Positions 1 through 64,000 of a stretch of DNA of 64,000 nt are shown one piece after another. The first letter of the stretch is position 1; every line of letters starts with the position of its first letter. The notes below the pieces were generated by a model. The model had not been told where the DNA came from. It saw only the letters and a list, made by a program, of their open reading frames with translations, and ran no database searches. The stretch spans positions 57,696,984-57,760,983 of the forward strand of contig NC_088300.1 of the NCBI RefSeq assembly GCF_032854445.1, in the 5' to 3' direction. The DNA comes from Liolophura sinensis. Taxonomy: Eukaryota; Mollusca; Polyplacophora; Chitonida; Chitonidae. Made by a program: the position numbers and the translations under genes.

Positions 1-151
1 CACAGACATTTGTGTGCTATCGTACTCACCTTAAAACTGAATTAAAAACACATAAACTGATAAATACTGATTAAAACCGTGAACTTAGGCTGTCTTGACG
101 TCTGCAGACATTTCCTCCATTTTGAAATATTTTGATGGATCACCTTGGAGA

Positions 152-159
152 TGACGTCA
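152..159. promoter_or_regulatory. Perfect CRE palindrome TGACGTCA
   Basis: A full cAMP-response element (CREB/ATF site) lies about 150 bp before the presumed first exon of AP-2 alpha. It could also serve a divergent gene on the - strand. The match is exact; its function is inferred. Confidence 0.45.
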
Positions 160-278
160 CATGGTACGGGCTAAATATTTCTAAAGTGTATAATTCATTC
201 ATAAATTTTTGGGTATAATTAAATGATAAATATTTATGGAGTGTCGATCAGAAAATAATTTTTAGAAACATAATTATG

Positions 279-288
279 GTCACGTGAC
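279..288. promoter_or_regulatory. GTCACGTGAC E-box palindrome (CLEAR/M-box type)
   Basis: This 10-bp palindrome is identical to the core of the CLEAR element bound by MiT/TFE factors in vertebrate lysosome and endocytosis genes, and it is also a USF/MITF E-box. It lies about 30 bp before the presumed AP-2 alpha first exon, followed by an AAATGGCGG motif (316-324) that resembles the YY1 site of housekeeping promoters. Regulation by these factors is an inference. Confidence 0.5.
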
Positions 289-299
289 CAACAAGTGGG

Positions 300-416
300 T
301 GTCGCTTTGCCGTGCAAATGGCGGATATGTTCGGTGTGGGAAACACCTCCCTGCTTTGAAAGCGCCTCGGAGGTCATTTAAGCAGCTGTTACTCGAGTAT
401 TTACTTCTGGAGAAAG
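300..416 (+). other. AP2A: Putative noncoding first exon (5' UTR) of AP-2 alpha
   Basis: A strong splice donor (AGAAAG then GTGAGC) lies at 416/417. The exon carrying the start codon begins at 3291, after a TCTTCCTCAG acceptor, and has only 21 nt of leader. An upstream noncoding exon is therefore required. The GC-richer stretch before 416 is the only good candidate I see. The 5' end is a guess. It contains a 13-codon upstream reading frame at 318-359, with ATG in a favourable context (AAATGG). Confidence 0.5.
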
Positions 417-3290
417 GTGAGCAGTTACGCCAAACTTTAACAGATAATATGTGAAGATTAAGAGGGATATTATTTTGCCTTGGTCGTATGCATCCGCACG
501 AACCATTCGCCGGTCTCGTCCATGAAAATCATCTTGATTGAACGCAAGCATAATTTTTATGTCAAATGTATTAGTCAAGTGTCATCTTACAATGCACTCT
601 ACATGGCAGTGCTGGCTGTTTTTGCCCCCAACAGTTTTTCTTGCCGTGAAAATGGAACGGCTAGATCTGTCAGAGTGACTTCAGAATGTAGATTCACGAG
701 GAGGGATCAAGGCTATGTTTCAGACATTACTTCATGACGGATACTGGTAGTCACTTTCAGTCGTCTGGTTCTGATACCATAACTTAGTCATACTGTCTTA
801 GTTATGTTCTCTTAGGCACAGGGCTGCTGCGTGTGGAATTTAGACATGAAGATAATAATTTCAAAGCTCTTTGTATATCATGTACTTAACCACTGTCATA
901 ATTATGTGCCAATAAAATAAAAGAATGTTACTGTGCATGTAGAGTTACTGTCTTGTAAGTTTCGATCTAAACTATCAGAAATAATGTGTGATGCAATACA
1001 GAGAGAGAAATAATTTGAATACAGTTCAAGATTGTCACAATTACACCCCAAAGCATCTACAGCCAATCAAAGGTTTTCTCATTTCTGTGACTCTCCACAT
1101 GCCCAGAGTATCCCTCCCACTTCAGTGAAATGATCGAAGAGTGAAGCCAAATGGATATGGCTAAATGACATTTGATTCCTTGTGTGCCATATTTCGGCGA
1201 CTGAACAATTTATGCTAAACATCGCAGTTTCTGGAAAGAAAAATGAAATAATGGCTTCTAGGTGGAATGTGTGTGTCAGTGGGGGAAGAAATGACATGCA
1301 AGCTGGTCATGGGAATCCAGTGATTAAGTACTGAAAAGGAGCCGTTTCTTTGAACTCATTATGGCTGATCCGTGATACTGAACTCTGCACACTTTAAGTT
1401 ACTTTAATGCCCAATGTTCTCAAGGTCACACAGTGACTGTCACACCACTTCCTTCTCACAACTTAGGTTTAAAGCATGCACGCACTTTTAACTTGTTGAA
1501 TTTAGATGGTACTTTAAGTTTCATGTGGTTTGAACAGCAGTGCATTGAAAATCATTCCATTTCAACAATCATTCACAGATATTTTATGTTACAAGTTCAC
1601 AAGATGCTGAATCAAGTTGTTTCCCGCTCAAGATGTGTGTGGAATACACAATTTTCGATTTACGTCATGATGAGTGACATCCCACTGCTAAATGATGTTG
1701 TCACTTTACACATGGTATGGCTGCTTGTCTGTCTTCTAAGATGGTAGTAATCGTGTTCAGATCAAACTGCTGGTAGAATATTATTTTTGCAATGTGTGAC
1801 AGCCAAACCCACCAAAGTGCTTTATTCTTACGAAGAATCAGGTCCAGTGTGATCAGTTTTCTATATTCTGTATACCGCCCCATCTTAAATTTGGCAGATT
1901 GATAGTGCTGAAAAGGACATCACGTCACTTTGTCTTTGTGTGGAATTTCAAATCCAAATTACAGTATTTTCTCAGTGTAAACGAAACTTTTACTGTATAA
2001 ACGTATCATAAATATAGTCATTATCATAAACAAGAAAGACCGTTTCATGCAAGTAAATTAACTGGATTAATGTGTTTTATGTGTTAATATTAATAAATTA
2101 ATACATTCAGTTATATACATGTACATCATTGCAAGAAAAAGGGAATGTCACAGGATAAGAGTTAGGTTTGATAGTTAAAGTTTGCTGAGAAAGTTTATTG
2201 AGAGGTTTTTGATACATAGATGCAGTCAGTGTGTATTTTTTTTTGTGTAGGTTGGGTGGGGTGGGGCTGATTTTAAAGATGGTGTGAGAAGAAATCCTTG
2301 AAATCCACCCATGTAAATCATAATGAAGAAAGATTCATATATATATCTAAATTTTGAAAGTCAGGAATGAGAATTTCAGCTGATTTCAAGGGAAATTCGG
2401 ATTTTCATTTGTCTGACCTTTGACCAAAATGTCCAAAACATATCGTTTCGCTAATGGAGGTCAGTCAGTAGAAAATATTTCAGCAAATTTTGAAGGAAAA
2501 GATTCTCTTCCCTGCAAGATTCTATATGAATTCTCGTTGACAGAATTGTAAGCAGGCTTTATGAGTTGTACTATTTTTCCCTGCACACGAACACAGGCAC
2601 ACAGAGAGTGAAGAAGTTTAATGAGAGGAAACCATACTTACCTTCCAGTATGTTTGATGAAAAGCTACATCTTAGCCATATTTTATAGACTTTACATGGT
2701 CATAGAAAACACCCATATAAATTGTCAGTGGCTGAGATAAAAATAAATGTATATGCAGTGTTAGGTATTTTATCACTCGTTCTTTTAACAAGTTTATGTT
2801 ACGATAATGGATTTACTACGGATACATGTCTTTCAGAGCTATTGATTATTGGCCTTGGTGTCTCTGCCTATTAACAGTGATTATTGATTTATAAAGTGAA
2901 CATCTGCCATCTGAAATGTTTGAAATCAAATATTGTACACGTGTTGCATCTAAATCTCAGAATGTGTGGGCTATATTAAATTAGAAGAAAAAAAACATAA
3001 CCAAGACTGGTACATGAATACATATGGAGTAAAATAAATCTGGTAGAAATATAATAAAGACTAAGTAATCACAAGATTTTGTCTTAAGAAGGAATAAAAT
3101 TGAACTATGGCAGACCAGAAAACAGTGTATATGTTGCACATAACAAAAATTGGCTACAAACTTAGTTTAGGGAAAAGTGCTATAAATACTTAGTATTAAA
3201 TACATGAAGATAGAAGTAATGTATGTGTAGATCCATTTCTTGATTCATTGTTAAAGTTGGGCATCATCCCTATCTTTATATCTTCCTCAG
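417..3290 (+). other. AP2A: AP-2 alpha intron 1
   Basis: AT-rich intron between the putative 5' UTR exon and the start-codon exon. Open frames here are short and unlike any protein I know. No SINE or long tandem repeat stands out. Confidence 0.5.
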
Positions 3291-3311
3291 GTTGAAACGT
3301 AATTAGGCAAG

Positions 3312-6300
3312 ATGCCAGCTGTGAAAGGAGATGGGATGCGTGGTCTGGCTGTCTTCATTTCTGACATCAGAAACTGTAAGTTCAAACTTGGTTTGCTACA
3401 GTTGACTCAAGGTACTGCTATAACAACTCCAGTTGTACATAATCATAAACTGAGGCCAGGCTGATGAATGAAACTGTACACGGTTTTACTTAGACTGTGG
3501 AAGTGAATTCACTTCTATCAGTGCCAGTAGCTGTTCATTGTGATCTTTGACCCACAGTGTGGGTGGGGTTTTTCTCAGTAACTTGAGTCTACTGGTGAAC
3601 TCTGCTAGATGCTTCACAACTATGACAGCCTGTAAATTAGGGTTTAAGTGTGTCAGTGCCATAAAGATGTGTATTTCGATAATGCTGGGGGCCTCCGTGG
3701 CTCAGTCGGTTAGCGCGCTAGTGCAGCGTAATGACCCAGAAGCCTTTCACCAAAGCGGTCGCTGTGAGTTCAAGTCCAGCTCAGGCTGGCTTCCTCTCCG
3801 GCCGTAAGTGGGAAGGTCTCTTAGCAACCTGCGGATGGTCGTGGATTTCCCCCGGGCTGTGCCCAGTTTCCACCCACCATAATGCTGGCCGCCGTCGTAT
3901 AAGTGAAATATTCTTGAGTACGACGTAAAACACCAATGAAATAAATAAATAAATAAATCAATAATGCTGTCATATGACTTTGTGAACATTAAAACTACAA
4001 TATTGTTAAAAGGGTTAGTTCATAGGGTAATTTCTGGGGAGTCTTGCCTTGTCTTTATTTCTGCTAATATTCCATGTATCTTAGTGGTGCTCCAAGGACA
4101 CGTTAATCCATGACCAAGGAGGTCATGTATTAGATTTAATTTTATCGTGTGAAGTGTACGTTTAGCTCTCATGTGGACATTTCACTGTATTATCCAGTGT
4201 GCAAAGATACATAGCTGCTACTTAAGATGTAATAATATCATACATGTACCAGCACATGTGCATGTAAGCTTGTTTTGTATTTTGAGCCTGGTGTTTAGTG
4301 AGTAAAAAAAGAAATACATGAGTAAACTTTAAAAGAATAAGAAATACAATTACTAGAAGATTAAAAATCTGCAAGCACAGACCTCTGTTATAGCAAAAAA
4401 TGTACAAATTTCCAAACTGCACACAGTACCTTGCAGGGTTTTCTAAAAGGATAAGTAACAGGCTGCAGAGAGCTGTCTACTGCTGTGTCCTTAGCCGCCT
4501 ACTTTGGATATTCTTACTATTTAAATCAATAGTAATTGTGACATAATTACTTTCAGTTCAGCCCCCTACTTTTCAGCTTGATCACCTCCTCCAATTCTAA
4601 ATGAAAATGCTGCCTTGTATTTCTGACCTATCTGTAAATGCTGAAAAAACCAGTCCAGATCACCACCAAATTTAATAGATTGGTCTGTAGCCCAAGGTCA
4701 TACTGTTCTCACAATTTCATTCAGTTCTGTCCAAAATGTTTACCTTAAAGCTGCAGACAGACGGACAAATAAACCTTGACAAAAGCATAAGTAAAGATCC
4801 TGTGGAGAGGTAAAAATAGAAAATATTTTGTGCAGCGTCATTGGGATTGAGCGGTTTAAATCTAGCCCATAAATACGATTTTAGAATTGAAATGTTTGAC
4901 TGTATTATGTGAACAGAAATTGTAGACTAATTGTAAACAAGGTACAATATTACCATGAAATTGTGTTCTTCAGCCTTGTTAGATACCATCAAACTGTGCT
5001 TAAAGGAGTAGTGTCCAGATTTAGCTAGTGGTCCTACTTATAAAGATTAAACAGATAGGGCATTTGAGAAACGTAATAATGACTTTAAAAACAACAGATT
5101 TACTGCCCTACCTGATCTCCAGGTGTCCTCCCAGTACAGCTCAGCTTGTGACGTCATAGATGGCCCAACCAAATTTAGCTGGCATAAAAAACCTGGGAAT
5201 TCCTGTCAAAACAGTGTCATTTTCGACATGGATTCTAACTACACAGAATCAAATATACTACTGTATCAATTTGAACTCATCATGGATGATGTTGAAGTTT
5301 CAATTTATAACACTGGCATCTCTGTCCAGACTTCAGATTCTGAGTTTTTAAGACGTTGATTTGATGTTTGTTAGGGTATTTCCGACTGCACTGGTAATAC
5401 AGGCTGGTAAGCCAGGGGCTGATCTAGCTGAAAAGTCTGGGTACCCATTGGGATATTTATCTATTCTGTCAGGGATTTTGTTTCAGACCTGCATTTCTGT
5501 AAGAATTGAGACAAGGACTGCCCAGAGTATCTTGTTCTTCGGTCTGACAAAGTTAACATCAATCTCACATTTATTATATTCGCAAACTGATATTAATTTT
5601 CTGCTTACATTTTGATTAATTCTTGTATACTTTATCAAAAATTATGTAGTAAATGTGTCCTGATAAACCAAAATAAAAACATTTTACTGCAGCGTTGATT
5701 TAGTTATTACTTTTTTTTTCCAGTACTTGGCAATGAATCGAATCTGCTAGTCTGAAAGGTTTTTTCAGTCCTTCGCTGAATCTGGAGAGATTCACTTTCT
5801 ATCTGTCTGAGTCTCAGTTAAGTTTAAGGTTTTAGTCGACTGCTGCTCCATAGTAGATAAATGTTTCAAGTCCAGCTAGCTGTATTCCTCGTGTAACTTT
5901 CAGATTTATTTATTTATTTATTTGATTGGTGTTTTACGCCGTACTCAAGAATATTGCACTTATACAGTATGCACTTATGCACTTATTCAGTATGCCTGTT
6001 GTCACTCTTGTAGCTTTTTAAACACTGAAGTAAATGGCGAAGCTCCGACTATAGCTCATTTACATATATCAGCGAGTAATGTGGGGTATTTACAATTTTC
6101 TCAGGGTAGATATACATTTACAGACTTAAAGGTAATAATGAACCTAAGTGGCTGAGTCAGCATGTTGGCACCAATGTGGTCACAGTGATTTAAAGTCTGG
6201 ACCTTCCTATTTACGAACGGAGAGGAAGCCAGCAGCCTGCGGATGGTCTTTTCTCCAGGGGCTCTGTCTGGTTTCTTCTCATTGTAATGTGCTGGCTACT

Positions 6301-9300
6301 GTTGTATGGTGAAGTATAGGATAGGAAAATAAATTCTACTGATGGCTTTTGTATCATGATAAACATGGACAGACTGCGTTAGCAGGGTTATATTCATGTA
6401 GGTTTCAGAGTTTGGTAAAAAACCAGATTTCCCCATCATATCTGGGTTTTTTTTAAATTCAGTATGCTATGGGCTGGTATGAACTGACCACTAATAGGTA
6501 TCATGCATATGTGTACATATGGAGTGTTAACCTTGATGCTGATAGCACAGATAGTGATGATTGACCTTTTCTAGCTTATGTACCAGCAGTAGAAATTATG
6601 TACATGCACAATGGTATATTGATGTGATTGTTTTGGCACGTGGCAAATGCCAGTGGAATGACTTCGTATAATGTGTCCTGGACCACCTGGCTCATCCTCC
6701 ATAGGCTGATTTGTATACATAAACATACATGGAGACTGATCTGCTAGCTCCTGGGAGAGGCCGGGGTGCTGACACTGTCAGCGTTTGCCTCACAGCTAGC
6801 TAATCTGTTCTCGGACACCAACTGATTTGATGTGCATTTGTAAGCGTGCATTTAGTGCAGGCTGTATGGGGGTGAAGCTACTATGCTTGTAATATATCAC
6901 ACATTTGGCTGGATCATGTGTCTCTGAGCATGGTAGATACACAATTCATAGAGCCTCTTATTGACGGATGTTGTAAAGGTGTAAATAGCACTCTGACTCA
7001 CAATAACCCTTGGTCTAGGTTATATCTCAAGTTTATTGGATTAACCATGTTAGCAGGCAGTCAGTTTAGACACAAACTGAAGAGTCATGTCTGATAAATC
7101 TGTGTGAATATAAAGCTTCTTTCTTGATGAGGTGGATCTTGTAGTAATGCTTTGAAGCTGCAGCAAGTTGCATTGGTGTTGCCTCCAGCAGGGCTAAGTC
7201 AGAAATCTGTAGCCCACTGGACTGCTTGTCCTAGGCATCAGAATTATTGATTTCTGTGAGAGTAGGCAGTAACAGTGGAAGTGGAAGTTTTCTGGGGTAT
7301 CCATGGGCTGTGCAGGCAGGCAGACAAGGAGGCAGCTCTGGAAGAGTCAGCAAGCCACAGGCAAACCTCTCATAAACTGCACATTTGAGTTTACATGTAC
7401 ATGTACTTCCGATAAAGCGCTGATTAGCAACATCAATACTGTGATTACAGCTTTGTGGCTTGACTAACACTAGCCACTTGAAAGCTCAGTAATTACATGC
7501 CTTGTCTGGAAGTATTGCTCCTCAGTTGAATCAATATAGAATATACATGGAAATGTCATAATATTTGAAGAAACTTTCACATTAAATAACCATTTGAAAA
7601 ATAACCTTGCTTCTAATAAAACTTTGATTTACATTTTAATTTTGTGTCCTATCTGATTCCTTGATAATAGGCTGTGTAGCTGTCGTTACTTTCAAGTAAT
7701 TATGAGTAAATTTGTACATGTATGTATGTTAAGAATGCATTAGGGTAGATTAAGTTGTAAAATAAATGTGATGAAATATTAGTTTGGGGTTGAATCATAC
7801 ACATTTCCAGTATTTTATTTGATTGGTGTTTTACGCCGTACTCAAGAATATTTCACTTATACGACGGCGGCCAGCATTATGGTGGGTTGAAACCCACGAC
7901 CATCCGCAGGCTGCTGGCTGGCCTTCCCACTTACTGCCGGAGAGGAAGCCAGCATGAGCTGGACTTGAACTCACAGCGACACATTTCCAGTAGGATATCA
8001 TTCTACATTCTGAACAAGCAGAAGATCTTTCTAACATATACTGATGTCTCATTATGAGGCAGTAATATGCAACTTATTCAGTGGGAAAATTTCAGGGCCT
8101 TTATGGTATTAACGGTTTTGAGTTCTTTGTATTATTAAACAGAGCAAGTATCAATAGCAGTTACATGTAAGGTTGACAGTTTGGAGCATCACCATGGAAT
8201 GGTCAGTGTGAATGAATGATTATAGCTTTATGCCACATTGGCAGTTTTTCAGCCATATCGAGGGAAGAGCTCGCTTCTCACTGTGATGAATGTGTCTTAT
8301 ACATGTATATGTATTCACTGACTGTGCTGACATGTCTAGATCTGGGAACTGATTTGATACACTGTAACTAGAATAGGAAGTTGTCAAGTGGACTCTTAGC
8401 TGAATACGGATCATATGACCCTTCTAATGTATTGTTACAAATGCAGCAGCAGAAAAGAAAAATGTGGTACATGCAAAGACTTAATTAAAACTTCTCTTTT
8501 TAGGCAAAAGTAAAGAGGCTGAAATCAAGAGGATAAACAAAGAGTTGGCAAACATAAGATCCAAGTTTAAAGGTATGTGTATTAAAGGTATTTAAGTATT
8601 ATTGTCGAGTCATCAGTCTTTCAATAAATTCAAAAGGGTATATGTGATGTGGATATTTCACGCTGTAAAAAACTTAAAAATAAATCTGTATGGATGGTAA
8701 GTTTCATTTAGTTTCTTATTGAAAATAATTCTCTGTGTGATTTAATTGACTTTACAAATCAAATTAAAATTTTTCTGACCAGGTGATAAGACACTTGATG
8801 GCTATCAAAAGAAGAAGTATGTGTGTAAGCTCCTGTTCATCTTCCTCCTGGGACACGACATTGACTTTGGTCATATGGAAGCTGTCAACTTGCTCAGCTC
8901 TAACAAGTACACGGAGAAGCAAATCGTAAGAGATTTGTGGTTATGTTACAAATCATAAATCAACTCGGAAGCAGAATATGCTCAAATGAAATTGTAGTTT
9001 TTTTTTTTGTAAAACATGTACATACTCTGTATTGTGAATTTGTGGATAAAGCTATATTTGTTGCAACTTGGCTTATCAAAATTTCCTCGAAATACATTCT
9101 TGAATCTATAAAGGGGTTAAGCTTTATTTCTCTCAGATTATTTTATATGTATTAGTCCCCAGTTTGATACCTGAAAAACCAAGCTGCCAAAACTAAGCGC
9201 TTTAAAACAGTAGGTGTATTGAGGTATATCACTTTTTTTCCAGGGCTACCTGTTCATATCTGTACTTGTGGGAGCCAGCAGTGACCTGATGAAGCTGGTG

Positions 9301-12300
9301 ATACAGTGTATTAAGAATGACCTGGTCAGTCGTAACCCAGTTCACGTTAACCTGGCCTTACAGTGTGTGGCTAACATTGGCAGTCATGAGATGGCAGATG
9401 GACTGGGACTGGAAATCCCCAAACTGCTCGTCTCTGGGTAAAACTTTCTATAACTCATGTATCTCAGACTTGGCCTTGGACAGAAAATTTGTAGATTCCA
9501 CTTCTGTCACTCTTCATGAGGTCTTGGTGTGAATAAGTGGTTGACTAAGCTTATGTGGCTATTTGTGCAGTCTAACTTTCGATGAAGATCGCATCTTCCA
9601 GCAGTATGTTGAGCATATCTATGTCAAAGAACAGATCAGTAACTTGCCTAAAATCTGGTTTTACTCTTTATTTTCTCCACCCTTAAAACGGTGGGGAAAG
9701 CAAACAAAAACTTGTCCCTCGCACTTACCTTTGATGTATGGACCTCTAAAATCTTTCTGTGGCTCACTTGTTCAGAGTTTGAAGAAGGATTCAATTTAAA
9801 ATATAATGAAGATATATATTTAGTGAAGAATTTTTTTGCTTGATTTGTGTATATATTAATGGGACGGAGTAATACAGACTTATCCAGGTACGGTCCAGAG
9901 GATAAAAAAAGAGTACTGCCGTTCTGTGAAAGTGTCCTGTCTGGTTTAAGTATGAATTCATTAATCTACAATTTGCATTTTATACTTAGCAAAGAGTGGA
10001 AGGGTCATGGTTTTGATTTTTTTTTTTGTACGATAGGGATACGATAGATGCAGTGAAGCAGAGTTCTGCGCTGACACTTTTACGACTACTGCGCACCTCA
10101 CCTGATATACTGCCTATGGGCGAGTGGACATCAAGGGTGATACACCTCCTCAATGACCAACACTTGGTGAGTTCAGCTATCTGGCAATTTCAAATTCTTT
10201 CCAATTACAAAACAGCAAATAAGCTCTAAAATGAAACATAACTGTTTCAGCTTTGTTGTTTTTCATATTATTGGCTTGAATACTGAATATTCACTATTAC
10301 TGTTGAACAGTTACCATTAAGGAATCCTAGAACTGGCAAATCCAGCAGAAAAAGGGGTATATTAAATAGTTCAATAATAGTACTTCCTAGACCCTCATCA
10401 ACAAATCAGAATAAAATGTCTATTATTTTGTCTTCACCCTCCTCATCAACAAATCTGTCTTAACCCTCATTGTCAACAAATCTTGTCTTCACCTTCATTG
10501 TCAACAAATCTGTCTTAACCCTCATCGTCAACAAATCTATCTTCACCCTCCTCATCAACAGATCTTTCTTAACCCTCCTTGTCAACAAATCTGTCTTCAC
10601 CCTCCTCATCAACAAATCTGTCTTCACTCTATTCATCAACAAATCTGTCTTAACCGTCCTCGTCAACAACTCTGTGTTAACTCTCCTTGTCAACAGATCT
10701 ATCTTAACCCTTATTAACAAATCTGTGTTCACCCTGATGAAGTGGACCTGCAAAATGTAATTATTGTGAAATTGACATTGATTTTGTGTATCACATGGTT
10801 GGCTTTGTGTTTAAGAGAGTGTGTATGTGATGTTTCAGGGCGTGGTGACCTCAGCAGCCAGTCTAATTGAAAGTCTGGTGAAGAAGAACCCAGAAGAGTA
10901 CAAGGGCTGTGTGTCACTGGCTGTATCCAGACTCAGTAGGGTAAAGTTGGCCTTGACATGTTCAAGGTTTTGAACTCATTTTCCAAGCAACTCAACACTA
11001 TTGATAGTGACAAACATGAATACGTGTCTAATAAATGAATAATTCTTGTGTCCAGTAAAGTGTTATAATCATTGATTTAGTGGACAACTTGCAGTTTTTG
11101 TTAAGCAAAATAAACCCTCTAATATGTTATTACCGAAAATTTCACAACTACACAAAGGAAAATTGTAAGGGAAGAGGATAGGCACTCCTTCAAATTTAAA
11201 ACTGAGTTGTGATTGTAATTCAGCGCTTACTTGTGTTGTTATTTTTCATGACTAAGTTTTTATGACTCCTCTATTAAGGTGTATTCATCCTTTTTTGGTC
11301 ATCTCCAGATAAGAGCACCAATAGATTTTTTGATATGAATTGGAAAGCTTCTGGGCAAATTGTTGAGTGATTTATTTGCTTTTTGATATCGCACACTTTG
11401 TGCTTAGTTACTCATTTGATTTGATTTGATTTAAAATTTCTGACAATTTGATTATTTTCAGATTGTGACATCCTCATACACAGACCTGCAGGACTACACT
11501 TATTACTTTGTTCCTGCTCCCTGGCTTTCTGTCAAGTTGCTCAGGCTCTTACAAAACTACCCTCCTCCAGGTATGGAGTTTTTGTCATCTGTATTGAGAG
11601 TAACTGATGTCAGTTTGGTTGCCATACAGTAAATTGTCACGCCAGTTATTTGAACTCGTTAAATTAGAATAACCATTCATAAGTTAGAACTGGCCGTAAG
11701 TGGGAATATCTGTCATCAACCTGCGGATGGGCGTGGGTTTCTTTTGGCTTTGCCTGGTTTTCTCCCACCATAATGCTGACCACTGTCGTATAAGTGAAAT
11801 ATTCTTGAGTACGGCGTAAAACACCAGTCAAATAAATAAATAAGTTAGAATATGTTAGCGAAAACTTTGGAACAGATTTATGCCTGTATTCGGAGTAACA
11901 TGATGTCAATTTAGCTGCCACACAGTAAATTGTCGCGCCAGTTATTTGAACTCACTAAATTAGAATAACCATTCATAAGTTAGAACGGGCCGTAAGTGGG
12001 AAGGTCTGTCAGCAACCTGCGGATGGTTGTGGGTTTCTCTGGGCTGTGCCCGGTTTCGTGCCACCATAATGCTGACAGCTGTTGTATAAGTGAAATATTC
12101 TTGAGTACGGCGTAAAACACCAGTCAAATAAATAAGTTAGAATGTTTTTGTGGGGGGGGGGGGGTGCTAATTCTAGCGATTGTTTTAATGTAACCATAGG
12201 GATACAAGCTTTGAGTCTTGACAATAAAATTTTCGGTTTTCTTTGATGTAATTATTAGAATGTGATGCTCATGCACCTGTCTTCGTACATGTAACAAAAA

Positions 12301-15300
12301 CAACTGATGTCTTCATATGGCTGCAATTCAAGGGCTCTAAATAAATTACCAATTTTTCCAACAGAGGACCCAGCAGTGCGTGCTAGGCTCACGGAATGTC
12401 TAGAAACAATCCTGAACAAGGCTCAAGAGCCACCCAAATCAAAGAAAGTCCAGCATTCCAATGCTAAAAACGCTGTACTGTTTGAAGCTATCAACCTTAT
12501 CATTCACATGGACAGTGATCCAAACCTTCTAGTCAGAGCATGCAATCAGTTGGGACAGTTCTTACAACACAGAGAAACCAATCTTAGGTGAGTTGTGGCA
12601 GTTACCTTCTGTGCTACACAAACAGTTGTGTGTTGTGGCATAGCTCCGTACTCCTTACAAGCACATGCGTTGCTCCCTATGTTCGCTTAACATCACTGCC
12701 ACTACAAGCAAATTTTGTACAGAAATCTTGAACAACGCTGAGGTCAGAAGGGTCACTGTGATGAGACAGGAAGTGAACTCCCTCTTTGAACCTTTATTTC
12801 TAATAATACTTTATACAGGTGCATTCTCTTTACCCAAAGTATGTACAGCATGATTCTACACAAGACTGTAAACAGTTTTATTTATGAAAGCTGTTGTTAA
12901 ATAGTTACACGGGAGGACAAGCAGTGAGGCTAAGCCTAAACAAGCAGATGGGCTCCAAAGTTTAAACTTGTCTAGTGGTGACAGTGGTGTAAGGCGAGCG
13001 CAGAGAGTGGCACATGTGCTGTAAGGAGTATGGCATAGCTCTTTTCTTACAGGTTTTGGAATTTCAGTAATTATATTATTATGTGAGGCTTTTGCCAGAA
13101 AAAAAAATGTGAGGTCCATATAGCTGTCTGTAACCCCATTGTGCCCGTGCAATAAGTATTTCAAATATTATCTAATTTTGAAAAAAAAATTGTGTGCTGA
13201 TTAATTTTGTGGCTGACAACCTCAAAACCCAGTTTCTTCATCTGTACATTTTTGCGCTTTAACATGGGATATAAATTGTCTAAATTGACATATTTTCATT
13301 GATGTATAAAAGAAATGTCAAAATCCTTGGCACCAGTTCTTCATAGTGCGAGTAAGTATTGAGTTACTGTTAATTGTTATTGTAATTTCTACACTTCAGG
13401 TATTTGGCACTAGAGAGCATGTGCTTATTGGCGACATCGGAATTCTCACATGAAGCTGTGAAAAAACACCAGGAAACAGTTATTACAGCTCTGAAGGTAA
13501 TGTATACTATGTTTTATGTACATGTACAAGTTCTTGCACAGTGCATGTGTAGGAAGTTTTCCTTTTGTATAGACTGGAGGTTTTCCTGTTGGGCTGTTAA
13601 CTAAACAAGAAGGCATAGGACGTTAACTGTCAGTGAGAGAATGGGTAAATGAATGAAATTGACATGGAAAGTTACATGCTTATTATTAATATTTTATCTA
13701 GACAATGCACAGTTGAGCCTTTTGAAACTTATCAATGAAATATAAAGTACTCATTAAGTTATACTCTGTGTGTTTTCTGCAGACGGAGCGTGATGTGAGC
13801 GTTCGTCAGAGAGCAGTGGACTTGCTGTATGCCATGTGTGACCGGACAAATGCTGAGGAGATTGTGGGAGAAATGCTGGAATATTTGGAGTCAGCAGATT
13901 ACTCAATTCGAGAAGAAATGGTAAGTACATGTATACCTGTGTCAGTTTGTGGTGATCACTTTTATAGGAAGCACATTTTATCACTTGTAGCAAGATTGTA
14001 TTAGGCGAAAATTAAAGCAACATATTTTTGATGTTATGCAACCGATCCTTCAAAAAGACAACAACTGAAATTCTTTTTTCATGCTTTTACAGATGCCAAA
14101 TTTTTTTTAATGCCTTTTAATGGTTTTTTTTTTTCACCAATCATTTGAAATGTCACCTTGTTTACAAGTAACAGTCGCTCTTTCAAGAAATAAAATTTTT
14201 TCTCCTGCTGTTGAGTCAAGCCAGCCTTGTAGCCTTTCAGCGGGTATATCATATCCGATATCCGTAGATCGAGATACCTGTTTTTTCCCCCCTATGCATT
14301 TAGATACCAGTAAAATAGCGTTTCCATATTTTTTGGGAGAGGTATACAATAATGAATAGATGACCAATGTCCTTGTGTTTCCATAGGGAGTGGAGATTTC
14401 AGATTAATTACTCATTTTGTGAGATAATTATTGTAAAATGTTCAAGGGAATCTTGTAAACATCACAGCTGTCAGCGTTTTGTGTCGGCAAAATACAGCAT
14501 TCTCTGTGATCCAATTCTTTTCGCCACAGTATGCCTTAAAAACACACTTAATTTCACAAAATTGAATTTGTGAGAATTGTGTGGATCTGGTTATAACCGG
14601 CATGAAATGTTTACAGACACTGACAAAACATGGACACAGGCCTATACCTCCAAGGACAAGCCCCTCAAACTATAGCTGAGCTTCTGCCTGTAGTCCAGTT
14701 ACGTAGATGCCTCAGTTTATTATTTTTGGTTTAAATTCATTTAGACATGGACTGGTATGATCACGGTGACAGATTAAGACGTTACTACATCATAACTCCT
14801 GTTATAACATGATCAAAACAGAGATTTTCATTTTAAACCTACATTATCAAAGAATCCTCTACATAGCTCCTTTGATACTTGCATCCACCACTGTGTTAAT
14901 CCCATTGCACACCTATCAGAGGCCCTCACATGAGCTCCTTCTGTTGGCATGGGGAAAATATCTTTTTTGGGAGATCCCAAAATTTAAAAAAAAACGGTTA
15001 GCTAGGTGTGGGGGTAGCTTTTCTCTGTCAAAACTGTATGGATGGGAGTATGTAGCAGGGAATGTATTGGTATAATTTCCTGAACTGTCATTGATGTCAC
15101 CAGGGCCAGATGCTTGGGTGGGTACAAACTGTATCTGCTTACTGATACATTGTTGTGAAGTGGAAACAATTGTAGTGACAATAGAAAGGGCATTGTAGAT
15201 GCAGGAAAGTCCATATACAAAGGCAAAGCTGATATGTTCCATCCTTTACCCTTCATGCAACATAACAGAATTTTGGTCTCCTCTTCCCCATTTCATTCTT

Positions 15301-18300
15301 CATGTGAATGAAGAATCCCCTAAATCTGACAAAGTTTAATTAAAATTAGGAAATTTGGGAAAATGGAAATTTATCAGTATAGACTTTATTTTTCTAGATC
15401 ATGCGGTTCCACTTGACTTCATCTAAAGAATCAGCTGTACAGGAGTTTGGTTATATTTTCACATGCTCTTGACTTAAATTGTGCTGTAGTGCTCATACAC
15501 ATGTTTAACAAGTGGTTAGTCATTAGTTTTATTATAAAGATCAAAGAATATTTTGAGAATTGCCAAATATTGAGTGACATAATTGACTACTGCATTCTGA
15601 TGAATGTTGAGGAACTTTAACTGTGATCAACCATTTGAACAGGATTCTACAATTATTCTTTCTGTTTTCTGATGGAAAATAAAAACAACCTACCTACTAA
15701 ACAATATTTTGGTTTTGATCCTACATTCAAGAATTTTTCTGGATTTATTTTCGCCAATGAGGAATTGTGAAGCACTACTAAATAGCATGTGTCTGTTATT
15801 AAGGAACTGATAAATCTTAGATTATGCTGTTACATTACCTGAATAATAATTTATTCGCTGTTGTATTAAAAGGTGTTGAAGGTAGCAATCCTAGCTGAGA
15901 AGTATGCTGTGGACTACACCTGGTATGTGGATGTCATTCTGAACTTGATTCGGATAGCTGGAGACTATGTCAGTGAGGAGGTGAGAACAACCAACTAGTA
16001 CACACCAGAGAGGATTGCCTTGTCTGTGCCAGGTTTATTTATTTGACTGATACATAACCCCACCATATTCTAGAATTTTCACTTACACTATGGTTGTCAG
16101 CTTTCTGGGTGGTGAAATGAGAGGGCCCAGAGTAAACCACCGACCTTTGACATGTTAGTGACAAATTTTCCTACATGTGACGTACAGGTATGCACATTAT
16201 TTTGGGGGAAAGCTAGTGGTAAAAACAAGTGTTAGACAGTTTGAATGTGAGTGTTGTCAACTGTTCGTTTTTCTGTAGCCAAGGCTCTACAATTAAGTGG
16301 CAAATCTGCCAGTATGAGGGTAACCAAATCTCAGTGAATTGTATATGCGTCATAGTACATATGAGTACATATAACTGTTCAGTTTAGGGGAGTAATGTAA
16401 TGCCTTGGTTTTTCTTAATTTTAACATGTATGTAGTATATGAACTAAATTAAGTAGTTTTTCTGAATAGTCAAAGGCTAGACTCATTAAGCACACTGTAT
16501 TATAATGCCTGTGACCATTGTTGTAAAGTTTAAAGTGGTCACTTTTAATCAAAGTGACTCCCTAAAAGTATGTATTACTGCCCCCTTTACATACTGATAA
16601 TTGATACTTCCATTCTTGTCAGGTATGGTACAGGGTGATCCAGATTGTCATCAACCGAGACGATGTCCAGGGTTATGCTGCCAAGACTGTGTTTGAGGTT
16701 TGTTACCCAGGAACTTGTAACACCAAGCCTTAAGGAAACAAAGTATTACAGAAACTTTTCACTGTTCAGTAATTCTCCTTTCTTCCTTTGTGCTTTCTTA
16801 TTAATGCATTAGGAGTTCACCTCACCCCACCAAAAAAAAAACCTCTTTCTCATTACAAGATGATTACATCTACAACTGCAACACATTTCCAATAAACTTC
16901 ATTTATACATGGCATGTATGATTGTGTATGGTATATTAGTTTATGATACAGTATCATTTTTATTTTGTACCTTGCCTCCAGGCTCTTCAAGCTCCAGCCT
17001 GTCATGAGAACATGGTGAAAGTGGGCGGGTACATCTTGGGGGAGTTTGGTAACCTCATAGCAGGAGACCCCAGGTCAAGGTGAGCTGTCAAGCTAAGGAG
17101 ATGTATTCTTACTTTAAAGTCCCAAAAATGTGTTTATATATTATAGTCCACAAGAGTTGGGTTATTGCTGGACAGAGTGTACTTGGCAGGTTTAATCCCA
17201 GTCTGGGACGAGGGATGCATTGAACTCTCTCCAGGCTCCAGCCTAGGGTGCAGTAAGCAAATGCACTAGTGTGACTGTTCAATAAGTAATAAGTTTATGT
17301 TGGCTGATCATCTTTTTTTATCTTGTTGTCAGCACTGTTTACATCATCCATTCTATCTTGCAGCCCAGCAGTGCAGTTTCAGCTTCTGAACTCCAAGTTT
17401 CACCTGTGTGGACCATCAACTAGAGGCCAACTCTTGTCAACCTATATTAAGTTTATCAATCTTTTCCCAGAGATCAAACAACAAATACAGGAAGTAAGTT
17501 ATCCTTTTTGCCCATCAAGTTGAGCACATTCATCTTTATTTGTTCAATATGCTCCAGTGGTTTGAGATATTATGGCTTAGATAGATCCACTGAAATACAA
17601 GCAGAATTTGGGGCAGTTTATTTATTTGTATGTAAATAGCATACAGTTTCAGTCTTTGTTTTTCCGAAAAATGTAAATGATAACGTTTAGTCAATAATAT
17701 CTTGACGTCCTGGTCTTTTTGTCAGTAGCAGAAACTATTACATACTAGCATCTACTGCAATCATTTTTGACCCTGGTAGCTAGACCTGCAGGTCGTAAGG
17801 TCACATTGTGCATCCATCGAGTTCGCCTTCTTGTCATGAAGCTAACCCTGTCTATGGTGTCTGCTTACAGCAAGTGTTCCGCAGTGACAACCAGCTGAGG
17901 AACTCTGATGTGGAGTTACAGCAGAGAGCTATAGAGTATCTCCAACTCAGTACTGTGGCCTCAGCAGATGTCCTGGTAAGCTGTGTGTGACCATTAGGAA
18001 CAGAAACTGCCTGTTAATGTGCCTACAGCACAGTTCAATTTGTCATGTAGACTAGTAGTAGCTCATAATAGCATGACAAGCTAACTTATGGATAAACAAA
18101 TTGATCCAATTTCTCCACATATCTATAAGTGGGTTTTGTCTCGTTATTGTGATTTGCATTTGACATTTAATTGTCACTTAAAAAGGCCATTGAGATGATG
18201 TGGGTGGTTGGTAATTGAAATGTATAATTGTGATTTTACTTTAGATAAACACCTTAGTAAAATCAGAACAGTTTTGTTGAGAGGAAAAGATTTTGCCCAC

Positions 18301-21300
18301 CTTTCTGAGATTCTTGCAGTTTCAAGTTTCGTAATTGAACTTGTTAACAATTCACATGTTAACAAGTTCAATTTTAACACTGATAACAATTACAGGCGAC
18401 TGTCCTAGAAGAAATGCCCCCATTCCCTGAACGAGAATCCTCGATCCTGGCCAAACTGAAGAAGAAAAAACCAACAGGAGTAACAGAGAATGTGGAGCCT
18501 AAAGAGCACCGGATGCCAGCGACTCAGATCAACAATTCTGTGGATCAAACCACGCCCACCAGCATTCCTCCAGCTGTCAGTATTGGAGACAAGGTCAGTC
18601 TCTCTGCAGTTCAGCATACATTCATAACTGATGCTTCAGAAAAGCTTTTCTGATTCTTTTGTGATTCCATCCACATAATTCCAACAGTTTTGATAGGGGA
18701 GATAGGATCGGCAGACATGGATTACTTGAGTAAATTCAGTATAGAATTGACACTTCTAACCAAACATTTTTAGATTTCTGTGAGATTGTTTGAATCCAGC
18801 TTGCATTTGCTTGACCGTGACGTTATGTCTGCATGTTTATACATGTAAGTCTCCAGTGAGATGTTCTACCAATAAAACTGACTGCCATCACATAAACCAG
18901 TCCACAGCGTGGCATAATGTATTAGTCAAACAGACTTTGCCTGTAAACGTGACTGCCATCACATAAACCAGTCCACAGCATGGCATAATGTATTAGTCAA
19001 ACTGACTCTGCCTGTAAATGTGACTGCCATCACAATAAACCAGTCCAAAACATGGCATAATGTATTAGTCAAACTGACTCTGCCTGTAAATGTGACTGCC
19101 ATCACATAAACCAGTCCAAAACATGGCATAATGTATTAGTCAAACTGACTCTGCCTGTAAATGTGACTGCCATCACATAAACCAGTCTGCAGTATGGCAT
19201 AATGTATTAGTTAAACAGACTCTGCCTGTAAGTATGATTTAATTAATTGGTGTTTTATGTCATACTCCAGGATATTTCACTTATACGACAGCAGGCAGCA
19301 TTATGTATTAGATAGATTAAAAACTGACAGCAAACAATGCATGTGTTGCAGCCTGTGTCCTCGCCTAGCAGCAGTGGATCTGCTGACCTGCTGGGACTCG
19401 GGTCACCACCCCAAACAGCGGCACCCTCAGGGGGTGCGGCTAGCGGACTGTTGGTGGATGTGTTTGAGGGTCTAGCAGGTGGGGGTGGCAGTGGTGGCAG
19501 TGCAGCAGCCAGTAACTCAGTACCTGTGGAATCAAATGGTCTTAATGTCACATCAGACGACAACTTTAGCAGGTGAGAGCTGGTAGCCTCTAGTACATTC
19601 GTGTCCATGCTTAAGCAGTCAAATTCTCCTGTGTTTTTGGTCTGATCCAATGCATGGGGGATATTCTTCAGTAATAATCTTTACTATAGTAGGGGCTGAA
19701 GACTGAAGATATTATTTGCCAAAATTCAACTTTATTTGAATGTGCCTGACTCAAAATCTGATGTTATGAGTGCCGGACATCCATTGATCATTTTTTGCCA
19801 TGGGGTGGTATATAGAATATATAAAAATAATTAAACAGGATTAGAGAAATATTCTAAATTACGTTTTTGGATGACTATTGCAAAATTAATACAGCTATGT
19901 TAAAATATACTGACGTTGCTCTGTGCCATAAAGTGGAACATTTTGCAATGGTATATCACTTTCTCATCTTAAATGACGTAGCTCTGCGATTTAGAAAAGT
20001 AAAGCCTTAGAAGAACTGAACTTTGTGATTGTGTTTCAGAGAAATATATATTTCATTCTTTTCAGATTTGTTTGTAAGAACAATGGTGTTGTGTTTGAGA
20101 ATGACCTGCTGCAGATAGGAATCAAGTCTGAATACCTACAGAATCTGGCCAGGATAGGGGTTTTCTTTGGCAACAAGACCTCATTCCAGTTTACAGCCTT
20201 TTCCTGTGATTTGTCATTACCAGGAAAACTCTGTAACAGTATCCTTGTGAACGATATGTATTACATGTAACGGTTGAATAAATAAATACATAAATAATTA
20301 AATAAAGAAGCATTCTTGAAGTCTACATGCTCAGTACTGATTTGAGCAGCTAGAATAATAGCTATGTCCTAAGCAGAACCAAAAACAAGGCATAATTTTG
20401 TGGATAACTTTAAACCTAACATGATCTGTAACTTATGGGTAAGCCCATAACAAGTTTTGGATACACTGAGTTGATAGGGGGGGAAATGTGTGGAAAACTC
20501 TTGAGATGGACTGACAGTGAGGTGTCTTTCTTCATCCCCCACCCCCAGTCCCTTTTCAGGTAGGGGACTGATAACAAAGCATATTTGGAGGTGGAAGATC
20601 TAGGCAATCTCTTTCAGACTCTCTCTTCTATCCTTCATCCATATATCTCGCATCTTTATTTAATTGAAATGAGATGTTTTTCACACAGGCTGAAAATGCC
20701 ATTTAAATGAGAATGAAGAAGGCTTGTCAACTAAGATAATTGCAACATGTTACTAATTGCAGTACATGTATTAGTTTTTGCACATGGTGTGGTTAGTCCT
20801 CCTTAATGGTTAAAAGGTGTAATCTGTCATCCCAAGCCTGTGGACACTGTTATTGAAGGAGGAGCTCAAGTTCAACAACTCATCAATATAGAGTGTACAG
20901 AGGTCTTTGAAGAGCAACCACTGCTTAATGTGAAATTCTTGTAAGTAATCATTTTGTGTGGGGTGATGTTGCTCAAGTATTTATACCCAAGGTGTGTAGT
21001 TAGTAGCCTGCTGTGCCCGGTCTCATCCTCTCAGTGGCTGTTTTGGTCTGCAGTAAATTTGTTGTAAATTTATAAATCTGGCTTAGAAGAGATTACCTTG
21101 TCTTAGGACTTCATAGATACCAAAATTCCTCAACCTTTTCGCATATGAAAAAGCAACTTTCAGTGCAATTTAGACACATTTTCAATTGATTTTGGAGAAA
21201 AAACTACATTGGTTGGATTGGCCAGTTCAGGGCTTTACAGAAAAATATATTGCTATCAGCCAACACAGAATGGGCTTTCAGAATATGCTTGAATAAAAAC

Positions 21301-24300
21301 TTTGCGAACATGCTAAAAGGTTTAAGAATTACAGTATGTGCTAAAAAAGAATAAACCAGTTCTAAGATGACAGAAATGGTCTTGATATTGTGTTGAATTA
21401 GTATATATACACACATGTATTGAACAATTGAAGATCTCATTTTCTTATCACTTCTTCAGATAGTTCTATCACTTTTAATTATATTTCCATTGTTTGGTTT
21501 CAGATATAGTGGAGCCCAACAAAAAATTTCTGTAAAACTTCCCTGTCTAATCAACAAATTTATTGAGCCAATTGAGATGAATGAGAATCAGTTCTTCTCA
21601 CGATGGAAAGCTTTAAGTGTGTAAGTATCTAAAAAGTTCAGCTATTACTATTAAACACCATTAAATGTCTCTTGTATTAAAGATAAGTAGATTATCAGTT
21701 GAACTAAGGATTTTTCTGCAGTTATAATCCGTTTCAGATCATACCAAGTAATGATACTCTTTTCTATAGTAATTATTCTCCAGGTAAAGATTAAAGGCTA
21801 AAACACACCCATGAATAATTTTATTGCAAAAAACCTTTCTGACATATCCATTGTTCATTCATATGATTTGCTTCACTTTGTATATATCTGAAAAACCATT
21901 CGACCAGAATTGTAGTTTTATTGGCCTCAAAAAAACAAAAAAACAGATGCAATTAGTCAAGACAAAGTTGTAGAAAATCAAGTCGTTGATAACTTCAAAT
22001 TTTGTGCCTTGAAATATTATCATGTCAAAAGTTCCCTTTATGCTTTAAGACGTTTTGTTGGAATGTTTTTTATCTCCTTCCACAAATCTTGGAGTCCAGC
22101 ATCCTTTACAAGTGTGATCTTGTATTGTTATAATCTGGACTCTTTTTTTTTTTTCGCTCTGTTTAACAGTCCAGCTCAAGAATGTCAGAAAATCTTCAAG
22201 GCTAAATTTGGAATGGAAACTGAACAGAGCAAAGCTAAAGTAAGTTGACTTTGTAATTGATTGTAAAAATATGTTAAGCTGCTTGTACAAAGGGTTTGTC
22301 TGGTGATAGTGATATTTTGAAGTTACAATTGCGATCTTAGGTAAAGTGTACTAGTGAATCACTATTTCTCATGTTCATTTTCAAAAGAGTTATACACACA
22401 GTATATGTACACACACCTAATGACCCTTTGTACCCATATGACTGAAACATTGTTAAATACAATGTTAAAACCTCATTCATTTGTTTATTCAAAAGAGTTC
22501 TACATCATAATGATTGAGCAACTAATAACAATGAGTTAGGGAAAAATTTTCAACAACTTTTTGAGACAATTAAACTGCATGTCTTTGCAAATTGTGTGGA
22601 AAATTACCATGTATTAGTCAACTTATGGGAAGTAAATATTTACAACAGGGTCTTGCAAATTTTAATTTTGAACTGCAAGTTATGATGATCGTAGCTTACA
22701 GTCCCTTCAATCAAAAGGGTTTCCATTGTAAGTCAGACCAGCCTACTTGTACGATTTTGGCGTATTTTGTACTCCAAACATGTAGAAAATATGACCATAC
22801 GCCAAAGAAGTATAAAATACTCTTAGACGCCATGCACGGAAGAAATTATGATCCAAAGTCTGCTTTCGTTTTTTATTTTTATACAAGTCCATTTTTAGTA
22901 TCAGATCCATTATTTTAGTATTCACATTACAGCGATTACAGCCCAAAAAATCATAAAAAAAAAAAAAGGTTGATCACAGAAAATAAATACAACATATCAA
23001 AGATTGTATACCAGCTAAACATTTTTTTCCTCATAATGACCCAAACCAACGCACCAAACATGTCTTTTGTTCCCCCCTGGGGCACCTTAACCTTTTTTGG
23101 AAATTCCTGACATCTGTATTTTAGCCATAGTGACACAGCTAAAGGTTACCGTAATTAAAACTTTTGTGCATTGGTCTTTTTATTTGAAGTAATTTTTAGA
23201 AGGGTTAAAAATATATGCCTGAGTGTTTATATAAAACATAAGTGATTGTACACATTACATTCACTAGGGGTAGGCATGTGTGGGTTATAATTGTGATCAT
23301 AATGATTTACAATCAAGTTATGTTTATGATCCCTTCATGCAAGTGACCCAAGTCCTATAACCGTAAGAAATAATCTGTTTACCCAGAGACTTTAAGCCCT
23401 TTCACTACTGAATTTCTAATGAAGTATCCGTTTATTTTCCCCCTTCTGAGCAGATTCTAGGATTCGGAATGAGTGCATTGGAAGGGATTGATCCCAACCC
23501 CAACAACTTTGTGTCAGCTGGAATTCTTCATATGCGCAATCAACAAGTGGGCTGTCTCTTGAGATTGGAGCCAAATATCCCTGCTCAGGTACCTGTCAGA
23601 ATACAATCTGTTGCTCTGTACAAGCCTGAGTACCATCAGATTAGTGACATTTTCTTGAGTATGGCTTGTGACACCAACCAAATGAATAAATGAACATGTT
23701 TATTGGCTGGAGACTGCTTGCCTTGAACCATTTTATGCTACACGTGGTTTACAAGTTTCCCCTGTTTCTTCCACCCTTCAGCATGATACTTCAGTACTAG
23801 AACTGGAGATCGTCATTGGTACTGTCCTTTTACATTGCAACACAAGTGTGATATGGAAGTGAGCTTAGCTGTTTACGATAATTTGGAAAGATTGCCAGTC
23901 AGCCTGATCAGAAGAGTTCTGCATTTTCCTGTCATGATTTGTTTATCAGTGCCAGCAAGACCAGCCTTTCCAAATCAATGTAATGCCTTGAGCAAAGTGA
24001 ATTAGTGGCGAAGAAAATGTTGAAGGATGTTGCCTTAAGGGTGACATCATTTCAGTATAATATGTATAAATTGGGCCGAAGTTGTTCATTCCGCATAGAA
24101 TGATTTTCCAACAGGTTGAAAGAGAACTGCATGACTCACTGATTTTTTGCAAAATTAAAACAGAAATAGATCTATTATATAAGAGCTGGCCTTAATTGCA
24201 TCAGTGGTGTTCAAATTCAAATATGCATCCCATTGATTCTCTTATTACTACATGTATGGGGGTCTCCGTGGCTTAGTTGGTTAGCGCGCTTGCGCAGCGT

Positions 24301-24624
24301 AATGACCCAGAAACCTCTCATCAATGCGGTCGCTATGAGTTCAAGTCCAGCTCATGCTGGCTTCCTCTCTGTGCGTATGTGGGAAGGCCTGTCCGCAACC
24401 TGCGAATGGTGATGGTTTTTAATGCTGGCTGCCGTGGTATAAGTGAAATATTCTTGAGTATGACATAAAACACCAATCAAACAAATAAATAAATAAATAC
24501 TACAAGTATGTGTTCCACATTTGACCAAATTTTCTTAATTCTGCAGATGTACAGACTTACGATACGAACCAACAAGGAAGACCTGTCTAGGATTCTGTGT
24601 GAATTACTGGCCACTCAGTTCTGA
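3312..24624 (+). CDS. AP2A: AP-2 complex subunit alpha (alpha-adaptin), 23 coding exons
   Basis: Large subunit of the heterotetrameric AP-2 adaptor, which links PIP2-rich plasma membrane, cargo and clathrin during endocytosis. Coding exons: 3312-3375, 8504-8572, 8783-8925, 9244-9437, 10037-10166, 10839-10940, 11462-11570, 12365-12587, 13400-13496, 13783-13920, 15873-15980, 16623-16697, 16982-17079, 17364-17493, 17871-17975, 18396-18593, 19352-19572, 20066-20238, 20817-20940, 21504-21620, 22170-22239, 23454-23588, 24547-24624. Every junction is GT-AG and the phases add up to 2901 nt, or 966 aa (human paralogues are about 940-977). The start [20 protein letters not shown] is the family N terminus. 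Residues 1 to about 620 are the helical trunk, with the KKKY basic patch near residue 54. Residues 621-734 are the hinge and 735-966 the ear. The protein follows vertebrate alpha-adaptin end to end as I remember it. The exon 14/15 join gives one extra residue (IQEQVF against IQDVL). The only uncertain junction is exon 18/19, where 20238 to 20817 is the pair that keeps the frame. Confidence 0.97.
3688..3960 (+). mobile_element. SINE family A, full length, with target-site duplication
   Basis: tRNA-derived head with a polymerase III A box (TGGCTCAGTCGG, 3700-3711) and B box (GTTCAAGTCC near 3769-3778), a conserved middle and an AAATAAATAAA tail. The 9-bp direct repeat ATAATGCTG at 3679-3687 and 3961-3969 is the target-site duplication. 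A non-autonomous retroposon within an AP-2 alpha intron. Confidence 0.92.
5907..5965 (-). mobile_element. SINE family A, 3' tail fragment
   Basis: Reverse-oriented tail: TTTATTTATTT followed by GGTGTTTTACGCCGTACTCA, the complement of the family A 3' end. Confidence 0.8.
6214..6315. mobile_element. Decayed SINE family A remnant
   Basis: Pieces of the family A middle (GGAGAGGAAGCCAGC, CCTGCGGATGGTC, GGGCTCTGTC) appear in scrambled order and orientation. An old rearranged copy. Confidence 0.5.
7811..7978 (-). mobile_element. SINE family A, 5'-truncated, with target-site duplication
   Basis: A reverse-oriented copy that runs from the tail to the B-box region and lacks the tRNA A-box head, as expected from incomplete reverse transcription. 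ACATTTCCAG (7801-7810 and 7981-7990; up to 12 bp if the preceding AC is counted) flanks it. Confidence 0.9.
10386..10736. repeat. 27-bp minisatellite, about 12 copies
   Basis: Imperfect units of the form CAACAAATCTGTCTTAACCC plus TCATCGT, in the AP-2 alpha intron between 10166 and 10839. Because 27 is a multiple of three and units rarely hold stops, both strands show open frames of nearly 100 codons (a 9-residue NKSVLTLIV repeat on +). These are not genes. Confidence 0.9.
11692..11841 (+). mobile_element. SINE family A, 5'-truncated (first copy in the duplication)
   Basis: Begins at GGCCGTAAGTGGG and ends in AAATAAATAAA. TAAGTTAGAA flanks both sides (11680-11689 and 11841-11850), marking the original insertion. 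Confidence 0.85.
11988..12132 (+). mobile_element. SINE family A, 5'-truncated (second copy in the duplication)
   Basis: Same truncation point and same flanking AAGTTAGAA as the copy at 11692, so it arose by duplication of the block, not by a new insertion. Confidence 0.85.
18333..18373. repeat. Perfect 17-bp inverted repeat beside a 3' splice site
   Basis: AATTGAACTTGTTAACA (18333-18349) and its exact reverse complement (18357-18373) flank a 7-nt loop. The hairpin ends 22 nt before AP-2 alpha exon 16 (18396). A plausible branch site, CTGATAAC, lies between the hairpin and the acceptor. Confidence 0.85.
18881..19233. repeat. 71-bp tandem repeat, five copies
   Basis: Units begin ACTGCCATCACATAAACCAG at 18881, 18952, 19023, 19095 and 19166. 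They are nearly identical, with one 1-bp insertion in the fourth-unit spacing. The array sits inside the AP-2 alpha hinge intron. Confidence 0.95.
19237..19304 (-). mobile_element. SINE family A, 3' tail fragment
   Basis: Reverse-oriented remnant (TTGGTGTTTTATGTCATACTC, then ATTTCACTTATACGACAGCA), directly after the 71-bp array and about 50 bp before AP-2 alpha exon 17. Confidence 0.7.
21121..21340 (+). mobile_element. MITE family M1, copy 1 (AP-2 alpha intron)
   Basis: About 220 bp with imperfect terminal inverted repeats (CCTCAACCTTTTCGCATATG on the left; AAAAGGTTTAAGAATTACAG on the right). The inside is shared with copies at 40879-41093 and 53181-53385 (for example GCAACTTTCAGTGCAATTTA and TTGGTTGGATTGG). 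No coding capacity. Confidence 0.75.
24259..24497 (+). mobile_element. SINE family A, full length, with target-site duplication
   Basis: Complete head, middle and AAATAAATAAA tail in the last AP-2 alpha intron. TACTACATGTATG (24246-24258) and TACTACAAGTATG (24498-24510) are a 13-bp duplication with one mismatch. Confidence 0.92.
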
Positions 24625-26202
24625 TGTGGACCCCACCCCCAGTTCTGACAGTATTTAGCAAGCTCACATTGCCCTGGGGAAAAGCTGATCCTGCATGCAG
24701 GCATTGTGAAGCTACAGGCCTTAGAACTGACACACGTCAATCATGAAGAAATCTGGAGCTGTCTACCTTAGTAACTCTGATTAGTTGGGGATAGAGATGA
24801 TGGTAGAGATGGAGAGAGGGAGGGAGAGGGTGGGGGAGGATGGTAATTAAGGAGGGTAAAGCTGTGGTATAGTAGAAACCCGTTTGATTTACTGCTTGTG
24901 TTAAGGTATACTGTACATACTGTATTTTGTACATATAGTCTTTTAAGCTGGTTGACCTTCAGGCAGCCAGTAAACATATTCTGTTTTTGGGGATTACTCA
25001 CATAATGACACTTTATATATACAGCTATAGGAAAAAGAATTTTGTGTTTGATCTTGTTGATCATGCAGCATTATGTTCTGTACAGTGAAAAGGGTTATAT
25101 AGAGATTACTTTTTTGTGTTATTGTCTAGATCAGATATGATACAAGTATATATCACTTGAATGATATCAAAAGCCTAAACAATCTGTTGTGATTCCTGTG
25201 TGAATAGTGAAGGTAGTTATGGAGAAGAAGAGCAGATGATAAAAAATCAGGTAGATCTTTTAATGTAGGCAACAGAACATATTGGGAAAGCTCATCAAAC
25301 ACATGTTAGACTACACATATAACTGTAACCTTTGTCTACTGTGTTCAGGTGTCAACACATCCCGTACAATGCAAAGGGGAGATAACCATATGATCCCTTA
25401 ACGGGTTGGGAAATTGAGTGATGGCATATGATAGCACATTTTTATTATTACTTCATCTTATGGTTTTGGTAACAAATTTAATAGTATCACCAAACATTAC
25501 ATCATAAACACTTTCTGTTACTATTCCAAATGTCATTCGTTATAATGAGAATAGACATCATATCATTTTGTGTACAATGTCTTCATGTCGCCTCCATTAC
25601 TTTTCCTTTGTTCATTTTTCGGTTTTCATTGTTTATTGATTTCACCTGAAGATGGCTATCAAACATAATTGACTATAACCTCACAACACACTGTCAAAAC
25701 GATGAATGCTGGTATTTTGTCTGCATCTGTAACACTTGATTCTGTTCAGTACAAGGAAATAGCAGTAATTATCAGCACAGACAATTAGAGTATTTGAATA
25801 GCTCTTCAAGAGGTGGAGATAAAGGGAGATAATGACGTGGTGTAAATGACAGGTGAAGGCCTCAGAAAGTAAGGGATATTATCAGATTAGAGACTACACC
25901 AAGTAGCATTTGTGGTAAGCTTGACTATAGACACTGCTTGTTCAGCCTTACCACTGTGGAGTCCATGGCCGTGTTTACAGGTGTAGATAGCTATAAATAC
26001 ACCTACATGGATAACAGTCCTCTTCCGTGTGTTGAGAAATATATCTACAGGTAGAAACAGGAAATGAGCTGGAGGTAACCCCAGGTGACATAATACTAGC
26101 TTATACTCATCAAGGCATTGCCAAATATAATTCTCTCTGTACATTTTGTGTATTGTAATTCACTTTAAGAAATTATGTAGTAATAGGTTCTATATATAAG
26201 AC

Positions 26203-26203
26203 G

Positions 26204-26227
<24 letters not shown>
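26203..26227. repeat. (TA)n microsatellite
   Basis: About 12 TA units in the presumed AP-2 alpha 3' UTR. Confidence 0.9.
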
Positions 26228-26240
<13 letters not shown>

Positions 26241-26962
26241 TGAATGTACATATAGTGATTGCCTAACGCATGGAGTTGTGGCGACTGACTAGGTTTGTTC
26301 GTAGGTGAATGTCTTGACACTCTTCACTTCAGTCAGCTTGCAGTGCCGAGTCAGTGTGTAAAATGTACCTGCGCAACATTTGTTTGATAGAAGTGCTTTA
26401 TTCACTGTTATGAACCTATTTTTTTTTTTTTTTTTTGTTCTGTTACTGATCATTTTATGTGGCCACCTGTGATTTTTCTGGTGTCACGATTTGCAGTCTG
26501 CCGAAAGAGATAAACTTGATGTTGATTTTGTATTTGGATTACAGTAGCCATGCAGGTAATTTTTACACAATGGTTAATACCACTAACTACTGTGCAAATG
26601 CTTACCACATGGCAAGTACAATTGTGTAGTTAGGTCACAGGAAAGTGTATTAGAAATATATTGTTATAAGCAATAGATGGGTCTGTTGTAAAACGAGTGT
26701 CAATAACATTATGAATAGAAGGGACATAACCCATGTAACAATGAATTTTAAACAAAGGTTGCCTACCCTTGAGTGATCCATGTCTGCACATTCCGTGGCG
26801 AGGAGGTGGTCTGAGTTTTTATGGGTACAATAAGATTCAAAAAGGGGAAAATTGACTGAATTTCTGCTACATCATATAAACCATTACAGACTGGTATTAG
26901 TTGATAGTATATCAACATATCCTGACTCAAAATTACAAAGCATCTGACATAACAGAGCAATG

Positions 26963-26968
26963 AATAAA
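26963..26968 (+). terminator. AP2A: Candidate polyadenylation signal of AP-2 alpha
   Basis: First AATAAA after the stop codon that I could find on the + strand. It is followed by a U/GU-rich stretch (26970-27000) suitable as a downstream element. Confidence 0.45.
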
Positions 26969-27239
26969 ATGTTTTAAAATGTCTGTTGGTTTTCTTCTTT
27001 TCTCATTGCACTGGGAAACATTAAATCGTCAACCTTTTCGACCTCTACAACACTTTCTTCAGAACCATTTATACATACAATTTTATGAAAATGACACCAA
27101 AAGTGATTTGTTTGTGATACAAACTTCACAGAACTGTGCAGATTATTTATCTACATCCCACATTTCTCTCAGAATGTTTCAAAATATTGGTGCCCTTGGT
27201 AGTTAAAAAGGTTTACAGAGCTAACCCACAAGGAAGTTG

Positions 27240-27578
27240 TAGAGCGTCCGCTTCGGGACCGGTAGATCCAGGATCAATCCTTGGTCGAGTCACACCTAAG
27301 ACTTTAAAAGAGGAAGTTGTAACTTCCTCGCTTGGCGTTCAGCATGAAGGGGATAGTGCAACGACTGGTTGACCCGTATCAGTATAATGGCTCGGGCGGG
27401 GCGGCTTACTTGCCTTCGGTAAGTTGTCTCAGTGATGCAGCACTAAATAAAAGAGCGGTGGAAATCCGTCCTGCAACAAGGAGGCACATTACACGTGCAT
27501 GCACCCTAATGATTCCTTCGTCGTTATATGACTGAAAAATTGTTGAGTACGACGTTAAACCCCAAGCACTCACTCACT
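27240..27578 (+). mobile_element. SINE family B, 5'-truncated, with target-site duplication
   Basis: A second tRNA-headed SINE family with a CACTCACTCA tail. This copy starts inside the head at TAGAGCGTCCGCTTCGGG. It is flanked by a perfect 13-bp repeat CACAAGGAAGTTG (27227-27239 and 27579-27591). It differs from the copy at 37003 by only about four substitutions over some 340 bp. Confidence 0.93.
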
Positions 27579-28396
27579 CACAAGGAAGTTGAAACCATCA
27601 ATGTTAAATGAAAGAGTCCAAGATAATCTGGATTGTTTCCCTAAATAATACATGTAATCGATTGGCACAGTATCAATGGGCCTACTGTATAGGACCTAAT
27701 GTTTCACTGCAAAAGCGCATTTTAGAGGTAAATAAATGTCTTAAAGGATTACTTTTGGTACTAAAACTTGCATTGTCCAGTAGGATACCTTCCCATCTTC
27801 CAAAAGAACTTCAAACGTCAATCTTTCTAAGATCTGTTGAGCTGTCAAAATCCTTCATGATGACCAACTTGGTCAGGGGTATCATGTACATGTACCGTAT
27901 CTCTTTTGTTTTCAAGTTTCGAAGGCGTTGCAGACAAAAAATATCCCTTCCACTTTTGCCAGAAGTTATGTTTCACAAGAATACATCGCATCACCAATCC
28001 GTGACGCACAGCCTCAAATGACCTTGTACTCTCAAACATTTTTGACACTTTGTTGGTGTCAAAAAAGTGCCTTACAGGACGTCATGTCTGTCAACTTGAA
28101 TGTGGTGTCAAAAATGTTATGTAGTAGTAGGCAAATACAATAGAAACTACTGTTTGGTTTCTAGGAGTCTTCTGATACACTTGAAGAATGTAGGATATAA
28201 CCTCCTGAACTATTGGGTCGGTTCTTACATACGGCTCGAAAACTCTTGGAAATGAGTTTGCTGTGCAAGCACGTTTATTGCTTCCATTGTCACGCTTTCC
28301 TATGCCGATAGCACATGTAATAAGAATTAGTACAAGGATTAGGTTTACGGCCGTGGCACTGGGTGGACAGGAAAGGATTGCAAAACAGATCTACAT

Positions 28397-28572
28397 TAAA
28401 TGACCTAAAATTTATTCTTAAAAATGGCCTTTTTAGACCAGTAAATTACCAATTTTGATGCTGAAACTGACTTTCCTGGAAGGATAGCATTCTTCAAAAC
28501 AAATTTCTCAAACACCTATCTAAGATCGTGAACTTTTGGAATCGGGTAAAGTGTGGAATTTTAGGTCATTTA
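28397..28572. mobile_element. MITE family M2, copy 1
   Basis: 176 bp with perfect 16-bp terminal inverted repeats: TAAATGACCTAAAATT at the left and its exact complement at 28557-28572. The inside resembles, in reverse, the element at 63423-63643 (shared CTGAAAC, GCATTCT and GATCG.GAA.T segments). Confidence 0.75.
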
Positions 28573-28649
28573 CTCTTTAAGGGGAGACAATCCATTCAAG
28601 GCCATCTTTGGAAGGGTGGGATATGATGCAGTTCCTCATGCTCATCCTG

Positions 28650-28792
28650 TTCGGGAGTATGTGGGAAGGTCTACTGCAACCTGCTGTTGGTTGTGGGTTT
28701 CCACCCGGGCTCTGCCGGATCTCCTACCATAATGTTGGTCAGTGTCGTAAAGTGAAATATTCTTGAATAAGGCGTAAAACACCAACCAAATA
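28650..28792 (+). mobile_element. SINE family A, 5'-truncated
   Basis: Middle and tail of family A (GTGGGAAGGTCT, CCATAATGTTGG, ATATTCTTGAATAAGGCGTA), diverged and without the head. Confidence 0.75.
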
Positions 28793-29405
28793 AGTGATAT
28801 AGTTCCATGCAATGAGAAATCACACTTTTCACTGCCACTGTCAGTCCTTTCTGATAACCTGAAAGTCTCTCTAAGTGCGAATTTGTTGTACGTGAATTTC
28901 ACAATGATGGGTTGAAGTTCTCCAATCCTATAAGCATAGGAGTTGCCTTCTTGATAAATGTATGTATACGATGACTACAAAATGTAAATTGGTAAAGCCA
29001 CATTCACATGGTGCGATATGTCGAATGCAATTTGGACAGGTCTATTTCATAAGCCTCATTCAGGGGAGGTGTTTTGTCAAATGCGACAATCACTTGAAAT
29101 ACTGTGTGTTCTAATTTCATTCCACTGGTCATTTCAATGGGTCGACTGGACAGTCGCACTGTGTGAATATGGCTGAAAGCAAAGAATTAAAAAACAGAAC
29201 AGTTCAAGATAATGCCATATATTTGTCAACTTGCTACAGGTGATTTTGGACATCGATGAGAAATTAAACCACATGTAACTCCTGACTGTTTTAATTTATA
29301 GATCTCATAAACACTCTCTGGATAAACATTAGCTATTTACATCTGGATGTTATCTACATATATGCAGGCTTAATTCGAAATATACAGCTTTCTCAAAATG
29401 TACAC

Positions 29406-29430
29406 ATACATATATATATATATATATATC
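29406..29430. repeat. (TA)n microsatellite
   Basis: About 12 TA units in intergenic DNA. Confidence 0.9.
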
Positions 29431-30855
29431 GAGGGACAGACATACACACTGGCCAAGAACAATTATAAATTTCTCATTCAAATCATTACTATACATTATG
29501 AGGCCTTCTAAGAAAACAATGACAAAACAAAACTGAATACACTGAAAAGTCACCAGTACAACAGGCAGATTTCTACATACATCTACCTGTTCCATTACAG
29601 CAGACACAGTCTTCATCTCAAGTTTTTATGGCAATAGCTGTCATGTTACGTCCTACAACTGGTACATGGATGTAAGGCACAGTTCTCACGTGTGCAGTAA
29701 CCCCTGAGATAAACTCAGCATTTACCACAAGGAAATGATAAGTTAATGTCATTTAATTAATTGTTTGTTTCTCATGACCCTCATGATTTCTGGCAAAATA
29801 ATATGGGTTTGGTATTTTCAAAACAGAAAAATTCTCATACTTTGGTTTTAAATTATCACACTTCATATCTCTGCTTTCATAAGCAGGATCATGATAAACT
29901 AAGAATAAACAACATTTTCTAACGTTCGTCAATAGCTAACAACTTGGATGAGAAACCTGTGTCCACAAGTGACTATGTAATAGTGAAATTAGATATTCAG
30001 GAATACCTTACGAAATATCAGACACACAACAGTCCAGTATTCATCTCTCCTGAATGTGATCCACATGGGTCTTTTTATAAGACATAATACTGAATTTTGC
30101 AATCTCAATGGATATGAACATATAAGTACAATGGATAATTGGTTTATTGCCTTCTTGGTTGGCTTCGTCTGGAAAATCACTTATCACATTAGTGAATGAT
30201 GATGACAGTCTTACACCATGTTGCTGCCAAGTATAACTGGTGAGAGGCAAGCAATGTACTGAGCCCCAGACCTCCTTCACACCATAGTGGGTAGACAGAT
30301 CAATTCCCCTGAGCTAACTCTGTACGCAGCTGTGTGCTGGTTACAGCACGTCTGTATCCAAGGCCTTGGTATCACAATACACCAGCAGTACACAATCAAC
30401 AGTATAACATCAGTGGATTTTTTCTCTCTTTCTTCTTACATTTCACAATCACACATCACCGTTAGATATAAGGTAAAAACATTATGGGTTGCCTGAGACT
30501 TTCACATACAAACTACTTTGTACATGTATTTTATTTTAAATAACAATTTATTCAGAACATGTACTTTATCACATATACATGCTGGAGTTTAATAACTGAC
30601 TGAGATGATGATAGGAACAGATGTTGTCTTGATTAAAACTATGTGGATGGGTCTGTCCATACATACTATAACATGAAATGATACAATATATATAGGACAT
30701 TCTGGTCCAATCTCCATATGATCCATTATCTCTCAGGGTAGTCAAACGGCCCCTTTTGTAGGCGATTTCTGTGGTTACTGGAGGACTTACTGTTCCAGAA
30801 GTGATGTCGAATGAGCTATGAGCACTTGAAGGAGCTATTGCATTCTGGGGCTCGT

Positions 30856-30951
30856 TTCACAAAGCGCATGTAACTTCCTTGGCGACCAGTATTATAGGTA
30901 TTACGTCGGCATGGCAGTTACGTGAACTTAGTGCTACATGTGCTTTGTGAA
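30856..30951. mobile_element. Short fold-back element related to the TTTCACAAAG MITEs
   Basis: Arms TTCACAAAGCGCATGTA (30856-30872) and TACATGTGCTTTGTGAA (30935-30951) pair except at one position. The outer GGGGC before TTTCACAAAG resembles the end of the 38824-38963 element. Confidence 0.65.
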
Positions 30952-32175
30952 CCATGGTTCACTTGCGCCTAAACCCTGGCAACACTAGTATCAGACAGTG
31001 GCAAATAGAAAAATACATCACAGGTCACAAGGTCATCCATACGTACGTACATGTAGAATGAAGTTTGCAGATTCTGCTTATGCTGTGAAATGGTGTTTTA
31101 CTGTTTTCATACATTGTACAATGAGTTCATCTGTATGTCTGAGACCATGAAAAGCCTACACAGAGCAACACATACACAGATTGAGCACATTTCATAATTA
31201 AACATTTAACACCCAGTGGAACTTTACATGACTAATAAACTAAGATAATATACAACTGCCAGCAGACTTTTTCACATGTACATGAAGTCAAACATTCAAC
31301 TATCATCCATACAAAACTTAGATACATGTAATATGTTTCAATTAGAATTTAATCATGGTGTCATGGTGTAAAAAACTGATCTCTATCTTAACTAAGTAAA
31401 ATACGTACCAGATAAAGATGGTTCATGAGTACAGTTAAATAGTGTCTGAACTCCTGAATCTTTTGGCTAACAGAACTTGCAATGTATTCCATCAAATATT
31501 TTGATTTTATAGACACTGGCTTTACAAGAAGAAGCAAGTACAAATTCACAAATGTTACATCCATGAAAAATTTAACACCTGAAATATGGGCCTAGCAAAA
31601 CATTGTTTAACAAGCTCTCTTAGAGGAGTGTATATGTTTTTATTTTGCTTGGCACCCAGGCACCGTGTTAAGTAAAAATTTGCCCAACAGACAGAACGAC
31701 TTAGGGAGCTGCTAGTCAGAGCTTAACGTGTCAAATGAGAAAATGACCAAGACCAGTCATTTTAGTTCATTTTAATACAGACTTAAGTAAAAACGTTTTA
31801 ATAACAACTACAGGGAACCGTGGTGGAATCAAAAATTTTCTTTTGTTTTTGTTAGGCTTAAGATGTGAATACAAGGCAAACTGGTAATATATAAAGGCTA
31901 TATGATGCACTATCCCTGTGTTTCCCTGAAGATTAACATCAAACTCAGATAATGATTATAATCAGCAGTAATACAGCCATAAGACCCAGGCTTTAGACTG
32001 GTTACCTCGTGTCATACAGGTATTTGAATGACTGAGTAGGGAACTGACAAAAATTCAGACATTCAGATGTGGTTTACTGTTCATTATTATTTCATAACCA
32101 TTACCTTTCAGGAAAAATAGTATTCTTTCTGGAGCACGGTAATGGGCTTATTGTGATACCCACAAGTCTATAGTA

Positions 32176-32181
32176 TTTATT
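32176..32181 (-). terminator. Candidate polyadenylation signal of the nuclear receptor
   Basis: TTTATT on + is AATAAA on -, the first such hexamer downstream of the receptor stop codon at 34478-34480. Whether it is used is unknown. Confidence 0.3.
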
Positions 32182-32489
32182 ACTCTTAAATTACACCCAT
32201 TATGTTGCCCTGAGCACACAAATGTTTTCTCTACTAGATAACTTAATTTGAGCAATTATACCGCATATACATGAACTAATTAAAAGGACAAAAATAATGT
32301 ACCACTACAATGCATAAAAATGTACCACAAAACATGAACTACACTGTGACCTGTGGCTGTAATGAAGCAGCAATGGAGACAAGGGAACTTAGCAGTGCTG
32401 AATGGATCCAGCCATTAATGTATGCTACATGTACAGTTTGAAATCTGGACACTACTGTGACTACACCATGGGAATCCCATGCTAGAGCA

Positions 32490-33131
32490 CACAAACTTGC
32501 AGCATGAGAATCTCACGCTCCAATATGAGAATCCCATGCTACAGCACAAGATCTCATGCTCCAGCATGAGGCTACAGCATGAGAATCGTGCACAACAGCA
32601 TGAGAATCACATACTACACCATGAGAATCACAGGCTACCACATGAGAACCATGTGCAACAACATGAAAGTCACATGCTACACCATGAGAATCACAAGTAC
32701 AACATGAGAATCGCAAGCTACCACATGAGAACCATGTGCAACAACATGAGAATCTCATGCTACAGCATGAGAATCACATGCAACAGCATGAGAATTACCG
32801 GCTACAGTACGCGAATCATGTGTTACAGCATGAGAATTACAGGCTACAGCATGGGAATCACACAGTACAGCATGAGAATCTCACGCTACAGCATGAGAAT
32901 CACATGTTACAGCATGAGAATTACAGGCTACAGTACGCGAATCACGTGTTATAACATGGGAATCACATAGTACAGCATGAGAATCTCACGCTACAGCATG
33001 AGAATCACATGCTACAGCATGAGAATTACAGGCTACAGTATGCGAATCACGTGTTACAGCATGGGAATCACATAGTACAGCATGAGAATCACGTGTTACA
33101 GCATGGGAATCACACGCTACAGCATGAGAAT
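32490..33131. repeat. 21-bp minisatellite, about 30 copies
   Basis: Units of the type ATGAGAATCACATGCTACAGC. A higher-order pattern appears in which blocks with GGCTACAGTACGCGAATCA recur every few units. Because 21 is a multiple of three, the + strand has open frames up to 163 codons (LQHENHM repeat) and the - strand also stays open. I take it as noncoding. Confidence 0.95.
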
Positions 33132-34477
33132 CACTATATCAATCTGAGCAGTTGGTGTATGGATGAACTGAATCATGCAATCATAATTCTTATCAACATA
33201 CAGGCAGCACAATGAAAGTCCTGTAATAAATTAGCACTAATTATTATGAAATCTTAGGTTCTTCATTAACACAAAGTAAAAGCAATTAGTTCAAATAACT
33301 ATAGAGATCATTTTTAAAAAGGTTTAACGTTTAAAAAGTTTTATGCCATAATTATAATAACTCTGTGTATATCTGAATATACATGTGCATGTATAGTCTT
33401 AACATCTGATAAAAAATCAAGTGGTTTAAAAAACAAACTAACATAAAATATACCCACAACAAAATGTTGTGCAACATACTAGATGCTAACCTAGCACAGG
33501 TGAATAGCTGTGTAAAAAGTCTGATAATAGTAAACTATGACAAGCACCAATAGCAATTAAAATGCCTTTAGAACCATACTATAAATGTTTGTGCATGTGC
33601 AGTGTGAATCACCACCCATATTAAGAATTCATATCTGGTGAACATAAAACATAAACATGATAATCATTTTTCTTATATAACACAACATCTTGAGACCTGC
33701 CCAATGTAATGATGTTCCATGCAATAGAAAGCAGCGCAAAGCAGAAAGAGAGTATGGGACATTAGACAGTATAAGGTGAGGAGTTAACAGAGACATTCAT
33801 AAACTGTCACCATGGCAACACATCACACTAGCCAAGAAATGCACCAGAATCTTTCCCGTATGTCACAGCATGGCTAAAGCACTTGTAACAAAAAAAATAC
33901 AAAACAAAAAAAAAGAACAGCACTACAGAATTGGCAGATGCAAGCTAGTCCTAGTTTGCAGCTTTAAGCAAGAAAAGCACTGAATGGTTCGAGTGGAGCT
34001 TCAACTCCAATACTACCCTCTACTTTGTGACATGGTCCCCTGATAATTCACATTATCATACTGAAGAGTGCAAAAAGGGAGAGCACTCTGTTCAGTCTTT
34101 GTGAGAGCCAGAAATCCAACAGTTTTGTGATGTCTTCAGAGGTCAGCGCAGAGATGACTGATGCACTGGTCAGGTCTGAGTGCTGGACACTGATCCATCT
34201 CCTATAACCGCTTCATTGCCTTTGCCATTAAGGCTCATCTCTTCCCGAATCGGTTTTGTAAATCATTGATTGTAGCAACTTGTTCACGGTCATTTGTGAT
34301 TTTTGACATTCCTGTAAAAAACAAAACCAGAAATGGCTGAAAAAAACTGCCCCTGGTGGGCTATGGTGTTGCATCAATGTTGTTATGGTCTGACAGTAGA
34401 GTGCAATTATCATGAGATTGATACAAACAGCACTGACAGGAGCAGGTGTGCGAAATGAGAGGGGGATATGGTGCCAG

Positions 34478-34744
34478 CTAACAACACACTGGGGCTGACG
34501 TCTCTATTACAGAAACAGTCGTCCCAGTCTTCTTGCCAATACCTGGAGGGCCATCGATGGAAAAGTTGGCAATGATTTCTTGCTGCAGTTGGTTGATTTT
34601 CGTCAGCTGTGGAAGCAACTTGAAATGTCAATGAGCAGACGGCTGTGGTTGTTTGGGTGGGATTTAGACATGGAGTAGTCCAGCACATCTAGGAGTGATT
34701 GTGTAGGCTTCTCGCCTCCTCCAGCCTTTTTATCCCTTCTCGAT
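34478..34744 (-). CDS. Receptor terminal coding exon, two apparent frame breaks
   Basis: Continues with [15 protein letters not shown], the helix 8-9 loop typical of the family. [17 protein letters not shown] and then [16 protein letters not shown] follow, each in a different frame. One base seems to be missing near 34695-34702 and one near 34618-34622. The third frame ends at TAG 34478-34480 after SAPVCC. No helix-12 (AF-2) motif is visible. Read without frame changes, the chain stops soon after SLHNHS. Confidence 0.8.
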
Positions 34745-36169
34745 CTGAAAATCACAGAAAACAAGCAAATTTATATCCAGTGCTAATGTAATACATTTAT
34801 CCACAGATAAAGCTGGGCCACAAAATGAATCTGCACACAAAATCTGATCTAAACTCGACAAAGTTTAGAGGAGTTATTTCACTCCCAATCATGATGGGTA
34901 GACAGACAGACTGACATAATTAATATCCCTTGCTTTTCAGAAAAAGGTACACTTAACCTAGGCTTAACGCTTCTCATTAACACATTTAATGGCGCATTAA
35001 TCTTGAGAAGGATACATGAAAAGGTACACTGACAACCAATATGTTGACATGAAAAGGTACTCTGACAACCAATATGTTGACATGAAAAGGTACTCTGACA
35101 ACCAATATGTTGACATGAAAGGGTACCCTGACAACCAATCTGCTGACATGAAAAGGTACCCTGACAACCAATCTGCTGACAAGAAGAGGTACCCTGACAC
35201 CAATCTGCTGACATGAAAAGGTACCCTGACAACCAATCTGCTGACAAGAGAAGGTACCCTGACAACCAATCTGTTGACATGAAAAGGTACCCTGACAACC
35301 AATCTGCTGACATGAAAAGGTACCCTGACAACCAATCTGTTGACATGAAAAGGTACCTGAAAACCAATCTGTTGACATGAAAAGGTACCCTGACAACCAA
35401 TTTGTTGACATGAAAAGGTACCCTGACAACCAATCTGCTGACACGAAAAGGTACCCTGACAACCAATCTGTTGACATGAAGAAGTACCCTGACAACCAAT
35501 TTGCTGACATGAAAAGATACCATGACAACCAATCTGTTGACATGAAAAGGTACCTTGCAAGCTTGTAGGCTCCAGATGAATGCAAAACTTCAGCAGAATA
35601 CATAAAGTTGTATAGTCATGAATTTGGTAATTTATGGTAACTAACATGCACACAGACCGATGGAATATCCCCCAATTATTATTGTGCTTTATACACATGC
35701 AAAACAGGTAATTACATGCAGTGCTATTGAGCTACCAACCAATACATGACTGCAATACACACAAGCTGCACCTGTGCATTGTGCTGGCGAGGTAACAAAA
35801 TGATGTTGCCTTGGTAATATTTCAGGTCAACTGAAACTACAGTTGTTTTTACCTGGGTAGGTAAGTTGTATAGCACACAGTATTGACATTTCCAGATCTG
35901 TCAGTTTGCAGGAATTGAGTCTGTCAGCAAAGTCAAACATCATATCCACAAAACCTTCCTTGAGAAAATGCGTCATCCATTCTCTGGTGTACGGCTCGCC
36001 GCTAGGGAACTGAAGATAGCTCTCTCCACCAATAAAAAAGGGAGCAGCAGTCACCTAAGACAAAGCCAAGATTAGGTTAAGGCAGGAAAACTAGAACAGC
36101 ATATTATCAATTCAAGACTTTCAAAACCACTGGCAACTTGCAAAAAAAAAATATATATATATATCTATA

Positions 36170-36208
<39 letters not shown>

Positions 36209-39200
36209 TATGCATGTTATGTTTTTTTTTTGTTTTTTTTTTTTAAATGATATTATTAGTGATTATAAGCCATACTTAGACATTTTTAGCAAAAAATGTA
36301 AAATTACCATCCAAATGTCGTAATATGCTTTTTCAGTCATCAGTTTCCTGTCATCCTCCTCAAGTTTGTTAAAACCTGGTACATCATTACAAAATCCTGC
36401 AGACAAAGTGAACAACATTGTGTGTACATCCATTTATGTTACAGAAGTCCTTCAGTAAGGATACAAAATATGTTTCTTGCCAAAATTATGGACAAATTTA
36501 CATATGATGCTGTTTATTAAATATAAAAATTTCAAAGCCAGAGAACAGATGCTTCTGAAAGCTCAGATCAACATGCTGCATGTAAATTTGCAGACAGGGT
36601 AATAAGGAATCAATTATCAGTTTCTACATAATCAATAATGATATGTCTGACTGAGTTTTCAATGTTCTAGCAAGAACAATATGGAAAGTACAAGTTTCCA
36701 GAAGTGTGTTGTCTGAATACAAAAGGCGCTTTCTATTTCACTCATATTGTATCTTGGGACATAATGATGTATTCCTTCTTAAAAGATGCATTACTTGTGA
36801 AAGAAACCTTGTGTAAATACAGCTCCATCTCCATGTGTTGTAAATGACAACAAACTATAGAACTATGTTCACGTACTCCTCAAGTCCTTCTTTTCTCTGC
36901 AGACACATGTACATACTAAACACTCGAAAATTACAACATATACATTTTCAGTTCCACACACATATTACTAGCAAAAATAGCTCTCCCTTTTCACTTCCCA
37001 CAGGACCGGCCCGGATAGCACAGTTGGTAGAGCGTCCGCTTCGGGACCGGTAGATCCAGGATCAATCCTTGGTCGAGTCACACCTAAGACTTTAAAAGAG
37101 GAAGTTGTAACTTCCTCGCTTGGCGTTCAGCATGAAGGGGATAGTGCAACGACTGGTTGACCCGTATCAGTATAATGACTCGGGCGGGGCGGCTTACTTG
37201 CCTTCGGTAAGTCGTCTCAGTGATGCAGCACTAAATAAAAGAGCGGTGGAAATCCATCCTGCAACAAGGAGGCACATTACACGTGCATGCACCCTAATGA
37301 TTCCTTCGTCGTCATATGACTGAAAAATTGTTGAGTACGACGTTAAACCCCAAGCACTCACTCACTTCCCACAAAAAGGCAGTATGACAGCTGACCAGCT
37401 TACCTATTATTCTGGCATTAATCGGTTCCACTGAGCCAATCAGCTGGTTCCACGTTCTCTCAATACCTGACTGGCTTTTGTCCCCAGGTGGATGTCGATG
37501 TAATCCCTGAAAATATAATCAACATTTATTTTGAAAAGTTTGAGATATATATACATGTAAAAGCAACTAACCTTTCGTCCTTGGCTACAAGGACAAGTGT
37601 ATAAACACCCTAACAGTAATTATCACCAAAATGGCCGGAAATTAGAATTGGTTGCAAGGCTACCAAAGAGCTCTCCTGTATGAGAAACATGAATGCAAAA
37701 CTTTAGCTCAATACATCAAGAATTCAAGTCGTGAATTTGGTAATTTACGGTAATTAGTATGCTCACAGAGCATCAGCAATGGAACATCTCCCTTGTGCCA
37801 TTGTGCTTTATATACATGTTAACCTCCAGGTCAATATATACAATACCTTTTTAAGACACCAACCCTAACATTTTGATTAACTGTGATTCTAATACACAAT
37901 ACACTTATACACAATACACTAAGGAAGGAATTCCATAATTTATGGTATTTAGTATACACACACCCAATCAAAGGAATATCCCCTTCATGCTGTTGTGCCT
38001 CTACATATGAGCAAACCCTGAGCTCAATATACACAGTACTTGAGATACCACACCTAACATTTTGTTTATCATTGATTCCACAACATTATACACCAAGCGA
38101 GGAATTCAGTAATTTACAGTACTTAGTATGTACACATCGAATCAACGAAGGAATACACCCCATGCTATTCTGATCTATTCTGATCAGTACATGGAGTACT
38201 TTTTGAGTTACCATCCCTAACACTTTGTTTAACATTACTTTCTCTATTATTGCAGACGCTCATGATATGACATACATGTAGCTACGTCTGTACTATAAAC
38301 AGGTGAGCTAAAAAATGGACGTAGGATAGAAAGAAAACATGGCCTACATGCTTCAGTGATATTTCTGAATCCTGATAATCACAGACCTGTTCATAATCAT
38401 CACAATTCAGTAGCAGTCAGTCAAGTCTCAGGACTTTCCTTCCTGCCTGACTTGGTTTCATCAGTGAAAGTTCAGAGAAATTTACCTCAATATAAATAAG
38501 ACTGATTGATAGTTTCAATATCATACAGGTGCATACATATACCTCTATTTCTTAAAAATTCAAACTCAATACATTTCACATTTCTTAGAGATGCTGAGAG
38601 TCACATTGTGTTCTTTATCAGCTTAATTTGTACCATAACTACATGTACATGTACTTCTACCACATTTGGAAGAATTCAACCAAACAACTACACCTAGTTT
38701 CAGTGAGTAACAAATGGCAACCAAAGAGTTAAACTGTTATCAGATTTTAAGCACTAATTGCTGAACTTCCACTTATACAAATGCATGTATCAAGCTATGA
38801 ACGTATTATTCTCCATGTGACCAGGGGCCACTTTCACAAAGATGTCGTACTTGTAAGATATCGCACATATAGGACAATGGTACGTTTAATAGTGACATAT
38901 AAAATGTCGTACGACAATTGTACGACAAATAAAAGTCGCACACCGCTTTGTGAAAGTGGCCCCAGTACAGTAAATATATTATACATGTACATGTACATAT
39001 TATTCCTTTAGTACTGCAGCAACTGTTTTGAATTCATGTACACTGTTATAATGCCTTACCTTCAACATTAGTTGAATATGAAAATGTAGGTACAAATTAT
39101 TACCCACCTTTAACATTAGCTGAACAAGGGTACACATTAATCCACACTTGCAGCTTTAGCTCAAGACATATAAACACATATTACTCCACACCTTTAACAT

Positions 39201-42200
39201 TAGCTGAACATGGGTACACATTAATCCACACTTGCAGCTTAGCTCAAGACATATATACACATATTACTCCACACCTTTAACATTAGCTGAACATGGGTAC
39301 ACATTAATCCACACTTGCACCATTTATAAATAAATACTAATACATAAATGTATGTACATATTATTCCCACCTAGGAAAGAGTAGGAAAGAGTTAAATACT
39401 TGGTACCTATGACATCTAGCCACATATATGTGCAGATTATTCCCCAGCTATGACACCTAACCAAATATACGTGCAGATTATTCCCCAGCTATGACACTTA
39501 GCCAAATGTATGTGCAGATTATTCCCCAGCTATGACACTTAGCCAAATATACGTGCAGATTATTCCCCAGCTATGACACCTAACCAAATATACGTGCAGA
39601 TTATTCCCCAGCTATGACACTTAGCCAAATGTATGTGCAGATTATTCCCCAGCTATGACACTTAGCCAAATGTATGTGCAGATTATTCCCCAGCTATGAC
39701 ACTTAGCCAAATGTATGTGCAGATTATTCCCCAGCTATGACACTTAGCCAAATGTATGTGCAGATTATTCCCCAGCTATGACACTTAGCCAAATATACGT
39801 GCAGATTATTCCCCAGCTATGACACCTAGCCAAATATACGTGCAGATTATTCCCCAGCTATGACACTTAGCCAAATATACGTGCAGATTATTCCCCAACT
39901 ATGACACCTAGCCAAATATACGTGCAGATTATTCCCAGCTATGACACTTAGCCAAATGTATGTGCAGATTATTCCCAGCTATGACACTTAGCCAAATATA
40001 TGTGCAGATTATTCCCCAGCTATGACACCTAGCCAAATATATGTGCAGATTATTCCCCAACTATGACACCTAGCCAAATATATGTGCAGATTATTCCCCA
40101 GCTATGACACTTAGCCAAATATATGTGCAGATTATTCCCCAACTAGCCAAAGACGTGTACTTGATGACAATGCTTCCTGTGTGACAGAAACTATTAGAGG
40201 TTGTTCACCCCTGTATTTGTTTTTCTTGCTAATAAAAATAGTAGAGGAAACTGGTGTACTGCACACTAACCACAATGTGTTTCAACGATTACATCTAAAG
40301 GATTGAGTTTAGAGCAGATGCATTTGTTGCTTATTTACTAAAGAATTCCAAGACATTTTCACTGGTACATGTATTACACACAGCATCATATTAAACATGT
40401 ACTGATAAATGTAAAGTACCCTAGTTCTTCTAATTTTCTGGTCTGCTCATTTTAGCCAATATATATGTAATTATAGCAGAAATGTTGGCATGTCGTTTTT
40501 TTTCTCAAAAGGTTAGACCATCTGATGAACAACATGCTCATATCTTTACTTTTCCAAAAGGCTGGTAAAGAAATGTAATATTCTACTTTCAACACTCCTA
40601 ATATTTGCTCCCCAAAATCAGAAGAACTAGGGTACTTAAGCAAGTAGCCAAGGCTGCTGAGTAACTAGAAACCAGGCTTTGTGTGTACAATGATCTTAAT
40701 TAGGATAGGGAGGAGCTCTAATGATTAATGTACAGGTATACATTAACAAAACCTCTCTGTCATCAGTGGAGGACTGATGTTTCACAGCTTCTCATATTAA
40801 ATCATACAACAAACAGAATATAAGGTTATCTACATGTATCTTAGCAACTCATCACATTTTCCGTGTGTGTGTGCCCTTATGCCTCAACCTTTTCGCGTAT
40901 GAAAGAGCAACTTTCAGTGCAATTTATGCACATTTATGATTTGTTTCTGGTGACAAAACTACACTGGTTGGATTGGTCAATTTCAGGGCTACATAAAACA
41001 TATAATATTTACAGTCTACACAGAATAATGCCTTCAGAATATGCTTGAAGCATCCTTGCCAAAACATGCGAAAAGATGGAAGAATTACAGTAATCCATAT
41101 CAGGTTCATGTAATCCAGAAAACATTGGATGAGTATAGCCACTAATGAGGCATCAGAGACCCAAAACCAAAACAGCCATGCCAGCTGTTTGTGTGAATAT
41201 GTCACAGACTTCTCCAAATCCAAATCTTGCACACCAGTCATGAAGAATGACAACACAATACCATAAGATAGTTATTGGTTAATTCCTTATTACATTTAAT
41301 ACTAAGATCAAGTTCATTCTGATCTATGCACCTACTGTCGATCTATGTTATTTGATCACTTTTTCATTGCATATGCTTCAATGACGACTGCGACAATATT
41401 TGAAACATTCTGAGATAACTGTGGGGTGGAGAGAAATAATTTTGCACAGTTTTTGAAGGATAACTTGCACATTAGTGACAAACAAATCATTTTTGGTGTC
41501 ATTTTTATAATAATTGTATGCATAAATTTCACTCAAAAAAATTGCTTTAAACAGAGCTGGAAAAGGTTGAAGATTTACAGTAGTTCATCTCATAGGTATG
41601 TACATGTATCCGTCCTTTTCTCTTTGTTTCCCAGATTTTGAAAGCCTTACAAAGCAAAATAAGCGGCTTTATCACCGAGTTTTAAACAGTCATTTTTAAT
41701 AAATCATGATCGAGCCAAAGATTTTGTACCACCATCTTACAGAGAAAAAAAACTATACGTGTAAAAATCTGGTCACATTTCATTTTCCAAGCAAGAAAGG
41801 TTATAATGCACATGCTAGTATACATGTCTGCTTATGACATACATGTAAAAAGCTAACAGTTTTTTTTCCCACTTTGTTTTCAAACGATGCTACATTTTCA
41901 CTTTTGATCATCTGCACAGCATTCAGTTTATTCGATGAACCCATGCTCCAGGAGGAGATTACCGATTTGCAGTCACAAATGTCCCCATTGGGGAATGGGC
42001 TTCCCAAACTATACACTTTTCAGATATGCATATCTCTGTATACTGTTTGATGAAGTGATGAAACACTGAAATACAAACAGTCAGGGCTTACCTGAGAAAT
42101 ACACATTCTCATCCACTCTTTGTTGTCTCTTAGGGGCTTGTTGTGTTTGTGACATGCCTCAGCCAACTCTGTAAAGTCCTCTCCATTAGTGCCTCATTCT

Positions 42201-45200
42201 TCCCCTGCCCCTCTTTCCCTAGCTCTGCTGGGGACAGGAACAGGTCTTCTGAGGGTGTGGGGATCAAGGAGCTGGATGGAGGTTCAATGTCATCAAACAT
42301 TAAGTCTTTATCATAACACAGGTAGTCCTCTGTTTTTGTGCCGTATGGACACAGGCCTGAGTTGGGATCGGTCATGGGGGTCAGCTTGGCCTTAGCCTCA
42401 GTGGTCCCGCTAACAGTTCCGTGAGGTACGCCAGGCTGATACAGGTTAGGGGGAGGGGAAGTGACTGCGGGTGACGTCATGGGCGGGTACCTGCTATCCA
42501 AGGAGTACTGGTTATGCTGCTCTCCAAACTGCTTACTTGCGTTGGAAGAGTGGAAACTGGAGTGTAGTCTCACAGAGTGCTCGTGGAAATTATCGTCCAT
42601 TCCGAAGGATTGAGTTTCAGTCTTATTGTCACTGAGATAATCAAACGTCTCTGTTGACCCGTCAAAGGGCATATTGCTACAGGGGAACTCCGATTTGGGT
42701 GATATACCTGGTATCTCTGAGTGGGGCATAGAGTTACAGGCATGTCCTGTGGACATGAAATTGGGGTAGGTTGTGTGCGTGCTGGTTGCAGCCATTGAGG
42801 GGGGGATGGATGGACTGACCACGCTGTGATTTGGATAATAATGGGGATTCACAGGGGATGACAAGGGACTATGGGGGGACATGTGGAAGGTGTTGGGCAC
42901 TTGACTGAAAGTGATCGCAGGATTACCGCACCCGAGGTTAGGCAGCTGACCAGGGTTACGCGGATTTGTGCTGCCATCAGAAGGCACTAAAAATGGCTCT
43001 ACTTGAGAGGCTAAGCTGCTCTGCAGAATGTCTGGAGACAAAGCATCAGTTGTCTGTGTCGTGACCACTATGGAACTCTCCAATAAATCTTCATAGTTCT
43101 CTTCACCCTGATTGCCGCTGTGTCGCAAAGCGTCACTCAAAAACCTATCAATGTCCTCCATCTTAGACGGGGGCAGAAACTGGTTGCGTAATAATGTCTC
43201 AAGGGTACTAACCTTGGGGGCTGGTTGCCCTTCCATATCATTGTCCCCAGGTCTTTTTAGGGACGAGTTTGGAGGGTGAAACTGTATGGAGCTTCCGTTC
43301 TGCCCAGGGAAATGCGTGGGTTCTTGGAAAGGCACAATGGGCAGAATCTGACCTACATTTGGTATACTGGACTTTTCCACTTTAACATCACCCAACTTAT
43401 GTTGGCCACTGTGAGTCAATGCAGACTTTATCCTAGAATGTTTATCATATGTATGGCTGGATCTAACTAGTTTTTTACATATACTCTGAAAGTCTACACT
43501 GTTTGGCGAATCGAGACCAGAGTCATGCAGAGCTGCCTTTTTGTCTGTGCTGTCCTGTTGCTGTCCCAGACTACGCATGAACTTCCTGAGTATGTTGGGG
43601 GTCCATGCTACTCCCAGACCCCATCACTTGGTTAAGTAATTCCTTGATCATCTCACTGCTGTAGTGCCAGCGTTTCCCAGAAGAGCTCTGCACTGTAAAG
43701 GTATCACTGGTGGCACTGGTGACGCTGCAAGGTGTTCCACTGTTCCTCATGGGCAGATCCATGGAGCCACAATCTGAGGAGGGTGTTAGTCCTGGCAGGG
43801 GACAGTCCCCGTTTGGCAGGATGGGAAAGATTCTCTCTGCAATCTGCTGACAAGTACTGTCGCTGATGCCACTGTCGGATGAGGACAGGTGCCCCTCGTC
43901 CACATTACCCTGAGGGCCAGCACTCTGAGTTGACCGTGCTGCTTCCAATGCACGCTCCTTGTCAATCTTAGGGATGCGACCCATCTTGACAGCTGAAAGA
44001 CATTAATAGACTTTTCAAACATTTTTTCACTTTGTTACACTAAAAGTAAAAACAATATTATGAAAAACATTTTTTCATTGAAATGTAAGAACTTATTTTA
44101 CACCTTAAACAACATGTTCAGAGTAAACCTCAAATCACGTCACAGGAACAATCCAATGAAGATAAAACCTGGCTTCAATGTTTCCCCATAATTTCAAAGT
44201 GCTACTCCAGTTACCAAGAGAAACTTTGTATGAAGGAATTCTTAAAGAACAGAGCTAACATAAGGGTTAAACAAAATTTAAGACGAATGACACAATTTAA
44301 ACCCCCTATAACTGAATAGTCTTCAAAACAGAATCTTCGACAATTTCCATAAAATATTGGTCTGACTTGATCATATTCCTTTCGTGACATTGAATTAGGT
44401 AGGACATGGAATATGTTAACTGTGCTGGAATGACATCAAGAGCATTTGAAGGCACAGCGTCATTTGTGACTTAACGTTAGCGATGAGTGATGCATTGTGC
44501 TCACGCTCACGCAACGTACAAGAGTGGTTTTAATGCACTGTATTTTGTTTACAATTTCGGAAGGCAATTCAGAAAATATCAGTTTATCATTTCACCTTAC
44601 TTTTAAAACATAAGTTTTGACACTGGAGGAGCTCTCTAAGCGGCTTCTTGACTAGGGTATATACATGTATGTACACACAGTAGATTTGTATCCATTGCAG
44701 GTGGAGTAAGAGATTAAGAGAGCAATAAACAAAACTGGAATATTTTTTTTCATCCAATCCTTACGCATCTATGGCCATTCCTTTTTCAAGACATCGTTTG
44801 TATCTACAATATTTGCAACGATTACGGTTTTGTGGTGTTATTACACACTGGCTGCCAAAGAAGCATTTGTATTTTTCAGCTTTCGTTGTGCTTCGTTTGA
44901 AGAAACCCTGGGAAAAAAACAATGAAATAAATTTATTTTGGTGATACAGTAACCAAACTAAAATATCATTAATGTCATAAGATAACATAAGTCCAGTTTA
45001 TCACCTGAATATCATTAAGGAAGATATGAACACATCTTATACAAAAAAAACATTCAATTGGTTGTGGCATTCCACCGGACTCTTCCCAATTTCCTTCCAC
45101 CATAATGCTGGCTTCTGTCATATACTTGAAATACTGTTGAGTGCAGCATAAAACACCAAACACCAAATAAATAAATAAATAAACAAATAAATAATATTTA

Positions 45201-45764
45201 GTGTATATCTATAAATATTGTATCAATTTGCATTATTTTAACAAGCTTGCATCTTCACTGGCAAAAATGAATCATTTTAGCCTCATTTTCATAATACTTG
45301 AATGCATAAATTCCACTGGAAAAAACTGCTTTAGAGGTTGAAAAGGTGCAAGATTTACAGTGCGCAAAAAATTTATTAATTAGACCAAATAAACTTGGCT
45401 TTAACCATCTTCAGTTACAGCACTGTTCTGTATTGCTTAGCAATAACAGGTTTGCATGACCAGTATTTCAGAGCCACCAGAGTGCAGCTGCAACCTCAGC
45501 CCGAAATAGCCAACAACAAGCCATTGTTCTGCTGGATTGATACAGTCATGTCAAACCCTCCATGTGTAAATTATGTTAATGATTTCAATATAACAGCATA
45601 ATGGATTGAAAGAATAAGATTTAACAATAACATAATTTTGACAAAACCAAGTTTTTTCCAACCTTGCATCCCTCACATGTGGCTACCCCATAATGCACTC
45701 CTGTAGCCTTGTCATTACAGATGCGACACTCTCCAAATGGGAAGGGTATGGCCCCCGCTGGCAT
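34478..45764 (-). CDS. Nuclear receptor, NR1-type, seven coding exons; frame broken as assembled
   Basis: Transcription factor of the nuclear receptor superfamily. Coding exons in transcript order: 45764-45663, 44907-44765, 43992-42092, 37506-37404, 36396-36308, 36054-35853, 34744-34478, all with GT-AG borders; about 935 codons. The first two encode a C4 zinc-finger DNA-binding domain ([15 protein letters not shown] box CEGCKG, then CFFGSQC and [11 protein letters not shown]), followed by GRIPK as in the Rev-erb/E75 C-terminal extension. A hinge of about 630 residues rich in Ser and Pro follows. The last four encode the ligand-binding domain, with signatures [32 protein letters not shown] and DREG. 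Five frame breaks occur: the exon 2/3 join, a 5-G run at 43597-43601, near 42176-42185, near 34695-34702 and near 34618-34622. Subgroup uncertain (NR1D/NR1E-like LBD, unusual fingers). Confidence 0.85.
34745..35852 (-). other. Receptor intron containing a 33-bp minisatellite
   Basis: Separates the last two ligand-binding exons. Half of it is the 33-bp array; the remainder (35560-35852) contains a copy of an interspersed repeat around AATTTGGTAATTTA (35622). Confidence 0.85.
35013..35560. repeat. 33-bp minisatellite, about 17 copies
   Basis: Units TGACATGAAAAGGTACCC plus TGACAACCAATCTGT. A period divisible by three leaves all three - frames open for 205-233 codons (such as a repeated [11 protein letters not shown]) and one + frame with [11 protein letters not shown]. 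It lies wholly within a receptor intron, so I do not call it coding. Confidence 0.95.
35853..36054 (-). CDS. Receptor ligand-binding domain exon 6
   Basis: 202 nt. It encodes [19 protein letters not shown] through [20 protein letters not shown] to CAIQLTYP (helices 5-8). The MxxFaerlNsl.Lt..E pattern resembles Rev-erb and E75/E78. Phase 1 at the end. Confidence 0.9.
36150..36208. repeat. (TA)n microsatellite with flanking poly-T
   Basis: Interrupted TA tract in the short receptor intron between 36054 and 36308; T9 and T10 runs follow it. Confidence 0.9.
36308..36396 (-). CDS. Receptor ligand-binding domain exon 5 (signature)
   Basis: 89 nt. It encodes [20 protein letters not shown], the nuclear-receptor signature around helices 3-5 (F..dvPGF..L...D), then EKAYYDIWM. 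Phase 1 in, phase 0 out. Confidence 0.9.
37003..37361 (+). mobile_element. SINE family B, full length, with perfect target-site duplication
   Basis: Head GACCGGCCCGGATAGCACAG with A box (TAGCACAGTTGG) and B box (GGATCAATCC), ending in ACGTTAAACCCCAAG and CACTCACTCA. A perfect 12-bp duplication TCACTTCCCACA occurs at 36991-37002 and 37362-37373. It is inserted in a receptor intron, 43 bp from the exon at 37404, on the strand opposite to the gene. Confidence 0.95.
37404..37506 (-). CDS. Receptor ligand-binding domain exon 4
   Basis: 103 nt after ATTTTCAG. It encodes [12 protein letters not shown]...[16 protein letters not shown], the helix 1-3 region, and ends in phase 1 before GTAAGC. In frame with both neighbours. 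Confidence 0.8.
37725..38240. repeat. Diverged tandem repeat, three units of about 175-195 bp
   Basis: Each unit has GGTAATTTA.GGTA.TTAGTAT near its start and a shared CTAACA.TTTG segment near its end (starts near 37733, 37930 and 38105). A related single unit lies near 35590-35705 in another intron of the same gene. Confidence 0.7.
38824..38963. mobile_element. 140-bp MITE with perfect 18-bp terminal inverted repeats
   Basis: GGGGCCACTTTCACAAAG (38824-38841) and its exact complement (38946-38963). The interior has a second palindrome around GTACGACAATTGTACGAC. No convincing target-site duplication. Confidence 0.85.
39108..39340. repeat. 83-bp tandem repeat, about three copies
   Basis: Units start CCTTTAACATTAGCTGAAC at 39108, 39191 and 39274. 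Confidence 0.9.
39405..40150. repeat. 41-bp minisatellite, about 18 copies
   Basis: Units AGCTATGACACTTAGCCAAA plus TGTATGTGCAGATTATTCCCC. Variants alternate (ATATACG, GTATGTG, ATATATG), suggesting blockwise amplification. Confidence 0.95.
40879..41093 (+). mobile_element. MITE family M1, copy 2
   Basis: Same orientation as 21121-21340: starts GCCTCAACCTTTTCGCGTAT, ends AAGATGGAAGAATTACAGTA, and shares the interior GCAACTTTCAGTGCAATTTA. Confidence 0.8.
41420..41590. repeat. Interspersed repeat M3, copy 1
   Basis: The segment from ATCATTTTTGGTGTCATTTT to AAAGGTTGAAGATTTACAGT recurs, diverged, at 45260-45362. It shares only its end motif with family M1. Confidence 0.55.
42092..43992 (-). CDS. 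Receptor hinge exon (1.9 kb)
   Basis: One exon runs from [20 protein letters not shown] through a long Ser/Pro/Asn-rich region to the first helix of the ligand-binding domain ([16 protein letters not shown], ending MRMCISQ, phase 0). It contains an LxxLL-like motif (LETLL) and a candidate SUMO site (VKVE). Two frame changes are needed. One base less is needed in the run at 43597-43601, where the first frame otherwise stops at 43571-43573. One base more is needed near 42176-42185, where the second frame otherwise stops at 42130-42132. The 482-codon stretch between has no stop. Confidence 0.85.
43993..44764 (-). other. Receptor intron between finger 2 and hinge exons
   Basis: 772 bp with nothing recognisable beyond AT-rich DNA. 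Confidence 0.8.
44765..44907 (-). CDS. Receptor exon with second zinc finger
   Basis: Begins [15 protein letters not shown] after a TTTCCCAG acceptor. It carries all four Cys of finger 2 (C-FFGSQ-C, then C-KY-C) and ends with KGMAID plus two bases before GTAAGG. The next exon opens with CT before GTC AAG ATG, so the join has one base too many for the expected AVKMGRIPK. This is the first frame anomaly. Confidence 0.9.
45070..45185 (+). mobile_element. SINE family A, 3' fragment
   Basis: CCATAATGCTGGCTTCTGTC to the AAATAAATAAA tail, diverged, in a receptor intron. Confidence 0.75.
45260..45362. repeat. Interspersed repeat M3, copy 2
   Basis: Parallels 41480-41590: ATTTTCATAATA, TGAATGCATAAATT, AACTGCTTTA, then the GGTTGAAAAGG and GATTTACAGT end. 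Confidence 0.55.
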
Positions 45765-45824
45765 CCTGACTGGGCGTTGTTAGCTGGGCGTGAAGTGAAG
45801 TCTACACTCCTACATCAAGGGAAA
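45663..45824 (-). CDS. Receptor exon with start codon and first zinc finger
   Basis: Starts after a TTTGTTACAG acceptor (exon start 45824). ATG at 45764-45762 is preceded in frame by TAA (45782-45780), so the protein begins here with only 12 residues before the first zinc-binding Cys. It encodes [16 protein letters not shown] and ends at CEGCK, phase 0, with donor GTTGGA. The four Cys of finger 1 are all present. Confidence 0.9.
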
Positions 45825-45949
45825 CTGTAACAAAGAACAGATTTAGCAATTATTCAAATTATAAGAAAGAGTTAATATGATGATAATAGCTATGAGAGGC
45901 AAGGCAGCAAAAATCTCATTTCAAGGAGTATAAATATGTCATTTACTTC

Positions 45950-47020
45950 CAGGTTATTGGATGCATGAGAAAGCAGAGAGTTATAATGTAATCTACTTAT
46001 AACTGTGTGCGAGGTCAGACAGTGACAACCTCATCTACTGGAGGGTTACTGTATGCATGAGAAATCAGACAGTTATAATGTAATCTACTGGTAACTGTGT
46101 GCGAGGTCAGACAGTGACAACCTCATCTACTTGAGGGTTACTGTATGCATGAGAAATCAGACAGTTATAGTGTAATCTACTTGTAACTGTGTGTGAGGTC
46201 AGACAGTGACAACCTCATCTACTGGAGGGTTACTGCATGCATGAGAAATCAGTCATAATGTAATCTACTGGTAACAGTGTGCGAGGTCAGAGAGAGATAG
46301 CCCTCATCTAGTGGAGGGTAACTGTATGGCAGGTCAGTGATAATGTTACCTACTGAAAGATAACTATGCGCAAGGTCAGATAGTGACAACCTCATCTACT
46401 GGAGGGTAATTGTGTGAGAGGTCAGACAGTGATAGCCTCGTCTACTGGAGGATAACTGTGTGAGAGATCAGACAGTGATAACCTCATTTACTGGAGGGTA
46501 ACTGTGCAAGAGGTCAGACAGTGATAACCTTATCTACTGGAGGGTAACTGTGTGAGAAGTCAAACAGTCATAACCTGATCTACTGGAGGATAACTGTGTG
46601 AGAGGCCAGACAGTGATAACCTCATTTACTGGAGGGTAACTGTGTGAGAGGCCAGACAGTGATAACCTGATCTACTGGAGGGTAACTGTGTGAGAGGCCA
46701 GGACAGTGATAACCTCATTTACTGGAGGGTAACTGTGTGAGAGGCCAGACAGTGATAACCTTATCTACTGGAGGGTAACTGTGTGAGAAGTCAAACAGTG
46801 ATAACCTGATCTACTGAAGGGTAACTGTGTGAGAGGCCAGACAGTGATAATCTGATCTACTGGAGGACAATTGTGTGAGAGGTCAGACAGTGATAACCTG
46901 ATTTACTGGAAGATTACTGTGTGAGAAATCAGACAGTAATTGTATGGTACCTCTGTGAGAGGTCTGACAGTGATAACCTCATCTACTGGAAGATAGATGG
47001 AAGAGGGGTCAGACATTGCT
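45950..47020. repeat. Minisatellite with AGGTCA in most units (about 91-bp then 46-bp period)
   Basis: The left part repeats a compound unit of about 91 bp (45950-46330). The rest repeats about 46 bp: GAGGTCAGACAGTGATAACC plus TCATCTACTGGAGGGTAACTGTGTGA. At least nine units hold an exact AGGTCA; others have AGGCCA or AAGTCA. It lies just upstream of the first coding exon of the receptor. Confidence 0.9.
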
Positions 47021-50000
47021 ATACACTGTGATTGTCAAACCCATGGGTGCATGTACATGTAGGTGAGTAGATTATGTGCACGTAGTGTAGTATCTTCTGA
47101 ATAGAGTAGGCACTCAATGTAGGTGAGTATAGACAAAGTCATAGTCTGCTGAACGAATCTGCACACAATTAGGATGTGATTTCAACTTCTCTGCAGTCTT
47201 CTGGCCAGTCCAGGAAGCCAGGTAAGGTAGCCTGTAATGTTAGGCTCATCATTCCCCTCACCAACACAATCAAGCAAACCAATTCAATTAGATTCTTTAC
47301 CATACACTGGTGAACTCTTTCACGTTCCAGGAATAAGAGCTGGGAAACATGAGGTGCTTCAATGACCTCACAGAAAGTCAACCAAAACCGACTTTTCTGC
47401 TAGAAATTGCAGATTGTATGTGTGGGTGGGGTGAAATAATTGTCCTTCTTTGCTACCGTGCATTCACAAAACAACATGTGATTTTATTGCTTGTTAGCCT
47501 GAATTCAACTCAACATATTCAACATATTTCTCTGTCAATGCCGAAACCACTGACCTTTTTCAACATGTGCCACATAATTAAAATAGATTTCTAGAGGATT
47601 ATAAAACATCCAAAGTCAGTCTGTGAAGTCTATCCGATACTGTCAACTGTTAGGCCTTGAAAGGTCTGATGCATTAGAGTACTGCATCCTTCATCCCAGA
47701 TAACATATGCTCTACATGTTATGGTTCAAGCAAACAGACAGGTCAGTGTAAATCACTGTAAGCACTTACATCATAATAATCTAAATGTTAATTTCCTTCT
47801 TTTTCAGTTTTTTAGTTTTTTAGTCTACTTACAAAATAAGGCTGAATGGTCTATAAATGTTTCAAATGTTTTCCCAGATCAATTTAAAAATAAGTTGAAC
47901 AAGGTTAAATTAATTTACATTATACTCTTTATACCCTTTTTTTTTTTAAAGTATCTCCACAATGAACATTGGATTTAGAGGTGTATAATATACATAAAAA
48001 AACGATGTACAAAGCTACTACAATATAGTAATATTTCTCATGAATTTTCATTCACAAGTCAATTTACAGGTACATTGTGAATTGCAACAAAATTGGAAAT
48101 GGACATTTGTTTAATGAGCAATCCTTGTGTACAACAAAAATCTCAACGTAGCCGATTTTACACTCACAAGTAATCTATATATACATGTACATACAGGCCT
48201 TCTGTGTTCTTCTCATGAAATACTACACTAAAATAAACACGTGAATTGATTCTGAATCCTAATAAACTGCATGGTACACAAATGGGTGCTGGGAGGTCTT
48301 GTGATCTCTACATGTACCTCACCCACAGTCTGGTACAGTACATGTGTACAGTATGCCTAACTAGTGAGTCTCTCCGGAAAACATCGACTGTACGGAGAAT
48401 ATACAACCCATGCTAAGACAACAAAGGCTAACAATGCCCATGATTCTTGGTCAAGCTTAGAATTATTGTACCTGGGACACCCGGGCACAAATGCCCATGA
48501 TCTACTTATGGTGTGAGAGATTAACTCGTTTAAATACATATACATTAACACAGGACCTCCTTCTACAACATTTTTAAGCATTAGCAGTGTATTCAAATAC
48601 AACGACAAAAACGACAGAGAACGTAGCAGGAAACATTGCCGTATTCTCACATGCTTGGATGTCATTAGATTTGTTTATTCTTTCGTGTGGCAGTTAAAAC
48701 CAAACACTGTGATCAAACACTTGCCAGGTGAACACTCTGACCCTTAAATGTGCCTGTACCTGAAAGGTACATAGAGGCCCTATGATGCTGTTACTCCACC
48801 CAGCTATTCAGGTGGTCCTACAACACTTATTTATAACAGTTAAATATTTGTCACTGTGAAATCTACCTGAGTCACAGTGGTCAGTTGTTATAAGGTTGGA
48901 TACACTGAGAGAAAGCTTAGTCTCTTGGTCTTTCATTGGCAACTTATATGTAAGACACCACAGACCTCTATCCTGGAACTACACATATAGGTATACAACC
49001 CGGTACATTTAACATATCTGCCCCACACACCCTGCCCCTCTCACCTCAGTGCTCCTTACAGACACCATGATGCTCTGAGCTACTTGTATCAAGCTTTCTT
49101 ATCTTGCATAGCCTAGGAGATGGTTGGAACTCTGGTTAGTTCAGCTGCACATGTATGTCTTAACAACATGCATGAACTACTTTTTCAGTGACTGATTACT
49201 TGACTTACGTACTTGATTCGTGTTTCACACCGAAAGTATCCGATTAAAGGCCACTTTATGCTTTTGAAATAAATATGTGTACATTATATTACTGCGAAAG
49301 TGTTAAATCATATGCAGAGGTGTAAATTACATTCTCATGTAAATTCAGTCCACACACCTGCATGGATCTAGGTTTATTTACACACATCTGCAAATGAGTT
49401 TCTCTCCGATATTAGGATTTTTTCATAATTTAACCCACTGTCTAAATTATGCTGTTCTTATTGTCAATCAGCAGCCTGTGCCACTGAATAGCAGAACAAT
49501 TATATCAGAGTCCTCTGACTGCTAAGGGATCATTACTTTTTATAGCTATAAACCTGACAGGTAATTTCGTCACAGTGCTATAACATTAACAAAAAATGTG
49601 CTTATGTAAAATATGTAAATGCACATATTTACTGAAATCCAGTGCAACCTTTAATGCACTTTGAAAGCTTGTACATACCCATACCAGCATTGAAGATACC
49701 TGCTACACTAAATGACGTACTGTAAATGTAAGTTTTGATGCTAAAATCAACATTATTTATGCATGTACATTTATTTGCATGTAATTTATAGGTCAAATAC
49801 AATAGTTCACCGTAACAAAGGTGCACATGGGCACTATGTTCTTAACAAATGCACACTGCGTATTTTACATCACCAACACAATCTGTCACAATAGTAGTAC
49901 TATAGACAGCAGAATACTCTTACTGTTAGCAATACTACATTATCTGTTAAACCTACAGAGATAGGAAAGACAATCCATGAAGAAGTAAGGCAAAGTCAGC

Positions 50001-52160
50001 ATACATATGTGTGACACCTCCATATGTCAAATTAAATGTTAGATTTGAAAAATACTTGAGTACACCAAATGGGAACTCTGAAGACTGGCTACATTGTCCC
50101 TGACAGACTACACTATTATCAGATCTTTATGACAAACTTTATGTACTACTGGTATTAAATGTTCATTTCCATTTCTCAAATGAGCACGACCAAAAAAGTT
50201 TTTACCCACATACATGTACAAATGTATCTGTCAACTAACAGTATTATCCTAAGTATATAATTCTTATCTTTGGTAGTACCAGTTATGTTTGATCCAATGT
50301 TCATGCACTTGTGACATAGAATGACTGAGCTAGGGTATCAGAGTCACGTGCAGAAGTAGGTCAGTAGTTGGCCTTAAACCCCTTGGCCTTAACAAGGAGA
50401 TATCAACCATATCAAGTTACTCTATTTTTTCTGCAATTTTGAAAATATATACATGTACATGTATCTGTAAACTGCAAATTATCCCGATTACAGTAATGCA
50501 ATATATTTTTTAAATCAAAATAGTGTAATAATTTTGTAGTGATGGGAAATTCAGCAAATTGGTGATAAGTAAAAATATCAGTACATGTATATATTTATTC
50601 TTAATGCGTGAACTCATGTAATAACAGTATAAAATTTAAAATACAAATACACATGTTGTTCAAATGTATCCTACGACAACATGGTAAAGGCAGAAAACCA
50701 GTGCATAAGTACACTGTATCTTGATATGGTATTATATACAAGGTGTATCAGGCTTACAGTGACAAAACCTTATTCTAATATCATACATTTGCCTAATGCT
50801 TTGCCAACAATGGGTGAGCACACCAGTTTTAACCAGTTTCTCGAGTGAAAGACCACCCTGCAACATGGTTATCCCCTGTCATAAGCTAGTTTGTGGGGGG
50901 CACGGAGCAGTTTGCTACCTACAGACACAGTTCTATCTACACTTGGATCATAAGTATGAATTTATATAACATCCATCATCAATACAGATGAGCATGCACT
51001 CCTACAAATTAATGTAAATGTATGTGGGGTAAGAAAGAGTGTACGTCTAATCTTACCTGGCTGTATTTACCTGTGACCAAATGTAGTGCACGACGGGAGC
51101 AAAGTATTTGGTGTACACCTACACCACAACTGTGCAGCCCAATTTGGTGACCTTTACACCTGAACTGACATGACACCGCAAAAAATGAGCAGTTAATATT
51201 TTATCTCAGGGTGTACACTATGTTGCCTGACCATTGGTCTGCACTCTGCACCCATGTCCAGCCCCACTGACCTCTCCTCAGGGAGACTGACACAGTGGGC
51301 CTGTCCTCAGATTTACACACATGCCGGGCCAACAACACACGACCTTGACCTGGAATAACACGTAACTCTAGTCTACTTTTCTAACTGTTCAATATGAGCA
51401 GCTACTGTATAACTGTGCCTCTGAGATATTCAATAAATATTCCTTTCTAGGCAGGCCAGCCCCAAGTATGGATTATGCTTATTATAGCATAAGATGTCCA
51501 CATTTGAGTGAAACTGAAGGATGAAGTCTGGTAAGGCTGCCCTGCACTGGAAAAACTGTGCCTTAAATTTAGTGACAGATGATAATTATTGCTGCAGATC
51601 CCATCGAGTAATACCACAAATTACACCAAGGTTTGAGACTGATGCTTACCTTAAGACAATCTTCCAGGTACAGGTAGCACAAAAGACATGGACTCCAGAA
51701 CTCTCAATTCAGTTGTAGAGCCTAGTAAGATACACACATGTACATGGCAGGCAAGCCATGCTGGATTTAGCTAGTACAAGTAACTCTCTAGCCTGATCCA
51801 CTTTTGGGGCTGCTATGTACTAGCCTGACCTAGTACATGCATAGGAGAGAAGATTAAAGGAGCAGAGCTAAATAGGACCTCAGGAAAAGCACAAGTACCC
51901 CACCCCACCAATCCGTTGCACCCCGTCCTCCCCCTCCATCGCTCTGACCACAGTCAGCATTATGACATCAACTAATAGCAAGAATAGCATGACATACTTT
52001 ACTTACCTTGCTAAGTTGCCCTAAGGCTTGTTGCCTTAGAGCATACCACATTGCCTATCTTTGTTGTACAGGCATACCGGATCAAGTTACCAACAGTGCA
52101 AGACTAAATTAAGTTAACATTATGTTTTTTGCACCTCAATGATCAAGACTGACAAGTCAC
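47021..52160. other. No supported gene
   Basis: AT-rich DNA upstream of the receptor, probably intron or 5' flank. Two tandem splice-donor-like sites on the - strand (near 51059 and 51070) could mark a noncoding 5' exon, but nothing decides this. An AGGTCAAGGTC motif (- strand) lies at 51341-51351. Confidence 0.4.
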
Positions 52161-52590
52161 ATTGTGTTAGGTGTCATACATGCATTGGATAGATGTGAGC
52201 TCATTATACAATGCAAATAAATAAATAAATAATATAAAGTGCAATTTCTTTTCCACTTTATAAATGAAGTCTATAATAATGGAATTCACAGAGTGTATAA
52301 ACAAAAACAGATCAGTTTCAATAAATAATGGAGAGTACACAATTAAGAAACAGAATATGTTCAAACCTTAACTGATGGAGAAAAAAGCACATGCATTAAC
52401 AGGGAGTACTATGAGAAAAACCAATGAGGCGTAGTAGATGACCTCTCGTCCAGCTTGGGTCAGTATATCACTTCTGTTACCCACACTCACAATCCAGAAC
52501 AAAAGAGAGAAAGACGACATAAATTCCATTAACACCCTGTCGTACTAAATGGTATCTGGGGGATTAGGTGGTAGCGAGGTTGCGGCGGGC

Positions 52591-52614
52591 GGGGGGGGGG
52601 GGGGGGGGGGGGGG
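52591..52614. repeat. Run of 24 G
   Basis: Uninterrupted G24 after GCGGCGGGC. It could form a G-quadruplex on +, and its length is uncertain in any assembly. Confidence 0.9.
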
Positions 52615-53180
52615 TACGAGACCTTTAGGTTTTCAGGTTTATTTGGGGACTACACTATAGTTATTGGTATCTTTCACAAGATCAACTTTTCTCCACACAA
52701 GAATGAAAGCATGTGAACATCCAACAGTAGATACAGTAGTTGTGGCTATTGGAATACATGCATTATGTATGGTCAAGTTAATTGACCACTACTCTCACAT
52801 GTACACTTTAGATGGTGATGCCCTACATGTGCATGTAGCTTATGATACAACCCCTACATGTATATCTAGCTCTGATTCAACTTTGGCTTTGCATGTAACT
52901 GGCTTTAATACAATAAGGCAGGCAGTTTGTCCAACACACATTTCCCTCATTACAACACTGTTGTTGAAGTATAAATCTGCCTATTACTAGTATGTTAGAT
53001 GTGTTGGATGAAGTTTGTTAGCCTGTGACACATATAATACAGGAATAGGAGAAATACCCACATGTATTTGTATAGTAGATATAGGGGAATTGGCATTGTC
53101 GTTATCCTGGCAACTGATCCAGGTACATTTACTTGATTTTCTACTGACACTTCAGGGTGGCAAGATTGCAAATAAAATGT

Positions 53181-53385
53181 TCTGTAATTCTTCAACCTTT
53201 CTGCATATCTGTAAACATAATCTGAACGCATTATTCTGTGTTAACTGATAAAATTACATTTTTTGTGTATCCCTGAAAAGGGCCAATCCAACCAGTATTG
53301 TTTAGTCTCCAAAATCAAATTAAACTGTGCATAAATTGCACTGAAAGTTGCTGTTTCATATTAAAAAAGGTTGAAGAATTATGGT
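53181..53385 (-). mobile_element. MITE family M1, copy 3
   Basis: Reverse orientation. Ends TGTAATTCTTCAACCTTTCT and AAAAGGTTGAAGAATTATGG form the clearest inverted repeats of the family; interior CCAATCCAACCA and AATTGCACTGAAAGTTGC match the other copies. Confidence 0.8.
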
Positions 53386-53966
53386 ATACCATTTTTGCAT
53401 TTTTTTTTTGTCGACTAAAGGAAGCAACAGGAACATCTGATAATAAAATAGTCACTGGCAAATGCACATTTATTTGATTCCCTCCAGAAATGAAATGAGG
53501 ACAGAATTCCAAGTAAAATCATGCTGCTGAAGTTTGCTGGGATGTACACACTGTACATGCAAATTAACCCTCAGGCGATCAATCAATATATCAATTTCCT
53601 GTCTTTTACGAAGTTGAACATGTTTTGGTAAGTCAGGTTACACTTCACCTGTTTTAACTGGAAGTCTGCTGTCATGGGTTGTACACCTGTAGGTATTTCT
53701 TAGTATTAGTCTGATAGTACATAACTCCTGTATGTTAAACACTGCCCCACCCCACTCTGTCTCTCTAACAGATTTTTGTATTATCTGCCTGAATAACAGA
53801 CACAGATGTATCTTAAGCTAAGCTTTACACAGATGTCTCTAAGATCAAGAGTCACTCCCAGATGACTTATTGTAGTAAGGCTGTAGTTAGGATTTGGCTT
53901 CCCGCCTTTTTGGCAACACTAATGTGTTAGACTTTGGGGAAGCTATTATAAGTTTATTCAATGGCA

Positions 53967-54065
53967 AGAGAGGAAGCCAGCATAAGCTGAGCGACCGCAT
54001 TGATGAGAGGCTCCTGGGTTATTACGCTGCGTTAGCATGCTAACCAACTGAGCCACGGAGGACCC
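53967..54065 (-). mobile_element. SINE family A, head fragment
   Basis: Complement of the tRNA-like head (TTAGCATGCTAACCAACTGA, GAGCCACGGAGG) with A and B boxes but no tail. It resembles a tRNA gene only through its SINE origin. Confidence 0.8.
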
Positions 54066-54394
54066 TCAAATGAAAATTACATCACGAGTTTAATAAATTT
54101 GGTATAATGGGTCATGAATTGCATATCCTATTTATCCCGTAATATATTTTGAACGGTTTTAGGTGGTTAATAGTGAGAACAATGTCTGTTAGTTTTCGAT
54201 ATATGTGAAATGGTTCGAACTGACCACACATTTCACTAAATATGGTTCCAGAAAATATTAAGGAAATCTGCGATCAGGAAACAAAACGCCGTTCATTAGT
54301 ACATCACAAAATATCAGCATTCAAAACTTTTCACTTATTGAAACATTTGGCTCTAAAATTGTGACCTAAATCTAGATTGTATCTCTATGACAAC

Positions 54395-54402
54395 TGACGT
54401 CA
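54395..54402. promoter_or_regulatory. CRE palindrome TGACGTCA
   Basis: Exact CRE in a slightly GC-richer patch (54390-54440), 8.6 kb upstream of the receptor start codon. It could mark the receptor promoter or a separate enhancer; no exon can be tied to it. Confidence 0.25.
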
Positions 54403-55979
54403 CACGATGACTTACAGATTGCGAGGAGCGGTGATTTTGAACATCAGTCTGAACGAAATTCAGATTTAGGCTTTTAACGTGCATAATTCAGCTCAAAATT
54501 TATTTGCTGGTCTTACTAACCATCGTGGAACTTGGAGAATGCAACAAACAGTGTCTACGATGTTTCAAAGGGCTTGATTTTGGTTCTGTATTGGACCTTC
54601 CGTGTGATGATAGATGGGATGTTAAAGGTCACAGTGGGACCAGTCATATGGCAAATACAATGGACTAGATTTAAGAATAATCTTCAGGTACATCAGTTCC
54701 AGACCAGTTCATACACACGAGACAACTCTTTGGTGCTCTTCAAAATATAGTAAGGCAAGTTTGTAGGTCTTTAATGTCGTGAAAATCTGATACTCAGGCA
54801 TGCTGCTGTCCTTGACGGTTGAACTCATGTTTGTGAGTACCTTGTTTAGGTGTACAGCGTCAAGCACTTCGTTATCTTTCATCAACCTTTGGTGTTTTTC
54901 ACATTTCATGAAGATAAATTTTTATGAATATCCAGTGTCCAAAAATGGTTTGGTACCAAGAAACCAGTGGAAACAGTGTAGTAAGTGATCGGCAGTCTGG
55001 CATTTTTTGTTTGTATTTTTTGATTGGATAAGCTTGTCAATGAAAGTTCAGGTGACCAATCAAAATTGCCATTTATTTATATAGCGTGCGGAATAATGAA
55101 AATTTACATCACTGTTGTTATATCACTGACACAGGCAGATTATGGAATAAACAGCATATTATAGATGGATTAACCCCTAAATGATGTACAAGACTGCAGA
55201 TAAAGAGAAGGTTAACACTGGATCAAGGCTTACAAGTACATACATATACATGTACATCAGTGTATACAGCTAGAGGTTAAGAGGTAGGCTAGTATGGGAC
55301 ATGTACACACACAGAATACAGACGTGATCAAATAATACCAATGAACCTCATGTAACTAAAATAACTGACAATACAGGGAAATGGTCACAGGTCAGTGTGC
55401 CAGGCTCCCACTAATCTGTTTTTTGAAATAGAATCCTGACACAATCTGATGAAAGTGAACTGCCTTATTTTATACAAGACTTGCTTCCTTCTTCTTTCGT
55501 AGGTTACAAGATATGAAAAGGCTACTGCTGGCATAGAAGCCAGCTAGATTACAAATGCCCGTCCTTATGTACAGCCTTTAAAATGACAACACTGTACATA
55601 TTTAACTCTTTGTACATGGTCGACAGTCTCCTCTGTCCCTTTCATAGTCTAAAAGGTCAACAGAACATTGAAGCGTCCTGTAAAGATTAAACTAATCACG
55701 CTCAACTTCCTCTAATAATATATCCTATCTATCTTCATCACCCCTTTATAATTCAAGATTCACCACATTAAACACAACATTCAGGTCTATTTAATGTATC
55801 ATCTTTATTCTCCAGTCTCTTGTTTCCTTCTCCCCATTCAATTTCACATTCACTTCACTAGCAGATGTATCATATTAGTGTCAAACATAAAATTACATGT
55901 GGAGATCAAATGGTCCTATATTTCCCCACAGGCTGGCAAATACACGATATATTATATATAACCGAACGCACACTACACC

Positions 55980-56200
55980 TTTATGCTTAGCGAGCCATCG
56001 GTCAAGGCCAGGTCATGCAGACTGACCAGTAAGACCAGGTTTGGTCTACAGTATAAAACAGGCTCTGTGCTCTGACCTGCATCGTGTAGGTGCACTGGGC
56101 AAATTGACCCTAGTCTGACCCTTTGCTGACCAATAAAAGGCTGACCTCTGCTTGTTGTAAAGTTAGAGACAGGTAGGGGCTAGTATGACTAAGGTCAGAT
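55980..56200. promoter_or_regulatory. Cluster of nine nuclear-receptor half-sites
   Basis: GGTCA or TGACC at 56000-56004, 56010-56015, 56023-56027, 56073-56078, 56105-56109, 56116-56120, 56127-56131, 56142-56147 and 56192-56197. Four extend to the full AGGTCA/TGACCT hexamer. A TATAAAA lies at 56052-56058. About 0.4 such pentamers would be expected by chance in 200 bp counting both strands. Confidence 0.4.
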
Positions 56201-56283
56201 ACATGTTTATACACAGGATGTACACAGCCCTTGCAGTACGCCTTGAAGCATTTTAATACCTAGACTCAACACTACTCACACTT

Positions 56284-56302
56284 TAATAATAATAATAATA
56301 AT
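56284..56302. repeat. (TAA)n microsatellite
   Basis: Short run of AAT units. Confidence 0.8.
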
Positions 56303-56309
56303 AAAAATA

Positions 56310-58290
56310 TTCCAGCAAAGGTATCATTAACTCCAGAGGTACATACATGTACAAGTACCTGTAGAAGAATCTGACATTAAAGAATCCAGAAAATTCACAC
56401 ACAAACCAATGCAGCACATAGGTTAGTAAATCTTTGGCAATACTGTTCCAGAACAAAGAAGCTGATTCATAATACATTTTGCCAGAGGCGTAAAAAGAGA
56501 GGCGTAGCTGTGGTATAACACTTCAAATAAATTCTGGACAGTCTGCAGCTATGCCCTGTAATTCCACGTGGCCAATTACAAAGACGGCCATTATATTCTC
56601 TGCTAGACTGGCACAATTATCAGGACGACCCAAGAGAAATCTATTCTATCCTCTTGTTTTGTCTAACTATATGTATAAATTTATACGACTTGTTCACATA
56701 TTTTTACACACCCTCAAGGCTAAACAAAAGAGAATCAAGATAATGGAAATGTTTCAAAAATAGATATGTTCATGTACATGGCTGGTTACAGGTACCTTTC
56801 TACACAAATAACATGTAGATACAGAGTAATTACCCCAAAAGCAGATTGTCTGAACACTTATGTATTTCTACTGCTGCCTTTACCGAAGAATGATCCCAGG
56901 TAAGAAGCCTGAAAACTAACACTCCACATGCACACTCACACTGAGATCATGAATGACGCAAGGTTCAAAGGAAAAGCTTTTCCTGAATTATACAAAATAC
57001 ACATTCCGTTCCCAAACCCTGCATCACATACCCGTACATGTATACAGTTTCATCAGGAGAGCTTCCTTGCATTTACATGTAATCACCATCAGTTAAGGAT
57101 TAACAGAATATAGCCTACTGTAAAATTTTGCTTCGACCATATTTTGAGATTTACTGATAGGCCATGCTCAGGATCATGGCAGGTAAGTTCAAGATCAAAA
57201 GAGATTACACAATGCGGTCAGATTTAGTTGACACACTGCTCCCTTTGCTACAGCGCATCATTTTATCCAACGTACAATATACATGTATGTCAGTCTCATA
57301 AACAGCAGTTTAGTGAAAACCATCAATATCAAGCTGAAACAAGATCAAAGGAACTTCAGGCCAAAATATTCATCAACTTCATCAGAATAAGATTTAGTTC
57401 CATACAAATTCAGCAAGAATAAAACACACCCATTTGGTGTTACCTAAACTCAAACAATTTGACTTTGAAAATAAGCAACTCTCTTAATATCCTGGAAAAT
57501 TCCAGCTGGAGGATGAAGCCAAAAGATTCAGAAGCATTCCTCAAGAGCAGATCATAAACTTTGTATGGGTTATTCCAGTTTCCATTTTTCTGTGAATATA
57601 AGTACATGTGTCTCTGCAAAGACACATGCTCTACTGTCTGCCATTAGGTCACTCTTTCTGGTCAACCGCATTCGTGATTTGATCTTCATTCTGCAAACTT
57701 ATTCCAATCAATAAACTTGGGTCAGGAAGATTCTTTGATGTCTTTGACCAACTTCATTACCAGAAGCAATGATTATCCATACGTTAAGGGCTACACACCC
57801 GCTTGCACTCTGAAGAGGGTTTGAATCAGATAGCTGTAATTAACAACTCATCATACATATACATCCTCTCCACTCCAGAAAATTAACCTTGTTTCCTTTA
57901 ATATTTCTTTTTCCTTTTCAAGGAGAATGCTAAATTTGTAGGAAGTGCGCCTGTGTAGAACTCCATTGATGATAATTTTCCCCCTTCATACCTGGTCGTA
58001 ATTTGTAAGAAATTCAGTACATACTAACAAAGCGTGTCACAGTGTATACATGCATGTATGCAGGACATGAAAGGCAGTCTAAAATAAAACTCGAAACAGA
58101 TTCAGAATTCAGCTTGAATGAGGAAGTGAGTATATTCTGGTGAGTTGCGTTGTTCAAATTTAGATTTCCCACTAGGTAACTAGGCTCATTCAATCTAGTG
58201 AGTTTTTAATGGTGTTACTGACTCCTGCTTACAGAAAAGAACAACTTGTAAAGAAGTGCATGCACTTACATGTACTTATACAGAGTTCGT
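56310..58290. other. No supported gene
   Basis: AT-rich DNA with only short chance frames on both strands. I see no repeat or splice pattern worth naming. Confidence 0.5.
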
Positions 58291-58292
58291 CT

Positions 58293-58350
58293 TTATTTAA
58301 TCTATTCATCTGATTGGTGTTTGATATTGCACTTAAAGAATATTTTCATG
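58293..58350 (-). mobile_element. SINE family A, 3' tail fragment
   Basis: Diverged complement of the tail (TTTATTTAATC, GATTGGTGTTTGATATTGCA). Confidence 0.5.
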
Positions 58351-58832
58351 TTCACACGTACAAGTAAGTTAAGGAGCAGATAACCGCACGAATGTGGCTC
58401 AACTGATCTAACGATGCACTGATGTGCCCAGTAGACAGAGCCACAATGACTTCTTGTATCACACAGGATGTCCAACAGATCTGTGAGCATTGGCAGCAGA
58501 ACATTAGGTTTTTAACGATGTTATTTTGTCCTAACGTGCATAAAATTGGTTTCTGTAAAGACACAACACATAGAGGGATGCTTCAAAAATAAACAGGCAC
58601 GGCCCCTACTTCAATATGTACGACAAAATCAAATGATTTCAGTGCACAAGTTGCCTCCACTTCGATGTGTTGGTCATGTTCTGACATGATTTATCTGTTC
58701 ATCGATGCATAAATCTACAAGGTCAGGGTTTAAAACTTAAGATTTAAGGAGGCTGTTGTGGTAATACAGTCGGTACAGTTGTACATTGTTAAATCTGCTG
58801 TCAGCTTCACTCATGCAGCTAAAGGAGCAGTC

Positions 58833-59277
58833 TACAGTGGCCCATATACAACATTTTCCTTTTTTCCTTAACTTTTGTAACTTTTTCTTAGGTTTCCACC
58901 TGGATGGAAACGTTTTCACCTAGGTGGAAACCGTTCTCACTTGGGTGAAAACTTACGTGATGCAAGAAGCCTCATTCTTGTTTCCGACAGCAGAATGACG
59001 ATGAACTACAACATGTAAAAACTTCAGCATGACGAAGAAAGGCGTGGATGAGGCAAGTCACACTGAATTCCACATGACCTCCCTGTAGAGTGTCCCGAAA
59101 CTTTTATCTCTAGTCAAAATGATTTCATCTTCCATTTTCCCCCATTCTTGGACCAGAACAAGGCATTTGGTTTCACCTGAGTTTCCACCTGGGTGAAAAC
59201 GTTTTCATCCAGGTGGAAACCTAAGAAAAAGTTCCAAAATTTAAGGAAAAAGGAAAATTCGTATATGGGCCACCGTA
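58833..59277. mobile_element. Fold-back MITE with about 100-bp terminal inverted repeats
   Basis: The left arm from TACAGTGGCCCATATAC through TTTTCTTAGGTTTCCACCTG pairs with the right arm ending GTATATGGGCCACCGTA over about 100 bp with few mismatches. GCAGTC (58827-58832 and 59278-59283) is a 6-bp target-site duplication. The inner arm ends hold smaller palindromes (TTTCCACCT...AGGTGGAAA). No transposase. Confidence 0.9.
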
Positions 59278-59283
59278 GCAGTC

Positions 59284-60850
59284 AGATCTATAGCTGGATA
59301 AATCAGGAAGATCACATTTTCACTATTTAAGCATTTAATCACCTACATCCATTTTGGTCTTTAGTCCCAATAGTTTTGTATTAGGATGAGACTGCCATTA
59401 GTGTTGATCTCCGTAACATGACACAACTTAATATAATAAATACATAAAATATAATATATACATAAAATAAATAACATTAAAAAAAAAAAACGTGTAGTAC
59501 TTTACCACAAATGACCCATTTTTTTTCACGAAATGTACATGTACTCAGTGGTTTAGATGTCCGTCAGTTTAGGTGTCTTTCGACTTCTTTCTGTTACAAC
59601 TTTACAATATGTCTTTACAATATTACTTGTAATCCATACGATACAGATAACAAAGGTATAGTTCTAAAAATGTGTAGTTTTGAGCTAAAAGCTTACGTAA
59701 ATGAAGCTACATTCAATATTTCCAGGAAACAGGGTGTGGTGCCAAGGTTGAAGGAAGTTCTCCGTTCTCAAGGAGCTAGTAAAGAAACCTTAATGAAAAA
59801 TGGCCACCACTTCCTTGTAATGTTGAAACAGGTGCACAAAGGTGGCCCATGTTAAAGACGATGATCTGAGAGCAAGCTGGAGATTGTATGCATAAACACA
59901 CGTACCTCAAGAAAAATCTTTACATCCTCAACGATTGGAGATGAACAGTATCTTCTGTCGCCTTTGACAACCAATGGACGGAGAGCAGCCATGGGAGAGT
60001 TTCAAATACAGCTGACATCATTGCTCCGTGGAGAAAAATGGCAGAGTTCCAGTAAACCCCATCAAGTGGGTTAGCAACCATTAGCAGAAGATGTCCAACA
60101 AAGTATTGATCTGTACACAAAGATAGAGAACAGATCCATAGTAGTACAAAATAAATATCAAAAGAATGTTTGACGACCCTAACAAAACAAATTGATCTCA
60201 AAGATGGTAATTGATGTCCTGCTGAGAGCACTGAGAAATGCTTTGATTCAAACAAGAGAAATCAGGCGCTGGCCCTTGGTATTAGTATACATGATGTTCA
60301 TTTATATCAGCATGTTTGGGGACTTTGAAGCTTGTCACAAATAAAATACTGTACTGATACCTGTATATCACAAATTTTCAACACTGATAGATATACAGCC
60401 GAAACTTTATTTTTATTAATAATGATAAGATTTCTGAAACCAGTAAACCTTGGTAGCCAAACATGCAATGAACCTGTTGACATTACACAAGTAGTATTAG
60501 CTCAAAAACACAAACATACATGTACGTAGTATGCATACAGTGTATGTAGGTGTTAGCCTGAGTTAATTGAATCATTAATTAGACGTACAGATTTACGTTG
60601 TTTAATTCATTCAATAGCTCTTTTAATAATCTTCACACATGTGTGTAACCAGTGATATATGATATTTCACCACTGTATGTTTACATGTATATTTGTTATC
60701 TGTTCCTCACTCTTCTGCTGATGGCAAAATAAATGATGGAATACATGTATGTGTCAAGATTAATTGTTTTATCTCATTTTTGGGAGGTTAACAATTCTCA
60801 TGAGCTATATGTACATTTAACTGACCAGAATAACTATGGGGCTGTCACAT
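59284..60850. other. No supported gene
   Basis: Two frames of 111-114 codons (59511-59855 + and 59920-60255 -) lie here. Neither shows a domain or convincing splice context. Confidence 0.45.
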
Positions 60851-60853
60851 ACA

Positions 60854-60924
<71 letters not shown>
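60854..60924. repeat. (TA)n microsatellite, about 34 units
   Basis: Long pure TA tract followed by (CA)n. Open-frame Ile-Tyr repeats here are artefacts. Confidence 0.95.
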
Positions 60925-60928
<4 letters not shown>

Positions 60929-60929
60929 T

Positions 60930-62455
60930 ACATACACACACACGCACCCCACCCCCTTGTACATGTGTAGTTATAAGTTGCTGAATGTTGATTGAAACTT
61001 CACCAAGTTTACATGTTGTGTAGTGGAGCCATCAAGTAGGCCAAAAGCAGCATCGGATAATAAAGCTCTACACATCTAGAGACTGTTTTTTTTATTTATT
61101 TGGTTGGTCACGCTTTATAATGGAAAGGTTAAAGGAAGCAGACAGCATGGAGTAAACAATTGCCTTCTGCCGGCTACATTGTAGATAAAATTTGAAGTAT
61201 TTCGGAGACAAAAAAGTCTACATGATCTGATTGTATGAGTATATAACACCAAGCTATTCTCCAGGTGTTAACTACATTATCTGGAAGAAAAAAAATGAAA
61301 CAAAAAATGTTGCATGTATACCTATTTTTTTGATATCAATCAATTCCATTTTGTTCATAATAATCTCTATACATGTTAGTTGATGAGCTGATGTAGATTT
61401 GATATTTATCTTTCCATTCACCGCAAAAAGATAACTGTTTCACTGGAACTAATGACATGCACAGTCCCAGAACTGCAGGTGTACAAACATTTCCCAGACT
61501 TTAATTATAAAGTAATCAATACTGACAATTGGATCCCTCAATACATCTCAGAATCATTTACTGATGTGTCACTAAAGCAGTGTGCTGGTTCAATATGGGT
61601 GAGATGTTCTTTTAGAGAAGAAGTAGTTCAAATATTAATAATAATTTTTCCATTTTATTCCAGATATAAATTATCTCCATGTAATTAAATACACACCGAG
61701 ATAATTTTACCACAATTTCACAAAATCTTAGAATGAAGTGTTTTCACAAAATAATTTCACTTACACAATATACACAATTTTCTTATGTATGTGTCATAAA
61801 GTTGACAATATTAATCATTGCAAAAATCAAAAAACTTTAGTTTAACAAAGAATTCTGAATATTTTGGTTTTAACAGGATGAATGACTTCGATTAAAATTA
61901 AAATCAAAGTACATGTATACACACACATGTAAAATATATTTTTTCAGTGGCATGCTTCTACAAATTTTATATGGAGTGTTATTGAAAGGGTTTTTTTTTC
62001 TTACATGAACATTCTTCCTCAGAAATATGATAATGGGTATTCATCATCAAAAATTCATATACATGTGCCAGTCCTAAATGCAATGAGGGACTTGTGCTTG
62101 TATATTAGTAACACTTTAACTCTGCCAGGTGGATATATTCCAAAAGCGAACAAAAAAAAGGTTACAATTGAAGCCTCAAGTTCCCCACAAATTTGCAGGA
62201 CTCTACAGAACACACATAAGCTGATCACGACAAAATAATCTGGGTCCAGGACAGATTCTGATTGGCTGGCCTATTAAATGTGACTAGCAAACTAGGTAAA
62301 ATAGCTGGGTCAAACATGCACATACTGTGCTCTTATCTTATCGTAGATAGCAGACAGCCCTGGACAATACATGATACCTGGACTGTCTTACTAGTGCTAT
62401 GCACATAATTATAGCATTTTCTGGTACTTGTACATGTGGTACATGTAATTTGTTT
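60930..62455. other. No supported gene
   Basis: AT-rich DNA with no recognisable feature. Confidence 0.5.
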
Positions 62456-62464
62456 ATAGGGCAA

Positions 62465-62893
62465 AAAAATGTATGTACATCTACCTGTGCATGTTTGCAC
62501 ATCTACCTGTACATGTGTGTACATCTATCTGTACATGTCCTGCACATCTACCTGTACATGTCTGTACATCTACCTGAACCTGTCTGTACATCTACCTGTA
62601 CATATTTGCACATCTACTTGTATATGTGTGTACATCTACCTGTACATGTCTGCACATTTACCTGTACGTCTGTACATCTACCTGTACATGTGTGTACATC
62701 TACCTGTACATGTCTGCACATTTACTGTATATGTCTGTATATCTACCTGTACATGTCTGTACATTTACCTGTACACGCGTGTACATCTACCTGTACATGT
62801 CTGCACATCTACCTGTACATGTCTGCACATCTACCTGTACATGTGTGTACATCTACCTGTACATGTGTGAAACATCTACCTGTACATGTGTGA
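62465..62893. repeat. 22-bp minisatellite, about 19 copies
   Basis: Units GTACATCTACCTGTACATGT plus GT/CT, with occasional 18-21 bp variants. All three + frames stay open (97-164 codons, Cys/Thr/His/Tyr-rich) only because the units lack stops. Confidence 0.95.
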
Positions 62894-62924
62894 AACATAC
62901 AGGTACTGTTCATTCTTAGGGTAT

Positions 62925-63155
62925 GGGGGACTCCGTGGCTCAGTTGGTTAGCGCGCTAGCGCAGCGTAATGACCCAGGAGTCTCTCACCAATGCGGTCGC
63001 TGTGAGTTCAAGTCCAGCTCATGCTGGCTTCCTCTCCGGCCGTATGTGGGAAGGTCTGTCAGCAACCTGCCGATGGTCATGGGTTTCCCCCGGGCTCTGT
63101 CCGGCCATAATGCTGGCCGCCGTCGTATGAGTGAAACATTCTTGAGTACGGCGTA
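62925..63155 (+). mobile_element. SINE family A, nearly full length
   Basis: Best-kept head of the family (GTGGCTCAGTTGGTTAGCGC) through TTGAGTACGGCGTAA, where it stops without the AAATAAA tail. No clear target-site duplication. It directly follows the 22-bp array. Confidence 0.88.
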
Positions 63156-63422
63156 AGGTTCCTTATAGGTACCTTATAGGTTCAAAATCAGGTTCTGCTG
63201 ACATTTGCAATTTACACATGCTGTGCACATTCTTTTGTTGCCTTCTATACTATAATTTCCGGTTATTTACTTCTCTGAGTATCGTCCAATGTTGTTCATT
63301 TCCCATTTCCCAATAGTCTGCTTGCTGCTGCCTCATAAGAGTGAAGTGAGCAGCGGTCCGTGGTCTCAAACATATACCTTCGTGGGAGTAGTCAAATGGT
63401 ACATGTACATATGTAATTACAT

Positions 63423-63643
63423 TAAATGAGCTAAAATTTCACCCATGAATAATTTGCACATTTTACAGGATTCCGATCATCTTAAATCTAATCATCTTAA
63501 GTAGAAAGCTCTTTGAAGTTGGCTTGGAAAGTAGAATGCCATCTTACTCTGAAAACATAGGTTTCAGAACCAAACATAATATAAATTTACTTTTTATATG
63601 CCTTTAAAAATGCACTTTAGTGAGGAAAATTTTAGGGCATTTA
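63423..63643. mobile_element. MITE family M2, copy 2
   Basis: Ends TAAATGAGCTAAAATT and AATTTTAGGGCATTTA match the 28397 element with one or two changes. It is slightly longer (221 bp) and inverted inside relative to that copy. Confidence 0.7.
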
Positions 63644-64000
63644 CTGTATATGGTATTTGAGAACACACACATACATCTGCCCACTACCTGAGGATTAATA
63701 CATACACACACTGATAGGCCTTTGCAGTTCACCTTTAAAAAGGATATTCTTAATTAAACTGAACGGTAATGAGGAGCGATAACAAAGCTGTGAGGTGTAT
63801 CAGGAAATACAGTGAAAGAATAATATATTTTAAAGACCTTGAAGTTATTAAGTATGCAGTTAAGTAGGTGTTTATTCTAATTTTAATCTTCTTGTTTTAA
63901 AGAATTCTATCATAGTAGAAAGAACAGACAAGCAACTATACACTGACTTCAAAACAACAAAAATTATCTTTAAATGATAATTTTGTTTCAAGTAACATAT

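Follow-up and report, generated by a model that had tools for sequence, protein, structure and literature searches.

The receptor gene and its neighbour

The window (the whole stretch of DNA that was analysed, 64,000 nucleotides) carries a single nuclear receptor gene on its minus strand at 45764-34478, with seven coding exons and an in-frame TAA at 45782, 18 bases upstream of its ATG. The reading of this gene is interrupted by five apparent frame breaks, numbered here from its 5' end. A gene for the AP-2 complex subunit alpha, on the plus strand, was used as the control.

8515..24624 (+): AP-2 complex subunit alpha, control gene; 22 exons with 2820 nt in one unbroken frame; modelled from 8515 onward
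45663..45764 (-): receptor coding exon 1; start codon and first zinc finger of the DNA-binding domain; donor GTTGGA
44765..44907 (-): coding exon 2; second zinc finger, to GMAIDA
42092..43992 (-): coding exon 3; long hinge, preceded by the box that follows the zinc fingers; ~630 residues in total
37404..37506 (-): coding exon 4; start of the ligand-binding domain
36308..36396 (-): coding exon 5; ligand-binding domain
35853..36054 (-): coding exon 6; ligand-binding domain
34478..34744 (-): coding exon 7; end of the ligand-binding domain, in three successive frames; stop at 34480-34478

Exons 1 and 2 together encode a DNA-binding domain that matched PF00105 (zf-C4) with 100.9 bits (cutoff 21.1, E 5.3e-29), covering positions 2-69 of the 70 in the profile, and the zinc-finger cysteines are retained by inspection. 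The ligand-binding domain matched PF00104 with 34 bits (cutoff 23.5) when the reading was carried over breaks 4 and 5 by X, while the piece before break 4 scored 20.5 bits, under that cutoff; the 34-bit query was also longer at its start, where the added residues lie outside the match. Both signatures had been recognized in the initial annotation. With a C4 double zinc finger and a ligand-binding domain, the predicted product is a member of the nuclear receptor superfamily. No Pfam domain was found in the two pieces of exon 3 that were scanned. A second, tandem DNA-binding domain of the 2DBD type was not found either by a CxxC...CxxC pattern scan of the six frames of the window, a scan that is blind to odd spacing and to exons beyond the window. 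Its three matches were the first finger itself at 45728, a plus-strand match at 10756 that contains a stop, and an intronic match at 35763, which by inspection has no receptor features.

Several tandem arrays were observed in and around the receptor gene. One at 46000-46937 (46-bp unit, 20.5 copies) ends ~236 bp upstream of the start codon, one at 39407-40145 (41-bp unit x 18) lies in intron 3, and one at 35014-35554 (33-bp unit x 16.5) lies in intron 6, where it leaves open frames of >200 codons in 3/3 minus-strand frames. Further arrays were found at 62469-62889 (22-bp unit x 19) and 32571-33134 (21/42-bp units). Two copies of a dispersed repeat, at 27235-27578 and 37022-37366, are 98.6% identical over 345 bp, with 4 mismatches and one gapped base. 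A weak tRNA match at 37009-37080 (29.2 bits against a cutoff of 29, E 0.052) extends into the second copy, which is located in intron 4; the arrangement is as in a tRNA-derived SINE, to which this copy may correspond. Dispersed repeats of a further set, with 72-88% similarity within the listed pairs, are found at 3686-3958, 7814-7980, 11692-11846, 11988-12140, 24254-24498, 28635-28804, 45049-45190, 53963-54068 and 62921-63156, one copy being in receptor intron 1.

The AP-2 alpha model contains one stop, the terminal one, and its 939 residues align over their full length, with linker gaps, to the AP-2 alpha chain of the solved structure 6owt (1463.6 bits). The claim that this gene needs no change of frame was thus upheld from 8515 on, over 2820 nt without an internal stop. 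Its exon joins were picked among phase-consistent pairs, such that a break coinciding with a join could hide, whereas one inside an exon could not. Additional control genes were sought among 141 listed open frames, ten of which were scanned against Pfam; 0/10 reached a curated cutoff, and the weak match among them was to DUF2218 (E 0.04).

Five changes of reading frame

The frame changes were located by a scan that finds a path across all three frames of the receptor mRNA, taken as literally spliced, at a cost per switch, with a codon table derived from AP-2 alpha only. At penalties of 8, 10, 12, 15 and 20, exactly five switches were returned, at the points given below.

43991..44765 (-): break 1; exon 2/3 join, with sites AGATGC|GTAAGG and TTTCAG|CTGTCA; switch at 43991
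43573..43626 (-): break 2; stop-codon bracket; best point 43600, at a five-base C/G run
42132..42196 (-): break 3; stop-codon bracket; best point 42186
34691..34744 (-): break 4; stop-codon bracket; codon scan 34736
34605..34630 (-): break 5; stop-codon bracket; best point 34626

At a penalty of 6, two more switches appeared in the receptor (43741 and 43665), and at a penalty of 30 just the first three survived, for which reason breaks 4 and 5 are the weaker ones by codon usage. The first two sites have one base too many and the last three one too few, where 'one base' is the simplest reading of a change that is measurable only modulo three. Both the number of frame changes and their directions agree with what had been proposed from the letters of the sequence. 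The short intervals proposed for them hold as best guesses, although stop codons alone give only the wider brackets for breaks 2-5. With codons of the receptor hinge as the training set, the same scan gave no switch in AP-2 alpha. When AP-2 alpha was given one planted single-base change, kept 300 nt or more from either end, exactly one switch was returned in 100/100 trials, within 60 nt of the planted change in 96.

Read piecewise in the supported frames, the receptor comprises 925 codons, with the terminal stop as its sole stop. All five breaks fit one-base changes, and an evident homopolymer, of five bases, is present at only 1/5. Beyond breaks 1, 4 and 5 homology continues, and beyond break 2 there is a long open frame.

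The initial annotation had described the splice sites as good, and 6/6 receptor introns are GT...AG, the exception being the phase at the exon 2/3 join. There, the canonical sites throw the conserved DAV(K/R)xGR(I/M)PK reading out of frame, and no phase-consistent canonical donor-acceptor pair linking exon 2 to exon 3 was found in the range searched near the join. For the other five receptor introns, the same search returned the modelled pair as the best-scoring phase-consistent one in 5/5 cases. In the shifted frame, a gap-free alignment with DAVRFGRIPKREKQR of Rev-erb alpha runs through the join. Taken literally, canonical splicing yields a protein that ends after 89 codons, in MAIDACQDGSHP, at break 1. 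A literal end at EVHA, after 221 codons, had been given before; this is wrong, as it is reached only if break 1 is forgiven.

Past break 2, exon 3 contains an open frame of 497 codons, which at its own composition would arise by chance with a probability of ~1e-10; no relatives of this 497-residue frame were found when viral contigs were scanned. Break 3 is supported by codon usage, stop codons and a GTAAGC splice donor, and not by homology: nothing matched near it in solved structures, as the piece that starts just past this break aligns only from its residue 33 onward. The three frames of exon 7, in contrast, contribute one after another to a single alignment with the ligand-binding domain of Rev-erb beta, which covers positions 33-225 of a 250-residue query written with X where breaks 4 and 5 lie. 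The codon scan places break 4 ~35 bases away from the earlier placement, and the Rev-erb alignment favours 34702-34695.

Affinity to Rev-erb and the NR1 receptors

Among solved structures, the best relatives of both domains were Rev-erb alpha and beta (NR1D1, NR1D2), whose group also includes insect E75 (NR1D3). The ranking appears clearly in favour of Rev-erb in the ligand-binding domain (3cqv, 77.5 bits, vs 41.7 for LXR-alpha, the best non-Rev-erb match) and narrowly so in the DNA-binding domain (1a6y, 96.6 bits, vs 92.1 for ROR-gamma, the next). We therefore file the gene as a putative NR1 receptor, Rev-erb-like, with NR1D nearest among solved structures only.

By inspection, the receptor has no AF-2-like end past its last aligned helix, as is also the case for Rev-erb. 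A possible alternative last exon was considered (donor after 34543, pyrimidine-rich acceptor at 34311); it yields ...IDGPPGMSKITNDREQVATINDLQNRFGKR, in which an AF-2 helix is again not clear. In helix 11, the receptor carries Q in place of the histidine of Rev-erb beta (NQLQQEII vs NNMHSEEL), which we take to be a haem ligand; the NR1D haem-binding histidine was thus not found at this position of the alignment. Unlike in Rev-erb, exon 3 alone puts ~630 residues between the zinc fingers and the ligand-binding domain, which is a long distance, and the reading is interrupted by the five apparent breaks. If working, the receptor would be an NR1 factor of repressor-like type in which no AF-2 helix is evident.

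From its genes and repeats, the window may come from a lophotrochozoan, perhaps a mollusc. Excerpts of the oyster study of Vogeler et al. 2014 (PMC4070562) describe an expanded NR1 set (23/38 classical receptors) that includes an NR1P group of eleven members. This molluscan group segregates from the common ancestor of NR1C-NR1F, with NR1P1-9 being weakly similar to NR1C-F members. For a snail, several NR1D-type genes are mentioned in an excerpt of PMC4388693.

Explanations for the breaks

We consider it likely that the five small indels are assembly or haplotype-collapse errors that are absent from the functional allele, and that the locus holds an ordinary, probably working NR1 (Rev-erb-like) gene. 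The indels, most simply of one base each, could have been left as residual consensus errors; alternatively, two diverged haplotypes may have been collapsed into a single sequence. Several observations argue for such an artefact: the five switches were recovered with another gene's codon usage, the splice sites are intact except for the exon 2/3 phase, no further nonsense codon is present, receptor homology flanks breaks 1, 4 and 5, and break 2 is followed by a long open frame. A precedent by likeness is offered by the trypanosome Trypanosoma brucei, for which excerpts of PMC8445201 report that allele collapse and nearby allelic variants caused indel errors and ORF truncations, and that read correction repaired >500 genes. 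As in the receptor, indels in such collapsed or uncorrected long-read assemblies disrupt otherwise intact genes. If the breaks are artefacts, reads without the indels and expression of the receptor gene would both be expected.

One point against an artefact is that AP-2 alpha, of near-equal length, is without breaks, and assembly errors would therefore be uneven; another is that an evident homopolymer accompanies just one of the breaks. All five breaks do fall in one of the two genes, as had been emphasized in the initial annotation, but with a one-sided P of 0.03 this clustering is a weak argument. Used as a local error control, the repeat pair at 27235-27578 and 37022-37366 would be expected to contain ~0.6 indels at the receptor rate, which is too few to be decisive. 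The same clustering counts in favour of a receptor that is truly decaying, either as a recent pseudogene or as a segregating null allele with genuine small indels, which we regard as unlikely. Decay would find a setting in the expanded NR1 set of the oyster, in which two receptors have been suggested as possible unitary pseudogenes (excerpts of PMC4070562). Against it stand the 925 codons without a premature stop made by substitution, the presence of every GT and AG, and the retained zinc-finger cysteines. Frame breaks alone were seen as disabling changes in the receptor (0 premature stops, no GT or AG lost), and five disabling indels on their own would require a very recent, indel-biased process; an old pseudogene would be expected to have gained stops, and to have lost splice sites and cysteines, in addition to the indels. 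The one-base fit of all five breaks is only moderate evidence against an old pseudogene. The missing nonsense codons, however, are not strongly informative. Since 2.9% of substitutions in the receptor reading would create a stop, a neutral pseudogene would show none with a probability of 0.49, 0.24 or 0.11 at assumed ratios of 5, 10 or 15 substitutions per indel. Their lack is weak evidence against a pseudogene, as the test has little power.

It is very improbable that the gene makes only the 89-codon DNA-binding-domain protein, competing with full-length receptors. This protein is exactly what literal canonical splicing yields, and receptors with a DNA-binding domain only are known, excerpts of PMC4070562 mentioning two oyster sequences with a single such domain. 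However, its literal end displaces the conserved stretch that follows the zinc fingers, and the ~840 later codons are open and coding-like, partly with receptor homology, which requires that the full protein was still under selection until very recent times. Were the breaks real, a Rev-erb-like receptor would have been reduced very recently to a DNA-binding-domain-only competitor at NR1 sites, its remainder still intact-looking, a scenario to which we give equally little credence. Least probable of all is a bridging of the breaks at the mRNA level (RNA editing, micro-introns or non-canonical splicing) or on the ribosome (frameshifting). No support for this was found, save that a non-canonical splice site is conceivable for break 1 alone, because no canonical pair in range fits. 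Breaks 2-5 are exonic, include changes in either direction and have no common motif visible by inspection, and we know of no precedent for five different frame-bridging events in one gene.

The order in which the initial annotation had placed the explanations, with assembly error as the plain one and decay or a polymorphic allele as alternatives, is retained. An annotation that takes this sequence at face value would score the receptor as lost or as DNA-binding-only. Receptor counts in invertebrate genomes feed arguments on endocrine evolution, and the present case shows that the loss of a receptor should not be scored without reads.
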